Origin: Liolophura sinensis
Taxonomy: Eukaryota; Mollusca; Polyplacophora; Chitonida; Chitonidae
Reading direction: 5' to 3'
Assembly: GCF_032854445.1 (NCBI RefSeq)
Contig: NC_088306.1
Span: 25,825,764-25,889,763 of the forward strand
Length of the DNA stretch: 64,000 bases
Positions 1 to 64,000 of this stretch are shown here, in pieces (position 1 is the first letter of the stretch; every line of letters begins with the position of its first letter). The translations under genes were made by a program, and so were the position numbers. The notes beneath the pieces were generated by a model. That model saw nothing but the letters and a program-made list of their open reading frames with translations. It was not told where the DNA came from and ran no database searches.

Positions 1-210
1 CCCACAAATAAGAATATAATTTTTAAGTTTTACAATTACACCTTCCATATTCTTCCCCTAAAAAAAAATAATTTAAACTGGTGTAACCTTAAATCCTAAG
101 AAAAAACATACATTCAGATGCATTGGATATCATTTTGAAATACCTTTAAAGTGAACATATCAGTGAACATCAGTTAATTTTCATTTTATTCTACATCTGT
201 ATTGCTGCAG

Positions 211-396
211 CATTTGACTGACACCAGCCATCTTGTCAGGAGCAACTGCTTGGATATCATTGGCTCCCTGGCGTCACATGTCCCAGACCGGCAGGAGGAA
301 AGCCAATCAAATACCTTGTCACAAGTTCAGAAGTTACTCGGTCAGTTTACTCAGGATTCTGACCCACGTGTTAGAACCAGTGCGTTCCAGGCCATG
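211..396 (+). CDS. INTS4: INTS4 exon (first in window)
   Basis: This is a 62-codon HEAT-repeat exon that begins in phase 0 after the acceptor ttgctgcag and ends in phase 0 before GTAGGT. It contains [15 protein letters not shown], one of the best conserved INTS4 helices. The upstream exons are outside the window. Confidence 0.95.
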
Positions 397-3300
397 GTAG
401 GTCATTTGTGGATCAATAGGCCTCATCTGAATTACCTCCCTTATCACACAATAGCATGCTATGATTTACATGTATTACGAAATTAGTTTTTCAAACGTTG
501 GATCTTCACTGTTGAAGTACGCCTTAGGCCTACATGTAGGGTATTTCACAACACTATCAATTGTTAATAGGCAAGAGAATGCAGAAGACATCAACCACTG
601 AGAATCACAGAAATGTCGAGAGATGAACTGTTTTTTCGCCTCATGTAGAATATATGTTTGAGTTTGCAGAAGCTGTCTGTTCTTCACCATAGCCTACACA
701 TATTTCACTTTTGATTTCTTACACATTTATCCTGGGCTTCATAAATCAGTTTACAATCTTAAAATTTCTCTTGATTTTATAGTTTCAACCAGTTTTTGCT
801 GCTTTTAACTTTGATACTTGCCATTGGGCATTTTCAGAGTTCCCACCCCTCTGGGGGAGACACTACCGTGTCTAAAATGACACCTATATAGAATAAATGA
901 GGCTGTTATTCTAATAATCTGCAGTATTTCAGGTGCATCATCTCAAGGTATAAACAGATCACTGTAATTTTTGTGTACAAATTTACCTGACTCGGCTACC
1001 TGCTGATGTTCCTGGGTGTCTCCTGGCGTCTTGGCATCCTCCCTCCCTGTTGTCGTATAAATGAAGTTTTCTTGAGTACGATAATAACTCCAATCAAATA
1101 AACAAATTTATTTCCTGTCTACAGATACAGTTACACCAGAGAGGCTTGAAGCTGGAACAGACTCTGTACAAACAGGCCAACCAAGCTCTGACAGATGACT
1201 ATGAGAGTGTGAGAATGGCTGCTGTTAAGCTGGTCTGGCTGCTCTGTCATCTCTACCCAGAGAGGTGAGATTAGCTGTAGTGTAAAGCCAGGGTTAGGTC
1301 ATCAGGGACAGGTGCCATACATGCAGACCAATCTGGTGTTAGAGGCTGGGGATTGGGGTGGGTGGTGGTGGTGGTGGGGAGGTGGGGAGTGGGTGGGTGG
1401 AGTTGAAAAAGGGGTATCACAAGGCATTTGTAGTGCTGACCTGCAGTCAACTCAGTCAACTCAAAAAGACAGAAACACATCAGTAATGAATGTGAAACTC
1501 AAATTTCGAATCTTTTGCATTTGCACAATGATTATTATTTCGCACATGAAGCACTGAATATTTTATGACAAAAATGAAAATCTTGATGCAAATATCTTAC
1601 CATTTCATCCCGTCCAGTCCCGTTCCTGTTAGCGACTCAGATGAAGAGTTACGCATGGTTGATGACGGATTTGCTAAAATCTGCAACATGGTCAACGATC
1701 TGTCGGTGCGTGTGAGAACGGAGGCTGCTACACTATTGGTCAGTTTACCTATGTACATTTTTTCATGTTCTCAGTTTTCAGTGGATGGAGATGTCAGAAA
1801 AGAAGAACAAAACAACTGTCAAGTCATTGTGAAGTAATATGTAGTAGTAACATCAATATTTGCATTTTTAGCTTGGTATAACTCTGTATATCACTTTATC
1901 AAGGAAAATTAAAATTCGCATTTAAAATTTAAAATGTGTTGTTGTAGTCAGGATCTTAAGATGCACTTGTCTTCCACCACTACGTTCATATCTGTATGTC
2001 ACATGGCAGAAAGTTTGTCCGTCACTTGCCAAAGGCCAGTGGTTTATCCTTGTCACTCTGGATTCGACCAAATAAAGGTGTAGCTAATATCAGTTCTTTT
2101 ATATCAGTATTCTATCAACAAACAATCAAATGAATAAGTAAACAAAGACGTAGTTAATAGGATGTGAAATTGTGTTGTTCATATTTATGTCATATTTACC
2201 ATACATCTTCCAGGGTTCTCTTCATCAAGTTAGCCCGAAGTTTCTGGAGCAGACTTTGGATAAAAAATTGATGTCAAACATGAGGGTAAGACTTACTGTT
2301 CTTAACGTGCTGACGTTTTAAATCTACAGACTGTTCAATGACATATATGCACATGTGTTACTGTTAAAATATGCAGGTGTAAAAAAAAAACTGTTGCAGA
2401 ACAGAACAATTGAAAGGCTATGATCCCATGTATTGATGCAAATGAAAGAGGTGGTATTTCGGTATTAAATATTACCAGAGTTGTGATCAGTGAAATGTCA
2501 TGCTACTGTGCAGTGAAAAAAATCCAGCTATTTCTGGTTATTTGGAATGACACGTCGGATTAGGAGACCTTGTTGGTAGAATTCATAGAAATTTGCTCTG
2601 TGTAACATCCGTAAATAAAAATGATGTCTGTTGTCTTTGTTTTTTGTGTGGTTCATTTGTTTTGTATATAATGGCCAATGATACTTAGCAGTTGATGAGC
2701 ATGTATGACCAGAGTGTAAATGTGATATATAAAGAAATATTTGGAAAAGTGACAGGTACTAGGATAAATTTGTAGATTTCCCAGCTTGGGAAAGTTTATT
2801 AGTAACTTACCAAAGGTCTGTGGTTTCTCCACTCCCCCCCTCCCCCACCACCACCGCAACAATCTGATTTATAACTGACCACCATTGCAGAAATGAAAAA
2901 TTCGTGAGTATGGCATCAAGCAACAATGAAATAAATCGAATAATAAGTGATACTTGATATAGCTTTCATTAGCATCCTATCACTTCTTCACTTTCTGTAC
3001 AGTCTTTACTTCAATGAAGTTGTAAATTCTGGGTAATTTTGGCTGACATTTTACCATTGTCAAACTTGAGCTGAAGTTGTCAATAATTACCTGTCTGTGT
3101 TATAGAGAAAGCGCAGCGCCCATGAACGTGCCAAAGAGCACTATTCCACAGGGGAGTGGTCTTCTGGGCAGAAATGGGCAGATGATGCCCCGAAGGAGGC
3201 TGTGGACCCGGACAGTATTAACGTGATGAGCTTTGGAGCTTGTGGGGCTTTTGTACATGGGCTAGAAGATGAGTTCCTGGGTAAATACATCACGCCCTTA

Positions 3301-6300
3301 AATCCTAAATAAACTGAACTAGTAAAGTATAGCACGCTCATTTGAACCCATTATACAAAACTCTATCCAGATTATATAGCGCTCCCTTATTATGCCGAGA
3401 CATACTGTAGGTCTGTGGTCAAATTTGTTCATATTTTATGTTAATATTGAAATACAATAAATGACAATAAATTTCTTCCGGGACTAACTTGCATGTTTTC
3501 CTTAATTGTGAGAGCTCTGTTGATTTTAGAAAGATGATTTGAGGTTTACTTGATACTTGGGATGATATTCTACTTGAAAATTGTATTTTTCAGCACCAAA
3601 GACAATATTTTGTGACATTTAATTGCCTGTAAAAATGAACTTTTGTGGGCAAAATTTTAGGTCATTTAGGGTAATAAAACTTATTGTCCCAATCACTTAA
3701 ATAATGGTCAACCTACAAACTTATTTTACTTATATTATACTGTCTGAGGCAGTATAAAAGCTTTCCTTGGTGTCCAAAGATTTGATCACCATAAGGATAA
3801 TAGATTAATCAAATCGGTTTTACTGAAAGATGACCAACCGTTGACCAATCAGATGTTGTGGTTGAAGAGGTTTGGCAGGTTCCTTTCAAGGTCAGTTTTG
3901 TTTGTCTGTGGTCTGGGTGACAGCAGCTGCACCCAGTTTACATGGCTAAAAATGGAAGTGTTTGTATAACTGGCCTAGTGGCCGTAAAATGCCACGCTGC
4001 CGATGGCTAACCCGTGATACATGAGGTCATGCCTCCTTATTCAGCTTTCGCTTGAATCTCGACTCTTATCATTTTACGTCATGATGTTTGGCTATGTTTT
4101 TACGAAGATTCGGTGCCTGTTATCATCAATAAAGCTGATCAGCTCCCTGAAATATTCTCAAGTGTGGCCTAAATGCCAGTCAACTATGTAAAATCAGGAG
4201 TACAGAGAGACGTTTGCCACTACATTATGTGCTAGTTCACCTGTCTAAACTGCCTCTGGCCTGATAGGTCACTCTGGCGATGTTACTGAAAATACACAAG
4301 GCAATACTGAGGAATTATGGGAAATATTTTGTCATGATAGGCAAGTAGTGTTTCACCAGAATGCATTGTGATGCATTCACCAGAATGCATTGTGACGCAT
4401 TCGTCTCTGAATGGAAATGTCAGATCAACCATTGCCGAGTGGGAATGGAAGTACCTAGATGGGGAATGATATTAAGAGAGCAAGGCACACTTACCTATTA
4501 TGTACTTGTGGTAAAATGTAAAAAATTAGCCAAATTGACAGATTTCATGAGTTATATAGTTTAAACAATTATTCTTATCTTATGTTTAATTGTATTTGCA
4601 GAGGTGAGGAATGCTGCGCTGGACTCATTGTGCGAGTTGGCTGCCCAGTCCCAGAACTTTGCCGTTCTCTCCCAGGACAGCATGATCGACATGTTTAATG
4701 ATGAAATCGAGAGTGTTCGACTCAATGCCATCAATAGTCTTCGCAAAATCAGCCACCAGGTGGTGCTGCGAGAAGATCAGCTAGATATCATTTTAGGCGT
4801 TCTGCAGGTTTGTATTTGACATGTCAGATAAGTGAAACTCTGTTAAAATGCTGCTTCGGCCCCAACAGAGGCCAGGTGGAAATATTAAAATGAAATCATT
4901 TTAGGGCCAAGGCATTCAGCAGGTATGTATGTGAGATGTCATATAGGTGAAACTCTGTTAAAATGCTGCTTCGGCCCCAACAGAGGCCAGGTGGAAATAT
5001 TAAAATGAAATCATTTTAGGGCCAAGGCATTCAGCAGGTATGTATGTGAGATGTCATATAGGTGAAACTCTGTTAAAATGCTGCTTCGGCCCCAACAGAG
5101 GCCAGGTGGAAATATTAAAATGAAATCATTTTAGGGCCAAGCATTCAGCAGGTTTGTTTGTGAGATGTCATATAGGTGAAACTCTGTTAAAATGCTGTTT
5201 CGGCCCCAACAGAGGCCAGGTGGAAATATTAAAATGAAATCATTTTAGGGCCAAGCATTCAGCAGGTATGTATGTGAGATGTCATATAGGTGAAACTCTG
5301 TTAAAATGCTGCTTCGGCCCCAACAGAGGCCAGGTGGAAATATTAAAATGAAATCATTTTAGGGCCAAGGCATTCAGCAGGTTTGTTTGTGAGATGTCAT
5401 ATAGGTGAAACTCTGTTAAAATGCTGCTTTGGCCCTAACAGAGGCCAGGTGGCACTCTGCAGGTTTGTTTGTGAGATGTCATATAGGTGAAACTCTGTTA
5501 AAATGCTGCTTTGGCCCTAACAGAGGCCAGGTGGCACTCTGCAGGTTTGTTTGTGAGATGTCATATAGGTGAAACTCTGTTAAAATGCTGCTTCGGCCCC
5601 AACAGAGGCCAGGTGGAAATATTAAAATGAAATCATTTTAGGGCCAAGGCATTCAGCAGGTATGTATGTGAGATGTCATATAGGTGAAACTCTGTTAAAA
5701 TGCTGCTTTGGCCCTAACAGAGGCCAGGTGGCACTCTGCAGGTTTGTTTGTGAGATGTCATATAGGTGAAACTCTGTTAAAATGCTGCTTTGGCCCTAAC
5801 AGAGGCCAGGTGGCACTCTGCAGGTTTGTTTGTGAGATGTCATATAGGTGAAACTCTGTTAAAATGCTGCTTCGGCCCCAACAGAGGCCAGGTGGAAATA
5901 TTAAAATGAAATCATTTTAGGGCCAAGGCATTCAGCAGGTATGTATGTGAGATGTCATATATGTGAAACTCTGTTAAAATGCTGCTTCGGCCCCAACAGA
6001 GGCCAGGTGGAAATATTAAAATGAAATCATTTTAGGGCCAAGGCATTCAGCAGGTATGTATGTGAGATGTCATATAGGTGAAACTCTGTTAAAATGCTGC
6101 ATCGGCCCCAACAGAGGCCAGGTGGAAATATTAAAATGAAATCATTTTAGGGCCAAGCATTCAGCAGGTTTGTATGTGAGATGTCATATAGGTGAAACTC
6201 TGTTAAAATGCTGCTTCGGCCCCAACAGAGGCCAGGTGGAAATATTAAAATGAAATCATTTTAGGGCCAAGGCATTCAGCAGGTATGTATGTGAGATGTC

Positions 6301-9300
6301 ATATAGGTGAAACTCTGTTAAAATGCTGCATCGGCCCCAACAGAGGCCAGGTGGAAATATTAAAATGAAATCTTTTTAGGCACTCTGCAGGTTTGTTTTT
6401 GAGATGTCATATAGATGAATAGATGTTTCTTGACTTGTATATATCTTGTATTAGAGTACTACTCCAGTTGCAAAGGTGGAAATATTAAAATGATAGAAGG
6501 AATTGCTATGGAACACAGCTAATACCATGGTTTGAAAGGATTTGCACTGATTAACAATACGAAAACTCCTCTGACTTCCCCAGAGTTCCCAGTTCCCCAA
6601 AGGAAAATCTTTGGCAATTTCCGTAAAGTTAGCCTGTTGTGACATGATAATAATGCCTATGTGACATTGAACCAGGCAGATGCAGAGTAGGGTCCTTAAG
6701 GTGGATGACCTCAACAGGGTGTAGAAGTGTATTAAAATGTTTGTCATTGTACTGTTCTTAACAGGACTAAAAATCTATTTATCCACTTTCTTATAGAAGG
6801 CGTTGAAAGTATCATACTAATTTTTGTGCTTTTTGTATGATAGGATTTCTCAGTTATATCAAGGGAGGCTCTTCGTGAGATGTTAGGGAACATGCAATTG
6901 GCCACCAAGGAATGTCTAAACAGCTGTGTCGTTGCCCTATTGGATAATTTGAAGAGATACCCTCAGGACAAGGAATCAGTCTGGAAGTAAGACTAGTACA
7001 TTTAGTAACATTTTGGTCCACCTTTTTGCATGTGACATACAAATGTTATTTATGAACGACTGCAGAATAGTTCTAATCATGTTCTTGTATTTCTGTGAAA
7101 AAATTCAGAAAAGCTCATTTCCTTATTGCTGATATTGCTTGGCTCAGTTATGCCGTGAATTTTGATACTGCGTTGAAAATTATGTTAACGCAGCTGTGAT
7201 GTCCTTAACTTCAACAATTTTGAATCAATTTTGAGAAGTACATGCAATGGCTTAAGTTTGAATTTCATTCATTGGTTGAGACAAACTAAATGTTTGTTCA
7301 GTGTGCACATGTGAGCAGTGTCAGCTGTTGCTAGCCGAATGGTTTATCCAGGGTATTGACTGCAGTATAAAGTGAAGTATTGTTGAGGAAGATATTGACA
7401 ACCAACTTCCTGTTTAAACAGTCAAATTTGTGAAAAAGCGAAAATATAAAAAATGTGTGAAAAAAATTTGGGTTCAGTTAGGCCATAAAAAATTAAATTA
7501 ATTACATGTTTCTCAGACACTTTACCGATAATATGCCAGCAACCTGCGAATGGTCGTGGGTTTCCCGCAGGGTTCTGCCCTGTTTCTTCCCACCATTATG
7601 CTGGCCGCCATCGTATAAGTGGAATATTCTTGAATACTGCGTAAAACACCAATCAGATAAATAAATATATAAATAAACCCCAGGTACAGAAAAATCTGAA
7701 TCCTTTGTTTTCACAGGTGTTTCCAGCAGCTGAGTGGGAACCACCCTGAGTTGACCCTAGCCCTGGTCCCTGATCTGCTCTTAGTACATCCTTACTTTGA
7801 CACCCCAGAGCCCAACATGGATGACCCTGCATGTATCCCTTTCATTTTTATGTAGTTGCAAGGTGGCAGGTTTTAAACCTGACTCAAGACATTTGACTTT
7901 CTATTCTTTAAATGTTGTACCCATATTATGAATTCCAAAATGAATCAATCATGCTTGTTATGTAATTGAATTAGTTTATCCTTTTTATGATTTGATTGAT
8001 TGTGTCCAGTTTCTTCCTCCCAAAAACCTGACTATCATCATATAAGTGAAAAACTCTTGTGCATAGTGTTAAACCCCAATCGATCAATCAATCAATCATG
8101 AACTCTAAATAAGAGTGGGATTTGTTACATGTAAAAACAATCAAAAGATATGTTGTTTGGTTTCCTTAATCAGTTTTCCTAGAAAGGCATTCTTCAGTAG
8201 CACTGTAATATTTTCAGTAGTTAGCCAAGGGCTAAGTGTTGGTACTTTCTGTATTTGCAGTTTGAAATACTGGCCTTCCCACTGATCCTGTTGTGTGAAC
8301 ATAGGATTCATCTGCATTGCATTTCAGTGATGCAGCACTTAATTCATCCACTTTAGTTATTTTTATTAGAATTATTATGAGTCATTTGATCAGTTGATAC
8401 AATTATTATGAATCATTTGATCAGTTGATACAATTATTATGAATCATTTGATCAGTTGATGTTTTCATAAATCAGTCAATTTTTCAGTCTCTTATTCCTT
8501 GACTTACCCCAGACATTAGCATCCTGGTGTTGGTGTTTAATTCAGCCCCTCACTGCCCCACCATCATGCCACTGTTCCAAGACTTCATCTGGAGGCATTA
8601 CAGGTACCTGAGAGACAGTTTACCAGAGCTGGTACCTGACATACAGGTTAGTAAAGCCCCATCTAGACTACCCAACATCACTCAACTTTTGTTGACTAAA
8701 CAAGAGTCAACTTGAAGTAGAGTCAACCAGTTGAGCTGTGTTGAGTAGTCTGGATGGGTTCTTCTACTCCGTTCAACAACACTCAACACCGTCCAGTTTT
8801 GTTGAATCGGAACAAAATCTGATTTGCAGAGTGGACGGGACACTCAACTTACCTCAGCAGCATTCAACTTGCTGGTGAGTGAACAAAAGTTGAATGATGT
8901 TGAGTACTGTAAAGTACTTGTTAGTTGCTGGAATTTATTTTGGCGTATTTTCTCCAAAAATATGTTCGCGGGAATCAATTTTCGCATATTTAAGAAAATA
9001 CTGAAAAACAGATCTTAAAATCTTAAGATTTTCCAACATATTTTATGGCCGAAATTATTCAAGCATGTAAAACAGGTATCATCATGGGTTGCTTTAATCC
9101 TCCTATGTTAATAGCGCTAATCCTCATGATTTGGATCAGAGATTAAAACAATGGGGGATGGATTATCACTACATTAGAAGATTACTTTCGCACCTGCCGT
9201 GAGCAGTAGGCAAACAGGTGTCCCTTCTTTTCGAATCATTGATGAGCATTTTAAGCACCTGGCAGTTACCTGTCAGCTTTTGAGCAGTTCAACACAAAAC

Positions 9301-12300
9301 ATATGAGTTCACCATTATCATCGCCAGTCACTTATTCTTTATCAAGTAACACGGTAAGTTTTGCATTGTTTTCAGTATTAATCGTCCTCTGTAGCAGGTC
9401 AGAAACCGCAAACATTGCCGTAGCTGTCAAACAGCCATTGTGTTGTTGCACACACTTAACAGTGTGTTAGAAGCTCACCCATTGGACCACAGGAGAGACA
9501 CAGCCAATGGGATGGCGCGTATCAGAGCAACATTCACTAGAAGCCAGCACGTGCTGGTATCTACTTTTCTGTTACTTAACAGGCATAGCGAAGATTGCTC
9601 AAACTTAAGAAAGATGAACTCCCACTTTTTTTTATAACCCCCCAAGCCTTAGCACCAGAGTTTGTATATATTTAAACCATTACTTCCCTTCCTTGATGTT
9701 GAAAAATGTAGCTGGCCTGTCAGGCTTTCTTAGCATGACTACCATCACCCTGGCTAAGTTTTCACTTCATTATTACTACTACCTGTAGTATATGATCCAA
9801 TATTGGATATTTTTTCCGCTGGAATTATTTATTGACCGTGAAATCGGCGAAAATTAGTTCCACATGAAAATTAAGTACTTCACAGTAGTCTGGATGGAGC
9901 TTAAGTGATGATCAGTGAGTAAATCCAGGCACAATGCAGGTACGTGAGGGACAGGTTACCTGAGAGACAGGTTACCTGAGCTGGTACCTGACATACAGGT
10001 GAGTTGATGATGATTAGTGAGTAAACCCAGAGACAATACAGGTACCTGAGGGACAGGTTACCTGAGCTGGTACCTGACATACAGGTGAGTTGATGATGAT
10101 TAGTGAGTAAACCCAGAGACAATACAGGTACCTGAGGGACAGGTTACCTGAGCTGGTACCTGACATACAGGTGAGTTGATGATGATTAGTGAGTAAACCC
10201 AGAGACAATACAGGTACCTGAGGGACAGGTTACCTGAGCTGGTACCTGACATACAGGTGAGTTGATGATGATTAGTGAGTAAACCCAGAGACAATACAGG
10301 TACCTGAGGGACAGGTTACCTGAGCTGGTACCTGACATACAGGTGAGTTGATGATGATTAGTGAGTAAACCCAGAGACAATACAGGTACCTGAGGGACAG
10401 GTTACCTGAGCTGGTACCTGACATACAGGTGAGTTGATGATGATTAGTGAGTAAACCCATAGACAATACAGGTACCTGAGAGACAGGTTACCTGAGCTGG
10501 TACCTGACATACAGGTAAGTTGATGATGATTAGTGAGTAAACCCAGAGACAATACAGGAACCTGAGAGACAGGTTACCTGAGCTGTTACCTGATATACAG
10601 GTGAGTTGATGATGATTAGTGAGAAACCCAGAGACAATACAGGTACCTGAGAGACAGGTTACCTGAGCTGTTACCTGACATACAGGTGAGTTGATGATGA
10701 TTAGTGAGTAAACCCATAGACAATACAGGTACCTGAGAGACAGGTTACCTGAGCTGGTACCTGACATACAGGTAAGTTGATGATGATTAGTGAGTAAACC
10801 CAGAGACAATACAGGAACCTGAGAGACAGGTTACCTGAGCTGTTACCTGATATACAGGTGAGTTGATGATGATTAGTGAGAAACCCAGAGACAATACAGG
10901 TACCTGAGAGACAGGTTACCTGAGCTGTTACCTGACATACAGGTGAGTTGATGATGATCAGTAAGTAAACCCAGAGACAATACAGGAACCAGAGAGACAG
11001 GTTACCTGAGCTGGTACCTGATATACAGGTGAGTTGATGATGATCAGTGAGAAACCCAGAGACAATACAGGAACCTGAGAGACAAGTTACTGGAGCTGTT
11101 ACCTGATATACAGGTGAGTTGATGATGATCAGTGAGAAACCCAGAGACAATACAGGAACCTGAGAGACAGGTTACTTGAACTGGTACCTGACATACAGGT
11201 GAGTTGATAATGATCAGTGAGTAAACCCAGAGAATGCAGGAACCTGAGAGACAGGTTACCGGAGCTGGTACCTGACATACAGGTGAGTTGATGATGATCA
11301 GTGAGTAAACCCAGAGACAATACAGGAACCTGAGAGACAGGTTACCTGAGCTGGTACCTGACATACAGGTGAGTTGATGATGATCAGTGAGTAAACCCAG
11401 AGACAGTTCAGGAACCAGAGAGACAGGTTACTTGAGCTGTTACCTGACATACAGGTGAGTTGATGATGATCAGTGAGTAAACCCAGAGACAATACAGGTA
11501 CCTGAGAGACAGGTTACTGAAGCTGGTACCTGACATACAGGTGAGTTGATGATGATCAGTGAGTAAACCCAGAGACAATACAGGAACCTGAGAGACAGGT
11601 TACTTGAGCTGGTACCTGACATACAGGTGAGTTGATGATGATCAGTGAGTAAACCCAGAGACAATACAGGAACCTGAGAGACAGGTTACTTGAGCTGGTA
11701 CCTGACATACAGGTGAGTTGATGATGATCAGTGAGTAAACCCAGAGACAATACAGGAACCAGAGAGACAGGTTACCTGAGCTGGTACCTGGCATACAGGT
11801 GAGTTGATGATGATAAGTGAGTAAACCCAGAGACAGTTCAGGAACCAGAGAGACAGGTTACTTGAACTGGTACCTGACATACAGGTGAGTTGATGATGAT
11901 CAGTGAGTAAACCCAGAGACAATACAGGAACCTGAGGGACAGGTTACTTGAGCTGTACCTGACATACAGGTGAGTTGATGATGATCAGTGAGTAAACCCA
12001 GAGACAATACAGGAACCTGAGAGACAGGCTACCTGAGCTGGTACCTGACATACAGGTGAGTTGATGATGATCAGTGAGTAAACCCAGAGACAATACAGGA
12101 ACCTGAGAGACAGGTTACCTGAGCTGATACCTGATATACAGGTGAGTTGATGATGATCAGTGAGTAAACCCAGAGACAATACAGGAACCTGAGAGACAGG
12201 TTACCTGAGCTGGTACCTGATATACAGGTGAGTTGATGATGATCAGTGAGTAAACCCAGAGACAATACAGGAACCTGAGAGACAGGTTACCTGAGCTGTT

Positions 12301-15300
12301 ACCTGACATACAGGTGAGTTGATGATGATCAGTGAGTAAACCCAGAGACAATACAGGAACCTGAGAGACAGGTTACCTGAGCTGGTACCTGACATACAGG
12401 TGAGTTGATGATGATCAGTGAGTAAACCCAGAGACAATACAGGAACCTGAGAGACAGGTTACCTGAGCTGTTACCTGATATACAGGTGAGTTGATGATGA
12501 TGATCAGTGAGTAAACCCAGAGACAATACAGGAACCTGAGAGACAGGTTACCTGAGCTGGTACCTGACATACAGGTGAGTTGATGATGATCAGTGAGTAA
12601 ACCCAGAGAAAATACAGGAACCTGAGAGACAGGTTACCTGAGCTGGTACCTGATATACAGGTCTCTCGGGTACAATACAGGTACCCGAGAGACAGGTACC
12701 TGATATACAGGTGAGTTGATGATGATCAGTGAGTAAACCCAGGGACAATACAGGAACCTCAGAGGATAGCTGAAATACAGGTGAATTGATTGGTGAGTAC
12801 ACCTAGAGACAATACAGTTACCTGAGAGACAGGTTACCTGAGCTGATACCTGACATACTGGTGAGACAATACAGGAGCTTGAGTGAGACGGTTTACCAGA
12901 GTGGCACCTACATGTATATGTTCTTGGCTGTAGGCAGATCTCCATAGAATTTCTGCATGAGTTGACTGAAAACAGTCATTGAATGAACAACAGGGTTGCC
13001 TTCTTTGCAAGGTGTCACTGCCACTGGCTTCCACTTCGGCCGTACATGGAAAGATCTGCCAGCAACCCGGGCATTGCCTAGTTGCCTCCCTCTATAATGT
13101 TGGCTGTCATCGTATCAGTAAAATATTCTTGAGTATGGCGTAAAACACCAATCTAATAAATAAGTTAATCCAGTAATGAAACTGAAAAGCAAGTGCAAAA
13201 TGTAAATAATACTTTTGTTGTATTTCAGTCCACGTGTGTGATACTGGAGAAAACTGACAGCAAACACGCACACTCTGAAGGGTCAGGGGAGTTTCTCAGG
13301 CAGTCCGTAAAACGGTTAGAGTGTCTTGGGTCATGTGACTTATCTACGGCTCAGCAGCTAGTGGAAATCACGATAAGGTAGAGTATGATGCCTTTGGAAC
13401 TATGTTGATGAGAAAGGTGACAGATAGAAATTCTTTGCCACTGTTTTCAGTGAAACCAGATTTATTTAAAGCAATGCTGTTTGCAAAACTTTCATATCCA
13501 CTTCTCACCAAAAAAGTTTTTTTCCCTGTACATATTGGTTACTATTCTTGTTCAAAACAGGTTTATTTTTGTGATGCACTTTGTTTAAGCCTAATTTTCA
13601 CTTCTTACCAGTATTGTTGCCTTCTTTAATAGTATGTTGAAAAAGTACCCAGGGACCTTTTGTAAGTTCAGTGCTTGCTGGCACCCTCACCTTGTTGGAG
13701 TTCATTATGTCCAGTCCCAGGACTTGCCTCTTTGGGTGTGATCTTCCATCCTTAGATTTATTATGTGCTGTCTGAGGTGATGTGTTGGTGTCCCAAAAGC
13801 TCACCTCTATTTCCTTCACTCTTCACAGTAAAACTAACAGCTGTTTTATAAAATGCATGGCACAGATGAAAGAAAAAAAATAAATGTGTAATAATATTTA
13901 AATAATAAATGTGCAACCAGCATTTGAAGAAATGAAAACATCTGCTGTAAATGGCCTAAAATTTTGTCCATGTTGTTTTGCCAGATTCGGAGGTTTTTAT
14001 TGATCCTTGACGTGTTTGTTTGGAAAGTAGACTGATAATATCCAACTGAAAAATGTCAGTTTCAACATAGTAAAAAGTATAATGAAAAGTAATATTTGAT
14101 GGCTGCTTGCCTCTACAAGTACGCCAAGTAAGTCAGTTACAGTATTCCCCTTAGCACTATAGCTCACAGAGATGTTGTTGGACAGTTCACAGCCGATGCC
14201 TCTTGTCCCAAGCTATGTATTTTATTTGAAGTTACCTTTTGAAGTTGTTTTTCTTCAGGGATTTTGAGCGTGTGTCAGAATTGGACCCCAGGGAGTCTGC
14301 GTCAGCAGAGTGTGTGGCTCTCTTTCTCAGCACCCAGCAGGCTCTGCTTAAGGTATTGGGTTCCTTCTTCAGTTGTCATTATTGCTACCGTGTTAAGATA
14401 ATGTACTGCAATAATTTTGGTGCAGTTGAAACAGTAGTACCTGAAGAACATGATAGCGTCTTCTAGCACGAATTTCAGATGAAAAATTTTGAAAAAAAAA
14501 AATAAAATAAAAATGTAAATTGATTTTTAATTACTGTAAAAAGCTTATATCCAAATAATAATTTCCCGTAAGATATTCCCTCAGCCGCAAAGCCAGGTTA
14601 GTGATAATAGAAAGGAAAATTTATTTCTTTGTTTTTTGCTAATCACTGCTGAGGTTGGTAGAGAAAACTGTCGAGTCAGAGTGAGGGAGAGGACAGTATG
14701 TTTTGATAGGGACCTTACAAATAAAGTGATGTTCATTGTAAAGTGCAGCCGATCCAGCTGGGAGTTTGTTTTGAACTCTCAACTTCATTGTCACTGAGAC
14801 CCTCTTTTTAAGAGAAGATAGAAAGATATAGGCACATAATCTTAAACAGATGTCAGTATTTTGCTACAATTACAGTATGTGTACGAAAAGATTTTGTTTG
14901 GTTTCAGATTTTCATGTTATTCACAAAGTGATTGGTCCATGTTAAGTTTTGAGCACACTTCAGTATTTTGCTACATTTACAGTATATGTACAAAAATATT
15001 CTGTTTCAGATTTCTACAGTTGGGTCATCATCCAGCTTAACAAAACATATCAAGACTTTGATTGATAAGGTGAGGATGTAGCTGAATTTAAATGCATGTC
15101 TTGTAAAAGTTGGTGTTGGTTGTGGAGAGTCTTGGATCCAGATAAGATGATGACTTGATTGTTTGTCCCATGGACAAGCTGTACACAAAATTTTATCCTG
15201 ATTCTTTGCCTAAAAAAAGTCGCTGAGAGACAAGTAAACACAGGCAAAAAAAAAAGATGAGCTCTTTGGCAGAGTCAGCATAATTGAAGTATGACCAAAC

Positions 15301-18300
15301 AACAACAAATTAAAGAGAAATTAGGAAGTAGACAACTTGTCACATAATTGTTACCTTTCTGTTCAGATTTTGTCTGCATGTAACAAACTGGAGAACCTCT
15401 ACATCGGGCTGGGATGTGAAGAGGTGGGGGTCGTGCTACAGACAGAGCTGAAGGGAATGTCCTGGAACCTGGTACACCAGCGGTCAGAGCCTACGAATGT
15501 GGGACTGACAGCTAGCTGCGAGAACATTGTACACTGTCTGCACAAACTGCAGAGGTGAGATCGTACACACACAATGATCCTTTGTTGAAATCCGACTCTC
15601 GTGCGTTCGGGATGGTTTGCTCAAGATATGATTATTTCTGTTATAGGGATACTGAATCAACCATGACAGTGGCTGACAGTAGACACAGGGTTTCCTAGTT
15701 TAAACCCTGCAGCTTTCGCCAGGCTTGAATAAATCTGCTGGACCAAAACTTGAGCTTAGGCTTGGCCTAGCCTGGACATGCCTTTCTCCCACTTCAGCCA
15801 ATCAGAATCAATTCAAGTCCCCTAACCTAAAATCTGTATTTTAATCCACCTAACATTAACCCTAGTGCAGTGTTCTTGTGTCAGCTGACACGAATGTGTA
15901 AGTGTGACAAGAGCACAGTGGGCACTTTATTTCAATAGCGTTGTTGTTGCACCCTGCTCCAACCCAGGAGAAATGGTGCGTGAAAATCTTGTTACAAACA
16001 GTGATCTCTTGTTAATTTATGGCATTTGAAATCTCATTCTCATGTGCGATCAACATAACATCAGCGATTTAGATACACCCAAAGTGTCTCCAGATTACTG
16101 GTAGGGCTTGGCACGTGTTGTCTAGGTAACCATCTTGGTCAGAAGTTTTCACACATTTTTGATATGATGCAACAAAGTTGGAAGATGTAAATTTCTTTAA
16201 TAATTGTCATTCATAATTCATACAAACTATGTTTTAACAAGACTCTCATGTTTGCAACGTATGAATGTTCTTCGAGTACTAGTGTAGGGGTAAGTTCTAT
16301 TTCTTTAATTGATTTATTTTACTAGTGTTTTATGCTGTTCTCAAGAATATTTGACTTATATGACTGCGGCCAGCATTGTGTTATGAGAAACCCATCAGCT
16401 CCTACATGTTCCTATAAATTTCAGGTTTCTCTCCAACACGGAAGTAGAGCCCGATGCTTTCACAGCACAGCTTTTGAAAGACTTGCCCGTGCTGGAAATG
16501 CTGCGACCGTCTGTGACTGCGAAAACCATCCAGTCTGCTCTCCCTTTGATAAAGCCCTGCCATCTGCCATTGACCAATCACATACGGAAGGCGACTGCGG
16601 TGATCAAGCAGCCGACTGGACTGTCGGACAATGCTGTGAAGTTCACCGCAGGGCTGACTGTCAGCGTTGAGGTGGATGCCATCTTGGAAAACGTGCAGGA
16701 GATACAGAATATCAGATTACAGGTAAGCTGTCGAGAGGGCTTGTTGTTCTATCACGAGGACATACGAGGTGCGGGTTCAAACACAACCTTGGACAAGGAC
16801 TTTGAAAATTTCCCCACTCTCATTGTTTGTGGAATGAGGGAGTCTCTGGGGTTTAATGTCCTATTTAACAATTTTTCAGTCATGTGATGATGAAGGAGTC
16901 ATTAGAGTGCATGTAATGTGCCTCCTTGTTCCAGGACGGATTTCCGCCGCTCTTTTATCTAGTGCTGCTTCACTGAGACAACTTACCGAAGGCAAGTAAG
17001 CTGCCCCGCCCTAGCCATTATACTGATGCGGGTCAACCAAGACACTTGCACTATCCCCTTCATGCTAAACACCAAGCGAGGAAGTTCCAACTTTCTCTTT
17101 TAAAGTATTTGAAAGTATCTGACCCGACCAAGGATTAACCCTGGATCTACTCTTCCCGAAGTAGAGGCTCCACCAGCTGTACTATTGGGGCCGGTATGTT
17201 TCTGGAGCAAAGGTGGATCGACAATGCTTCATTGGCAGTTCACACAATCTAACGTTCATTGAAGCCCATTTGTCTTCCACCTATAAGATGTGCATATCTG
17301 TACATCACAGGTATAACAATATTTGTCCATACTTACTATATTTTGGACCCTATCTGTTTGTGCGTCAGGCAAATACTTTTCCGGACCTTTTTTCATAATG
17401 GTTTATTGTATTGAATTGGAAGTTGGTTGTTCAAGTTTGAATTTTGGACCCCTGCATCCATTTTGTACCAACTTAGTACCATTTTGGACTTTCCAGAAGT
17501 TTTTTTCAAAATGGATTTATTGGAAATGGAATTAGATCCGGTTCATGCTAGGCTTCAAAATTATGGCCATTTTTGCTCCATTGTGAACTTTCACAGAGCC
17601 ATTATTCTGATGACTCAAACCAGTTAGGGACATGTACTTGTAATTATCTTCCAGAGTCCTTGTTTGTTTAACACGACAGTGTTTGTTTTGCAGGTGATTT
17701 ACCCAGACTCGGAAACCCACTTGTTGGTGCCAAAGGCTGGCGACTTCAGGAAGCTGAGTGTTCTACGCCACAGACTCATCTCTGACGTGGTGATTTCACA
17801 TTCCCTGTGGTCAGGTTAGTAATACACCCCCCACCCCACCCCACCCCACCCCACCCCAACAATGAGTGATGTGGAAACTATAAAGTCTTGTCTAACTAGA
17901 TTTTATATCTCAGAAAGCATGAAAGCGGTGGTCATTTGAACAGACAAAAAAAAATTTATTGAGGAAGCCTTAGGTGCAATATGGTTTACAGCACATGTGA
18001 ATTGGTAAAGTTTGCCTCGCCTCCACTCAGTGGTTGTTAACTGTTAAATGAAACTGTGCCAGGGCTCGTTTATTTGGCTAAATATCTGTGTGGTACCTCT
18101 CCAAATGTTTGACCCAGTTTTGACAGGCCTTAACTTTTCCTGAAGGAATAGAAACATGCACATCAACATGTATAACTGACTTCAAATCAGGTTTGTCATG
18201 TGCAGTGGTGGTGGCTTACTCTGGGTACTCAACCATAAAGGTGACTGTTTTCATGTAAAAGAAAACTACGGCATTAAAGGCCAGTATTTGATTTATTTAT

Positions 18301-18817
18301 TTGATTGGTGTTTTACCTCGTACTCAAGAATGTTTCACTTATATGTTTGAGGCCGGCATTATGGTGGGAGGAAACCAGGCAGAACCATGGGTGTTAAACG
18401 CCAGTGAAGTAAATAAATAAATATGATGAAGGTCAGTGTTCCAGGGTGTTGATAATGCTTATGTCCCCCAGTAGTCTGGTACATTACTCCACCATGGCTC
18501 TGTGATCCTGAATGTACCTATGAATTGAAGTCTCTCACAAGAATTAAAATTTAAATAATTACTGTCTGATCATTTAATGGTTGAAGGCAATCAAGTTTTT
18601 TTGTGGTAAATTACTCTAAATATCCATGGAACATGTTCTCGCAATTGATTTTTGGTTTATTTCAGAGGCTTGCCATGTTGAGTTGAGCATTGTTGTTGTT
18701 GTACCACCCCGATCAATCCAGTCGTCAAGGGGGACAACTCAGGAAGTGAAAGAAAATGTGCTTGAACTGTGCAAACCTGTGAAAATACTTGTTTTGCCTA
18801 AACCAGTGAAAAGGTGA
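211..18817 (+). CDS. INTS4: Integrator complex subunit 4 (INTS4), 3' 16 coding exons, 5' partial
   Basis: The coding exons I infer are 211-396, 1125-1264, 1618-1738, 2214-2285, 3106-3280, 4602-4807, 6844-6986, 7717-7832, 8513-8646, 13229-13377, 14259-14352, 15010-15069, 15367-15554, 16425-16722, 17694-17814 and 18666-18817. They join in frame at GT..AG borders and sum to exactly 785 codons including the stop. The protein is recognisable as INTS4 from segments such as [39 protein letters not shown] and the ending LPKPVKR. In animals INTS4 is a nuclear alpha-helical HEAT-repeat scaffold that binds the INTS9-INTS11 endonuclease heterodimer. This cleavage module makes snRNA 3' ends and attenuates promoter-proximal transcription. 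The N-terminal part of roughly 190 residues, judged against the known family length near 960, must lie left of the window. The middle (exons at 15010 and 15367) is the most divergent part. Two introns hold junction-derived tandem arrays. Confidence 0.95.
1125..1264 (+). CDS. INTS4: INTS4 exon
   Basis: A HEAT-repeat exon of 140 nt that encodes [16 protein letters not shown] and [13 protein letters not shown]. It ends with two bases of a split serine codon before GTGAGA. Confidence 0.95.
1618..1738 (+). CDS. INTS4: INTS4 exon
   Basis: 121 nt. The first base completes the split serine codon. It encodes [19 protein letters not shown] and ends in phase 0 before GTCAGT. Confidence 0.93.
1950..2080 (+). 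mobile_element. SINE family C, partial
   Basis: Contains CATATCTGTATGTCACATGG and AAGTTTGTCCGTCACTTGCC, which recur with changes at about 29.4, 38.45 and 63.85 kb. The tRNA-like head is absent here. Confidence 0.6.
2214..2285 (+). CDS. INTS4: INTS4 exon
   Basis: A 72-nt phase 0-0 exon encoding [19 protein letters not shown]. It is followed by the donor GTAAGA. Confidence 0.94.
3106..3280 (+). CDS. INTS4: INTS4 exon
   Basis: 175 nt. It starts with [18 protein letters not shown] and contains [14 protein letters not shown], a very conserved INTS4 stretch. It ends with one base of a glutamate codon before GTAAAT. Confidence 0.95.
4357..4405 (+). repeat. 24-bp direct duplication
   Basis: Two adjacent copies of ACCAGAATGCATTGTGATGC with a short tail, in an INTS4 intron. 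The core GAATGCATT.. is partly palindromic. Confidence 0.8.
4602..4807 (+). CDS. INTS4: INTS4 exon whose 3' end seeds a tandem array
   Basis: 206 nt encoding HEAT repeats, including [20 protein letters not shown] and [14 protein letters not shown]. It ends CTGCAG in phase 0 before GTTTGT. The last bases of the exon plus this donor are repeated about 15 times in the following intron. Confidence 0.95.
4808..6420 (+). repeat. INTS4 intronic minisatellite, 115-bp unit with 82-bp variants, exon-junction derived
   Basis: About 15 head-to-tail copies follow the exon ending at 4807. The anchor GTGAAACTCTG recurs at 4832, 4947, 5062, 5176, 5290, 5405, 5487, 5569, 5684, 5766, 5848, 5963, 6078, 6192 and 6307. 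Spacings are therefore 115, 115, 114, 114, 115, 82, 82, 115, 82, 82, 115, 115, 114 and 115. Each unit carries a degenerate copy of the exon 3' end (ATCATTTTAG.. to ..CTGCAG or TCAGCAG) followed by GTATGT or GTTTGT. The first monomer is the real exon end plus donor. The 82-bp units lack the AAATATTAAAATGAAATC segment. Confidence 0.95.
6844..6986 (+). CDS. INTS4: INTS4 exon
   Basis: 143 nt encoding [15 protein letters not shown] and [14 protein letters not shown]. It ends with two bases of a lysine codon before GTAAGA. Confidence 0.94.
7535..7677 (+). mobile_element. SINE family A, 3' part
   Basis: Matches the 3' half of the family A SINE (see 43371-43623), from GCCAGCAACCTGCGAATGG to the tail AAAACACCAATCAGATAAAT. 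It is in an INTS4 intron and ends 40 bp before an acceptor. Confidence 0.85.
7717..7832 (+). CDS. INTS4: INTS4 exon
   Basis: 116 nt encoding [19 protein letters not shown] and NMDDPA, matching the conserved LVPELL..HPFFDT..PDMDDP signature of the family. It ends with one base of a tyrosine codon before GTATCC. Confidence 0.94.
8008..8098 (+). mobile_element. SINE family A, diverged 3' tail
   Basis: CATATAAGTGAAAAACTCTT and AAACCCCAATCGATCAATCA match the family A tail with many changes. The AATC end is expanded. Confidence 0.65.
8370..8461 (+). repeat. 31-bp tandem repeat, 3 copies
   Basis: Three nearly identical units of AATTATTATGAATCATTTGA plus TCAGTTGATAC lie 50 bp upstream of an INTS4 acceptor. 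They do not match coding sequence. Confidence 0.9.
8513..8646 (+). CDS. INTS4: INTS4 exon whose 3' end is monomer 1 of the 86-bp array
   Basis: 134 nt encoding the end of this HEAT region ([20 protein letters not shown], then [18 protein letters not shown]). It ends in phase 0 at CAG before the non-consensus donor GTTAGT. The last ~48 bases and the donor recur as degenerate copies from 9.9 to 12.9 kb. Confidence 0.94.
8656..9900. mobile_element. Foldback MITE with a second element nested in it, inserted just after the INTS4 donor
   Basis: The terminal inverted repeats read GCCCCATCTAGACTAC on the left and AGTCTGGATGGAGC on the right, flanked by TAAA (8652-8655) and TTAA (9901-9904). An internal inverted copy (about 8715-8757) makes 8656-8757 a near-perfect hairpin. 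Removing the element rejoins the donor to TGATGATCAGTGAGTAAA, which is how each 86-bp monomer continues. It therefore inserted into the first monomer of the array. The TTAA-like flank suggests piggyBac-type mobilisation, which is an inference. Confidence 0.75.
8907..9885. mobile_element. Inner 979-bp TIR element with TA target duplication
   Basis: The ends are CTGTAAAGTACTT and, inverted, CTGTGAAGTACTT, flanked by TA at 8905-8906 and 9886-9887. The empty site (GTTGAG TA GTCTGGATGG) is preserved in the outer element's own inverted copy at about 8738, which dates this insertion after the outer one. No transposase reading frame is visible, so it looks non-autonomous. Confidence 0.8.
9905..12870 (+). 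repeat. INTS4 intronic minisatellite, 86-bp unit, copies of exon 3' end plus 5' splice site
   Basis: About 34 tandem copies of an 86-bp monomer (84-89 bp in variants). Each copy holds ~48 bp closely matching the last bases of the exon at 8513-8646, with the codons for [16 protein letters not shown] left open. This is followed by GTGAGT and then TGATGATGATCAGTGAGTAAA. Donor-like junctions recur at 9999, 10085, 10171, 10257, 10343, 10429, 10515, 10601, 10686, 10772, 10858, 10943 and so on to 12575 and 12711. I count 32 with CAG then GTGAGT (30) or GTAAGT (2). The left six units are nearly identical and the right end decays. Confidence 0.96.
13021..13166 (+). mobile_element. SINE family A, 3' part
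   Basis: Contains CTGGCTTCCACTTCGGCCGT, CCAGCAACCCGG and the tail GGCGTAAAACACCAATCTAA. It lies 60 bp upstream of the INTS4 exon at 13229. Confidence 0.85.
13229..13377 (+). CDS. INTS4: INTS4 exon
   Basis: 149 nt encoding [17 protein letters not shown] and [11 protein letters not shown]. It joins in phase to the exon ending at 8646, so no coding exon is missing across the 4.6-kb array intron. Confidence 0.92.
14259..14352 (+). CDS. INTS4: INTS4 exon
   Basis: 94 nt encoding [17 protein letters not shown] and STQQALLK. It is bounded by ttcttcag and GTATTG. Confidence 0.9.
15010..15069 (+). CDS. INTS4: INTS4 short exon, divergent
   Basis: A 60-nt phase 0-0 exon between ctgtttcag and GTGAGG. 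Its product ([20 protein letters not shown]) is not clearly conserved with vertebrate INTS4. I call it because the phase, splice sites and position between two secure exons all fit. Confidence 0.65.
15367..15554 (+). CDS. INTS4: INTS4 exon
   Basis: 188 nt encoding [19 protein letters not shown], which aligns with the MEFMYSGVENKQVV region of the family. It ends with two bases of an arginine codon before GTGAGA. Confidence 0.88.
16308..16393 (-). mobile_element. SINE family A, reversed 3' tail next to an INTS4 acceptor
   Basis: Reverse copy of the family A tail (GTGTTTTATGCTGTTCTCAA.., then TATGACTGCGGCCAGCATT). It ends about 30 bp before the exon at 16425, so the upstream part of that acceptor region is SINE-derived. 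Confidence 0.85.
16425..16722 (+). CDS. INTS4: INTS4 exon
   Basis: The largest INTS4 exon in the window (298 nt). It encodes [35 protein letters not shown] and [13 protein letters not shown], the start of the C-terminal beta-rich domain that contacts the INTS9-INTS11 module. A SINE fragment ends about 30 bp before the acceptor. Confidence 0.93.
16846..17190 (-). mobile_element. SINE family B (tRNA-headed), reversed
   Basis: Shares GGGGTTTAATGTCCTA, GTGATGATGAAGGAGTC, GCCATTATACTGATGCGGGT and a degenerate tRNA-like end with the copy at 42556-42822. It begins inside the intron after the exon ending at 16722. Confidence 0.75.
17694..17814 (+). CDS. INTS4: INTS4 exon
   Basis: 121 nt encoding [20 protein letters not shown] and the C-terminal beta domain. 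A CCACC pentamer microsatellite starts about 10 bp after its donor GTTAGT. Confidence 0.92.
17826..17860 (+). repeat. CCACC microsatellite
   Basis: A C-rich run of CCACC units directly after an INTS4 5' splice site. Confidence 0.9.
18288..18391 (-). mobile_element. SINE family A, reversed partial copy
   Basis: Starts with ATTTATTTATTTGATTGGTG and continues to GGAGGAAACCAGGCAGAACC. It is a 5'-truncated reverse copy in the last INTS4 intron. Confidence 0.88.
18666..18817 (+). CDS. INTS4: INTS4 terminal exon
   Basis: 152 nt ending in TGA at 18815-18817. It encodes [17 protein letters not shown] and the conserved C-terminus [15 protein letters not shown] possible AATAAA lies only 19 bp after the stop (18836-18841), so the 3' UTR may be very short or use a later signal. 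Confidence 0.93.
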
Positions 18818-19404
18818 CCTGTGTGTTGATTAGAAAATAAATCAAGAAATGCAGGTGAACTGTGGGTTTCAAACTTTTGACTGTGTGGCATCTTAATAGT
18901 TGTCACAGATGTTCTTACTCCAACAACAACTCATCACTCCATAAATTTGACTTTTGAGTGGGTACAAGAATTGTACGAGGACTTGGCCTTGCGCCCATTC
19001 TTTTGAGGAAAATCTGCAAGACATCAGTTAGTCCTTCAAGAGCTGGTGATCACTTTGAGCTGGTATTTCTGTAAAGAAGCTCTGCCAAAGGGCTGTCTGG
19101 GAGATAGTGCTTTTCATCCACATGGGTGTTCTGGTGCCAGTGGTTCTACATGGATGTTCTGGAGACTCTGGCAGTGTTCAGTTATGGCAACAATGTTAGT
19201 TAAACTTTGCCTTTGACTATTAAATCACTCAGCTGACTGTACTTTAGTTTATCTCCAAGTGAACTAATGGCTAATGAATGTGCAATTTAATGTAGTGCTT
19301 TAGCTTCATTGTAGGAAGCCAGTGATACTTGATAAGGTAAGGCAGTCATTTGACTCCCCTCCATATGGAGAAAACGTTTGTGATCACATGGCAATGGATG
19401 AGTA

Positions 19405-19605
19405 CCCTAAATGACCTAAAAATCTGACCACAAAAGAGCATTTTTGGAGGCAAATCCATGTGTATGTCATAAGATATTTCTTCTGGTACTAAAATTTACA
19501 TTTTCCCACTAGCATATCATCCTACCTTTAAACACCTCTCAAAGCACCTTTCTGAAACTCTCAGTAGAACTCCCAGAATCTTAAAACTTTTTAGGTCATT
19601 TAGGG
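19405..19605. mobile_element. 201-bp MITE with CCCTAAATGACCTAAAAA ends and TA target site
   Basis: The two ends are an 18-bp inverted repeat (CCCTAAATGACCTAAAAA) flanked by TA on both sides (19403-19404, 19606-19607). A related end (TTTTAGGTCATTTAGGG then TA) is at about 3656-3672. Similar internal sequence recurs near 13.95, 25.6, 26.55, 28.6 and 41.4 kb. No protein is encoded. Confidence 0.8.
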
Positions 19606-20149
19606 TATACCTCATGTGGGAAACCTGGGGCACTGTCATGAATTGTGTCAAGGACTTTCAAAACTGCCAAATGTTATACTCGGTTTAGTATATTAAAGGG
19701 AAGTGCCAAGTTCTGGAAGTTCAATTGCTGATTCCACAAACCCAGTACTGATTTAAATCCAGTTCTGAAGTTTATTTTTGCACCCAATAAATTAAGATTT
19801 TCATCACCTCATAAATGTGACCTTTAAACTTATGTACCAAAGTTTGAACTTCCAGTACCAAATACCAATCATTGTGATGAAGACAAAGTTTTAAATTTTG
19901 ATAGGTCAGAAATGGCTTTGTGGAATCGATCCTTGGGCACGTGTTCTCAAGCTCCTTAATGACTTAAGTCATAATTTGCAAGTGGTTGAAAAGCCAAACT
20001 TAGAACAGGAAAGAACTCAAACTGTGGTTGATAGCTTGTTCTGAAGCAAAGAAATCAATGTACAAATTTTAAACTTCTTAGAAGAAAACATTTTAATTGT
20101 AGCTGTATTTGACATTCTGACTTATGTCTTAAGATGTTTGATAAATACA

Positions 20150-20362
20150 AGCCCTTTTATCTGTGTCCGAGTGGTTACGACATGTCAGTCACTTGGAAAA
20201 ACTTGGTGCAGGTTCAAACCCAACGTTGGACGGGGAATTTGAAGATTTTTTCTCTTCCAAGGCTTTTGGAGACTTTGTGCCACCATAATGTCAGCTACCA
20301 TCTCATAAGTGAAATATTCTTGAGTACGATATAAAACACCAATTAAATAAAACAAATAAATC
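20150..20362 (+). mobile_element. tRNA-headed SINE with a family A tail
   Basis: The head CCGAGTGGTTACGACATG and B-box-like GGTTCAAACCC are followed by the family A tail (AAGTGAAATATTCTTGAGTA.., AAAACACCAATTAAATAAA). The head differs from the standard family A head, so this is a chimera or a subfamily. Confidence 0.75.
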
Positions 20363-21621
20363 TTAAATTAAAGTGAGAAATTCTGGAGTATGGTGTTCAA
20401 ATCAAATAAAAAGATAAACTTCCTGTGGCACACACTGCCAGGATGCAAAATCCCAAAAGATTGTATTATATTGTCTTAAAACTGTTGTGCTTTTGTCTAA
20501 GTAAGGCATTTGTATATATGTACATACCTAAATAAAAAAAACTTCATAAGTATATAGAAAATTTAACAAAGGCTTTTTCTTTTATTGGGTCAGAATGGCT
20601 TGAACACACAAATGTTTTTCAACTAAATGTGTCTTATGCTAGATTGTAATGTATACAAATCAATTGTCAAACAACCATTTTCATGTCTGTCTAGTAAAAT
20701 GTGTTGAAAGTTCTTTGGAGTCTTGAAATCAAAGATGAATTTATGTAAATACTGCGTCATGAGAAACTGAATGTTGGTGATTATATGAAAAAAGGATCCA
20801 GTAAATTACATAAAATAATAATAATAAATAATAATAGTCATTAGCACCAACGTTATACACTAAGATGACTAAAGATTTCTGTACCGACTTATTTCATGAG
20901 GTATACTTAATTAGTATTACTACATGCATTGTAATGACATTGCACCATGGGAAGCAGTGTAAATACAACACTGGTGAGGGACATGCCCAAAACTTGATTG
21001 GTCCAACATTGGAAAAGCCGAGAGCAGGTATTTCTTCACACAGTGAGTGATAAGTCAGTAGAGGGAGTAGCAATGTAGCTAGATTTGACTTTAAAGGAGT
21101 CCTGATCAAGCTTGTGTTTGTGAAAATGCCAGCAGTACTTCTGTCACTTCATTTTGCATGTGACATCACTTTCGACAAAAATCCTGAGTGCTGAAGGAAA
21201 ATCTACATGAACTGGATTTTCTAATTACATGATCTGCCCTGTAAAAATGAGGAATAACTGTTCTTAATTTTTTTTTTCATTTCTATAATTCATTTTGATA
21301 CTATTTTAAACACTGAAGTGTAGTTTTATACTTACGATCCTTTCAGTGAGATTAGCACCTGCTATGTTTGCTTTGAGGAAGGTTCATGTGGTCTTGTGTG
21401 TAGACCTACTGTGTTCTTTTCCAGGTTTGAAGCAATGTTAACTAATAATTCCATAAAAGATCTCTACCTAAAAATGACAATTTTGGAAAACCGAACAACA
21501 ATTTCTAAGATATACATGTAACCAGCTTTTGAACAGAAATAAGAAACGGTGTTGTCTAGATGGTCTTTGAATAGATTCTTTCTTTATTGATGGTAATGGT
21601 ATATATGTATGTATGTATGTA

Positions 21622-21800
21622 AGCTTGGGGTTTAATGTCATACTTAGCAATGTAATTAGCAGGTCTAACTACACTAACAGGCAAGTCCTATGACGACGAG
21701 GAGTCATTATGTGTGTGTACATATAATGTCTTCTTGTAGCAGGGTAACTCCATGCTGACAAAGTGCTGCTGTCACTGAAGTGTCATGCAGAACTGATGAC
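21622..21800 (-). mobile_element. SINE family B, partial
   Basis: Carries GGGGTTTAATGTCATACTT and the following body as at 42556. The tRNA-like end is missing or diverged. Confidence 0.6.
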
Positions 21801-21947
21801 AATGGTGAAAAATCTTTCGAAATTACATTGGCAAAATGAGGTGTTTTGACATAACTTAAAATAAATACAATATCTCATGAATAAAACAAATAACTATCAC
21901 ATCTATGAGTTTTTGACAATTGGTACATCCTCTAGAAATGGCAACTT

Positions 21948-22076
21948 TCAGGAGAAAACGCAACTGCCAAACCGATGGTAAAGTACACTGACTATGCGTT
22001 TGAGCGGGTCGACCACGAGATAGGCAAAGTTCTGAGGATGATCAGCTGGGGCGGGATAGAACTGTCCATCATCGTT
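21948..22076 (-). CDS. CFAP300: CFAP300 exon 7 with stop
   Basis: 129 nt from the acceptor tttgttttgcag to TGA (plus-strand tca at 21948-21950). It encodes NDDGQFYPAPADHPQNFAYL and VVDPLKRIVSVLYHRFG, the conserved C-terminus. Confidence 0.95.
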   Translation of the reverse strand, partial: NDDGQFYPAPADHPQNFAYLVVDPLKRIVSVLYHRFGSCVFS

Positions 22077-25000
22077 CTGCAAAACAAAACAAAACAAAAA
22101 ACGACAAATTAAACATCGCGGTCAGGTGTGACCGATGAAGATAACTGTCACCATTAATGTACGAGGTCCCGTTTTGCAAAGCTGTCACAACTTTACCTAA
22201 ATATTATTTACTCCAGTCGAATATTTCTTCATCACGTCAAAAAAGAAACATGTTTCGACTGCTACTCCCACGTATGCTGCACTTGTTTAGTGTGCGCCTT
22301 TCCAATACATCATACTGGTCAAAATAAATAATTACATAAAACCGGGATTGGCGCCAAATTTCGTTTTGAATAACTACTCTGTGTATTTTTTTTTTTTTTT
22401 TTTTTTACAATGAAAAGTCAAGAAAAAATATGTGACGAGATATCGCCAATGTAAACACGACCACGTGCGTGGTATGACCCCGTGACCCGGTCACATGACC
22501 TGACCCCTAAAGGTCAAAGAAAGCGCCAAGTCGCAGCAGAACGGGGTATGTAAAATGTGCATTACTGTGTGAAAAACTACCTGGTATATACATTAATCCA
22601 CTGATAATTCAGGGTAAAGTGACTGTGCTGACTTTTATTTCTGTTACTTGGAGAGTTTCCCTAGTTTTCCGTACCAAACGCCAACAGAAAAAGTTTGTGT
22701 GCATTGTTGTTGTTGTTGTTGTTGTGGCAGTGACCTTTCCATGAACTGATAATGACTAGGGTTTGTTGTTAAAAAGTGGGTCGCTTTCAGTTTCTGTGGA
22801 TAGGTCAGTGGTGTCACAGAGTGAAGATGTGGGCCAGTCTTTGTGCTGCTACGTCATGGTAGATTGAACAGGTATTAACCATGTTTAACAAATTGACGTA
22901 CGTGTCTCTATTGAACTGTATCCCAGTATCCGGTATCGTTATCTCGTGCGCCTATGAAGATGCAATTACGATAATAATTATCCTTGATTAATTGTCATGA
23001 GTATATGCATGAAAAGAATAACCTCTATTTAAGTTACTCACTGAGAAAATCTGGCAGTTGTCCTTCTAGAACATGTGTTTAATTGCCATTGGATGAAAGT
23101 AAAGAGAGGTTTCAGTGGTTAAATGGCAATAGGCCTTTCGCCTCACTGTGGTTTAAGCACGTGTAGTTCCTCTTCAAAATCTGTTTCGGAGGAATTAGGT
23201 AAATATGTTAAAATGTTACTGGGTTTGCTTACCTTTTTCATGAATACAAATAACCAGGGATTAACTTCAGTATAAATGTACATAATGCAAATTTGACCAG
23301 AATCAAACACAAAACCCATCAGGGCCATATCTGGAGTCATTTAAAAAATTTATGTAAAAAAAATTGTTAATACAAATATTTCTTTAATTCACAGACCTGA
23401 AAGCTCTCAGAAAGCCTTGTTTTGAGTTGCATTTCATAAAATTTCTTTGTGCACAGTCACAATGTGACCCTTGAAGTGTGGAATGAGAATCTTCAATTTG
23501 TTTTTTTTTTTGGGGAGATTTGGTTCTGTCGATGGAAATATTTTGTTTAAATACACCCAACACTGCTGCAGAGCGCAGGCTTTTGGCTTATCCTGTACCC
23601 ATACCTAAAAAAAAAAATCAATCTCAATGACAAAAATCTTGTTTATAGTATGAATAAATGTGTCAGAGGATCAACCTGGAAAAGACAGCACTTTATTCCA
23701 AAATGAAGTAGTAACATACATAATTTTCAACAATGACTTGATTGCATGAAAGCAGTTCGGTTGATTATTTTTTACATTGGCATGGTTTTAAAAGTTTAAT
23801 CATGGCATTGGTGTACATCGAGGCCTACCTAGTAATTGGAATTGTACATAAATGAGGTATAACTTATACGTGTGTTTTCCAGTGTATTGTGGGATTCTTA
23901 TAACTGTATCAGTGTCTCCGCAAAGTCATATAGCCTACAATCTAACTATACTAACAGGCAGATATCATGGAACGAAGTGATATGTGTAAATTCTGTTCAA
24001 GTACCAGTACTACTATAGCTGGTTTCCTCCAGGCTTCGTCTCCTTTCCTCCCAGTATAATGCTGGCTGCTGTCGTATAAGTGAAATATTCTTTGAGTATC
24101 GCCTAATTTAAAACACCAGTCAAATAAATAAATAACTGTCTCAGTTAAGAGGTAGCCCATCTTTAATACATGTGTCTAAATGAGCATTTGGGGTTTACGT
24201 TTACATGTACTATAGCACCTTATTCTGCTTGTGTCAAATGCTTAAAATGTACTCTATTTCCTCAACCTTTTCGCCTGTGAAAGAGCAACTTTCAAGGCAA
24301 TTTATGCAGGTTTAAAATTTGATTTTGGAGATAAACAACATTGGTTGGATTGGCTATTTTCAGGGCTCCCCCTACCCCCTACCCCCCTCAAAAAAAAAAA
24401 CAACTTTATCAGTCTATGCAGAATAATACCTTCAGAATATGCATGAATAAACACCTTGGAAACATATGACAAGGTTGAAGAATTACAATACCTAAAAACG
24501 TATCACTTTCATGCTTACTGAAGTTCCACAGTGTAATTTGCATAACTCTGTTCAGTCATGAGTGTACATGTATATTCATACAGATGATAACGGAAACATG
24601 ATTTAGACTAACCTGACCCACAGGAAAGAGAAGGGACAATCACAAGGAAACAATTCTGTTTCTATGATAAACTGCGCGACATGATGTTCAGTCAAGCATT
24701 ATACCAGCAAACTGTAATGACAGGTAAATGTGGATTCACAATCAACCATTCCATAAATGTCACGTGTGTAAATCTCTTGAACATCTGTCCAAATCCTTTG
24801 TGGGGTGAGTACATGTAGCTGTCCCAAAACTCAACTTTGCAGCACATTTTGAGGCTACATGTGTAGAAGGTTTATGATCAATAACACCTCATTGTGACTA
24901 AATGTTTGTACATTTTTATAATACACCTGGCTATGTAAGATGTACAGTATGTCCTTTCGGCTGTTAGTTTGCGAGGGCTTCTCATCCAAATCTGCATGAA

Positions 25001-28000
25001 CTCGTGAGACTCTTGAATTATAAGGTTGGATATAAATTGTGGTTTTGAAATGAGATACTGTACATGTAGCTACAAGTAAGCTTGATTGGTAGAAAATTGA
25101 GATTTTGGAGAGAGATACTGAATGTATATAATATATATATTAAAGTAAACACGTTCTGTAGTTAAGAATTGGACTGCAGAATGTTCAGTTGCACAGAACA
25201 ATAATTACATGTACATATATATGTACATGAATGTAACTTGAGGCTTTGGATGCAGACAATCGAGTTGGACAGAAAGAGATAGCAGCATCTATAAAGATCA
25301 AAAATGTTCATTAAAATACATTGGACTAATAGAGAAAATGTCATTTTTGGCAGCTCAGTTAAAAATCTCTGACTGAAGCAGCCCTGATCTGAAGTGGAGG
25401 TAAAAAGTAAAATTGGCTACAGGCTGCTTTTATGTGCTGCCTTTGTGTAAATATTTGCCATATCTGACATATTTGCCATATGTGCCATATCTGACGTAAA
25501 ATTCCATTCATGACAAATTTATTCATTTTGACTCCTTCGTTTCAAGGCTTTTTTTTTTTGGAAAATTAGGATAATATGCTCCTGGAAAAATGTAAGTTTC
25601 AGTATCAAAAGTAATATTTTATGACCTTTGTTTTCTCATGAAAATGGATTTTTGGGGCGAGTTTTTAGGGGTATTACAGTATACATGTACATATATCTAC
25701 ATGTAAATGTACTTTAAAAGTATTTAATTAAACTGCCTTTATTACATGCTCATATATTTATGTGCATGTGTAGCATATGACAGCCTAAATACGTGTCCCT
25801 GTTACATTCCATATTAAAATGTTGATACAAGATATTGTTTGCAGTGTAGAACATATCAAACAACAGCCTTCTGCTTCGCTTATACCCAGCTGGCTTCCTG
25901 TATTGATCAACTAAAGCAGAAAATCTACAGCATGCATGCAGAGGCTGGCTGATGAATTGTTAATGGTGAATGGCAAAGGTAGATTGTCCGTAGGTAGTCG
26001 ACAAATTTACCCAATAATTGCACACCTTATGTTTGCTGTTACAAGTTCTGAACACGCTGGACAGAAGCGCAAAAGGTCTGTAGTACATACTTTTTCATGC
26101 AGGGAAGAGATTTTTCCAAGGATAATCCGATTTCAGCTGATTTTACTGGAAATCGGGATATTCAAATTCTAATCTTTTCACTTATTACAATTGTCAGCTA
26201 GTGAGAAGAAATTTGAGCGCACCTGATGGAAAAGATTCTCTTCTCTGTACCTGACAGTGTATCCATTGTAAGCTGTATAGCAGTTCTATCACAGTACATT
26301 GTACGTTTTGGTATGGCGCATGGCTGATTTGTATTCATGTTGGGAATAAATACAGTTTTATACATTGTACATGTGTAAAAAATTCTGGATGTAGCCTGAG
26401 ATGAACATTTTTCTTAAATTTCAGCTTAGTAAATCTAATGCTAGTCCACATCAGATGTACTTGTGCCTACAGGCATACAGTCGATCAGGTGTAAGTTGAT
26501 TATTTCTACTGATTCTGAGAGATCCGTTTACCTTCCAAGGTGGAAAAAATTCTACTGGAAAAAAATATGTTTCAGCATTAGAAATAATGCTTTCTGATTT
26601 TTGTTCACCTCTAAAAATGGACTTTTGGGTTAATCTTCATTTGATAAGACAAAAAATCTACACAACAAAACAGATTCTCTTGATACCATTACGATGATTT
26701 GCAAAATTGTAAACTTCTTGAATAGAAATTCATTTCAGGATGACAAGCAGTCAAAATTTAATGCAAAAAGGTCAAATACCACTTTATTCAATCCATTTTT
26801 TTCACATTTTGGTTTTTTGAAAGAGTCCTTTTGTATACACGTAAAAGGTCATCTTATTGATCCAATGCTGTGTATGTGGATTTTCAATGTGTAATAAAAA
26901 AACCCATTCATATTTGGATACCCTGTATCTTTGGTCACACACCTTGTGCATGTTTTGGCATATTAGAGGAATGTTACCTGTTCTGGACTGGTTATTTTCT
27001 AAATTATGGTAAATACATAAGTCTCCTTACTTTTAGTCTTCAAAATCTATTGAATTTTTTTTTTTTCAAATTGTGTCTGAAGTTATACTTTATTGGTCAA
27101 ATTGGTTGATGATTTAGAGTACATCTTTTGTTACAAATGCCAGATGAATTTTAATTTACACAGTATGCGCGTAGCAGGTATTGTTGATGAACCTGTGAGC
27201 GGCATTTTATAAAATGTAGGAATACTGTAATTCTTCAACCGTTTCACAAGGTCTTCATTCAAGCATATTCTATATGCATTATTCTGTATTGATTGATAAA
27301 ATTATATTGTTTTGTGAAGCCCTTAAACTGTCCAATCCAACCAATGTAGTTTTGTCTCCAAAATCAGATTAAAATGTGCATAAATTGCACTGAAAGTTGC
27401 TCTTCATTTGGGAAAAAGGTTTATGAATACATTGTACATGTATAAATGTACAGTATACAAGTACAGTACATGTTATGATGTGATAGGCTTTGATGCATCA
27501 AATGTTTACGAGAAAAAAAAAAGAGATATCATGATGAGATAGGCTTGATTTTGTTCACCAGAAGCTGTTCATACGTTACCATATGTAGGCTTGCACCAGG
27601 GTTATTTCGTGGACAAGTGTTATAGAGATCAGCGAGGGAGAGTATGGTGCAACAGTATTTACCCTTTATGATGTTTACATGAGCAAGCGTGTTTGCCAAA
27701 TTACCACATGCAAGCATTCCATCATTTATATACAGGGTAGATGTACAGTAGGTGCGTGTGTACAGTGCACAGTATTTGTCTAGGAGAAAGGCATGCATTA
27801 AGTACGTTTTGCCAGGAAGGATAGGAATCCAATGAGGTTTGTGTTCAAGCGGATTGTTTTTCACAGCAGTTGTAACATTATCCTGATCCCATCACAATAA
27901 CGTCGCATTCTGAGGGTATACATGTATATGACAGCCTCCAAGTTGAATACTGTCACTTTTCTGCATAAAACCTGTTTAGGATGTACCATGTACAGCTAGG

Positions 28001-31000
28001 ACCAGGCATGTTGCGGGGACCAGGCATGAATTTTCTGTGAATGTCATTTGTCAGTGTATACATGTACATGTACATGTATATATATGTAGCGATACTCATA
28101 ATTGCTGCATGAATCTGTTGGTAACAATTTGATGCTTTATAGGTACCCCAAAGTTTGTCCCTGGCAAAGTTACCTGTTCTTTTTTTGCCTTATCCTAGGA
28201 GCTCCATTGATCTTTCATTCAACAGAAAGGTGTTGTGATGTTTGTTTGGAAGAATAAGTATTTACTTATTTATTTGATTGGTGTTTTATGCCGTACTCAA
28301 GAATATTTCACTTATACGATGGCGGCCAGCATTATAGTGGGTGGAAACCGGGCACAGCCCGGGGGAAACCCACAACCATCCGCAGGTTGCTGACTGACCT
28401 TCCCATGTACGGCCAGAGAGGAAGCCAGCATGAGCTGGACTTGAACTCACAGCGACCCCATTGGTGAGAGACTCCTGGGTCAGTATGCTGCGCTAGTGCG
28501 CTAACCAATGGAGCCACGGAGGCCCTCTATGTTTGGAAGATGAGATGAACACATGTTCATGTGCTACTGGAGAAATGTAAGTTTTAACAGCAAAAGTAAT
28601 ACTAGTACATGTATTTTATAACATTTAATTTGTATTTCTCTCTAAAAAGGACCTGTGTGTGGGGGGAGGGGGGGGAGTGTTCCCTGCATACATGTACAAG
28701 CGAATAGGTAAACTGTAAGGTTTAATACATGTTCCAAAAGCTGTGGTCTTCAAACATCAGAGATGGACTTTGGATACTTGTCTTGAAAGTTGTAATTGTG
28801 TTACGGCAGTACTACATGTATCTACACACTGTAGGGTTAAGGGGCAACTGATTTATATTACCTGTATTTACCTGTAAGTTCAGGTATCAGTCCATGTTTG
28901 AGTTGCAGGGTAGGGTTGACATATGTTGTAGATCATCCCTGTATGCACTGAACATACAAGGCATATATTTCAGGTAGATTGCCACGAGGCACAGGCAGCA
29001 GCTGTAAAGGATGTATGCGTAGCAAAGATAGAAGTAAGGAAACTGGATTTGAGTTGAACACTGGCATGGCATTTATGCAGGCAATACCAGTAAGTGGTTT
29101 CACTTCACAGTTTTATTCCTGTCATATTTAATACAATATGATCTTGAGCTGCAATCATAAGTGTAATACACTGTCAGGAATCCCATCTTGTGCGAGGAGA
29201 CTGTGTTCTAAAGGTTAGAGGCATTAGCTCAGCTTTTAATGGCTTGAACACATGGAGTGTGAGCTCCAATCCAGCCTTGGATAGGAATTTTTAGATTCCC
29301 CCCACCCTCAATGTTTGCACCTGTTGTGCTGAATGAAAGCTGTTGACGACCCTTGAGTGACCATTCTGACAGCGTGTCCACTTGTCTTCATCAGTATGTT
29401 GTGCATATACTGTTCTGTATCTGTTCATCACATGGAAACAATTGTCAGTAATTTGCCAAAGACTGGTGTGCACCGGGCACTCATCTCTTCCACCTGTAAA
29501 CATGACATCCCATATCCCCCAGTCGTTTGTATGAGTAGAAAATTTGTTTCTCATTAATATAATCATTTCTCATCACAATAAAATAAAACATATGTTGATA
29601 TATTGTTCAGGGAATGGGTCATAGCTGACATGGTTAAGGTGCTTAGCTCTCCAAAAGTGGGTTCAACCCCATTCTTGGACAGAGAGTTTTCAAGATTGTG
29701 CTGCTTCCAGTTACCCTGGGGCCTTGTTGACAAGGGGTTGATGGCATTATCTTGTGTGGTCTTAAATGAAGTTTGGTGATGGAGATTCCTTATAACCTTC
29801 CACTCTTAGGCAAGCCTGGGAACGATGCCTGCCCAACATCGGAGTGTCCTGCACCCTAAAAGTTGTCACCACTGTACACAAAGTGAATAATTCTTTGGTA
29901 TGGTGTGAATCAAATAAATCAAACATGTACCTGTATATCAAGGACAAAAAAAAAAAACACAGCTTTTTAAGCTTGTCTCACAAAATGTATACATGTAAAT
30001 CTTTATAATATTAAAATTGACATTTTTTTTACTATTAATTATATGGACAAAGAGAGAGTGTTTCGTGAAATTGGACAAATGCACATACATGTAGTTACAC
30101 CATGTAAAGAAATTGAGATGAGAACACTTCGCCTTCTGAATTACTTGCTTTCTGAATTACTTCCTTATGAGTCATGCCAGTGTCAAAAATAGGAACTACG
30201 CCCTAATGTACTGTAACTATCCTGAACTGGCGATCTGGCCAACTGAGCAAAGATTCTGACAAAATTGTCAGATGTTGAAGAATATTAAAGTTCAGGTAAA
30301 CCTACACACAAGCTTTCCTATATTTTCCAAGCTTGAGTGGTTAAGGAAGGAGTGATAATGCGTTCATTTTGAGGCAAGGTTCTACCTTAAATGTTTTATA
30401 CCAGCAGCCATATTCAGGTAATAGGCATACAGTTCATGTAAGTCCAGGTGAATTTCCTTGAAAATAATAGGTTGACACCTGACCACGAGTCTACATATAT
30501 TTATTCATTATCTGATTGGTGTTTCAGGCATTATTCAAGAATATCTTTCTTGACCTGTGATTGTGCCCTTGAAAGCAAGTCTTCCCGTTAATGGTTCCAG
30601 TTCGTAGTTTACATCATGTACTTGTATATATGATATGTGTATTGGACATGTGACTCATGGAGTTACAGTATATATGGGAACACCTAATGCAAATTTGTTA
30701 TAATTTGAATTTTATTTGTATACCGATTCATTAAATTAAGGGAAAAATTCCAGATCTTTGATTCATCAGTTGTGTAACCTTCAGAGCTACATGTAACACC
30801 TGTCCAGGACACCTGTAAACATGTACTATGTGTAATCTCACACAGTCCTCATCCTGACCCTATTCTCAGGTGTCCTTATTGATCTGTTCAAATGACTCAT
30901 GGTGTGAAAGGTCATGTGTGTGATAGTACTACATATGCTCCATCTGTCCAGTAACTCAAGGTGCTAAGGCCAGCTTGAACAATTGTTTGTTTGGCATAAA

Positions 31001-34000
31001 CTGACCCCACTGGGGTAGGCCGGCATCAATTTTTTTACAAAGTTTTTGTACCATATCTAATAAAGGAGTGAGATTTTAGAAAACAACAATTGAGAGAAAA
31101 TAAAAAAAATTCTATCGTCCATTGTGGGGGGCTGGTCTTGCCAGACCTACATGTACATGTACTGTATATCCACCAGTAACAAACTTATTTTTAACAATGT
31201 TCCCATACATGATTCATAATACTAATAGACCTGCACACGAACAAGGAATTCATGATGTGGTGAATTGTACTGATACATGTAAGCTGAGCTTATGGAGAGG
31301 TAAAATCTATGGTTGCTGCAGGACCAAATATTGAATCAGTTTGCTTTAGAATGGCCTCCCCAAAGCCTAAATCTCTGCTGGTTACTAAACTAGAAACGAG
31401 CGAGTGAAGGCTTAGGCATGTATAGGTGGTGACCTAAAATTTCACCCAAGACAACATGTACATGTAAGTGTCCTATTTTGCTTGAGCGGCCTCTGTGGCC
31501 GAGGGGAGTTAGCATGCCAGCACCGCGCAATGACCCAGGTGCCTCTCATCAGTGCGGTTGCTGTGAGTTCTAGTCCAGTTCATACTGGCTTCCTCTCCAA
31601 GGAAGCGGGAAGGTCTGGCAGCAAGCTGCGGATGGTCATGGGTTTCTTCCCACCATAATGCTGGCTGACGTATAAGTGAAATATTCTTGGGCACAGCGTT
31701 ACACACTCAATCAAATAAATAAATAAATATTTTGCTTGATTTGTAGTTTTGTTTGTTCTAGAAAGTTGTTTTGAGGTTTGTGTGGAAGGCACAGTGTAGG
31801 ATGGTACTACGATCTTAATGGAAAGTTCTAGTTTCAGCAACAAACATAGGTTTAGCCAGGGAGTGGTGTCTGTGTCTGAGATGCCCTATTCTGACCAAAT
31901 TAACCCAGGACAGATATACATGTATATCGGAAATAGGAGAAAATTAGACGGCAATTGTGGCTAAATCTGTGGCACCAAATAACATTACTGATATGCTTTG
32001 CTTCCAAAACTACACTTATTTTGGGAGAATTTTTTTAGGGAATATTATGCACGTGTCTTACATGTTATATGTGAATCAATCAAAGGCCTAGGCATTTACT
32101 TCTGATACAGGACATGTACATTTCTTCTCATTCGTATGAATGGGATAGGGTTCTCATTCTGTTTTAAAGATGCCCCCATCTGTAGAAGTCCCTAATCACC
32201 AAGGAAACCTGGTATGCTCCCTTAAGGGCATTGCTGCAAGCATAATCCATAAAACCAGCAAGTGGCTCAGTTCTCTGCCATGTACAATTCATGAACATGA
32301 TTATGCATATTAATGTATGCAAATGTGAGCAGGCTTTTGATATGATCAATGGCCATGCTGTGGTTCTGTGGCCAGTGGCTCCATTGAAGACAGTGTAGAA
32401 CTTCGGGTATCTGCCACTGCGTCTGCAGCAACCTGCGGATGATCGTGGGTTTCCCCATTGGCTCTGCCCTGTTTCCTCCCACCATTATGCTGGCTGCTGT
32501 TGTATAAGTGAACTTTTCTTCAGTATGGCGTAAAACACCAATCAAAGTAGGTTTGTAAAAGTAAAAGGTTTGTTTCAGTTTGGGAAATGCTCTGAGCCTT
32601 GTTTTCGGCTTTTCTGTGTACTATATAATAGGCATATAATAAGGAAGACATGTATGATGTAATTTGGAAATGTATTTTTGGGAATTCAATTTTGCACACA
32701 AATGTGAATATTGGAAAGAATTTGTCTGCTCAAGTAATACTGCATATTTGATATATTGAAGTATATATTAGTGCAGGTTACGTACATGTACATGTATATA
32801 CATGTACAAATGTGCAAGAATTTACAAAAAAAACCTGACCTGGCAGAATATTGTATATATTACATGAAGCCTGGATGGCTAGGAATATTCACCCAGAATA
32901 TGCTAAATGTATAGATTACATGTATATGGTGCAGTGTGCTACCATATTAACAGAGGACTTGCCTGTACAACATGTACTGCACATTCTGATTTGTGTTTTG
33001 GCAGGTGCAGAGGATGACTGGACAGAAGGCACTGGGCAGTTGTCCTTAGGGGGTCTCTTTGTGGAACAAGATGCAAAGTAGTCATCCAGCTGTACAAAAG
33101 CCACAGATTACAGCTCTGGTGTTGACAGATTACAGCGACTGTAGGGCAGCTACAACATCAACAAATCTGTGATGCAGAATTGGAATGTTTGCTGAACGTT
33201 TCCTTTGATGAGAGGACAGGGGTGGAAATGCTGCCATATCAAACCTACATGTGCATGTGTAATGCATGTAGGTTATGACAACAATATATCTCAACTAGCC
33301 AAACTTTGACGATTTTGTGACAGTTCAGAGTCATGCCAAAGGGGAAGATGATGCGTAAATTCATTGTGACAAAGCCTCCTGACAGGGAGGCGGCAAAAGA
33401 GGATGATGCGGAAGTTGGAGTGGCCTATGAGGAACCCCTGAAGAGAAGATATGCCACAAGGATTCTGTTCATTTTACTTCTGGCCTCTGGAGCTGTTCTG
33501 ATAAGTTGTGGTGTGACATTACTGGTGACATGTCGGGCAAAAGTTACCAAGGAAACCTGCAGAATTGTTCTTAATGACGAACAGTGCTCGTACCTTGCAG
33601 TGTCCGCCTATTTCGGATGTGTTCTTATTCTGGCCACTGTTTTCGGTTTCGGCTGCGTCGGACGCAAAGCCATGGCTGTGATGTTGTTGCCACTATTACT
33701 AGGAGAACTTGTATTTGGAATTTACGTCCTCTTGATTGAAAAACCTTCCATAGACTCTGCCGTGTTGACGGATTTGTCTTCCAGAAAATCACAGTGTTTC
33801 GGTTTTAGTGGTAACAGGACCACTCATCATCATGATTCAACAACACCTTTTGCCGACCCGTTTCAATGCTGGCAGCAGCGAACAATGAAGTTAGCATCTT
33901 GCAAAGATCTGTGGTTGAGTCTAGGAATTGAATGCCATGCTCAAGAGAGAAATCAGACAGGTGTTCATACACAGCTTTCTGCTTCGGATAATGATGCTTT

Positions 34001-37000
34001 GTTAAGAAACTGTTCTGCCGAGGTCGCTAAGAAAGTTTCTGGTATTGTGTGGAGCAAAAGGCTCACTGTTGGACCTATTTTAATCGTCATATCGCAGGTT
34101 CATTTAGTGTCTGCAATTTGCCTGTGGTTCCTCAGAAAGACAACTAGTGGGAGCCGTGGCCTTGGTCTTATTCCACTTCCTAATCTGCCTAGACGCTTTT
34201 CAAGGAAACGTTCAAGGTCAAAGGCAAACGCCCAGTGCGGAACCAGCGACCAAAGTCACCAGTCCCTGATCCTACAGCCAGATGACACACTGGGTAATAT
34301 GCAAAAATATGTCTTCAAAAAACTTCGTCGACAGAAGAACACCTATGCAACAGTTTGACTGAGAGCCTTGCTGAAGCGTGAAAGAAAAATGTATGTCTAT
34401 TTTGTGTAAATAACTTGGCAATCAGAAGTGCCTGCAATTCTCGGGACTTGTACTGCAGTAAAATTACATGTAGCCTCTCTGATGGTTGCATCATTGCATA
34501 CCGAGAATTGTTGTGTTCTGAATATCTGTGTTAAATGACAGATAGAATACTTGTGTGTGCAAATGGTGAAAGTACTTGAGCATTTACTGATTTCTTGTCA
34601 AACTTCCTGGTAGCATTTTTATTCTCGTCTTTTTGCAAAATCACTTTTACAACCTGTAGGTTTCAACAGGCTATTTAGGATCTCATGCCAGTTTGTATAA
34701 TGACATTTTTTCATGCAAAAATGACTATCACTGCTCTAGGAAAATAACTTGCACTTGTACAGGATAGCAAGTCCTGCAAAGATATATACATGTATGCATT
34801 TGGAACAGCTAAAAATGCCAGGTAGGATAACTCGTTATTGTGTCATTAAAACTTAACAAACGTGATTGAATTTATGGATTCATTGATAAGCTGATGTCTG
34901 ATGTACTGATATGGAGGTCACTATGAAATTATGGGCATCGGTACCTCATGAAGTGCCTAGACTGACACCATCTTTGATGTTTTCTTGTGCTTCCAGCTTT
35001 GTTTTGAGGTGCCTTTCTTAATAATGCCTTTGTCCTCATAACTCATCAAATATGTGCTTGTTTATTAAAGATGCTGTACATGTTCTCACATTTATGTATG
35101 TTATTTTCTCCATTTTTTTTCAACAGAAAATGGAAGCTTTTTATTTATTTTTGTGATATCATGTTGGCGTGGACATGAAAATGCATTTTCTAAGGATCTT
35201 AACTTTGGTATTTTTTGAATATACTGAAATACATGCACTATGTGAAGATTGTGTGGATTTTATATCTTTTTCTTTTGTTTTTTTATGTGAAGACTGGATT
35301 TTTTTTATCTTTTCTTTTTGTTTTTTTAATTTTTAGGAAGGTAAGATTTAAGGCAAGCTTGCTGTTACATGTATATTAGTATGACAGGCCAGATATAACT
35401 GGGGGGGGTCGGGGGGGGGGGGGGGGGGGGGGGGCTTACAAAGGCAAGCGGGACTAATATCTGGGCCAATGAGGTAATTTTTCCTGCGCATACATGTAGG
35501 TGATTCGGGTTCAAACTGTTTTTCCCTTGTAAGACATGGGCTGCGTGTTTGCCCTCAAATCTTCATCACAAAGGCAGAAATGATAACACAGCTTTGGCCC
35601 CACCCCACAAAATATATATACAATCTATATAAATAGGTGTATGTAAAAAAAAGCCTGATAATTAAAAAGTATTGGAATTGTGTCAATGCTGGGCGTCTGC
35701 ACCCACCAACCCCACACATCTGTCCACTGTATATGTTGACTACAGTTTGGAGGTTACAACTTGCACCAGAACTGTTGTTGTTGTAAGAACTGTGGTCTTC
35801 GCTCGCTTGTCAAGCTGTGCATCTCTATGTACCATGAATGGGGTATTTCCTCATTGGTCATGAATTGATTCGAGTTTTAATGTCTGTGGTTTTGGTTAAA
35901 TTTCATGTTTTGTTGAAGCATTTCTGGCTGATTTATATAATTGACATGTAAACTTAATTTGGGTTGTGGTTAATTCTTATCTACCTTGAGACAGCTGTGG
36001 CATTTCTATGTGTGTTATATACATTATACACATGCATGTATATCTCATTTTGCAGTTAAATGGAATTCTTTTAACCTTATGAACTTGTCAGTGTGTGGTG
36101 GATGATGAAATGGTTGTAAGCTGTTGTATTTAAGAACTCTTTCTTTAAACAAAGCATTACAGTATCATCTCACATTATGTCTGTTATGCGTGGAATGCTA
36201 ATTATAGAAAATGATGCAGACAGTATACTATTATCTGTTGCATTACATTTTCTTTCTTTGGTGAAACAACAACAACACAGCATTGCACGTGTATACAATG
36301 TACATACATGTACATGACATGGTTATGTAATATGCATTGTTACATTTGACACTTTTGTATTACATTCATTGTTTTACCCAAAGTTTTTTTTCCAGTGTTG
36401 GTTTTGTAAATATGTCTCTGTACCTGTACAGTAACAATATGGATACTTTGTTAAATTATAATAGCAATGTTACATGAATTGAGTGTATATACTTACGTGA
36501 TTGCTGTTTGTACACATTTTGAAGTTAGTGATTTCAGCAAAAATTCCATTTGATTCTGACTGTAAAGATTTATTACATATGAGGTTCAGTTCTTGTTTGA
36601 AATTTTATAGTATTAAATAAAAAAGAACCATTCAGTATCGTTGAAACCATCCTTACAAATTGTTTGTCGCATAAGAAGTAGGGTGGGGTGTGAGGTGGTG
36701 GCTGGGGCAACATGTTGGGTCTCTGTGGTATGATACTCCTGTGAGGCAGAACTAAATACGTCAGTATTGGGACAGGCCTTCTACAAGGCGACTTCCGTGT
36801 GATACATGTACGACCAGAAACCACTGAAAGTCACATCAAACCTCCCCTGAACTCACCCCAGGCTTCCACAGACTTTTGATGAATAATTTTGTGAAAAGCG
36901 AACATCTTCTTAACTTAATGAAGCTCCCAAGCATGAACACCTTTAATTTATGCCTTACTACTCACATGAAGAAAACTTGAACAAATTTTCTTATATGATA

Positions 37001-40000
37001 TCCAGGTTTCAACTAAGACTTGTGCCTTTAATATGCCTGGTACTAGATGCTAGGATGTGCGAGAAAGGATGTGGTGTTTTTTTTTTTTTTTAACTTCAAT
37101 GACTTCTCATCGTACATGTAGTACTGAATGAAAAATGTTCTGTTGTGCAAGTATCAATAAATGATTTTAAAAAAAGAAAGTAATAAGAATCCCTCAAGGA
37201 GGGTTACATACATGTACTAAGGGCATGTATGTTCATCAAGTGGGATTATCAGTTGTTTTTAGTCTATCCCTGTAATGTAAGGAATAAGTCGCACGAAACT
37301 CTTTTCGTCCATAATACCATAAAAATCTAAATCTCCAAAAAGAAATGGCATAGGTGTGCAGTTCAGTGTCATTTATTAACAATCAAATTTCTGGCTATGA
37401 CACTTTGACATGACTGCAAAACATGGCACTGAGTGAAAAGGTCAAAGGTGGGTCATTTGCACAGTCCCCACACCTCATACTTTTGTTCACAATGTATTCA
37501 TTATAACAGCGTTACCTTTCCTCAGTGACAATCAAAACTGACTTGCACATTTCTATGCAGAACTCCTAACAGATTCATGTGGCCATTGCATTTGCTTTTT
37601 TCATGGTGACTTCGGAATACAGTATGTTGGTGTATTACAACACACACTCTGTGCCTCAGGACAATCCAGTCCCAACAGCGAACAATGACGAAAGGGACAT
37701 AACTCTTGCTATGAGGGTGTGCCCATCAAAAACACCTGGCAAATCTTTATACTAGTGGCCTGGATCTGTAACTTGGTGTTGATTTTGGTGACTTGTGCAC
37801 TTCTGAATGGATATTCCCTAAACCTGCACGATGTATGAATTGTATTTTTTATATGACTTACTAGGAGACGAATCCATTGTTTAACTGCGATAATTTTAAT
37901 TTTAATTGGTTTATTCCAAATACCTGTTGGCTTTGTTATCTTGTGAGAGGTTTAGAATTGGCTGATCCACGATTCTACAAAACTTACTGTCATGATTTTG
38001 ATACTCCATCTTCTGGTACACATTTTCTGAAACATTCTGACTTGTTAATGTTGTACAAATGTCTGTGATGTTGGCCAGTCGTTAAGATTAAGAATAAAGT
38101 TGTATTCAAAGTTTCACAGCTAAGTGAACAATACACTTTTGTTCTAGTAAAAGCCCAAGCAGAGTTGAGACATTCTTTCCCTAATTTATTATTGTACTGA
38201 CACATTTGATTTCTACAAGAAATGAATTTTCATTGTTATTTACTGGAATAAAATATTTTGCTAACAGTTTCATTTGTTTCTCTTACAAGATCCTGCAACT
38301 TTCTGGATTGGTTGATGTTAAACGGTAAAAAGGGAGTGGGTTGTGGCCAAATGGTTTGGACACTCCCTTTTCAAGCATGGTTCATGAGATGAACATTGAA
38401 GAGTAAACTGAAGACTACTCGTCTTCCGCCCATAGGGTGTGTATATCTGTATCTCACATGAGGGAAAGTCTGTCAGTAACTTACAACAGGTTGGTGCTTT
38501 ACCCCAGTCACACTAGTCTCCTCAGCCCATTAAATGATTAAAATGGTATTTAAGTTAATCGTTTGGCCATAAGCTAAGACATCCATTTTACACAAAAGAG
38601 CATTGTTCAAGTATAATTGACTGAGGTTTAATTTTCACTTCAAAAGGTTTGGAACTAACAGAACATAATATTGCCTTTCATAATGGTAGTTGAATAGTTC
38701 TGAGTATTCAAGACTCCCATGCTTTCACTATTTGGGGATCTTGGTGGCAAGAAATGGTTGTTAGTGCTTTTGTGTGGCAGTACATGAAAGTTCCCCAAGG
38801 CTATGTGCACTCCAGGTGCCATCATAAAAGTGAAATTTCCTGAATAAATGAATGATTATGGCCGGGGTCCACACAACTAGACTTTTGCCAGTTCTGGTAG
38901 CCTGATGTTTATAAAGTTCATGATAGTGGTAAAAAACAGGAAAAAAATGTAAAGGAATGTATTGGATTTGAACCCTACACCACCAAGCATCACTCACAAC
39001 TGGCCAAGTACTGAAGACCAGAACAGAGATTAGGCAGCTTTGACCTTCTGCTGATACCCCAGGACAAAAGGTAGAAAAAATACATTGTTGTGAAGTTGGT
39101 GCCCGAAAGCAAAAGACAGTAAGAATACAGAGCTAATGACCATTCCCATGGTAAAACTGCAGTCAATGAGTACATGCAGTCTGTCACGAAGCTCTTGTGA
39201 TCTTTACATGGGACGGTTTTTGTCAAATTTTTGTTGTTTTTTTGGTCAAACCGTGCAAGAAAAGTAAGCAAGTACAAAAATAACTCCTGTAGATTTGTAA
39301 TTGTGACATCAATGGCCACCAGAGAGTGTGTTTGTGAGTTTAATGTTTTTAAGCGGTTTTGTAAATTGACCTACTTTTGAGCCAAGGCCAGTATGGGCCT
39401 TATTTGCATACCGAAGTAAAAAGTTTTTTTACAATATGGATAGGGCGATTTACCTAAAAACTGTAAAATAAAAGTTTATCTCGACAGGTTTAGCCGTTTG
39501 GAGAAGATTTTTTTTAGCTGATCAATAAAATTCAAAATGGCCACTAAATGACTGGTAAAACAGCACAAAACATCAAAAGTTGCTTCAGATGTTCCTGATT
39601 AAGACTCCAAAGTTTAGTTTTTCTACCTTTACCAGTTTTCGAGATTTTGCAATTTTACGAGTTGACTAAGAATAATAATACTAATAAGCCGAACAATTTC
39701 CTAATAAAATAAAGTAATTGGCAAGAGAAAACCAACTTACCGATGCAGTTATCTTGAAGACATTTGATATCGTGTGCAACTGATGGGTTTCTGGGTCCTT
39801 CTGTACGCTGTAATATTCAGATACAACCTTATTTACATGCTTTTAGCAGCCTATGACAAATTTACAACACACCAGACATTATAAAAGATATTTACAACTG
39901 ATCAACCAGCATGTAAGATATTTACAACCAATCAACCAGCATGTAAGATATCTACAAATGATCAACCAGAATTTAACATATTTACAACTGATCAACCAGC

Positions 40001-43000
40001 AAATATGATATTTACAACTGATCAACCAACAAATAGGATATTTACAACTAATCAACCAGCAACAAACACATTTGACTTTTTTCATCTACTATGAGACACA
40101 AAATTTAAAACTGGTAACCAGTATAGGAAAAAATTAAAGTTGATTAACCATTAAAGACACACTTACATGTATAGCTGATCAACCAGCGTTTGACACACTT
40201 ACGACTGATCAACCAGTATTTAACATACTTACGACTTATCAACCAACATTTAACATATCAACCAACATTTAACACATTTCCGACTTATCTACCAACATTT
40301 AACACATTTCCGACTTATCTACCAACATTTAACACATTCCAACTTATCTACCAACATTTAACACATTTCCGACTTATCTACCAACATTTAACACATTCCA
40401 ACTTATCTACCAACATTTAACACATTTCCGACTTATCTACCAACATTTAACACATTCCAACTTATCTACCAACATTTAACACATTTCCGACTTATCTACC
40501 AACATTTAACACATTCCAACTTATCTACCAACATTTAACACATTTCCGACTTATCTACCAACATTTAACACATTTCCAACTTATCAACCAACATTTAACA
40601 AATTTATATCAAACCAATAACTCTCAACCAGGATAGGACTCATTCATGACTCCTCAGCCAGCACACTGTTTCTCATCTAAAGTTTAGCACTTTTCAAGTG
40701 ACACATTTTGCTTAACTCTGATTGAATCATCCACCTTATAGGGCCACTATAAGGCCAAGTTTCTGTGTAGTTTGACTAATTTTTATCAGAGTGTTGGTAT
40801 CAAAAGTATTTACTGAGGCCATTATGTGTTTCTGAAAATGTATTTTGGCATGCCAAACTCTAGTGAAATACAGTATTTACATTTGATTGACCAGCATAAG
40901 AGTAAAAGAGATGACCCGTTAACGAAATACCAATCATGCCCACAACCAACCTACTCTCCTCATGCACAGGGCGGTAGTCTTTGGTCCACTAAGATAGATT
41001 CCATTGTTATAGCTGTCCTAGAGAGAGTACGACCAAACGGCTTGGAAAATAAATCAATAAATGAGAGGGTGACCTACCTGACAAGATCCTTGTAGAGAGC
41101 CTTTGAGATGGACAGGTAAGGGTCTACTGTGTCCTCAAACTGACAGACCTGCCCTCCAAGACACAAGTGAGAGAAAATCAGGAACAGTAACTCATTCCTC
41201 TCATCGTCATTGAACAAACAGTAGTTGTCAGAGTCGTCTATCAGTAGCATCTGAAACACAGTTTTGTAAATAAACTAAGATTGCATCCATGACATTTACT
41301 CATTTTGCCTCATTCCCAGAGTTCTATTGATCATGAAATAGTCTTGAGGGTTTTATTGGAAGGCAGGATGATATCCAACTCAAAAAAAAAAAAAAAAAAT
41401 GGCCTCTAAAAATGCATTTTTCAAGTCAAATTTTTAGGGCCATTACAGTAGTTAATACGCAAAAAATTGTAAATTTTCTTCTTTTTGCTGTCTTTGTGGT
41501 AGTGTTTTAATTTCTTTACTTATTTGATTGCTGCTTAATGATATAGTTAACATGAATTTTTCACTCAAAACAATGGCGTCCAGTTTAATGGGTGGAGGAA
41601 GCTCAAGTGGCTGGGTAAACCACTGATTTCTGGCAAGGTACTGAGAAACTTTCTCACGTGTGATGCCATGAGCAAACGAAATGTCCAAACATCTGTTTAT
41701 TGTTTGTGAGACCTTGGTCAAAACAAAAACAAAACAAAACAAAAATAATGGGAAAATGTGCAATCAACCACTTAAAATTTATCAACAAACGGTATATAAA
41801 ACAAACTTTAACATGCTTGAGTACGGCGTAAAGCACCAATCAAATAAATAAATAAATAAAACAAACTTTATCATCATGTATTATCTTACCTTTCTTAATT
41901 CGTCTGAAATCTGGAAGTCTTCAGCAAATTCATCAAAGCATTTGTGAATTTGGCCAGATTCTCTAACCACATTTGTTTGGTACAGGCGGTCAAAAAATGA
42001 TAAGGATAAAACTGAACAGTTCATATCTTCTATCTTCACAGATGTCGCTGCTGTTCCTGTATTAAACATGGTAAAAAAATACACATAAAACACATCTCTT
42101 CAACTAATAAGTCCAACCAACGTTTCAGGGGGTTTGACGCAGATATCGGCAAGACAGGTGGAAGTTATCGCAAAGTAACGTAGATAAAAGATGATATTTT
42201 ACTGTAGGTTGCTAGAGTGAATACACATCTGTCTGTTGACTTGACCATGCCATTGGCACCTAACATAAATTCTCGTCTTTCAGCTGAGGTAGTTTGCCAG
42301 AGCTTCCACCTGTCTCACCGATATCTGAAACGCCAGTTGGGATTATCATCTTCAAATTCAGTCATGGACTAAATCAAAGGGAGGTAATCTGTGCCATTCT
42401 TGCTGGTCTGTGGTCATTTCAGAGCAACAGGATTACCAGTGACCACAAGGTGGTCTGTTCTATCATTAACCAGGTGGGTAAATACATCGTTCAAATTAAA
42501 AGAAAAATCTGAGTGGGAGACATCAGAGAAAGAGTGAGTGAATGAGTGAGTGCTTGGGGCTTAATGTCCTACTTCACAATGTTTCAGTCATATGATGATG
42601 AAGGAGTCCTTGAGTGCATGTTATGTTACAGGATGGATTTCCAGTGCCCGAGCCATTATACTGATACAGGTCAACTATCGTTGCAATATCCCCATAATGC
42701 TGATTGCCAAGAGAGGAAGTTACTTCCTCATTTAAGGTCTTAGGTGTGACTTGAACCAGGATTGACCCTGGGCCTACTGCCATCCACAGCGGACACTCTA
42801 CCATCTGAGCTATCGAGGCCCGTCAGTCAGAGAGTCAGAGAAAGACTATTGGAAGCAATGAAACATTAATTTATTTATTTATTTGATTGGTGTTTTACTC
42901 AGGAATATTTCACTTATACGACGGCTAGCATTATGGTGCGTGGAAACCGGACAGAGCCTGGAGGAAACCCACGACCATCCGCAGGTTGCTGATAGACCTT

Positions 43001-46000
43001 CCCACGTACGGCCAGAGAGGAAGCCAGCATGAGCTGGACTTGAACTCACGGCAACTGCATTGGTGAGAGACTCCTGGGTCATTACGCTGCGTTAGCGTAC
43101 TAACCAACTGAGCCACGGAGGCCCCATGAAACATGTAACACCAATGCTCAAATTTATTTATTTATATCATTGGTGTTTTACGCCATACTCCAGTCCAGAA
43201 AATTGCACTTCAAAATACCCATGATCACATACAAACTTGCAATATTAATTATTCACTCACAAAAAAAATTACCTTGATAAACTGTAGCCTGAGTAAAAAC
43301 ATGATTTGTACATTTAGACCACTGATTCATTCATTATGTTAGTCCCACACTATATAAAGTTAATCAGGGGGCTCAGTTGGTTAGCAGGCTAGCGCTGCAT
43401 AATAACCTTGGAGCCTCTGACCAATGCTGTCGCTGTGAGTTCGAATCCAGCTCATGCTGGTTTCCTCTCTGGCCGTAGGTGGGAGGCCTGTCAGCAGCCT
43501 GCGGATGGTCGTGAGTTTGCCCTGGGCTCTGCCCAGTTTCCTCCTACCACAATGCTGGCCACTGTTGCATAAGTGAAATATTCTTGAGTATGGCGTAAAA
43601 CACCAATCAAATAAATAAATAAATATAAAGTTAATCCCTGCATTAATTCATGACCAAACTCATGTGACCTACCCACTGACTGCCATTTGCCACTGGAGGT
43701 AAGGAGGCGGAGATTGGCCAAAACTGTAGGGTCTTTCATAAAGTCCTGAAATAGAAAAGAAATAAGCACGTCACCTGAAAAGCTTTTATAGTACATGTAG
43801 AAAACCCACAACTGGCTGAAATGACTCCTTCAGCAAAACTGCTGTTTGCTGTTTAAAGTATACGCAAAGATTTCAGACATCAAAAATCAAACGTCTACAG
43901 GAATCACACTAGTATTTCATAAGTAATACAAGTGTAAATATAATTACTTACTGTCGTGGCACTCTAAACAGTGGACAGGACTGAATATGATTAAATAACA
44001 TGATACAGCTTGAATAGCTAGGCTCAGCTAGTATTCCAGGACGAGAATATTGCAGAATATTAAACCCCATATTAATATGACGGTGGAGGATTTTCAAACT
44101 TAACAATATCAAGCTACGTGAAGATGTTCATTAACAATGATGATCAGTGATGCTGTGTTTTATTTTTTAGGTTAGTAAACTACCAGCTCAGTCAGATCTG
44201 AAAAAAGTGGCTGTTCTTCTTGGAGGCTCTAATAACAAATATATTATAGTTATATTATATATGTATGAATAAACAAATAAACTGATAACAAATGTATTTA
44301 ACTATGATCACATAAAATATGCTGTATGAGTACAAAAAGGTAGAAGCCATTATTTCCATCTGACAAGTGAGGCAATATTGTGAGTTTTGTGTGCAGTTTT
44401 GAAAATTTTCCTATTGTTGTAACGGTACCTGAGCTTGTTTAATTCTACTTACAGCTATCATGGATTGCTATAAACATGAAAGGTTCATGTAAGGTTAACA
44501 AATTGCCACTTTTATCCCACAGTCGTCAGAGACATGGCTCTCATAAATACCAATATATAGTATACTGAACTTACCAACACAAAGTCTTTCTTCTGGTAGG
44601 CTTGGAAAGGTTGGTCAAAACTAAACGTCTGCACACATATCCTGTCCTTCATTGACCTTTTAAAAGTTGAAAAGAACTCTTGGGTGTCAAAGTAACTAAA
44701 AATTACTGCTCTGAAACATTGTTACATCTGAAGTATGCCAGACAATAAGCTACCAAAGTCATCTGTCACTAGCATTTGAGTCAATGTCAACAACTATCCA
44801 CAGTTAAGTAAACCCTGAGGACTATTTTCTAAGGTCTACGGATATTCAGGTAAGTATCAGAAATTGTACATAATTCTCTGGGAAATATCAGAAACTAAAG
44901 ACATACAGTACAGTATTGTTAGCTCTGTTGGGCTGTGATTACATACCCTATCACAGTCCAGTCTTGCTTCATAAGCTGAACTTGAGTACCTCTGTACTTT
45001 ACTTACTGGCTTCAGTATACTACTGCAGGGCACCAAATAATTTGTCTGTCCGTAGTCACAGTCGTCTCAGCTACTGAGACATGGGCGACTCCATTTTGCT
45101 TAAGAGCTAGTCTTTTGTGTTAGGAGAAGATTTCTGTTGGAAACCTCCGAAGTGCAGTTAGTACATTTTTGGTAGAACTCTTCTTCCCAGAAGGTAGCGA
45201 ACGGTACAGTTCATTTTCCGCTTGACGATTGGAAAACCGGAATTTTGGACGTACGTTCTGCGTTTACACGAACAAGCCGGCAGTTTTAACGACTCTCATT
45301 GGCTGACAAGCAACACACCCCCCAGCATAAATTACAGGGCGTTAAAGATGGAGGACGAGATGGACTCAGTGATTTATGTCAGCTTTGCCGTTTTCAGACT
45401 TTAAGTGTATGGCGAGGAAAAAGGCAAAATGATGCAGCAGGCACCACCAGATGGAAAAAAGTGCTCTTTTCAGTCCATAGTGTCATGTTTTTAAGTTTTC
45501 TTCTCCTTTTAACAAGTGCAAAATATGCTAGAAGTTTCAGTAGTTATCTCCCTTGTATCTGCTGTGAGGAGTATGCATTCAACCATGGCGGCTGGAGTTA
45601 GCCCAGAAAGACTCCAACTCCTTTTCTTGTATTGGCCTAGCGTCACTAGAGTCTCGACGCTAGCAGTATTAACTTTCTACTCAGCGAAGGTTATTGAACA
45701 AGTCTCATGCAAATAAAGGACACCTATCTAAAGACCTTCATTCTTCATCCACCACATCGCCACCAAATGTCCCTACTTGCTTTAGAATACATTTATTATA
45801 GCCATGAAGGATTCCACGGTACACGCTCCACGGCCGTGGCGGCCATGTTGAGCAGCCTACCTGCAAGTCCTGCATCATAGTGGAGCAGTAGGAAAATGGC
45901 ATCCACGACGGAAGACCCTGTGCCATGGAAGCCTTCATGTCCATAATAAGTCTATTTTAAAGCGAGTAAGGGCATATTGTGGTGGTCCGGTGGGTGCGGA

Positions 46001-46589
46001 AAACAGGTCTTTAGGTTGGTGTCTTTTGCATGCATGAGACTTGTTCCATAACAAAGAGAATCGGCCTGGGCCTTCGTTGAGTACGAACTGTTAGCATCAG
46101 GACTCCAATGACACTAGGCCAGTATATGAAAAGGGGTTGGAGTCTTTCAGGGCTAGACAGAGTTAGACAGGGCTGTGATAGTATACGTAATAACAGCCCT
46201 TCAGAGCTAGGTATTGTGCACGTTAAGCTATTTAATTGTGTGCCCCACTTCTTATTTTTCATTTGTGTTTTATCAGCCTTATCCAACAATGAGCAAATCG
46301 TGTGGTACTTTTTCATACACATAAGCCTACATATTATGTCGAATTCGATCCTGGTGCAAATCATTCACTGCCTTTCTTAGTCTGTGTTTTTCAGAATTCA
46401 GTGGCGGTACGGACACAGAACCTGAGTAAATCAGTATGAAACAAGCTAACATACACGAATCAGAGATTCTTGCTCAACATTTCGTACTCACCATTTCATT
46501 AAATATTCCTGGGTATCTTTGTCTTCCAATGTTTTGCATTTTTTCCCAGCTAAATATTGGAAATTATATTTGGCAGCGTGATCTCCCAT
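21948..46589 (-). CDS. CFAP300: Cilia and flagella associated protein 300 (CFAP300), complete, 7 exons
   Basis: On the reverse strand the exons in order are 46492-46589, 44575-44656, 43673-43745, 41890-42056, 41078-41250, 39741-39807 and 21948-22076. They total 789 nt, encoding 262 residues plus the stop. Vertebrate CFAP300 (C11orf70) is 267 residues. Family motifs are visible throughout: FSFDQPFQAYQKKDFV, SLSFFDRLY, VVRESGQIHKCFDEF, SDELRK, HLCLGGQVCQFED and the C-terminal NFAYLVVDPLKRIVSVLYH. All junctions are GT..AG and in phase. In animals CFAP300 acts in the cytoplasm with preassembly factors for outer and inner dynein arms of motile cilia. Its loss causes primary ciliary dyskinesia in humans. 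The last intron is 17.7 kb and hosts an oppositely oriented gene. Confidence 0.95.
22473..22517 (+). promoter_or_regulatory. Cluster of nuclear-receptor half-sites, possible promoter
   Basis: Six TGACC/GGTCA half-sites lie within 45 bp, including the near-palindrome GTGACCCGGTCAC and AGGTCAAAG. A CACGTG E-box is just upstream (22462) and an E2F-like TTGGCGCCAA about 130 bp upstream. A GTATGT donor-like site follows at 22546. It may be the promoter and 5' UTR exon of the + strand gene at 33.3 kb, which is an inference from position and orientation. Confidence 0.4.
24025..24138 (+). mobile_element. SINE family A, 3' part
   Basis: TATAATGCTGGCTGCTGTCG, GTATAAGTGAAATATTCTTT and the AAATAAATAAAT tail match the family A 3' half. 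Confidence 0.88.
24286..24490 (+). repeat. Left arm of a long-range inverted repeat
   Basis: GCAACTTTCAAGGCAATTTA, TTTTGGAGATAAACAACATT and GGTTGAAGAATTACAAT recur reversed at 27228-27412 in the opposite order. The arms are about 2.7 kb apart and diverged. Confidence 0.75.
27228..27412 (-). repeat. Right arm of a long-range inverted repeat
   Basis: Contains GTAATTCTTCAACCGTTTCA, CCAATCCAACCAATGTAG and TGCACTGAAAGTTGCTCTTC, the reverse of the arm at 24286-24490. It may be two opposed copies of one old repeat or the ends of a decayed transposon. Confidence 0.75.
28258..28526 (-). mobile_element. SINE family A, full-length, reversed
   Basis: Runs from TATTTATTTGATTGGTGTTT through GGCGGCCAGCATTATAGTGG to the tRNA-like head. 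Read in reverse, the head contains GGTTAGCGCACTAGCGCAGC and a B-box-like GAGTTCAAGTCC. About 265 bp. Confidence 0.92.
28660..28675 (+). repeat. Short G-rich tract
   Basis: G-run (GGGGGGAGGGGGGGGAG) inside a diverged repeat of the CFAP300 last intron. Confidence 0.6.
29205..29530 (+). mobile_element. SINE family C
   Basis: The tRNA-like head is diverged (GAGCTCCAATCCAGCCTTGG). The body has TCTGTTCATCACATGGAAAC and TTGTCAGTAATTTGCCAAAG, as in the copies at 38.45 and 63.85 kb. Confidence 0.6.
29618..29930 (+). mobile_element. tRNA-headed SINE, family C or related
   Basis: The head TGACATGGTTAAGGTGCTTA and B-box-like GTGGGTTCAACCCC are followed by TTGGACAGAGAGTTTTCAAG. It ends with GTGAATCAAATAAATCAAA, so its tail resembles family A. 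Confidence 0.65.
31485..31731 (+). mobile_element. SINE family A, full-length
   Basis: The tRNA-like head (GGCCTCTGTGGCCGAGG.. GTTAGCATGCCAGC.. GAGTTCTAGTCC) is followed by CATACTGGCTTCCTCTCCAA and the tail ATCAAATAAATAAATAAAT. About 245 bp. Confidence 0.9.
32422..32546 (+). mobile_element. SINE family A, 3' part
   Basis: GCAGCAACCTGCGGATGATC through GGCGTAAAACACCAATCAAA matches the family A 3' half. Confidence 0.88.
33005..33332 (+). other. Probable 5' UTR exon part upstream of the four-pass membrane protein gene
   Basis: A good acceptor (TTTGTGTTTTGGCAG) ends at 33004, and the sequence to the start codon at 33333 has no splice donor that is clearly better than background. It may be the untranslated part of a coding exon spliced to an upstream leader. 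The leader position is unknown; 22.5 kb is one candidate. Confidence 0.4.
33333..34358 (+). CDS. Tetraspanin-like four-pass membrane protein, 341 residues, intronless coding region
   Basis: A single open frame from ATG (context GAGTCATGCC) to TGA, the longest uninterrupted frame of the window. Four hydrophobic segments are visible at about residues 43-66, 87-108, 113-135 and 244-267. A large loop of ~108 residues lies between segments 3 and 4, with five cysteines (155, 179, 190, 201, 227) and three N-glycosylation sequons (NRT 161, NQT 207, NCS 226). The N-terminal ~40 residues are charged. The C-terminal ~75 are strongly basic (RRFSRKRSRSK, KKLRRQK). The layout resembles a tetraspanin with a glycosylated second extracellular loop, but the family CCG motif is absent, so assignment beyond a four-pass membrane protein is uncertain. 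It lies on the opposite strand inside the last CFAP300 intron. Confidence 0.75.
   Translation: MPKGKMMRKFIVTKPPDREAAKEDDAEVGVAYEEPLKRRYATRILFILLLASGAVLISCGVTLLVTCRAKVTKETCRIVLNDEQCSYLAVSAYFGCVLILATVFGFGCVGRKAMAVMLLPLLLGELVFGIYVLLIEKPSIDSAVLTDLSSRKSQCFGFSGNRTTHHHDSTTPFADPFQCWQQRTMKLASCKDLWLSLGIECHAQERNQTGVHTQLSASDNDALLRNCSAEVAKKVSGIVWSKRLTVGPILIVISQVHLVSAICLWFLRKTTSGSRGLGLIPLPNLPRRFSRKRSRSKANAQCGTSDQSHQSLILQPDDTLGNMQKYVFKKLRRQKNTYATV
35401..35434 (+). repeat. Poly-G tract, G8-TC-G24
   Basis: A homopolymer run of guanines able to form G-quadruplexes, about 1 kb downstream of the membrane protein stop. Its length may be unreliable in an assembly. Confidence 0.9.
38340..38525 (+). mobile_element. 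SINE family C with tRNA-like head
   Basis: Head TTGTGGCCAAATGGTTTGGA, then GTATATCTGTATCTCACATG and AAGTCTGTCAGTAACTTACA. It ends near CACACTAGTCTCCTCAGCCC. Confidence 0.65.
39741..39807 (-). CDS. CFAP300: CFAP300 exon 6
   Basis: 67 nt encoding VQKDPETHQLHTISNVFKIT, matching the family [20 protein letters not shown]. It ends in phase 0 before GTAAGT. A 30-bp minisatellite begins about 80 bp upstream of its acceptor. Confidence 0.92.
39891..40070 (+). repeat. 30-bp minisatellite, 6 copies
   Basis: Units of TTTACAACTGATCAACCAGC plus ten variable bases, period exactly 30. They lie about 80 bp upstream, on the - strand, of CFAP300 exon 6. The related array at 40170-40605 shares the core ATCAACCA. 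Confidence 0.92.
40170..40605 (+). repeat. 30/29-bp minisatellite with 59-bp dimer structure
   Basis: Units of CTTATCTACCAACATTTAAC alternate between a 30-bp form ending ACATTTCCGA and a 29-bp form ending ACATTCCAA. This gives a 59-bp higher-order period over the middle of the array. The left end grades into the ATCAACCA units of the neighbouring array, so both come from one ancestral repeat. Confidence 0.92.
41078..41250 (-). CDS. CFAP300: CFAP300 exon 5
   Basis: 173 nt encoding MLLIDDSDNYCLFNDDERNE, HLCLGGQVCQFED and YKDLV. It ends with two bases of a serine codon before GTAGGT. Confidence 0.94.
41815..41860 (+). mobile_element. SINE family A tail fragment
   Basis: GCTTGAGTACGGCGTAAAGC then ACCAATCAAATAAATAAATA, the last ~45 bp only. 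It lies 30 bp from CFAP300 exon 4. Confidence 0.85.
41890..42056 (-). CDS. CFAP300: CFAP300 exon 4
   Basis: 167 nt encoding TSVKIEDMNCSVLSLSFFDR and LYQTNVVRESGQIHKCF, then ISDELRK, in phase 0 before GTAAGA. Confidence 0.94.
42556..42822 (-). mobile_element. SINE family B, full-length, reversed
   Basis: Read in reverse it starts with a tRNA-like head, GGGCCTCGATAGCTCAGATG with a B-box-like GGTTCAAGTC, and ends at the plus-strand TTGGGGCTTAATGTCCTACT. A-box and B-box spacing is like a tRNA gene. About 265 bp. Confidence 0.82.
42866..43125 (-). mobile_element. SINE family A, full-length, reversed
   Basis: Starts with AATTTATTTATTTATTTGAT and ends in the reversed tRNA-like head ACCAACTGAGCCACGGAGGC, with the B box as GGACTTGAACTC. 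It sits between family B and a second family A copy. Confidence 0.92.
43151..43192 (-). mobile_element. SINE family A tail fragment, reversed
   Basis: ATTTATTTATTTATATCATTG then GGTGTTTTACGCCATACTCC, truncated after ~40 bp. Confidence 0.8.
43371..43623 (+). mobile_element. SINE family A, full-length reference copy
   Basis: The head GGCTCAGTTGGTTAGCAGGC (A box) and GTGAGTTCGAATCCAGC (B box) show a tRNA origin. The body runs CATGCTGGTTTCCTCTCTGG to CAGCCTGCGGATGGTCG. The tail is AAGTGAAATATTCTTGAGTA then AAAACACCAATCAAATAAAT. This copy defines the family used in the other entries and lies 50 bp from CFAP300 exon 3. Confidence 0.94.
43673..43745 (-). CDS. CFAP300: CFAP300 exon 3
   Basis: 73 nt encoding DFMKDPTVLANLRLLTSSGK and WQSV, after a pyrimidine-rich acceptor ending ttcag. 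It is flanked by SINEs on the 3' side. Confidence 0.93.
44575..44656 (-). CDS. CFAP300: CFAP300 exon 2
   Basis: 82 nt. The first base completes W, giving WSMKDRICVQTFSFDQPFQ across the junction, closely matching the family WSMLGRI..FGFDQTFQ. It ends in phase 0 before GTAAGT. An upstream in-frame extension to 44695 was considered but breaks this alignment. Confidence 0.92.
45600..46154. repeat. ~555-bp imperfect palindrome (foldback element) in CFAP300 intron 1
   Basis: The outer arms 45600-45736 and 46006-46154 are inverted copies (AAAGACTCCAACTCCTTTTC.. against its reverse near 46120-46150; GAACAAGTCTCATGCA at 45697 against the reverse near 46025-46045). The spacer also folds: CATGAAGGATTCCACGG near 45810 pairs with CCATGGAAGCCTTCATG near 45925. 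No protein or target-site duplication is clear. Confidence 0.85.
46492..46589 (-). CDS. CFAP300: CFAP300 exon 1 with start codon
   Basis: ATG at 46589-46587. It encodes MGDHAAKYNFQYLAGKKCKT and continues to LMK plus two bases of a tryptophan codon, then GTGAGT. It aligns with the YYFRFLPQKTFQSL start of the family, which supports this start. Confidence 0.9.
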
Positions 46590-46715
46590 GTTGCTGTTGT
46601 TGTTGATCGCCAGTCTAGAGTTGGGGCGCAAATGTGCTATCTAACGCGAGCCAGATGTTTTCCTTGGATACCACGTGCCCAGGTACGCGTTAAGACACAG
46701 ACTGTAAACTCACAC

Positions 46716-46729
46716 GTTACCTATGCGAC
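46716..46729 (-). promoter_or_regulatory. Candidate RFX X-box upstream of CFAP300
   Basis: On the reverse strand this reads GTCGCATAGGTAAC. It fits the RFX consensus RYYNYY-N(1-3)-RRNRAC with one mismatch and lies 127 bp upstream of the start codon. Many motile-cilia genes carry such a site close to the start. This is a motif match only. Confidence 0.4.
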
Positions 46730-49382
46730 GAAGGCTTAACTGGAAGTGGGCGGGAGGGTGGTTGGGGCGTGCGTTGTTGGTTGTGAGTGGAGGTGGGGCA
46801 AGGGTTGAACCGAGCAATACTAAATGTTATCAAAGTACGGTAATAATAGTAATAATAATAAAAAAAGTATCCTAAATGTACGTGCATGCTCTTCATAACG
46901 GTATACCGGTAGGGCCTACGCGTCATTTCAAGGCATAATGTGATGTATCGTAGAGCGTCAGATCTGTATCACTTGGCTAGCGAAGGTGAAGGAGCATACA
47001 AGTTGGGTACCGGTATTTGACACAAGAATTGTTCTGCTACAGTCTGTACTCGTTTGAAAAACACAGAAACAAATAAGATATAGGAAATCGCCTTAAAACA
47101 CCAATCAATAAATAAATGAAGTAAAATCTGTCGTGTATCATCACGTGGCCAAGCCCTCTGTGCTCGGACACCAATTAAAATCGTTCGGATTTTTGTTATT
47201 TTCCCTCAGTTTTTTTTGAAAGCTTTTTGAAAGCTTTAAGAGCTGTAAAAAGAAAAGCCTTCTTTGGATGTTGTTGAAATTAGCTGATTTTAGGAACAAG
47301 GTTATGAGGCAAATTTTGGCTAACTTTGGTCACGTGAGGGCCATCTTGGATTTTTCATCAAAACTTTAAAAATCTTCTTCTCAAGAAACTACGAAGGGAT
47401 TCTTTTGAAATTTGATATACTTGTATAGTGATCGCAGTTAGAACAAGTTTGAAAAATCTTGGACATGCATTGAAAACTTTGGAAGCCCGCCATTGGTCGA
47501 ACTTATGACGTCATGAAGTGTCAACATTTGATAATGTTGTCATGTATTCTGGTGTATTTTGCCTATCTTTGTAACTTTTTGAGATGGTCAAAATCTTTTT
47601 TCAATCAGGTAATTTCAGTGGTCTGTAACTCGAAAACTACAAATCCTTGACTTGCACCAAATTGAAGCCCAAGACATGTAGTTTCTGGTACATGCCAACG
47701 TATTTGAGCTACGATCTATAGTTTTTTCGCCAGAAATATTTAAATGATACCACCCTACTTCAGAAATAGAAATGTAAGCCTGTGCATTTAACATAGACTT
47801 GTAACTGTGTATTATCATTCGGTCGGCCGACTTTCACTCAGACCGAGAAATGAACAACTCTTCCTCCTCTCTACAGCCAATAAACGGACAATTTTCAATG
47901 CTTGCACTAAAGCCAGGCCTGTTCGCACTGTGTCTTGGGTAATTCTCAACAATCCTGACGGCATCCCCCCATACCCCCGTATTATCAACAGTAAAAGTCC
48001 AAAGCCATGGCGAAATTTACGAAAAATGTCTATCCACACGTGTACCTTGGGTCATGACAGGCCCAAAACATGTTACTATTATTAGGCCAAATTCAGCGGT
48101 TGAAGAAATATCACGGTTTCCAGTTTCTATTCAGGTCTAGATCTTACATTCCCGCAAGGAAGAGGCGGGCTTTACGACGCCGCACAGAAAGTAGCTACGA
48201 AACAGTGCACCATAACTTTGGACAGGGGATATTTTTTTTTTAAAGAAGACAACACACAACACCGTTTACTCCTTCTAACTATTTCATATCTTTAGTCTTC
48301 TAACATTACCTGTCGCCCACATGCACTCTGTCCTCGCCCGCTGTCAACACTGAGCTGAGCCCAGGCAAACCAGATAGGACCTGAAATGTACACACTTAAC
48401 CTGTGGGGTGATCGCCAAAGCCTAACTCGATCAAGACGCTGTGGTGTTTTTCGGCACTAGACGCATTGTATATGATATCTGGTAGTGTGGGGTTCAAACC
48501 CAGTTGATTATTTCTCATTTTTGTCATGCTTTTTCTCCATGTTGTCTGTTTTTGTAATTATTGTTACAATTTGTACATGCAGGTGGAATGTGTTGAATTT
48601 TCAATTTTCTGTGTTTCTCAGCAGTTGAATAAAGATATTCGTCGTTATGAGTGTTGGTAAACAGATGTTTTCCAAAGCTTAGTTTTTTCCGATCATGGCA
48701 AATTATTACAGTGCATATTGTTTTCTTATTTGACAATCAGTTGGGCCCTAATGCTTGGTCACCGGTATCGATATAATTATATGGCTTTAATAATCAGTGA
48801 AATTGTTGTGTATCATTGGTATTATGAAGATGGCGGTCAGATTTACGGCAAATAGAGATTTTGTATAAAAATTTTTGGACCGAAATGTAGTGACCTATAC
48901 TAGAGGAAGATCCAGCACCTTAAGAAACTGGTGGGTTTTCTCACATGTGACGCACATGCCAGCGGAGATCGCTTGACAGTGTAGTGAGGTATTGCAATGT
49001 CGGAGAAAATTACATCATTTCAATAGACATGACTGCAGCATCTCGCTTACGGACATTAAAATATCTGATCAATATAAATGTAGCACTTTGTATGATAGGT
49101 GTGAACAAATTCAGCAAAACGACTTAGTACTTGATTGGGATAAATTCCACAGCTGTGAGGCGAACATTGAATATTAGTGTAGCGTAGGCTCATGTTTTTG
49201 AATGTGTTTTGATTGAAAAGCTGTGTTGGCGTAACTTATGTGCCCCCCCCACCCTTTGCATGGCTCCCCATGTGCCTATAGGCCCACGACACTCAATATG
49301 TAACATATACTGGGATAAAGGCTATTCATTATCTTTAAAATTCGTTTTGAACCTAGGTATTTACACTAAGTTAAAAAAAAAT

Positions 49383-49594
49383 GTGTAATTTTAACAGAAA
49401 GTCTGTTGCCTGAGTTATGCTTGAATGTATTCTGCTATTGAGGCAGATTGTTATCTTAAATATACACACATATTCTATTTATTCAACATAAAGATTCTTT
49501 TAGATTAACATTAGTTATTATGACACAGTATTGTTATGATAACAGAATACATTCTAGCATCGCACAGACAACAAACTCTCTGTTAAAATTAACA
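49383..49594. mobile_element. Foldback MITE with ~57-bp inverted arms
   Basis: Arm GTGTAATTTTAACAGAAAGT.. TGAATGTATTCTGCTAT (49383-49439) is matched in reverse by ATAACAGAATACATTCTAGC.. CTGTTAAAATTAACA (49539-49594). A related half copy is near 58480-58600. Confidence 0.85.
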
Positions 49595-49860
49595 AATTAG
49601 TTTTTTGAATGTACATTAGTAGCTCATCAAATATTTGTCAGATGTTCCTGTTCAATACCACTTAAATAATATATATAACGAACCCCTATGGTCATCTGAC
49701 TTCAATAGTTTGGGTTATTCAAATAACCGAGAAACAAGGGGGGCTACTCTCGAGGTAAAAAAACATTTATGTCATGGGCGACAACCCCCTGTGTTATCTC
49801 AAGGTTAATTGTTAAACTTCTTGCTTGGGGAGCAAAGTTCGGACACATCCATTTCGCACA

Positions 49861-49998
49861 ATGAAGCTGGCAGTACTAGGAGCCACGGGTCCAAGTGGTC
49901 AGGAACTCGTTAAAGACGCCCTGGCACGAGGTCACCAGGTTATAGCGCTTGTAAGAAGCCCTGAAAAACTCGCTGAAATTAAGCATGACAATTTACAG
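49861..49998 (+). CDS. Reductase paralog 1, exon 1
   Basis: 46 codons from ATG, carrying the nucleotide-binding loop GATGPSG. It ends in phase 0 at CAG before GTAAGT. Confidence 0.92.
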
Positions 49999-52900
49999 GT
50001 AAGTAAAAATTTGGGTCATCGGACAAATGAGCACCCACTTCTAAACGTTGGCGGCTATAACCGGAAATTGACGGAGATTACCGAAGACTTTCGGTGTTAG
50101 GTATATATATATATGTTGAGAATGGGGCAGTGGTATTATTGTTTACATTTATAAAAAAATTATTTTGACTCATAAAGCATCTGTTACATGTTTGCCCAGT
50201 TTTGGAGGGAAATTAAAAGCCAGAGGTTGCCATTTATTAACGTTAAATGATGACGTATATACAGCACACTGCCTAAGCTACGTGGCTGGACTGAATGATT
50301 AGGGTTAAACGGCACATTGGCAGTATGATTTAGACCATATCGTGCCGTTATATGATTGGACTGAAACTGAAACATTTATACATAAGAGTTTTTTATTTTT
50401 AGCCATATTAAACAGATAAAGGTCCTCCGTGGCTGAGGTGGATAGCGTGCCAGCGCGCAGCTCATGCTGTTTTCCTCTCTGGTCGTACGCGGGTAGTACG
50501 CGGGAAGGTCTGTCAGCAACCTGGGGATGGTCGTTGGTTTCCCATGGGCTCTGCCTGGTTTCTTCACACGATAATGCTGGCCGCCGTCCTATAAGTGAAA
50601 TATTCTTGAGTACGGCGTAAAACACCATCCCCCCAACCCGCCATAATACTAGCCCTGTCGTGTTTTCAGAGTTTTTCGTTGTTGGTTGATTTGTGTTGCC
50701 GCCGCGCTGAATTTTTTTTCGTTTATATGACGCCACAAGATTTTTGGGCGGACCAGTGAGACATGGTTACCATTAACATACAAGTATATGACATCCAATT
50801 ATTGTTTACTTTATATGAAGATACTCATTCATACAACGAAAGAAAGTGTAGTAAGAAAAAGTAGATTAAGTGCTTCATTGAATAATTCGTTATTGTCTAA
50901 GGTTCAGCTGGATGCAGTGTTTTGACGTAGCTGGTCTACATATGCGAAAAGGTCGAAATCATGTGCTTACATTTCTTCATTGGTGGTGGTAGACATGTGG
51001 TTTGTAGCGAACACTGTGGACACGAGAGCGCATCATCGACCATTAATTGCCTAAAAATAAATCCTAGCCTCCAGCGAGGTTCGAACTCGCGACCCCTGGT
51101 TTACGAGACCAGTGCTCTACCACTGAGCTATAGAGGCTTCCTGTTCATGCAATCTAAATGAAACTTCCAACTTCATACAACTTAAATGAAAGGAACGCAA
51201 GTAAAAAATTGTAGGAGTTTTTTTTTTTTTTTTTTTTTTTTAGTTTATATCAGAATAGGACATTGTCATCAGTTTAGGTTTTTAAAGGAAAATCAGTCGT
51301 TGCTACTCATTCTGTTCATCAAGTCGAAACAGCCATCAGGTTGAAAACAAACCAGTTATATCGACTGTAAGGTTAAATATTCTGGGGTACAGCGTGAAAC
51401 ACCAATTGAATAAATCAATAAATCAATCACTTAAGTGTTCAGAACAATGGAAGCTAAATTCAACTCTTCATAGAATCGATCCCAGTTTAATGTATCCCTC
51501 GAGACCCGAAGTAAATAGCGTATTGGGCTTCTATGGTCGATTTGTTTTAGCCGGTCGTGTGTATTCAGCTCTGTGTAAAATCAGTCATGCTCGCCTTTAG
51601 ACAGTGACACGTAACAACACAAGCTTTACACGTGGATATGTTGGAAGTTCATATACTTGTAGAGATAATGAAGTTAAAACACTTTTCTAATTTAGAATGT
51701 TAAAGCCCATAAGCCTTGTTTCTACACCAGAAGCCATTTTCTCGGGTGACGTCAGAAACCAGTGGCAGGCTGATATTAGTCGTAGTTCAATATATTATGT
51801 CGAAGGGCGACACACGTCATCTTAACTGCTATCGACTTAAATGTAAACCCTGTGTCTGACACTGGTATATTTGACATTCTTTGCACGTTTTAGTACAATA
51901 TTATCCTCATAAATGAATTCTATTTTTATTTGTTGTAGTATATGATCTCACGCCAGTATGGTTTTTTATTGTTGGGTGTTATTAAATTCAGTTATAGTGT
52001 AGTGCTTTCGCTGAGATAGTTGTGTATCTGTGTTACTGCGTGTAGTGTGTTCTAACAGCATGTGGTGCAGCTGTTGTAACGCAAATTACTCCCCACAACC
52101 CATTGCCCAGCTTGCCACTTGGGTTTGAATAATTATGACGTCACCCGAAGCAATGAGTTCTTGGTGTTGAAACCAGGCTTATGGAGTCTAACATAGGAAT
52201 TAGGAAAAGTGTTCTAACTGGATTTTCCTTTCAATAACACAGACGTACATCATATCAATGTGTGGAGGAAGTGTTGGTGCAAATCACTAAAGACATGGAT
52301 ATGACTGATTTTACAGAGAGCTGAATATAGGCGACTGGATAAAAGAAATAGACTATACGTGTAGTTCAGAGGGCCCGTAGACAAATCCATCTAGGATGTG
52401 ATTTTCTTTCCCGTCTCTTGCCACGTTCTCATTCTCAAGTGTTCCGCTGTTATGTTAGTGAAATATTCTTCTTGCAAGACGGCTTAAAAGATCAGTGAAA
52501 TAAATAAATGAATAAAGCAATTAAGTGTTAACAAAATTGGAAACTGAGTCTAAATTTTCATACAATCTATCACACAGTTTAACGTTTCTTTCACATCGTT
52601 GAGGTACATTTACCGTAATGGACAGCGCACTGGGCATTAAGGAAGAATTCTAGGGAAAGAAACAACGTCTCAACAAGGTCGCGAACGTCGCGTTTGTTTA
52701 GTTGTGGTCTTCAGAAAAAGGCAAAAATTTTGTATACATTTTAACCTGATCTCGCGACCCCTGGTTTACAAGACCAGTGCTCTACCACTGAAATATAGAG
52801 GCTTTCTGCTAAGGTAGGATAAATGAAATAAATGTGAGCAAAAATGTACAAAATTGTTTCTCGTTTCAATCAGAATAAGATCATAAAATGTTATCTGACC

Positions 52901-55900
52901 CAACATTCTGTTTACAGGGCATGAAATTCTTAAAGAGAATATTAGGTAGGATACAATTTTTACGGCTCATCACCTAGCCCAAAGTTGAAAAAAAATCCAA
53001 AGATGGCAGACGTTGATTTGAGTTGTTCGATTCAAAAGTGTAAACAGCTTGATTACTGTTGAAAGATGGTTTACCAATGCTGGCTTTGACATATTACATT
53101 TTCGGGCGTTTTAGGGAATAAGTGGATAGCAGAAATAAGGTAGGGTTCGAACAATTTATTTTTGTGAATTTGTCTGCGTGGAAGTCTGAGCGTTACGGTA
53201 GGAAGGTCCAGCTTAGCTTTGGGCTAGTTAGCACAGCGTATACTCCAGATATACCTGGGCACCAGCAACACACTATGCATATAATCAATCTAACTAGCTG
53301 AAAATTGTGACAAGCAATATGTTTTAAGTTATCCGGATTTCAATATCTAACTAAAACTTGTAGTTACAAATGTACTCTGTTTGCTGTCTCAGTTGTTAGT
53401 AGAAAAACGTCACAAAGGTTCTTTGAGCCATTTTCCCTGAACAAGGCCTCACTTTTCTTCAAACCAACTCTGTTAACAAAACAATTCAGTTACTGATTAA
53501 TATTCAGTTAGTCGCCTTCATACATCTCAAAACTTACTCAACTTTGTATGTTTGCAGTGTTACCTACTCTTCAACAGAAAGAGTGCATATATTTTATTTA
53601 ATTGTACTATCTAATGTAATGTCTTGTGAAATATTTAATCTCCTCATGGAACATATTTTTTTTGCCGTTGTATAGCAATACTTCTCAATGACTTTTGCTA
53701 TTTTTTGTTCTAAATTTAGTTTCTTGGCAGTCATTTTGAAATTTGAAGGCCAAGACTTCTATTCTACAATTCATAACTGTTCATCTGGAAAAATACATAT
53801 GATTAGACATTAATTTCATGAAAATCGGATATTGTTAACCGTGTTAGTGAATTTAACTCGAAGTCAAGTGCTTTGAGGTTTTTTTTTGGCCATAACGCCT
53901 TCAGTCATGGTTGGATGTATAACGTGGTGTATATTTTTGGATTCCTCATGACAAGACGAATAATTTGATATACATGTTGACACAATTAGAAAATTTTTTA
54001 ATTTTGACCCCTATTTGACCTTTATTGACCCAAAATACCTGGGAAATTTTGAGCGGCAAACGAAGTCAAAAACGTACAGTGTCCAGCAGGGAACTCCAAA
54101 ATGCTTTCAAACCTTTGTTTCCACGATTTGGTCAAGGAATCTACAGCCTGGTCCTCTACTATGTAGCACGTTCCGGCTGAAGAATTTCCACACCGCAGGA
54201 GTTGTTCTGTGTATCGGCAGTTTTGAGGTTATATACGATCACACAGCATTGCATATCAAAACATTGTCGGTTGGATAATTTCGCCAAAGATAGATGTGCT
54301 GAGGAATTTCACTGGGTGACATAGCCAATACTATAACCTGTAACTGGACTGACGTAGATACGGTATAGAAAACAACCAAGGGATAGATTGCGCGAAGCCA
54401 AATAGAATCGTTGGCACTGTATGTGGAGATGGTATAGCATCAATTAAGAAGGCCTAATTTGTCTCGCCGATCCTAAAATTTTACCAAATTTCTTTGATAT
54501 GAAAAGATTCTGAAGTGGGTTGTATATTGGCTGTGTCTTTACTAGACGTGTTTTTATTTCGTGACTACCCATCCGCTGAATATTTCTGAAGCAAATTAGA
54601 GGGATTTAGCAAATCTTGCAAGATGAGATGGAGAAAGCCCCGACTCGCTGCCACAGGCTCTTCACGAATTAGGTTGCTTACACGCTCAAATTCAACCCTC
54701 CGTCTAAGCCAGGAAGTCAAGTACCTAGCTACCGAAGGTCGGCGGTTTACTTCGGGCACTCCGCTTTCCACCATCTATAAACCTGACCGCTGTCACATAT
54801 AAGCGAAAACTCTTTGGTAAATCACTAAACATCAATCATGCAAATAAATAAATGAAGGAACGGATTGTGCGTTACACTGAAGATATGTCATTTTAATTCC
54901 AGGTTCATAGAGTAGACATATTCAACCCACAGGATTTGGCGCCACATTTTAAAGGATGCGACGCAGTCTTGTCTGGCCTGGGTCAACGAGGATTGCTCCT
55001 CCCATTTACCAAGACCACGTTTTATGAGGACAGCGTTAAATCCATAGTGACCGGCATGAGGGAGGCCAACATCACGCGGTTCCTCTGCATTACGTCATGG
55101 TGTACAGAGTGTGAGAAAGTGGCACCCTCCTTACAGTGCATGCGCCACTCTCTAGGCTCTCTTTACATCATACATATATTCTCTTTATCTTAAGTACGTA
55201 CACGAAATGATTCCATTGGACATTTAATGCAATTTTATTGTAAATTGTTGAGTATACATCCGCACAGTGAGGATAAATCTTAAGTGATGTAAGGCGAGCA
55301 TAGAGAGCGGCACATTCGCTGTAAGAAGTGTGAAATTTTGGTTCTATAACTCCCTTAAAATCTCTTAATGGCTCACGTTCCTTGGCGTGAAGTGCACAGT
55401 CTTATGACGGAATAGTCTAAGAGTTCCCTGAAGACCAACAGCAAGATATATACCGTCTGTGAAATCTGATTTCTCGGAACGCTGATATGCGCTCAGGCGT
55501 TTCCCTGATTACCAGCTGGTGGGTAAGCAAAATTAAACCAAAAATCATGGTAAAAACAGAAAATCAGTATGAGTTTACTTGGTTCATCGTTCTAAATAGC
55601 CAAGGTATTAATGGTGCATTTGAAACATTTAAACGGTGTCACTACTAAATTGTGCACTTGATTAGGTCTAACGCGAGAGAGACGAGGATCTACGAGGCTA
55701 TGTCTCTTTGAATTTATGGAAATGATTTGTCTTCATTAAGATAACAAGTTATACTGACACTATCTAATATCAGCTGTTCACACTATATTTTCCTCTTAAG
55801 TGACTTGATCGTTAATATTTTTCGTTGGTGCATTTGTTGCAAAATGTGGTATGATATTAATTATTTTGAAGGAAAAGAGAAAACTTTTCAAATGAAAGAC

Positions 55901-56896
55901 AAATTAACATTTTTCAATAAAGCATTTTTCCAACTAAGTAATATACTTTTAAAATATCGCATTCATTGGCGTTTGTTGCGACCTAGTGGGTATCAGAGCG
56001 GTCAAATCCGTATTTTAAGCTTGAAATAATTCGTTTCAATGTTCATTTGGCGGATGCATTCAAAGCTCTACATGTGTCTGCATTTTGAATGTAACAGTTT
56101 GTGTGCGTGTTCCGTGGCAAAAATCTGACATGACGTCACTGGACACAAAATGTCCGCCATAGGAGCGAATGTTTCAAATTAATTATACTCGTTTGGAAAA
56201 ATGAATCGGTATGAAAAATAAATCGAATTATTTTGCTGAACACTTTTTCACACTGGTCTTTCATCTGACATATGATTCGTGTTAATTAGTGTCTTCGTCA
56301 CCTTTAACGAGGACTCTTTTCATTGGGTTTCATCAGATGGCCCTGACAATCCGAAGATTATGGAGTGGATTGTAAAACCGCTTTTCATTGGTCGTCATTT
56401 GACAAGCATGGCGGTTATGGAAAATTACTTGTTCAACGAATGTCCAGACATTAACTACACCATTGTGCGGCCACCACAACTGACTAACGGACCGTCTGTG
56501 GGTAAGTGCCATTTTGAGCACTGCACAGGCTCAGAATTTAAAAAATCTGGAGACGGCCATTTTATCCTTCGTGAAAAAGACGGTTTTTTGATATTTTAAG
56601 CAGTATAGCTTAACATCAAACCGCAAGTACAGAAATAATAATAGGCCTACCGTATTATTTTTTTACAGAAACTGCGCTGTCTAAGTGATTCTATAGAATG
56701 TATTCTATCATTATAAAATAATACTGTGTCATATTTCTGTGAATCGACTGTTACAGGCACAGAGATGCATACAGCCCAGGGCCAGTTTGTTCCTAAGAGA
56801 TCGCCCATGATTACCCGGGCCGATGTTGCAAAGTTCATGTTGAATTGCTTAACGACTGATCAGTGGGATCGTAAAGCGGTATCAATTGCTCCATAA
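49861..56896 (+). CDS. NAD(P)-binding reductase, BLVRB/flavin reductase-like, paralog 1, complete
   Basis: Exons 49861-49998, 54903-55110, 56337-56501 and 56757-56896 join in phase to 651 nt, encoding 216 residues plus the stop. The N-terminus MKLAVLGATGPSGQELV holds the Rossmann GxxGxxG-type loop (GATGPSG, residues 7-13). The second strand ends IALVRS, where the arginine suits NADP binding. Later landmarks are KGCDAVLSGLG, TRFLCITSWCTE, NYTIVRPPQLTNG and the C-terminal DVAKFMLNCLTTDQWD, close to HFMLRCLTTDEYD of BLVRB. The family is cytosolic and reduces flavins and biliverdin-like tetrapyrroles with NADPH; the substrate here is unknown. I chose the ATG at 49861 because the same frame upstream has no ATG. 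A tandem paralog follows at 60.1 kb. Confidence 0.9.
50418..50632 (+). mobile_element. SINE family A, near full-length
   Basis: GGTCCTCCGTGGCTGAGGTG and GATAGCGTGCCAGC form the head, followed by TGGTCGTACGCGGGTAGTAC and the tail GGCGTAAAACACCA. The B-box part of the head is deleted. It is in reductase intron 1. Confidence 0.88.
51066..51137 (-). tRNA. tRNA-Thr (CGT), intronless
   Basis: Reads in reverse as a 72-nt cloverleaf. It has a 7-bp acceptor stem GCCTCTA/TGGAGGC, D stem GCTC/GAGC, anticodon stem CTGGT/ACCAG with loop CTCGTAA (anticodon CGT, plus-strand 51103-51105), and T stem GCGAG/CTCGC with loop TTCGAAC. The A box TAGCTCAGTGG and the B box core GTTCGAACC are intact. A T5 run lies about 12 nt past the 3' end and suits Pol III termination. 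It lies antisense in intron 1 of the reductase gene. Confidence 0.93.
51671..52237. mobile_element. Element with ~100-bp inverted ends (TGACGTCA-containing)
   Basis: Left arm 51671-51770 (AAACACTTTTCTAATTTAG.. GGGTGACGTCAG) is inverted at 52137-52237 (GACGTCACCCGAAGCAATG.. GGAAAAGTGTTCTAACTGG). A single third copy of the arm is at about 58715-58800. No protein is evident. Confidence 0.75.
52751..52802 (-). pseudogene. Truncated tRNA-Thr (TGT) pseudogene
   Basis: The 5' half matches the functional tRNA at 51066-51137, with anticodon loop CTTGTAA. The A box is damaged (TATTTCAGTGG), and the T arm and 3' acceptor strand are missing after GTCGCGAG. It is likely a decayed local duplicate. Confidence 0.85.
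54903..55110 (+). CDS. Reductase paralog 1, exon 2
   Basis: 208 nt encoding VHRVDIFNPQDLAPHFKGCD and TTFYEDSVKSIVTGMREANI. It is followed by GTGAGA. Paralog 2 has an exon of identical length and phase. Confidence 0.93.
56337..56501 (+). CDS. Reductase paralog 1, exon 3
   Basis: 165 nt encoding GPDNPKIMEWIVKPLFIGRH and NYTIVRPPQLTNGPSV. It is bounded by ttcatcag and GTAAGT. Confidence 0.9.
56757..56896 (+). CDS. Reductase paralog 1, exon 4 with stop
   Basis: 140 nt encoding GTEMHTAQGQFVPKRSPMIT, then RADVAKFMLNCLTTDQWD, ending at TAA. Confidence 0.92.
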
Positions 56897-59800
56897 CTCA
56901 GTCCGAATATATCCCCATTACTCAGGGCTGCCCATGATTAAATGTAATCCGTGACTCATATTAAGTGCAGTTGAAAACCGAATGTGTTTCAGGACTCACA
57001 GTCTTATATTGAATGTAATCCGTGACTCAGATTAAGTGCAGTTCAAAACTGAATGTGTTTCAGGACTCACAGTCTTATATTGAATGTAATCCGTGACTCA
57101 GGGAGAATTCAAGTAGCCTAAGCAACGGATGTATTGTTTCAGCTCACGATTAAATGATTCATTTTGATTACAGTGAACGAAAAGTTTGCCACTGTACATA
57201 CATAGAAAAACTGATTTAGGACACATTTGTGTAAAAAAATGTGTAAACAATTCTATAAAGTTTTGAAAGCCTAGAAGATGAAGTTATGCACTTTGGATAG
57301 CCTATGACACTGACAGACGATTCACTCTGAGTAGCCATGTTGTAGAAGCACTTATGAACTCGGCCAATCACTAGCGATGAAAGCGTCACGTCCAAGAACC
57401 TATTAGCTTTCGACTGTCAGTGTGGTTTCTTATAGTGGATAGACAGATATCGATGAAATAAATTGGATTTTGCGGTTAGCTTAAGTGTAGAGATGATGTA
57501 TTTTGAACCACACCTCTATGAGCAGGGAACTGAGAACGGCTGCCCATGTCACTATGCGCATATGTTGGGCAGGAGATTGCGGTAACTTGTCAGGGTGAGC
57601 TGGAAAGAAAACCGCCTCGGGAGAGTCATTACCTGGAGGAAAATATTGTGACTTTGCATTATTTTTCCTTAGCAAAGTCAGATTTATTACGAAAATATCT
57701 GCTCAAAATCTAAATGAAAGAGTCTGTTATCAATCAGAAGGCCCTGCTGTGTTGGGTAGATTCCCTGAAGTCGGCACCTAGACGAATTGCTTACACCCAT
57801 GCAGGACGAGGACGAGAAGGGCACTAAAACACGACGCTTGTGTCCACGAACATCGCCCTCACCAAGCGCCAAAATAAAAGAAACATCGCCCTTTGAACAC
57901 GGAACTGTGCTGATTCTTCCTTGGCTGGGTATCAGACGTGATTGTTTGTATTTTCTCATTGTTACATTGTTTAATACCGATCGTAGGTTAGATCTCCAAG
58001 GTTTTGTGACGTCACTCTAGATAGCTACAACATAGCAAAATGGTGTCACCAAATGAGTGGATACGTGCTGACGATTATTTGCCATTTACTTTGTTGATAA
58101 ACGGTGTAGAATTTTTTAAAGTATTTTTAGAACATTTCTGGAATACTACTTTATTAATTAATTCAGCTTTAGTAGCTGATTTAATGTTCACTTTAAAGGT
58201 TATTGGGAAGAAGTGTCACGATTAATCAGTATATGATTTGTTTTGTATTTGTATAATTTATCATGCAACTTTTATAGTTTTATATTATATTTTAGGCCAG
58301 AATTCATGGAAATTTCACCATCAACGACCATTGCTCACAGAGCTAGAAAACTGCGAAATCAGCAATACTGTCATTGTAATGACTTAAAACTCCTCAAAAA
58401 TCTGTTGTATGACTGATGCTAAAATTTATTCTTTTGCTGCAGCAGATAATTCAGCAATTGGAGCAGATTATTTTGTTAAAAATAACACACATTATTAATT
58501 CAACATAGATTGCATAAAACTGACAAGATACTATATTCAATTTGGGACAGTTTTATAGTATAACAGCAGAATGCATCCTAAAGTCTACTTCTTTTAGAGA
58601 GTTGCCTATATTCAGCTATTCATACTCACTAACAAAATTGCCTTTAGTTAGTGACACGTAACAACACAAGCTCTAGACATTGATGCGTTGGAAGTTCACA
58701 TTATTACAAGGGAAATGAAGTTAGAACACTTTTTGTAATTCATAAGCTCGGTTTTGACGGCAAAAACCCATTGCCTCAGGTGACGTCATAATTAAGCATC
58801 TGATTAATGTTCCAGGGTAGATATACTTGTCAAATATCCAAAAATATTTATATTTTACCGGTGATCATAAATAATTGATTAAAATTTAACTCTAGATTTG
58901 TGTCTCATTATGGGCTAAGTTAACATTATCCAAGCCTCAACGACACATGCAATAACAACAGCATAATTCGCATAAATACTGTTACAGTCGAAATTTGATG
59001 GATTGAAAGAATTGTGTATTAAAACTATTAAATGCAATATACAGGATTAGTTTCGAACCCTACGTTTTTCCACCCATAGAAAAGTAGCCTCCAACTGTTT
59101 TCATAAGAATTTATATTGTACTGAATAAGAATGAATGCAATATTTTTGATTGAATTGGTTTTTGATTGTGGTTTTATTTATTAATGGATTGATTGACGTG
59201 TTGCCATGTTATACAACTACACTGGCATTAAGCATAAGCCCAGGTAAATAACACTTAATTCACCAAATACTGGTGTAGCAATGGAAGAGTTTGTGTTTTG
59301 CTGATGTCACTGATAATGTTCATAGCGTATTTGATATGTAGCAGAATTTCTGTAGATTGTATTCCCTGCAATACTGAACAGTTATTATTCCTAATAGCTA
59401 ACTTCCCCCTTCAGGTATTGTAATGTGCTATTAAAATGAATGGAACTTTTTATGTAATTATGTAAAGTTTTTGTAAAATCGAGATGTTACGTATATTGAT
59501 CGGGATTTGTTCCACATGCAGTTTCATATATACATGAATATCTGTATATTGAAAAAGAATGATACGGAAGTAAAGGTGCAAAGATTTGTTTTTGATTCAG
59601 GACTTTAAGTATCAACTCACTACTGGTGTGATTCGAAGGATCCATTCTTATAAATGATTGGTAGATTAAAGTTCATTTGATATTACTTTCTTTGTGTTTA
59701 TCATCAGTTTGGTGTACATGGAAAATTTTAAACGATGGTCAGTCCTTCAGTCAGTTTGGAAGTTTGGGTATTTACAATACGGAAACATTGTAAAGATTGT

Positions 59801-60093
59801 AAATGTAAATTTTTATATTTTGAAAACACCACAAAAAGAGAGGGATATATTGAAACTATATTACATCACAAAAGAAACACTACTTGCACTTTGCATATAT
59901 TTTGATCAACATTATCGAAATTATGTCATCTTACTTGCTGAGTGAACTACAAACTTATTTTAGGTTAACATTGCTAATTAAGTACGCAAAGAGCGCCTGT
60001 CATGAAAGGGGAGATAACTGATATTAACGGCAAATAGGGAAACCCCGCCCTTCGGCGCAACATTGGAAGTCCAGTTAGCCTAGTTAGTTGATC
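56897..60093. other. Intergenic region between the two reductase paralogs
   Basis: Contains the 71-bp tandem repeat, a partial copy of the 49.4-kb MITE, one arm copy of the 51.7-kb element near 58.7 kb and AT-rich sequence. I see no third reductase copy or decayed exon here. Confidence 0.65.
56940..57100 (+). repeat. 71-bp tandem repeat, about 2.3 copies
   Basis: AATGTAATCCGTGACTCA recurs at 56940, 57012 and 57083 with GTGTTTCAGGACTCACAGTC between. It starts 44 bp after the stop of the first reductase gene and so may lie in its 3' UTR. Confidence 0.9.
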
Positions 60094-60234
60094 ATGGCGA
60101 TGAAGCTAGCTGTGTTTGGGGCCACTGGCCCGACCGGTCAGCAACTGGTCAAGGAGGCGTTAGCCAGGGGTCATCAAGTGGTAGCCCTTGTCCGAACTCC
60201 AGAGAAGATAACGGAAAAGCATGATAAGTTAACG
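60094..60234 (+). CDS. Reductase paralog 2, exon 1
   Basis: 47 codons from ATG at 60094 (a second in-frame ATG is at 60100, the equivalent of the paralog 1 start). It ends in phase 0 before GTATGT. Confidence 0.9.
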
Positions 60235-63200
60235 GTATGTATAAATATGAACAACTTTTGGCCAATACGTACATTGGACTACAAACCGTACCACTCTAGC
60301 TCGATTTGCCTGTTCTTACAGTATACGCGTAAGCTGCGTTCTTACGGCAAAGTCAGTCTGTGATCCTCAGTCTTCAGTTCTGCTTAACCCATTGTATATA
60401 TAGAGACGTCTAGTTAGCTGGTGAAGTTAAAGATATATATTTAGCCAATGTATTAAAGACATGTATTCATGAAATGAATCGACTGGCTTCAGGCCTGTAG
60501 CCATGTATACCAACCCATATGCTAATGATACAGCAGGTCATATATGTGTGTGCATATGCAGCTGACCTCGGTAAATGTACATGCATTAAGGGCCGACCTA
60601 GACTGTGCAGTTTGATCAGTGCAACAGCTGTTGTGTTTTTGTGGATAAACAGCATGACGTGTATATGCATCCATAATATTAACTTGATTGTACGCGTACA
60701 GCGCAAAGCAGATCGCTGGCAAATCTAGGTCATTCTGTGTCACGGGAGAATGACCGGGCGAGAAAAGAAGGGCTTTAAAACGTTGTAGTCTGGCAAAGTG
60801 CAATGCTATAATTACTTCGCGATCAATAAGTATATGGACATACCGCCGTGGAATTAACATAGAGAGATCATTCGATGTAATATTAGATCACATCGCATGA
60901 TACTGACACACACGCGCACAAGCGCGCGCGCATACACGCAACATCTTGAGATACATATCTATACTGAATTAAACAGATTATACCGGAGAGTCTTAGACAA
61001 AAAACCATCAGCGCAAATCCAGCCGAATTTTCGGTATTATTTTAAAATAACCCAAGTAATTAACTTTCACAAAATATCAGAATCGTACATGAAACTCAGG
61101 ATACGGTTCAAAATCTGTAATAAAGTTCCTAAAATTTATGATTTGCTTCATGATTTTTCAAATCTTAGAATCATTTGAGCTCTATAAATAATACAGGTAT
61201 GAGTCTGATATTATCTGAAAGACAATAATTTTAGTTATCCTTGGTAAGTACAGAAGATTTGCTTTGACTGACATTTTGCCAGAAATCGGGGTGGCCTAGC
61301 CTATTTAATTCGGATTAGTCGGTGTATGGCCTTTATTTTATTTATTTATTTATTTGATTGGTGTTAGAATATTAATTTTACTTTTATGACCTGGATGTGA
61401 GTTTTATAGGAAAACCGTAGAATACCTGGACATCTGACAAATCTCACAGGTATACTGCTTAGTTTAAAACTTCACCTGAACCAACGGGAGTCGGATTCGA
61501 ACTCGCGACCACTTTGGCCAACTGCTGGTGGATATGAGGCAGAATTTGAGATTTATAAAATCCAGTCAAGTATTAAGAGATGAGCTGAAAAAGCCACCTG
61601 GGGCTAATGTATATGATACATTGCCAGGTATATGGATCGACCTGTTTCGAAAAATAAACGACTGTAAAGTTTGTTGTTTCTTCCTTTTTTTAAAATTTCC
61701 AAACCGAACCACCTGTGATACATGAATGTCTGTGACAGCTGTTGGCACGAGTGTAAATAGCTCTTGAGTTTTACCTCGTTTTTTCTGGCAGCCCATCGGT
61801 TCATGGCAGTTTAGCTTGCACGAACCATCCAGCTTCGGGTGGGTCCATATATAGCCTATTTAGTCGTTATTATTTATTTATTTATTTATTCTATATACTT
61901 AGGGGGCCGCAGTGGTTAGCATGCCAGCTCGCCGCAATGACCGAGGAGCCTCTCTCCAACGCGGTCGCTGTGAGTTCAAATCCAGCTCATGCTGGCTTCC
62001 TCTCTAACCTTGCGTAGGGATGATCGTGGATTTATAGTGTTTTATTCTAACTTTTCATGTCCCTTACACGCCCCCTTTCACCATGGTTGAAGCAAAATTG
62101 GGTAGCAAAATGCAGCGAAGTTAATTGCAATTAATTAGATTGGTCACTGGTCTACAATTATTCAAAATACTCTGTTGGCATCACATTTAACATACACATT
62201 GAACACATTAAAACAGTAATAGGAACCAGTTTAAAACATGAGATTCCACTGCCGGTTAAAGATTAAATTACAATAATTAACAAGAAAGCAACCTGATAAC
62301 GCTAATCTCCGCCACAGCTTTATGTACATTTTCACGCACTATAGATAAAGAGACAATAGTCTGCACATGTGTCCATCTCGAAGTTGTGGAAAATCGCTTA
62401 TAAATCTCTGGATTTAGATCCACGTCCGGATCAACATCAAGATTTATTGGTTTTCCAAGCTGTCCACTAAATTTCATCCAAATCCCTGCATAACCTTTCT
62501 TAATCTGACAGAGGTGATAATACGCAGGTTTCGAGATATGACGTCACGACAACAGAGCGACGTCCCTTTGTTATATAACGTCCTCGCTTTACGGCACAGT
62601 AGGGCCAATCTGGTAATTTTAACATGGGGTCGTATATAGAATATAGAGTACTAATTAAAAAGTATTAGGGTGATCTTCTGAATCATGTTTTTGGATGGAT
62701 TTGGGTTCCCAATATTGCAAAAGTAGTGATGTTATCCCGGTACTTTGATCTAAACACGATCAGTGCCATGTTATAAGATAGGCAGTTAGCCCTACCGTGC
62801 CGTAATACGACGTCACTCTGTTGTCGTAATGACGTAACTCGAAAACTGCGTATTGAAAAAGATGAAGTAAGTAACTATATACATGGACTCAGATTGAAAT
62901 GAAAAATTGGACCTTAAATGATGCTGGAAGTAAAGTTGAAAGGAATAAAACAGAGAGTGTGCTTTTAAGGAAAATAAAAGATGCCCCCCCCCAAAAAAAA
63001 TCATTTTTGAGGCATACTTTATATTTCGCATTTTATGGATTTTTTCGCAAATATTCGGAAATGACGTCATCAAAGAACATACTGGGAACACGGGACCAGC
63101 TTAGCGCACCAAATTTAGGCTCTCCCACTCCTACTAAGCTGTTTTGACAGTTATCATTGTTAACGTCACCGCAGCAGGCTACTTAATTTCCGGAGTGACC

Positions 63201-63575
63201 ACTGGGGCTTCAGAAACTTGTACTTTAAAGTCATTTTTACGCTCCAAGAAGAAAATGGAAAAGTCTGTACTTCTACATTTTAGGCAACATCAATAAACTT
63301 TGCGGTAAGAAATAAAAACCAAACGTTTCATGTTTCCTTTAAGGGCTGATTTTTTCATGTTTTCCAGGTTGAGAGGGTGGACATCTTCAAACCGGAAGAT
63401 CTAGTGCCACATCTGAAAGGTTGTGATGCGGTCTTGTCGGCTTTAGGTTACCATAAAGGCATCAATGTCTTTAAAACAGTCACGCTGTACGAGGACTCCA
63501 TGAAATCGATTACAGAGGCGATGAAAGAAGCCGGGGTCAAAAGGGTCGTGTGTGTGACATCGTGGTGCACAGAAA
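60094..63575 (+). CDS. NAD(P)-binding reductase, BLVRB/flavin reductase-like, paralog 2, 3' partial
   Basis: Exons 60094-60234 and 63368-63575 are inside the window and the remaining two are expected beyond the right edge. The start MAMKLAVFGATGPTGQQLV has the same Rossmann loop (GATGPTG, residues 9-15) and VALVRT as paralog 1. Exon 2 is 208 nt in the same phase and encodes VERVDIFKPEDLVPHLKGCD and VKRVVCVTSWCTE. The two copies share gene structure and head-to-tail order, so they arose by tandem duplication. Their divergence (for instance GLGQRGLLLPFTK against ALGYHKGINVFKT) shows it is not recent. The substrate is not known. Confidence 0.88.
60235..63367. other. Intron 1 of reductase paralog 2
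   Basis: Non-coding. It holds a CA/CG-rich microsatellite near 60905-60940, a reversed SINE A tail near 61337-61368, and a SINE A 5' part at 61900-62035. No other gene is supported. Confidence 0.7.
61900..62035 (+). mobile_element. SINE family A, 5' part only
   Basis: GGGGGCCGCAGTGGTTAGCA and GTGAGTTCAAATCCAGC (A and B boxes) continue to CATGCTGGCTTCCTCTCT and then diverge. It is one of the few copies truncated at the 3' side. Confidence 0.85.
63368..63575 (+). CDS. Reductase paralog 2, exon 2
   Basis: 208 nt from the acceptor ttttccag to the donor GTCAGT. It encodes KGCDAVLSALGYHKGINVFK and YEDSMKSITEAMKEAGVKR. Confidence 0.92.
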
Positions 63576-63679
63576 GTCAGTGATAGTGTCTATATACAGA
63601 TTTGTGAATCTTAACCTCTATTTCGTCGCCAGGGAGAGTTTACCATTCATTAGCTAGGTCACACGTGATAAAGGTCCAA

Positions 63680-64000
63680 TCCCAGTGGTTTGAGGCGATT
63701 GCTAGGACTCACAAGGCGCGGGTTAAAAACCGGCTTTGGACAGGGAATTCGTAGATGCTCACGCTGTAACTAGTATGTGTGAGGCCTTGGTGACAATAAG
63801 ACCACGTCCCTTGATACGATGTGCACATCAGTGAATCGCATATGGGAAAGTTCGTCAGCAACTTCCAAAAGTCGATGGTTTATCACGGGTATTCCGGTTG
63901 ACAATAAGCACTGAGTGTTCGATGCCCTCTTGTGTGGTCTTGCATGAAGATCTTAATCGCTCCGAGTTGGTCGGTTTCCTATAAACCTAGCAGTCGTGGT
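63680..64000 (+). mobile_element. SINE family C, runs to the window edge
   Basis: The head CCCAGTGGTTTGAGGCGATT and B-box-like GCGGGTTAAAAACC are followed by TTGGACAGGGAATTCGTAG, GCATATGGGAAAGTTCGTCA and CTTGTGTGGTCTTGCATGAA. It shares its body with the copies at 29.2, 29.6 and 38.4 kb. Confidence 0.7.

Follow-up and report, generated by a model that had tools for sequence, protein, structure and literature searches.

The INTS4 locus

The window, a 64,000-nucleotide stretch of contig NC_088306.1 from the mollusc Liolophura sinensis, contains the gene for INTS4, identified by a match to PDB chain 7cun_D (E 3.8e-196) that runs colinearly over the junction of the exon at 8513-8646. Three exons of the forward strand are of concern here, namely exon f (4602-4807; donor CAG/GTTTGT), exon i (8513-8646, 134 nt; donor CAG/GTTAGT) and the next exon after it, exon j (13229-13377). 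A small INTS4 exon also lies within 1739-3105, where its exact place is not fixed; it is left out of the donor tests, and intron c of the intron set spans it. The two longest of the 13 INTS4 introns examined are those that hold tandem arrays, array 1 following exon i and array 2 following exon f. Two other arrays of the window (39881-40605 and 56937-57101) display no tie to an exon end visible by eye, and a Pfam search of one forward frame over 18.9-48.9 kb returned nothing.

Array 1 and its insert

Array 1 is built of 86-bp units, for which TRF reports 31.5 copies with 95% matches at 9958-12662. The original prediction that these units copy the end of exon i together with its donor is borne out by an alignment score of 88, where 60 shuffled versions of the intron never exceed 30, with 42 of 46 bases matching across the donor. 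The last ~50 bases of the exon constitute unit 1. Identity to the last 50 is 84-94% in 31 of 32 units and falls to 69% in the one at 12710. The predicted donor count also holds, as 32 copies are present at 8647-12960, 30 of them CAGGTGAGT (CAG/GTGAGT) and two CAGGTAAGT (CAG/GTAAGT); no CAGGTGAGT occurs on the forward strand of the window beyond these 30. Both forms are better matches to U1 than the real donor, as had been proposed, with duplex energies of -12.2 and -12.1 compared to -9.8 kcal/mol. The exon-derived frame is indeed open in most copies, the last 16 codons being interrupted by a stop only in the unit at 11969 (31 of 32 open).

By way of correction, the array does not directly follow its exon. 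An insert at 8655-9901, flanked by TAA direct repeats (8652-8654 and 9902-9904; 8652-9904 in all), lies in the first linker and separates unit 1 from the other units, so that the remainder of this linker begins at 9905 and leads into the units that extend to 12662 on the forward strand. The insert is transposon-like and nested: an outer element with terminal inverted repeats (TIR) encloses an inner TIR element at ~8907-9887, recognized by its terminal repeats. Joining the sequence across the empty site restores the register of the 86-bp unit, and before the insert the first copy of array 1 lay near the real donor.

The right edge of array 1 (12663-12911, forward strand) is degenerate, and the last copy retains the exon form GTTTACCAGAG, as had been noted, with a score of 46 compared to at most 26 in 1000 shuffles. 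The units themselves bear a derived AGG, reading CAGGTT in 28 of 32 where exon i has CAGTTT, and differ mutually, with copies that share variants falling in blocks.

Array 2

The second donor array of INTS4 (4808-6419, forward strand) is unrelated to array 1. It begins at the donor of exon f and comprises 115- and 82-bp units bearing 15 copies of GCAG/GTWTGT. The donor region of exon f matches the right-most unit at 40 of 47 bases; taken alone, the exon part scores 28 against that unit compared to 20 for shuffled sequence, and against the consensus unit it scores 23 compared to 26, which is not significant. Bases ~32-92 of the unit, its intron part, resemble sequence at 8 other genomic sites (81-85%).

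Origin of the array units

Array 1 derives from the end of exon i. A search of the 609-Mb genome with the 86-bp unit, in which match counts are lower bounds, placed all 36 of 36 matches at the INTS4 locus, including that of the exon itself, and found none elsewhere; the unit is therefore not a dispersed satellite. The serine of exon i does not vary in an alignment of 11 INTS4 rows (with that of the window counted), the AGG of the units is derived and the right-most copy has the exon form, all of which uphold the view that the exon was the source. Later homogenization within the array, also part of the original prediction, fits an older state kept at the exon and the right-most copy and a derived state between them.

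That the exon end was instead taken from a dispersed 86-bp satellite is, given these matches and the agreement of the exon with the state conserved in the 11 rows, extremely improbable; a dispersed resemblance was found for part of the array 2 unit, which is unrelated, and none for array 1. Tandem arrays are easily misassembled, and an artefact of assembly could in principle account for array 1. This is hardly to be credited of an array with non-identical units, blocks of shared variants and transposons within it, whose anatomy recurs at other loci. Hairpin-prone exon ends were considered as a cause of the duplication and dismissed: folded as DNA, exon i is mildly unusual (z of -1.5, or -0.9 without the insert) and exon f is not (0.3), in comparison to 211 background windows whose lowest decile is at -1.5.

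Donor arrays elsewhere in the genome

Across the genome, consensus donors occur in triplets at array spacing 4-9 times as often as the reversed patterns do. Among 14 arrays taken in order on one contig, 7 have as their starting point the donor of a coding exon confirmed by homology, and three (L021, L028 and L055) have no exon visible by eye. The arrays of TRPM_2, DNA ligase and DNA-PKcs (array 1) begin within 50 nt of a donor, and their boundary matches are not clearly higher than those to units of other genes (19 vs 16, 22 vs 20 and 23 vs 20, respectively). Array size ranges from ~6 units up to 40-bp units across ~3.6 kb. Further arrays neighbour several of these loci, with units of 45 bp (L047), 32 and 42 bp (DNA-PKcs), 23 bp (L009), 51 and 37 bp (L021) and 76 bp (L033), and beside the fucosidase gene lies a 56-bp array whose 5' edge carries a retroelement-like frame.

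A scrambled motif, CAGARTGGT, gave 497 matches (346 for its reversed control), about one third of the donor count and drawn from few large arrays; among the matches listed, it marked 12 arrays in ~112 Mb compared to 14 in 14.9 Mb for the donor motif, in counts made by eye and after the fact. SUFU also carries an acceptor array. The acceptor motif yielded 42 matches compared to 13 reversed, with 21 of the 42 supplied by one array, and the notion that acceptor arrays are as common as donor arrays was set aside on these figures; that donor arrays are the commoner is only a hint, because acceptors are degenerate.

The puzzle first raised for INTS4, how a weaker real donor is chosen over better copies downstream, is real, and is not special to this intron, since the copies equal the real donor in several other genes (in part because copies were picked by motif), are worse in one and are poor in some. 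In 10 of 11 cases, 40-115 nt separate the real donor from the first copy downstream; in the remaining case the distance is 1,352 nt.

Donor choice and alternative explanations

The explanation that we consider probable, taken as a whole, is that both INTS4 arrays are boundary minisatellites, or 'mirages', whose copies are removed as intron while the exon keeps its own donor through exon definition. A short tandem duplication over the exon-intron junction would have placed a second exon end, donor and intron start within the intron, and slippage or unequal exchange would have amplified these and homogenized the middle, leaving the exon at the left edge and the last copy at the right in the older form; two TIR elements would later have entered the first linker of array 1. 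Such copies are most likely by-products of tandem duplication, ignored for want of acceptors. With a pyrimidine fraction of at most 0.56, none of the 372 AGs of array 1 equals even the weakest (0.62) of the 13 real acceptors, and the copies of this array therefore cannot define exons of their own. Array 2 counts against the explanation here, since at least one of its 119 AGs, with a fraction of 0.75 or more, has a tract like that of an acceptor. Exon definition, in coupling a donor with a near upstream acceptor, would favour the donor of the exon, and the array copies would be spliced out with the intron. The first in-frame stop ends 69 nt past the donor of exon i and 12 nt past that of exon f. 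Use of the first array 1 copy would give a 1,486-nt exon in place of 134 nt, with an early stop, and the mRNA would be expected to enter nonsense-mediated decay. This explanation is also favoured by arrays of like anatomy in other genes and by the reported absence of interference with regular splicing in the mirages of amphioxus. Further observations count against it: the short distances of 40-115 nt, which held for array 1 too before the insert, mean that exon length alone cannot explain donor choice; the fucosidase gene has its first perfect copy at +75, in frame and ahead of any stop, such that its use would not break the frame; and part of the array 2 unit has resemblances elsewhere in the genome.

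The copies might instead be masked in the RNA, their self-complementary units (an ACCTG-ACATA-CAGGT hairpin) hiding the donors from U1, whose 5' end the TTACCTG of the unit resembles. The unit does fold better than shuffles (z -4.3 with DNA energies), and the 32 donors of array 1 have a median accessibility of 4e-4 compared to 2e-3 with shuffled flanks. However, the real donor of exon i is about as hidden (9e-4), the real donors b and l are more so (6e-5), and for the 15 copies of array 2 the native flanks give greater accessibility than shuffled ones (7.5e-3 compared to 2.5e-3). As accessibility fails to separate copies from real donors, masking was rejected as improbable. Somewhat less so, and still unlikely, is that the copies are useful, as decoys that hold U1 and tune INTS4 splicing or shield a long intron from early polyadenylation, or as a source of poison isoforms that lower INTS4. 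GT is lost in none of the 32 counted copies (a product of the counting rule), 30 have an identical hexamer, and splicing at a copy would bring an early stop, yet many unrelated genes have similar arrays, some with poor donor copies, and the invariance of the donor columns is equalled by 13 of 83 equal windows. Given this lack of exceptional conservation, selection on the donor copies, whether for their retention or their loss, was rejected; the result fits neutrality, and is compatible with use as well.

More broadly, splice boundaries of this genome, and donors in particular, may be subject to a recurrent process of mutational amplification, by which hundreds of genes would have received tandem decoys that equal or surpass their real donor (an extrapolation from 14 arrays in 14.9 Mb of one spacing class), with a spliceosome that systematically takes the exon-side copy by a rule independent of donor strength and visible genome-wide. 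We advance this tentatively, as a possibility with somewhat less than an even chance of being right.

How one 5' splice site is selected when several good ones are present has long been asked, and has been addressed mostly with built constructs. These loci would offer a natural test series, in which, from gene to gene, the copies match the real donor, surpass it or fall short of it, and lie at varied distances; with RNA-seq from a single species, the rule of donor choice could be measured. They would also show that boundary minisatellites occur outside cephalochordates and are able to lengthen introns, the latter because the two longest introns examined in INTS4 are the ones with arrays.

Comparison with known systems

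Intron gain by tandem duplication of AGGT (the Rogers model), as described for potato RdRp (PMC4974935), likewise places splice signals in repeated sequence. Unlike that model, the INTS4 intron exists beside its array; the first 55 bases of exon j score 19 against the upstream intron compared to up to 28 in shuffles, and intron gain of this kind was discarded, as the acceptor of exon j is outside any unit.

The closer counterpart is found in amphioxus, where two papers describe mirages as minisatellite-like tandem duplications of exon-intron boundaries in the globins BflGb6 and BflGb9 (PMC3087553) and in PGBD5 (PMC3902484), cite Adh3 and troponin C as further examples, and report no interference with regular splicing. 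Among the literature found on molluscan or other cases, with some candidates weighed by title, 'mirage' has this boundary sense only in these two. Judged by sequence, the INTS4 arrays are members of this known kind. As described for amphioxus, their units extend across the boundary and include AG/GT signals (array 1 with 32 consensus donors, array 2 with 15 GCAG/GTWTGT), donor and acceptor boundaries are both duplicated (the latter here in SUFU), and the middle is homogenized with the edges excluded and the authentic exon at one edge, a pattern read in array 1 from the AGG and exon-form states. In contrast to these amphioxus cases, the host is a mollusc and not a cephalochordate, the likeness being known here at the level of sequence; array 1 has 32 units, compared to the 6 and 3 of the two BflGb6 haplotypes (PMC3087553); and many loci within one genome are involved.

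The INTS4 gene and its two donor arrays

The window (G000:C12:25825764-25889763) belongs to a genome of 609 Mb in 632 contigs, and its forward strand encodes the C-terminal region of Integrator subunit 4 (INTS4) up to position 18817. The joined exons match the INTS4 chain of PDB 7cun_D (E 3.8e-196) and are colinear with it through the junctions of exons f (4602-4807) and i (8513-8646). In a tree of 25 INTS4 proteins, in which annelids and brachiopods have no rows, the window falls within a fully supported group of nine rows, the six named members of which are molluscs, so that the animal is probably a mollusc. Only the donors of exons f and i, among the 13 examined, are copied in the following intron, and these two introns are the longest of the 13 (2,036 and 4,582 nt, respectively); none of the 13 acceptors examined has upstream copies. 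A further small exon, unplaced, falls somewhere in the interval 1739-3105.

The array that follows exon i (array 1; 9958-12662) is comprised of 31.5 copies of an 86-bp unit, as delimited by TRF, and its first unit is the end of exon i itself. The original prediction of 32 donor copies is borne out, with 30 reading CAG/GTGAGT and two CAG/GTAAGT compared to CAG/GTTAGT in the exon, and the copies are indeed the better U1 matches, with computed duplexes of -12.2 and -12.1 kcal/mol versus -9.8 kcal/mol for the exon donor. The coding bases, held to be open in most copies, prove to be so in 31 of the 32 over the exon's final 16 codons. As had been proposed, exon i is the source of array 1, since the unit was found at no other locus, the exon serine is invariant across 11 aligned INTS4 rows (that of the window among them) against 28 of 32 units with CAGGTT where the exon has CAGTTT, and the right-most, degenerate copy retains GTTTACCAGAG, the exon form. 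The alternative that the 86-bp repeat is a dispersed satellite is contradicted by its genomic distribution, with 36 of 36 matches at the INTS4 locus and none found at other places. The older state at the edges and the uniform middle of array 1 together form the pattern that concerted evolution of a tandem array would leave.

A TAA-flanked insert of 1,247 bp (8655-9901) separates the exon i unit from the rest of its linker. Its flanks, once joined, give a linker equal in length and register to those of other array 1 units, and the insert is itself nested, as removal of an inner TIR element of ~980 bp (about 8907-9887) restores the ~40-bp inverted ends of an outer one; thus, these insertions are younger than the first duplications.

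Array 2, a second donor array in INTS4 that was not part of the original prediction, runs on the forward strand from 4807, where exon f has its real donor, to 6419 and holds 15 copies of GCAG/GTWTGT in 115- and 82-bp units. The exon f boundary and the right-most unit share 40 of 47 bases (score 59, against 24 or less in 1000 shuffles), and the exon part alone scores 28 versus 20. The intron-side part of the unit (about 4954-5014) is 81-85% identical over 51-58 bases to eight places on contigs C3, C6, C7, C8 and C9.

Elsewhere in the window, a single open frame of 345 codons (33321-34358) apparently encodes an intronless membrane protein, as judged by eye, and a 30/59-bp tandem array occupies 39881-40605, for which a link to an exon was sought by eye and none seen. 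Exons at 54897-56893, which by eye resemble a biliverdin reductase B-type NAD(P)-binding protein, are followed right after the apparent stop by 2.3 copies of a 71-bp repeat (56937-57101).

Abundance of donor arrays in the genome

A genome-wide search for three consecutive consensus donors (CAGGTRAGT) returned 1,093, 1,572 and 1,158 triplets at periods of 29-59, 59-89 and 90-120 bp, versus 251, 176 and 176 for the backwards control patterns, these counts being of matches rather than arrays. Among the matches listed, the 59-89-bp class forms 14 arrays along C1:1.29-14.9 Mb; the scrambled motif CAGARTGGT gave 497 matches and, among those listed, 12 arrays in about 112 Mb. With arrays counted by eye, the densities for donor and scrambled motifs differ at P 2e-7, and at P 0.002 within one stretch (14 vs 2). 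Arrays of this kind are common in the genome.

All 14 listed C1 arrays were inspected for an exon at the edge, and seven begin at the donor of a homology-confirmed exon: SUFU (Pfam 7.8e-10), alpha-L-fucosidase (3e-4, below Pfam's cut-off), DNA-PKcs (Pfam 5.4e-16), a DNA ligase (2.3e-8), an Fe-hydrogenase-like protein (1.8e-13; presumably CIAO3), TRPM (PDB 2.5e-11 for a match spanning both exons, the edge exon alone having no Pfam match) and POLR3A (PDB 5.5e-9, edge exon together with the preceding one). The units of four (SUFU, DNA-PKcs, Fe-hydrogenase-like and POLR3A) copy at least 26 exon bases, and those of the other three (fucosidase, TRPM_2 and ligase) just 2-3; the boundary matches of TRPM_2 and ligase are not clearly above those of other units. 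An eighth array, at locus L026, adjoins a polycystin-like exon (about 718-760; G000:C1 about 3.806 Mb), all 14 PDB matches being polycystins at E 0.04 to 0.65, with a CAG/GCGAGT donor followed by CAG/GTAAGT copies. Loci L009 and L047 offer only an open frame, the end of which matches the unit, and at L033 an exon-like donor precedes the array by 45-120 nt; at L021, L028 and L055, no exon was seen by eye.

Arrays encountered without the motif at the same loci agree in part with this boundary pattern. A second TRPM array (75-bp units, about 2.3 kb) copies the exon end coding NILLVNLLIA together with a GTGAGC donor, the exon itself matching Ion_trans at 0.0047, below the cut-off. Intron 1 of SUFU carries an acceptor array (locus L048, 1448-2115; G000:C1 about 2.06 Mb) of about 11 units of 61 bp, each with a pyrimidine tract, TAG and exon start (TTTTCCTGTAG/GATGGG), and the final unit is the exon 2 acceptor as placed by protein. 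The array adjoining another DNA-PKcs exon (Pfam 1.6e-11) begins at the donor and matches the boundary weakly, and the 5' edge of a 56-bp array at the fucosidase locus is a retroelement-like frame, not an exon.

Selection of the real splice site

Where protein fixes its position, the real site is the exon-side copy, which is first in donor arrays and last in the acceptor array. By computed U1 energy, the copies surpass the real donor in three cases (INTS4 i, POLR3A and TRPM_2), give mixed values in INTS4 f and fall short of it in DNA-PKcs array 1; in the remaining six their median equals it, partly by construction because the copies were picked by motif. RNA structure, considered as a selector of donors, does not separate the copies from the real donors. 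The simplest account of why the copies would go unused is exon definition: the sole close acceptor upstream of a copy is the real exon's own. The pyrimidine tract of the weakest of the 13 real acceptors has no equal among the 372 AGs of array 1, and only one of the 119 in array 2 reaches a pyrimidine fraction of 0.75. In INTS4 i, 1,352 nt separate the real donor from the first copy downstream; in the 10 others of the 11 cases this distance is 40-115 nt. Read-through from the real donor encounters a stop ahead of the first copy in seven of the 11. Three others (SUFU, DNA-PKcs array 1 and Fe-hydrogenase-like) reach the copy ahead of a stop but in a shifted frame, and the first perfect copy of fucosidase is in frame with no stop before it. 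Of 12 arrays, 11 have a unit length not divisible by three.

Comparison with amphioxus mirages

As far as the literature searched shows, three aspects are new: the group of animals concerned, the number of copies, and how common the arrays are within one genome. Mirages, minisatellite-like tandem duplications of the exon-intron boundary, are known from amphioxus, where they are reported to leave regular splicing undisturbed (PMC3902484), and every feature of theirs that could be examined is found in the INTS4 arrays.
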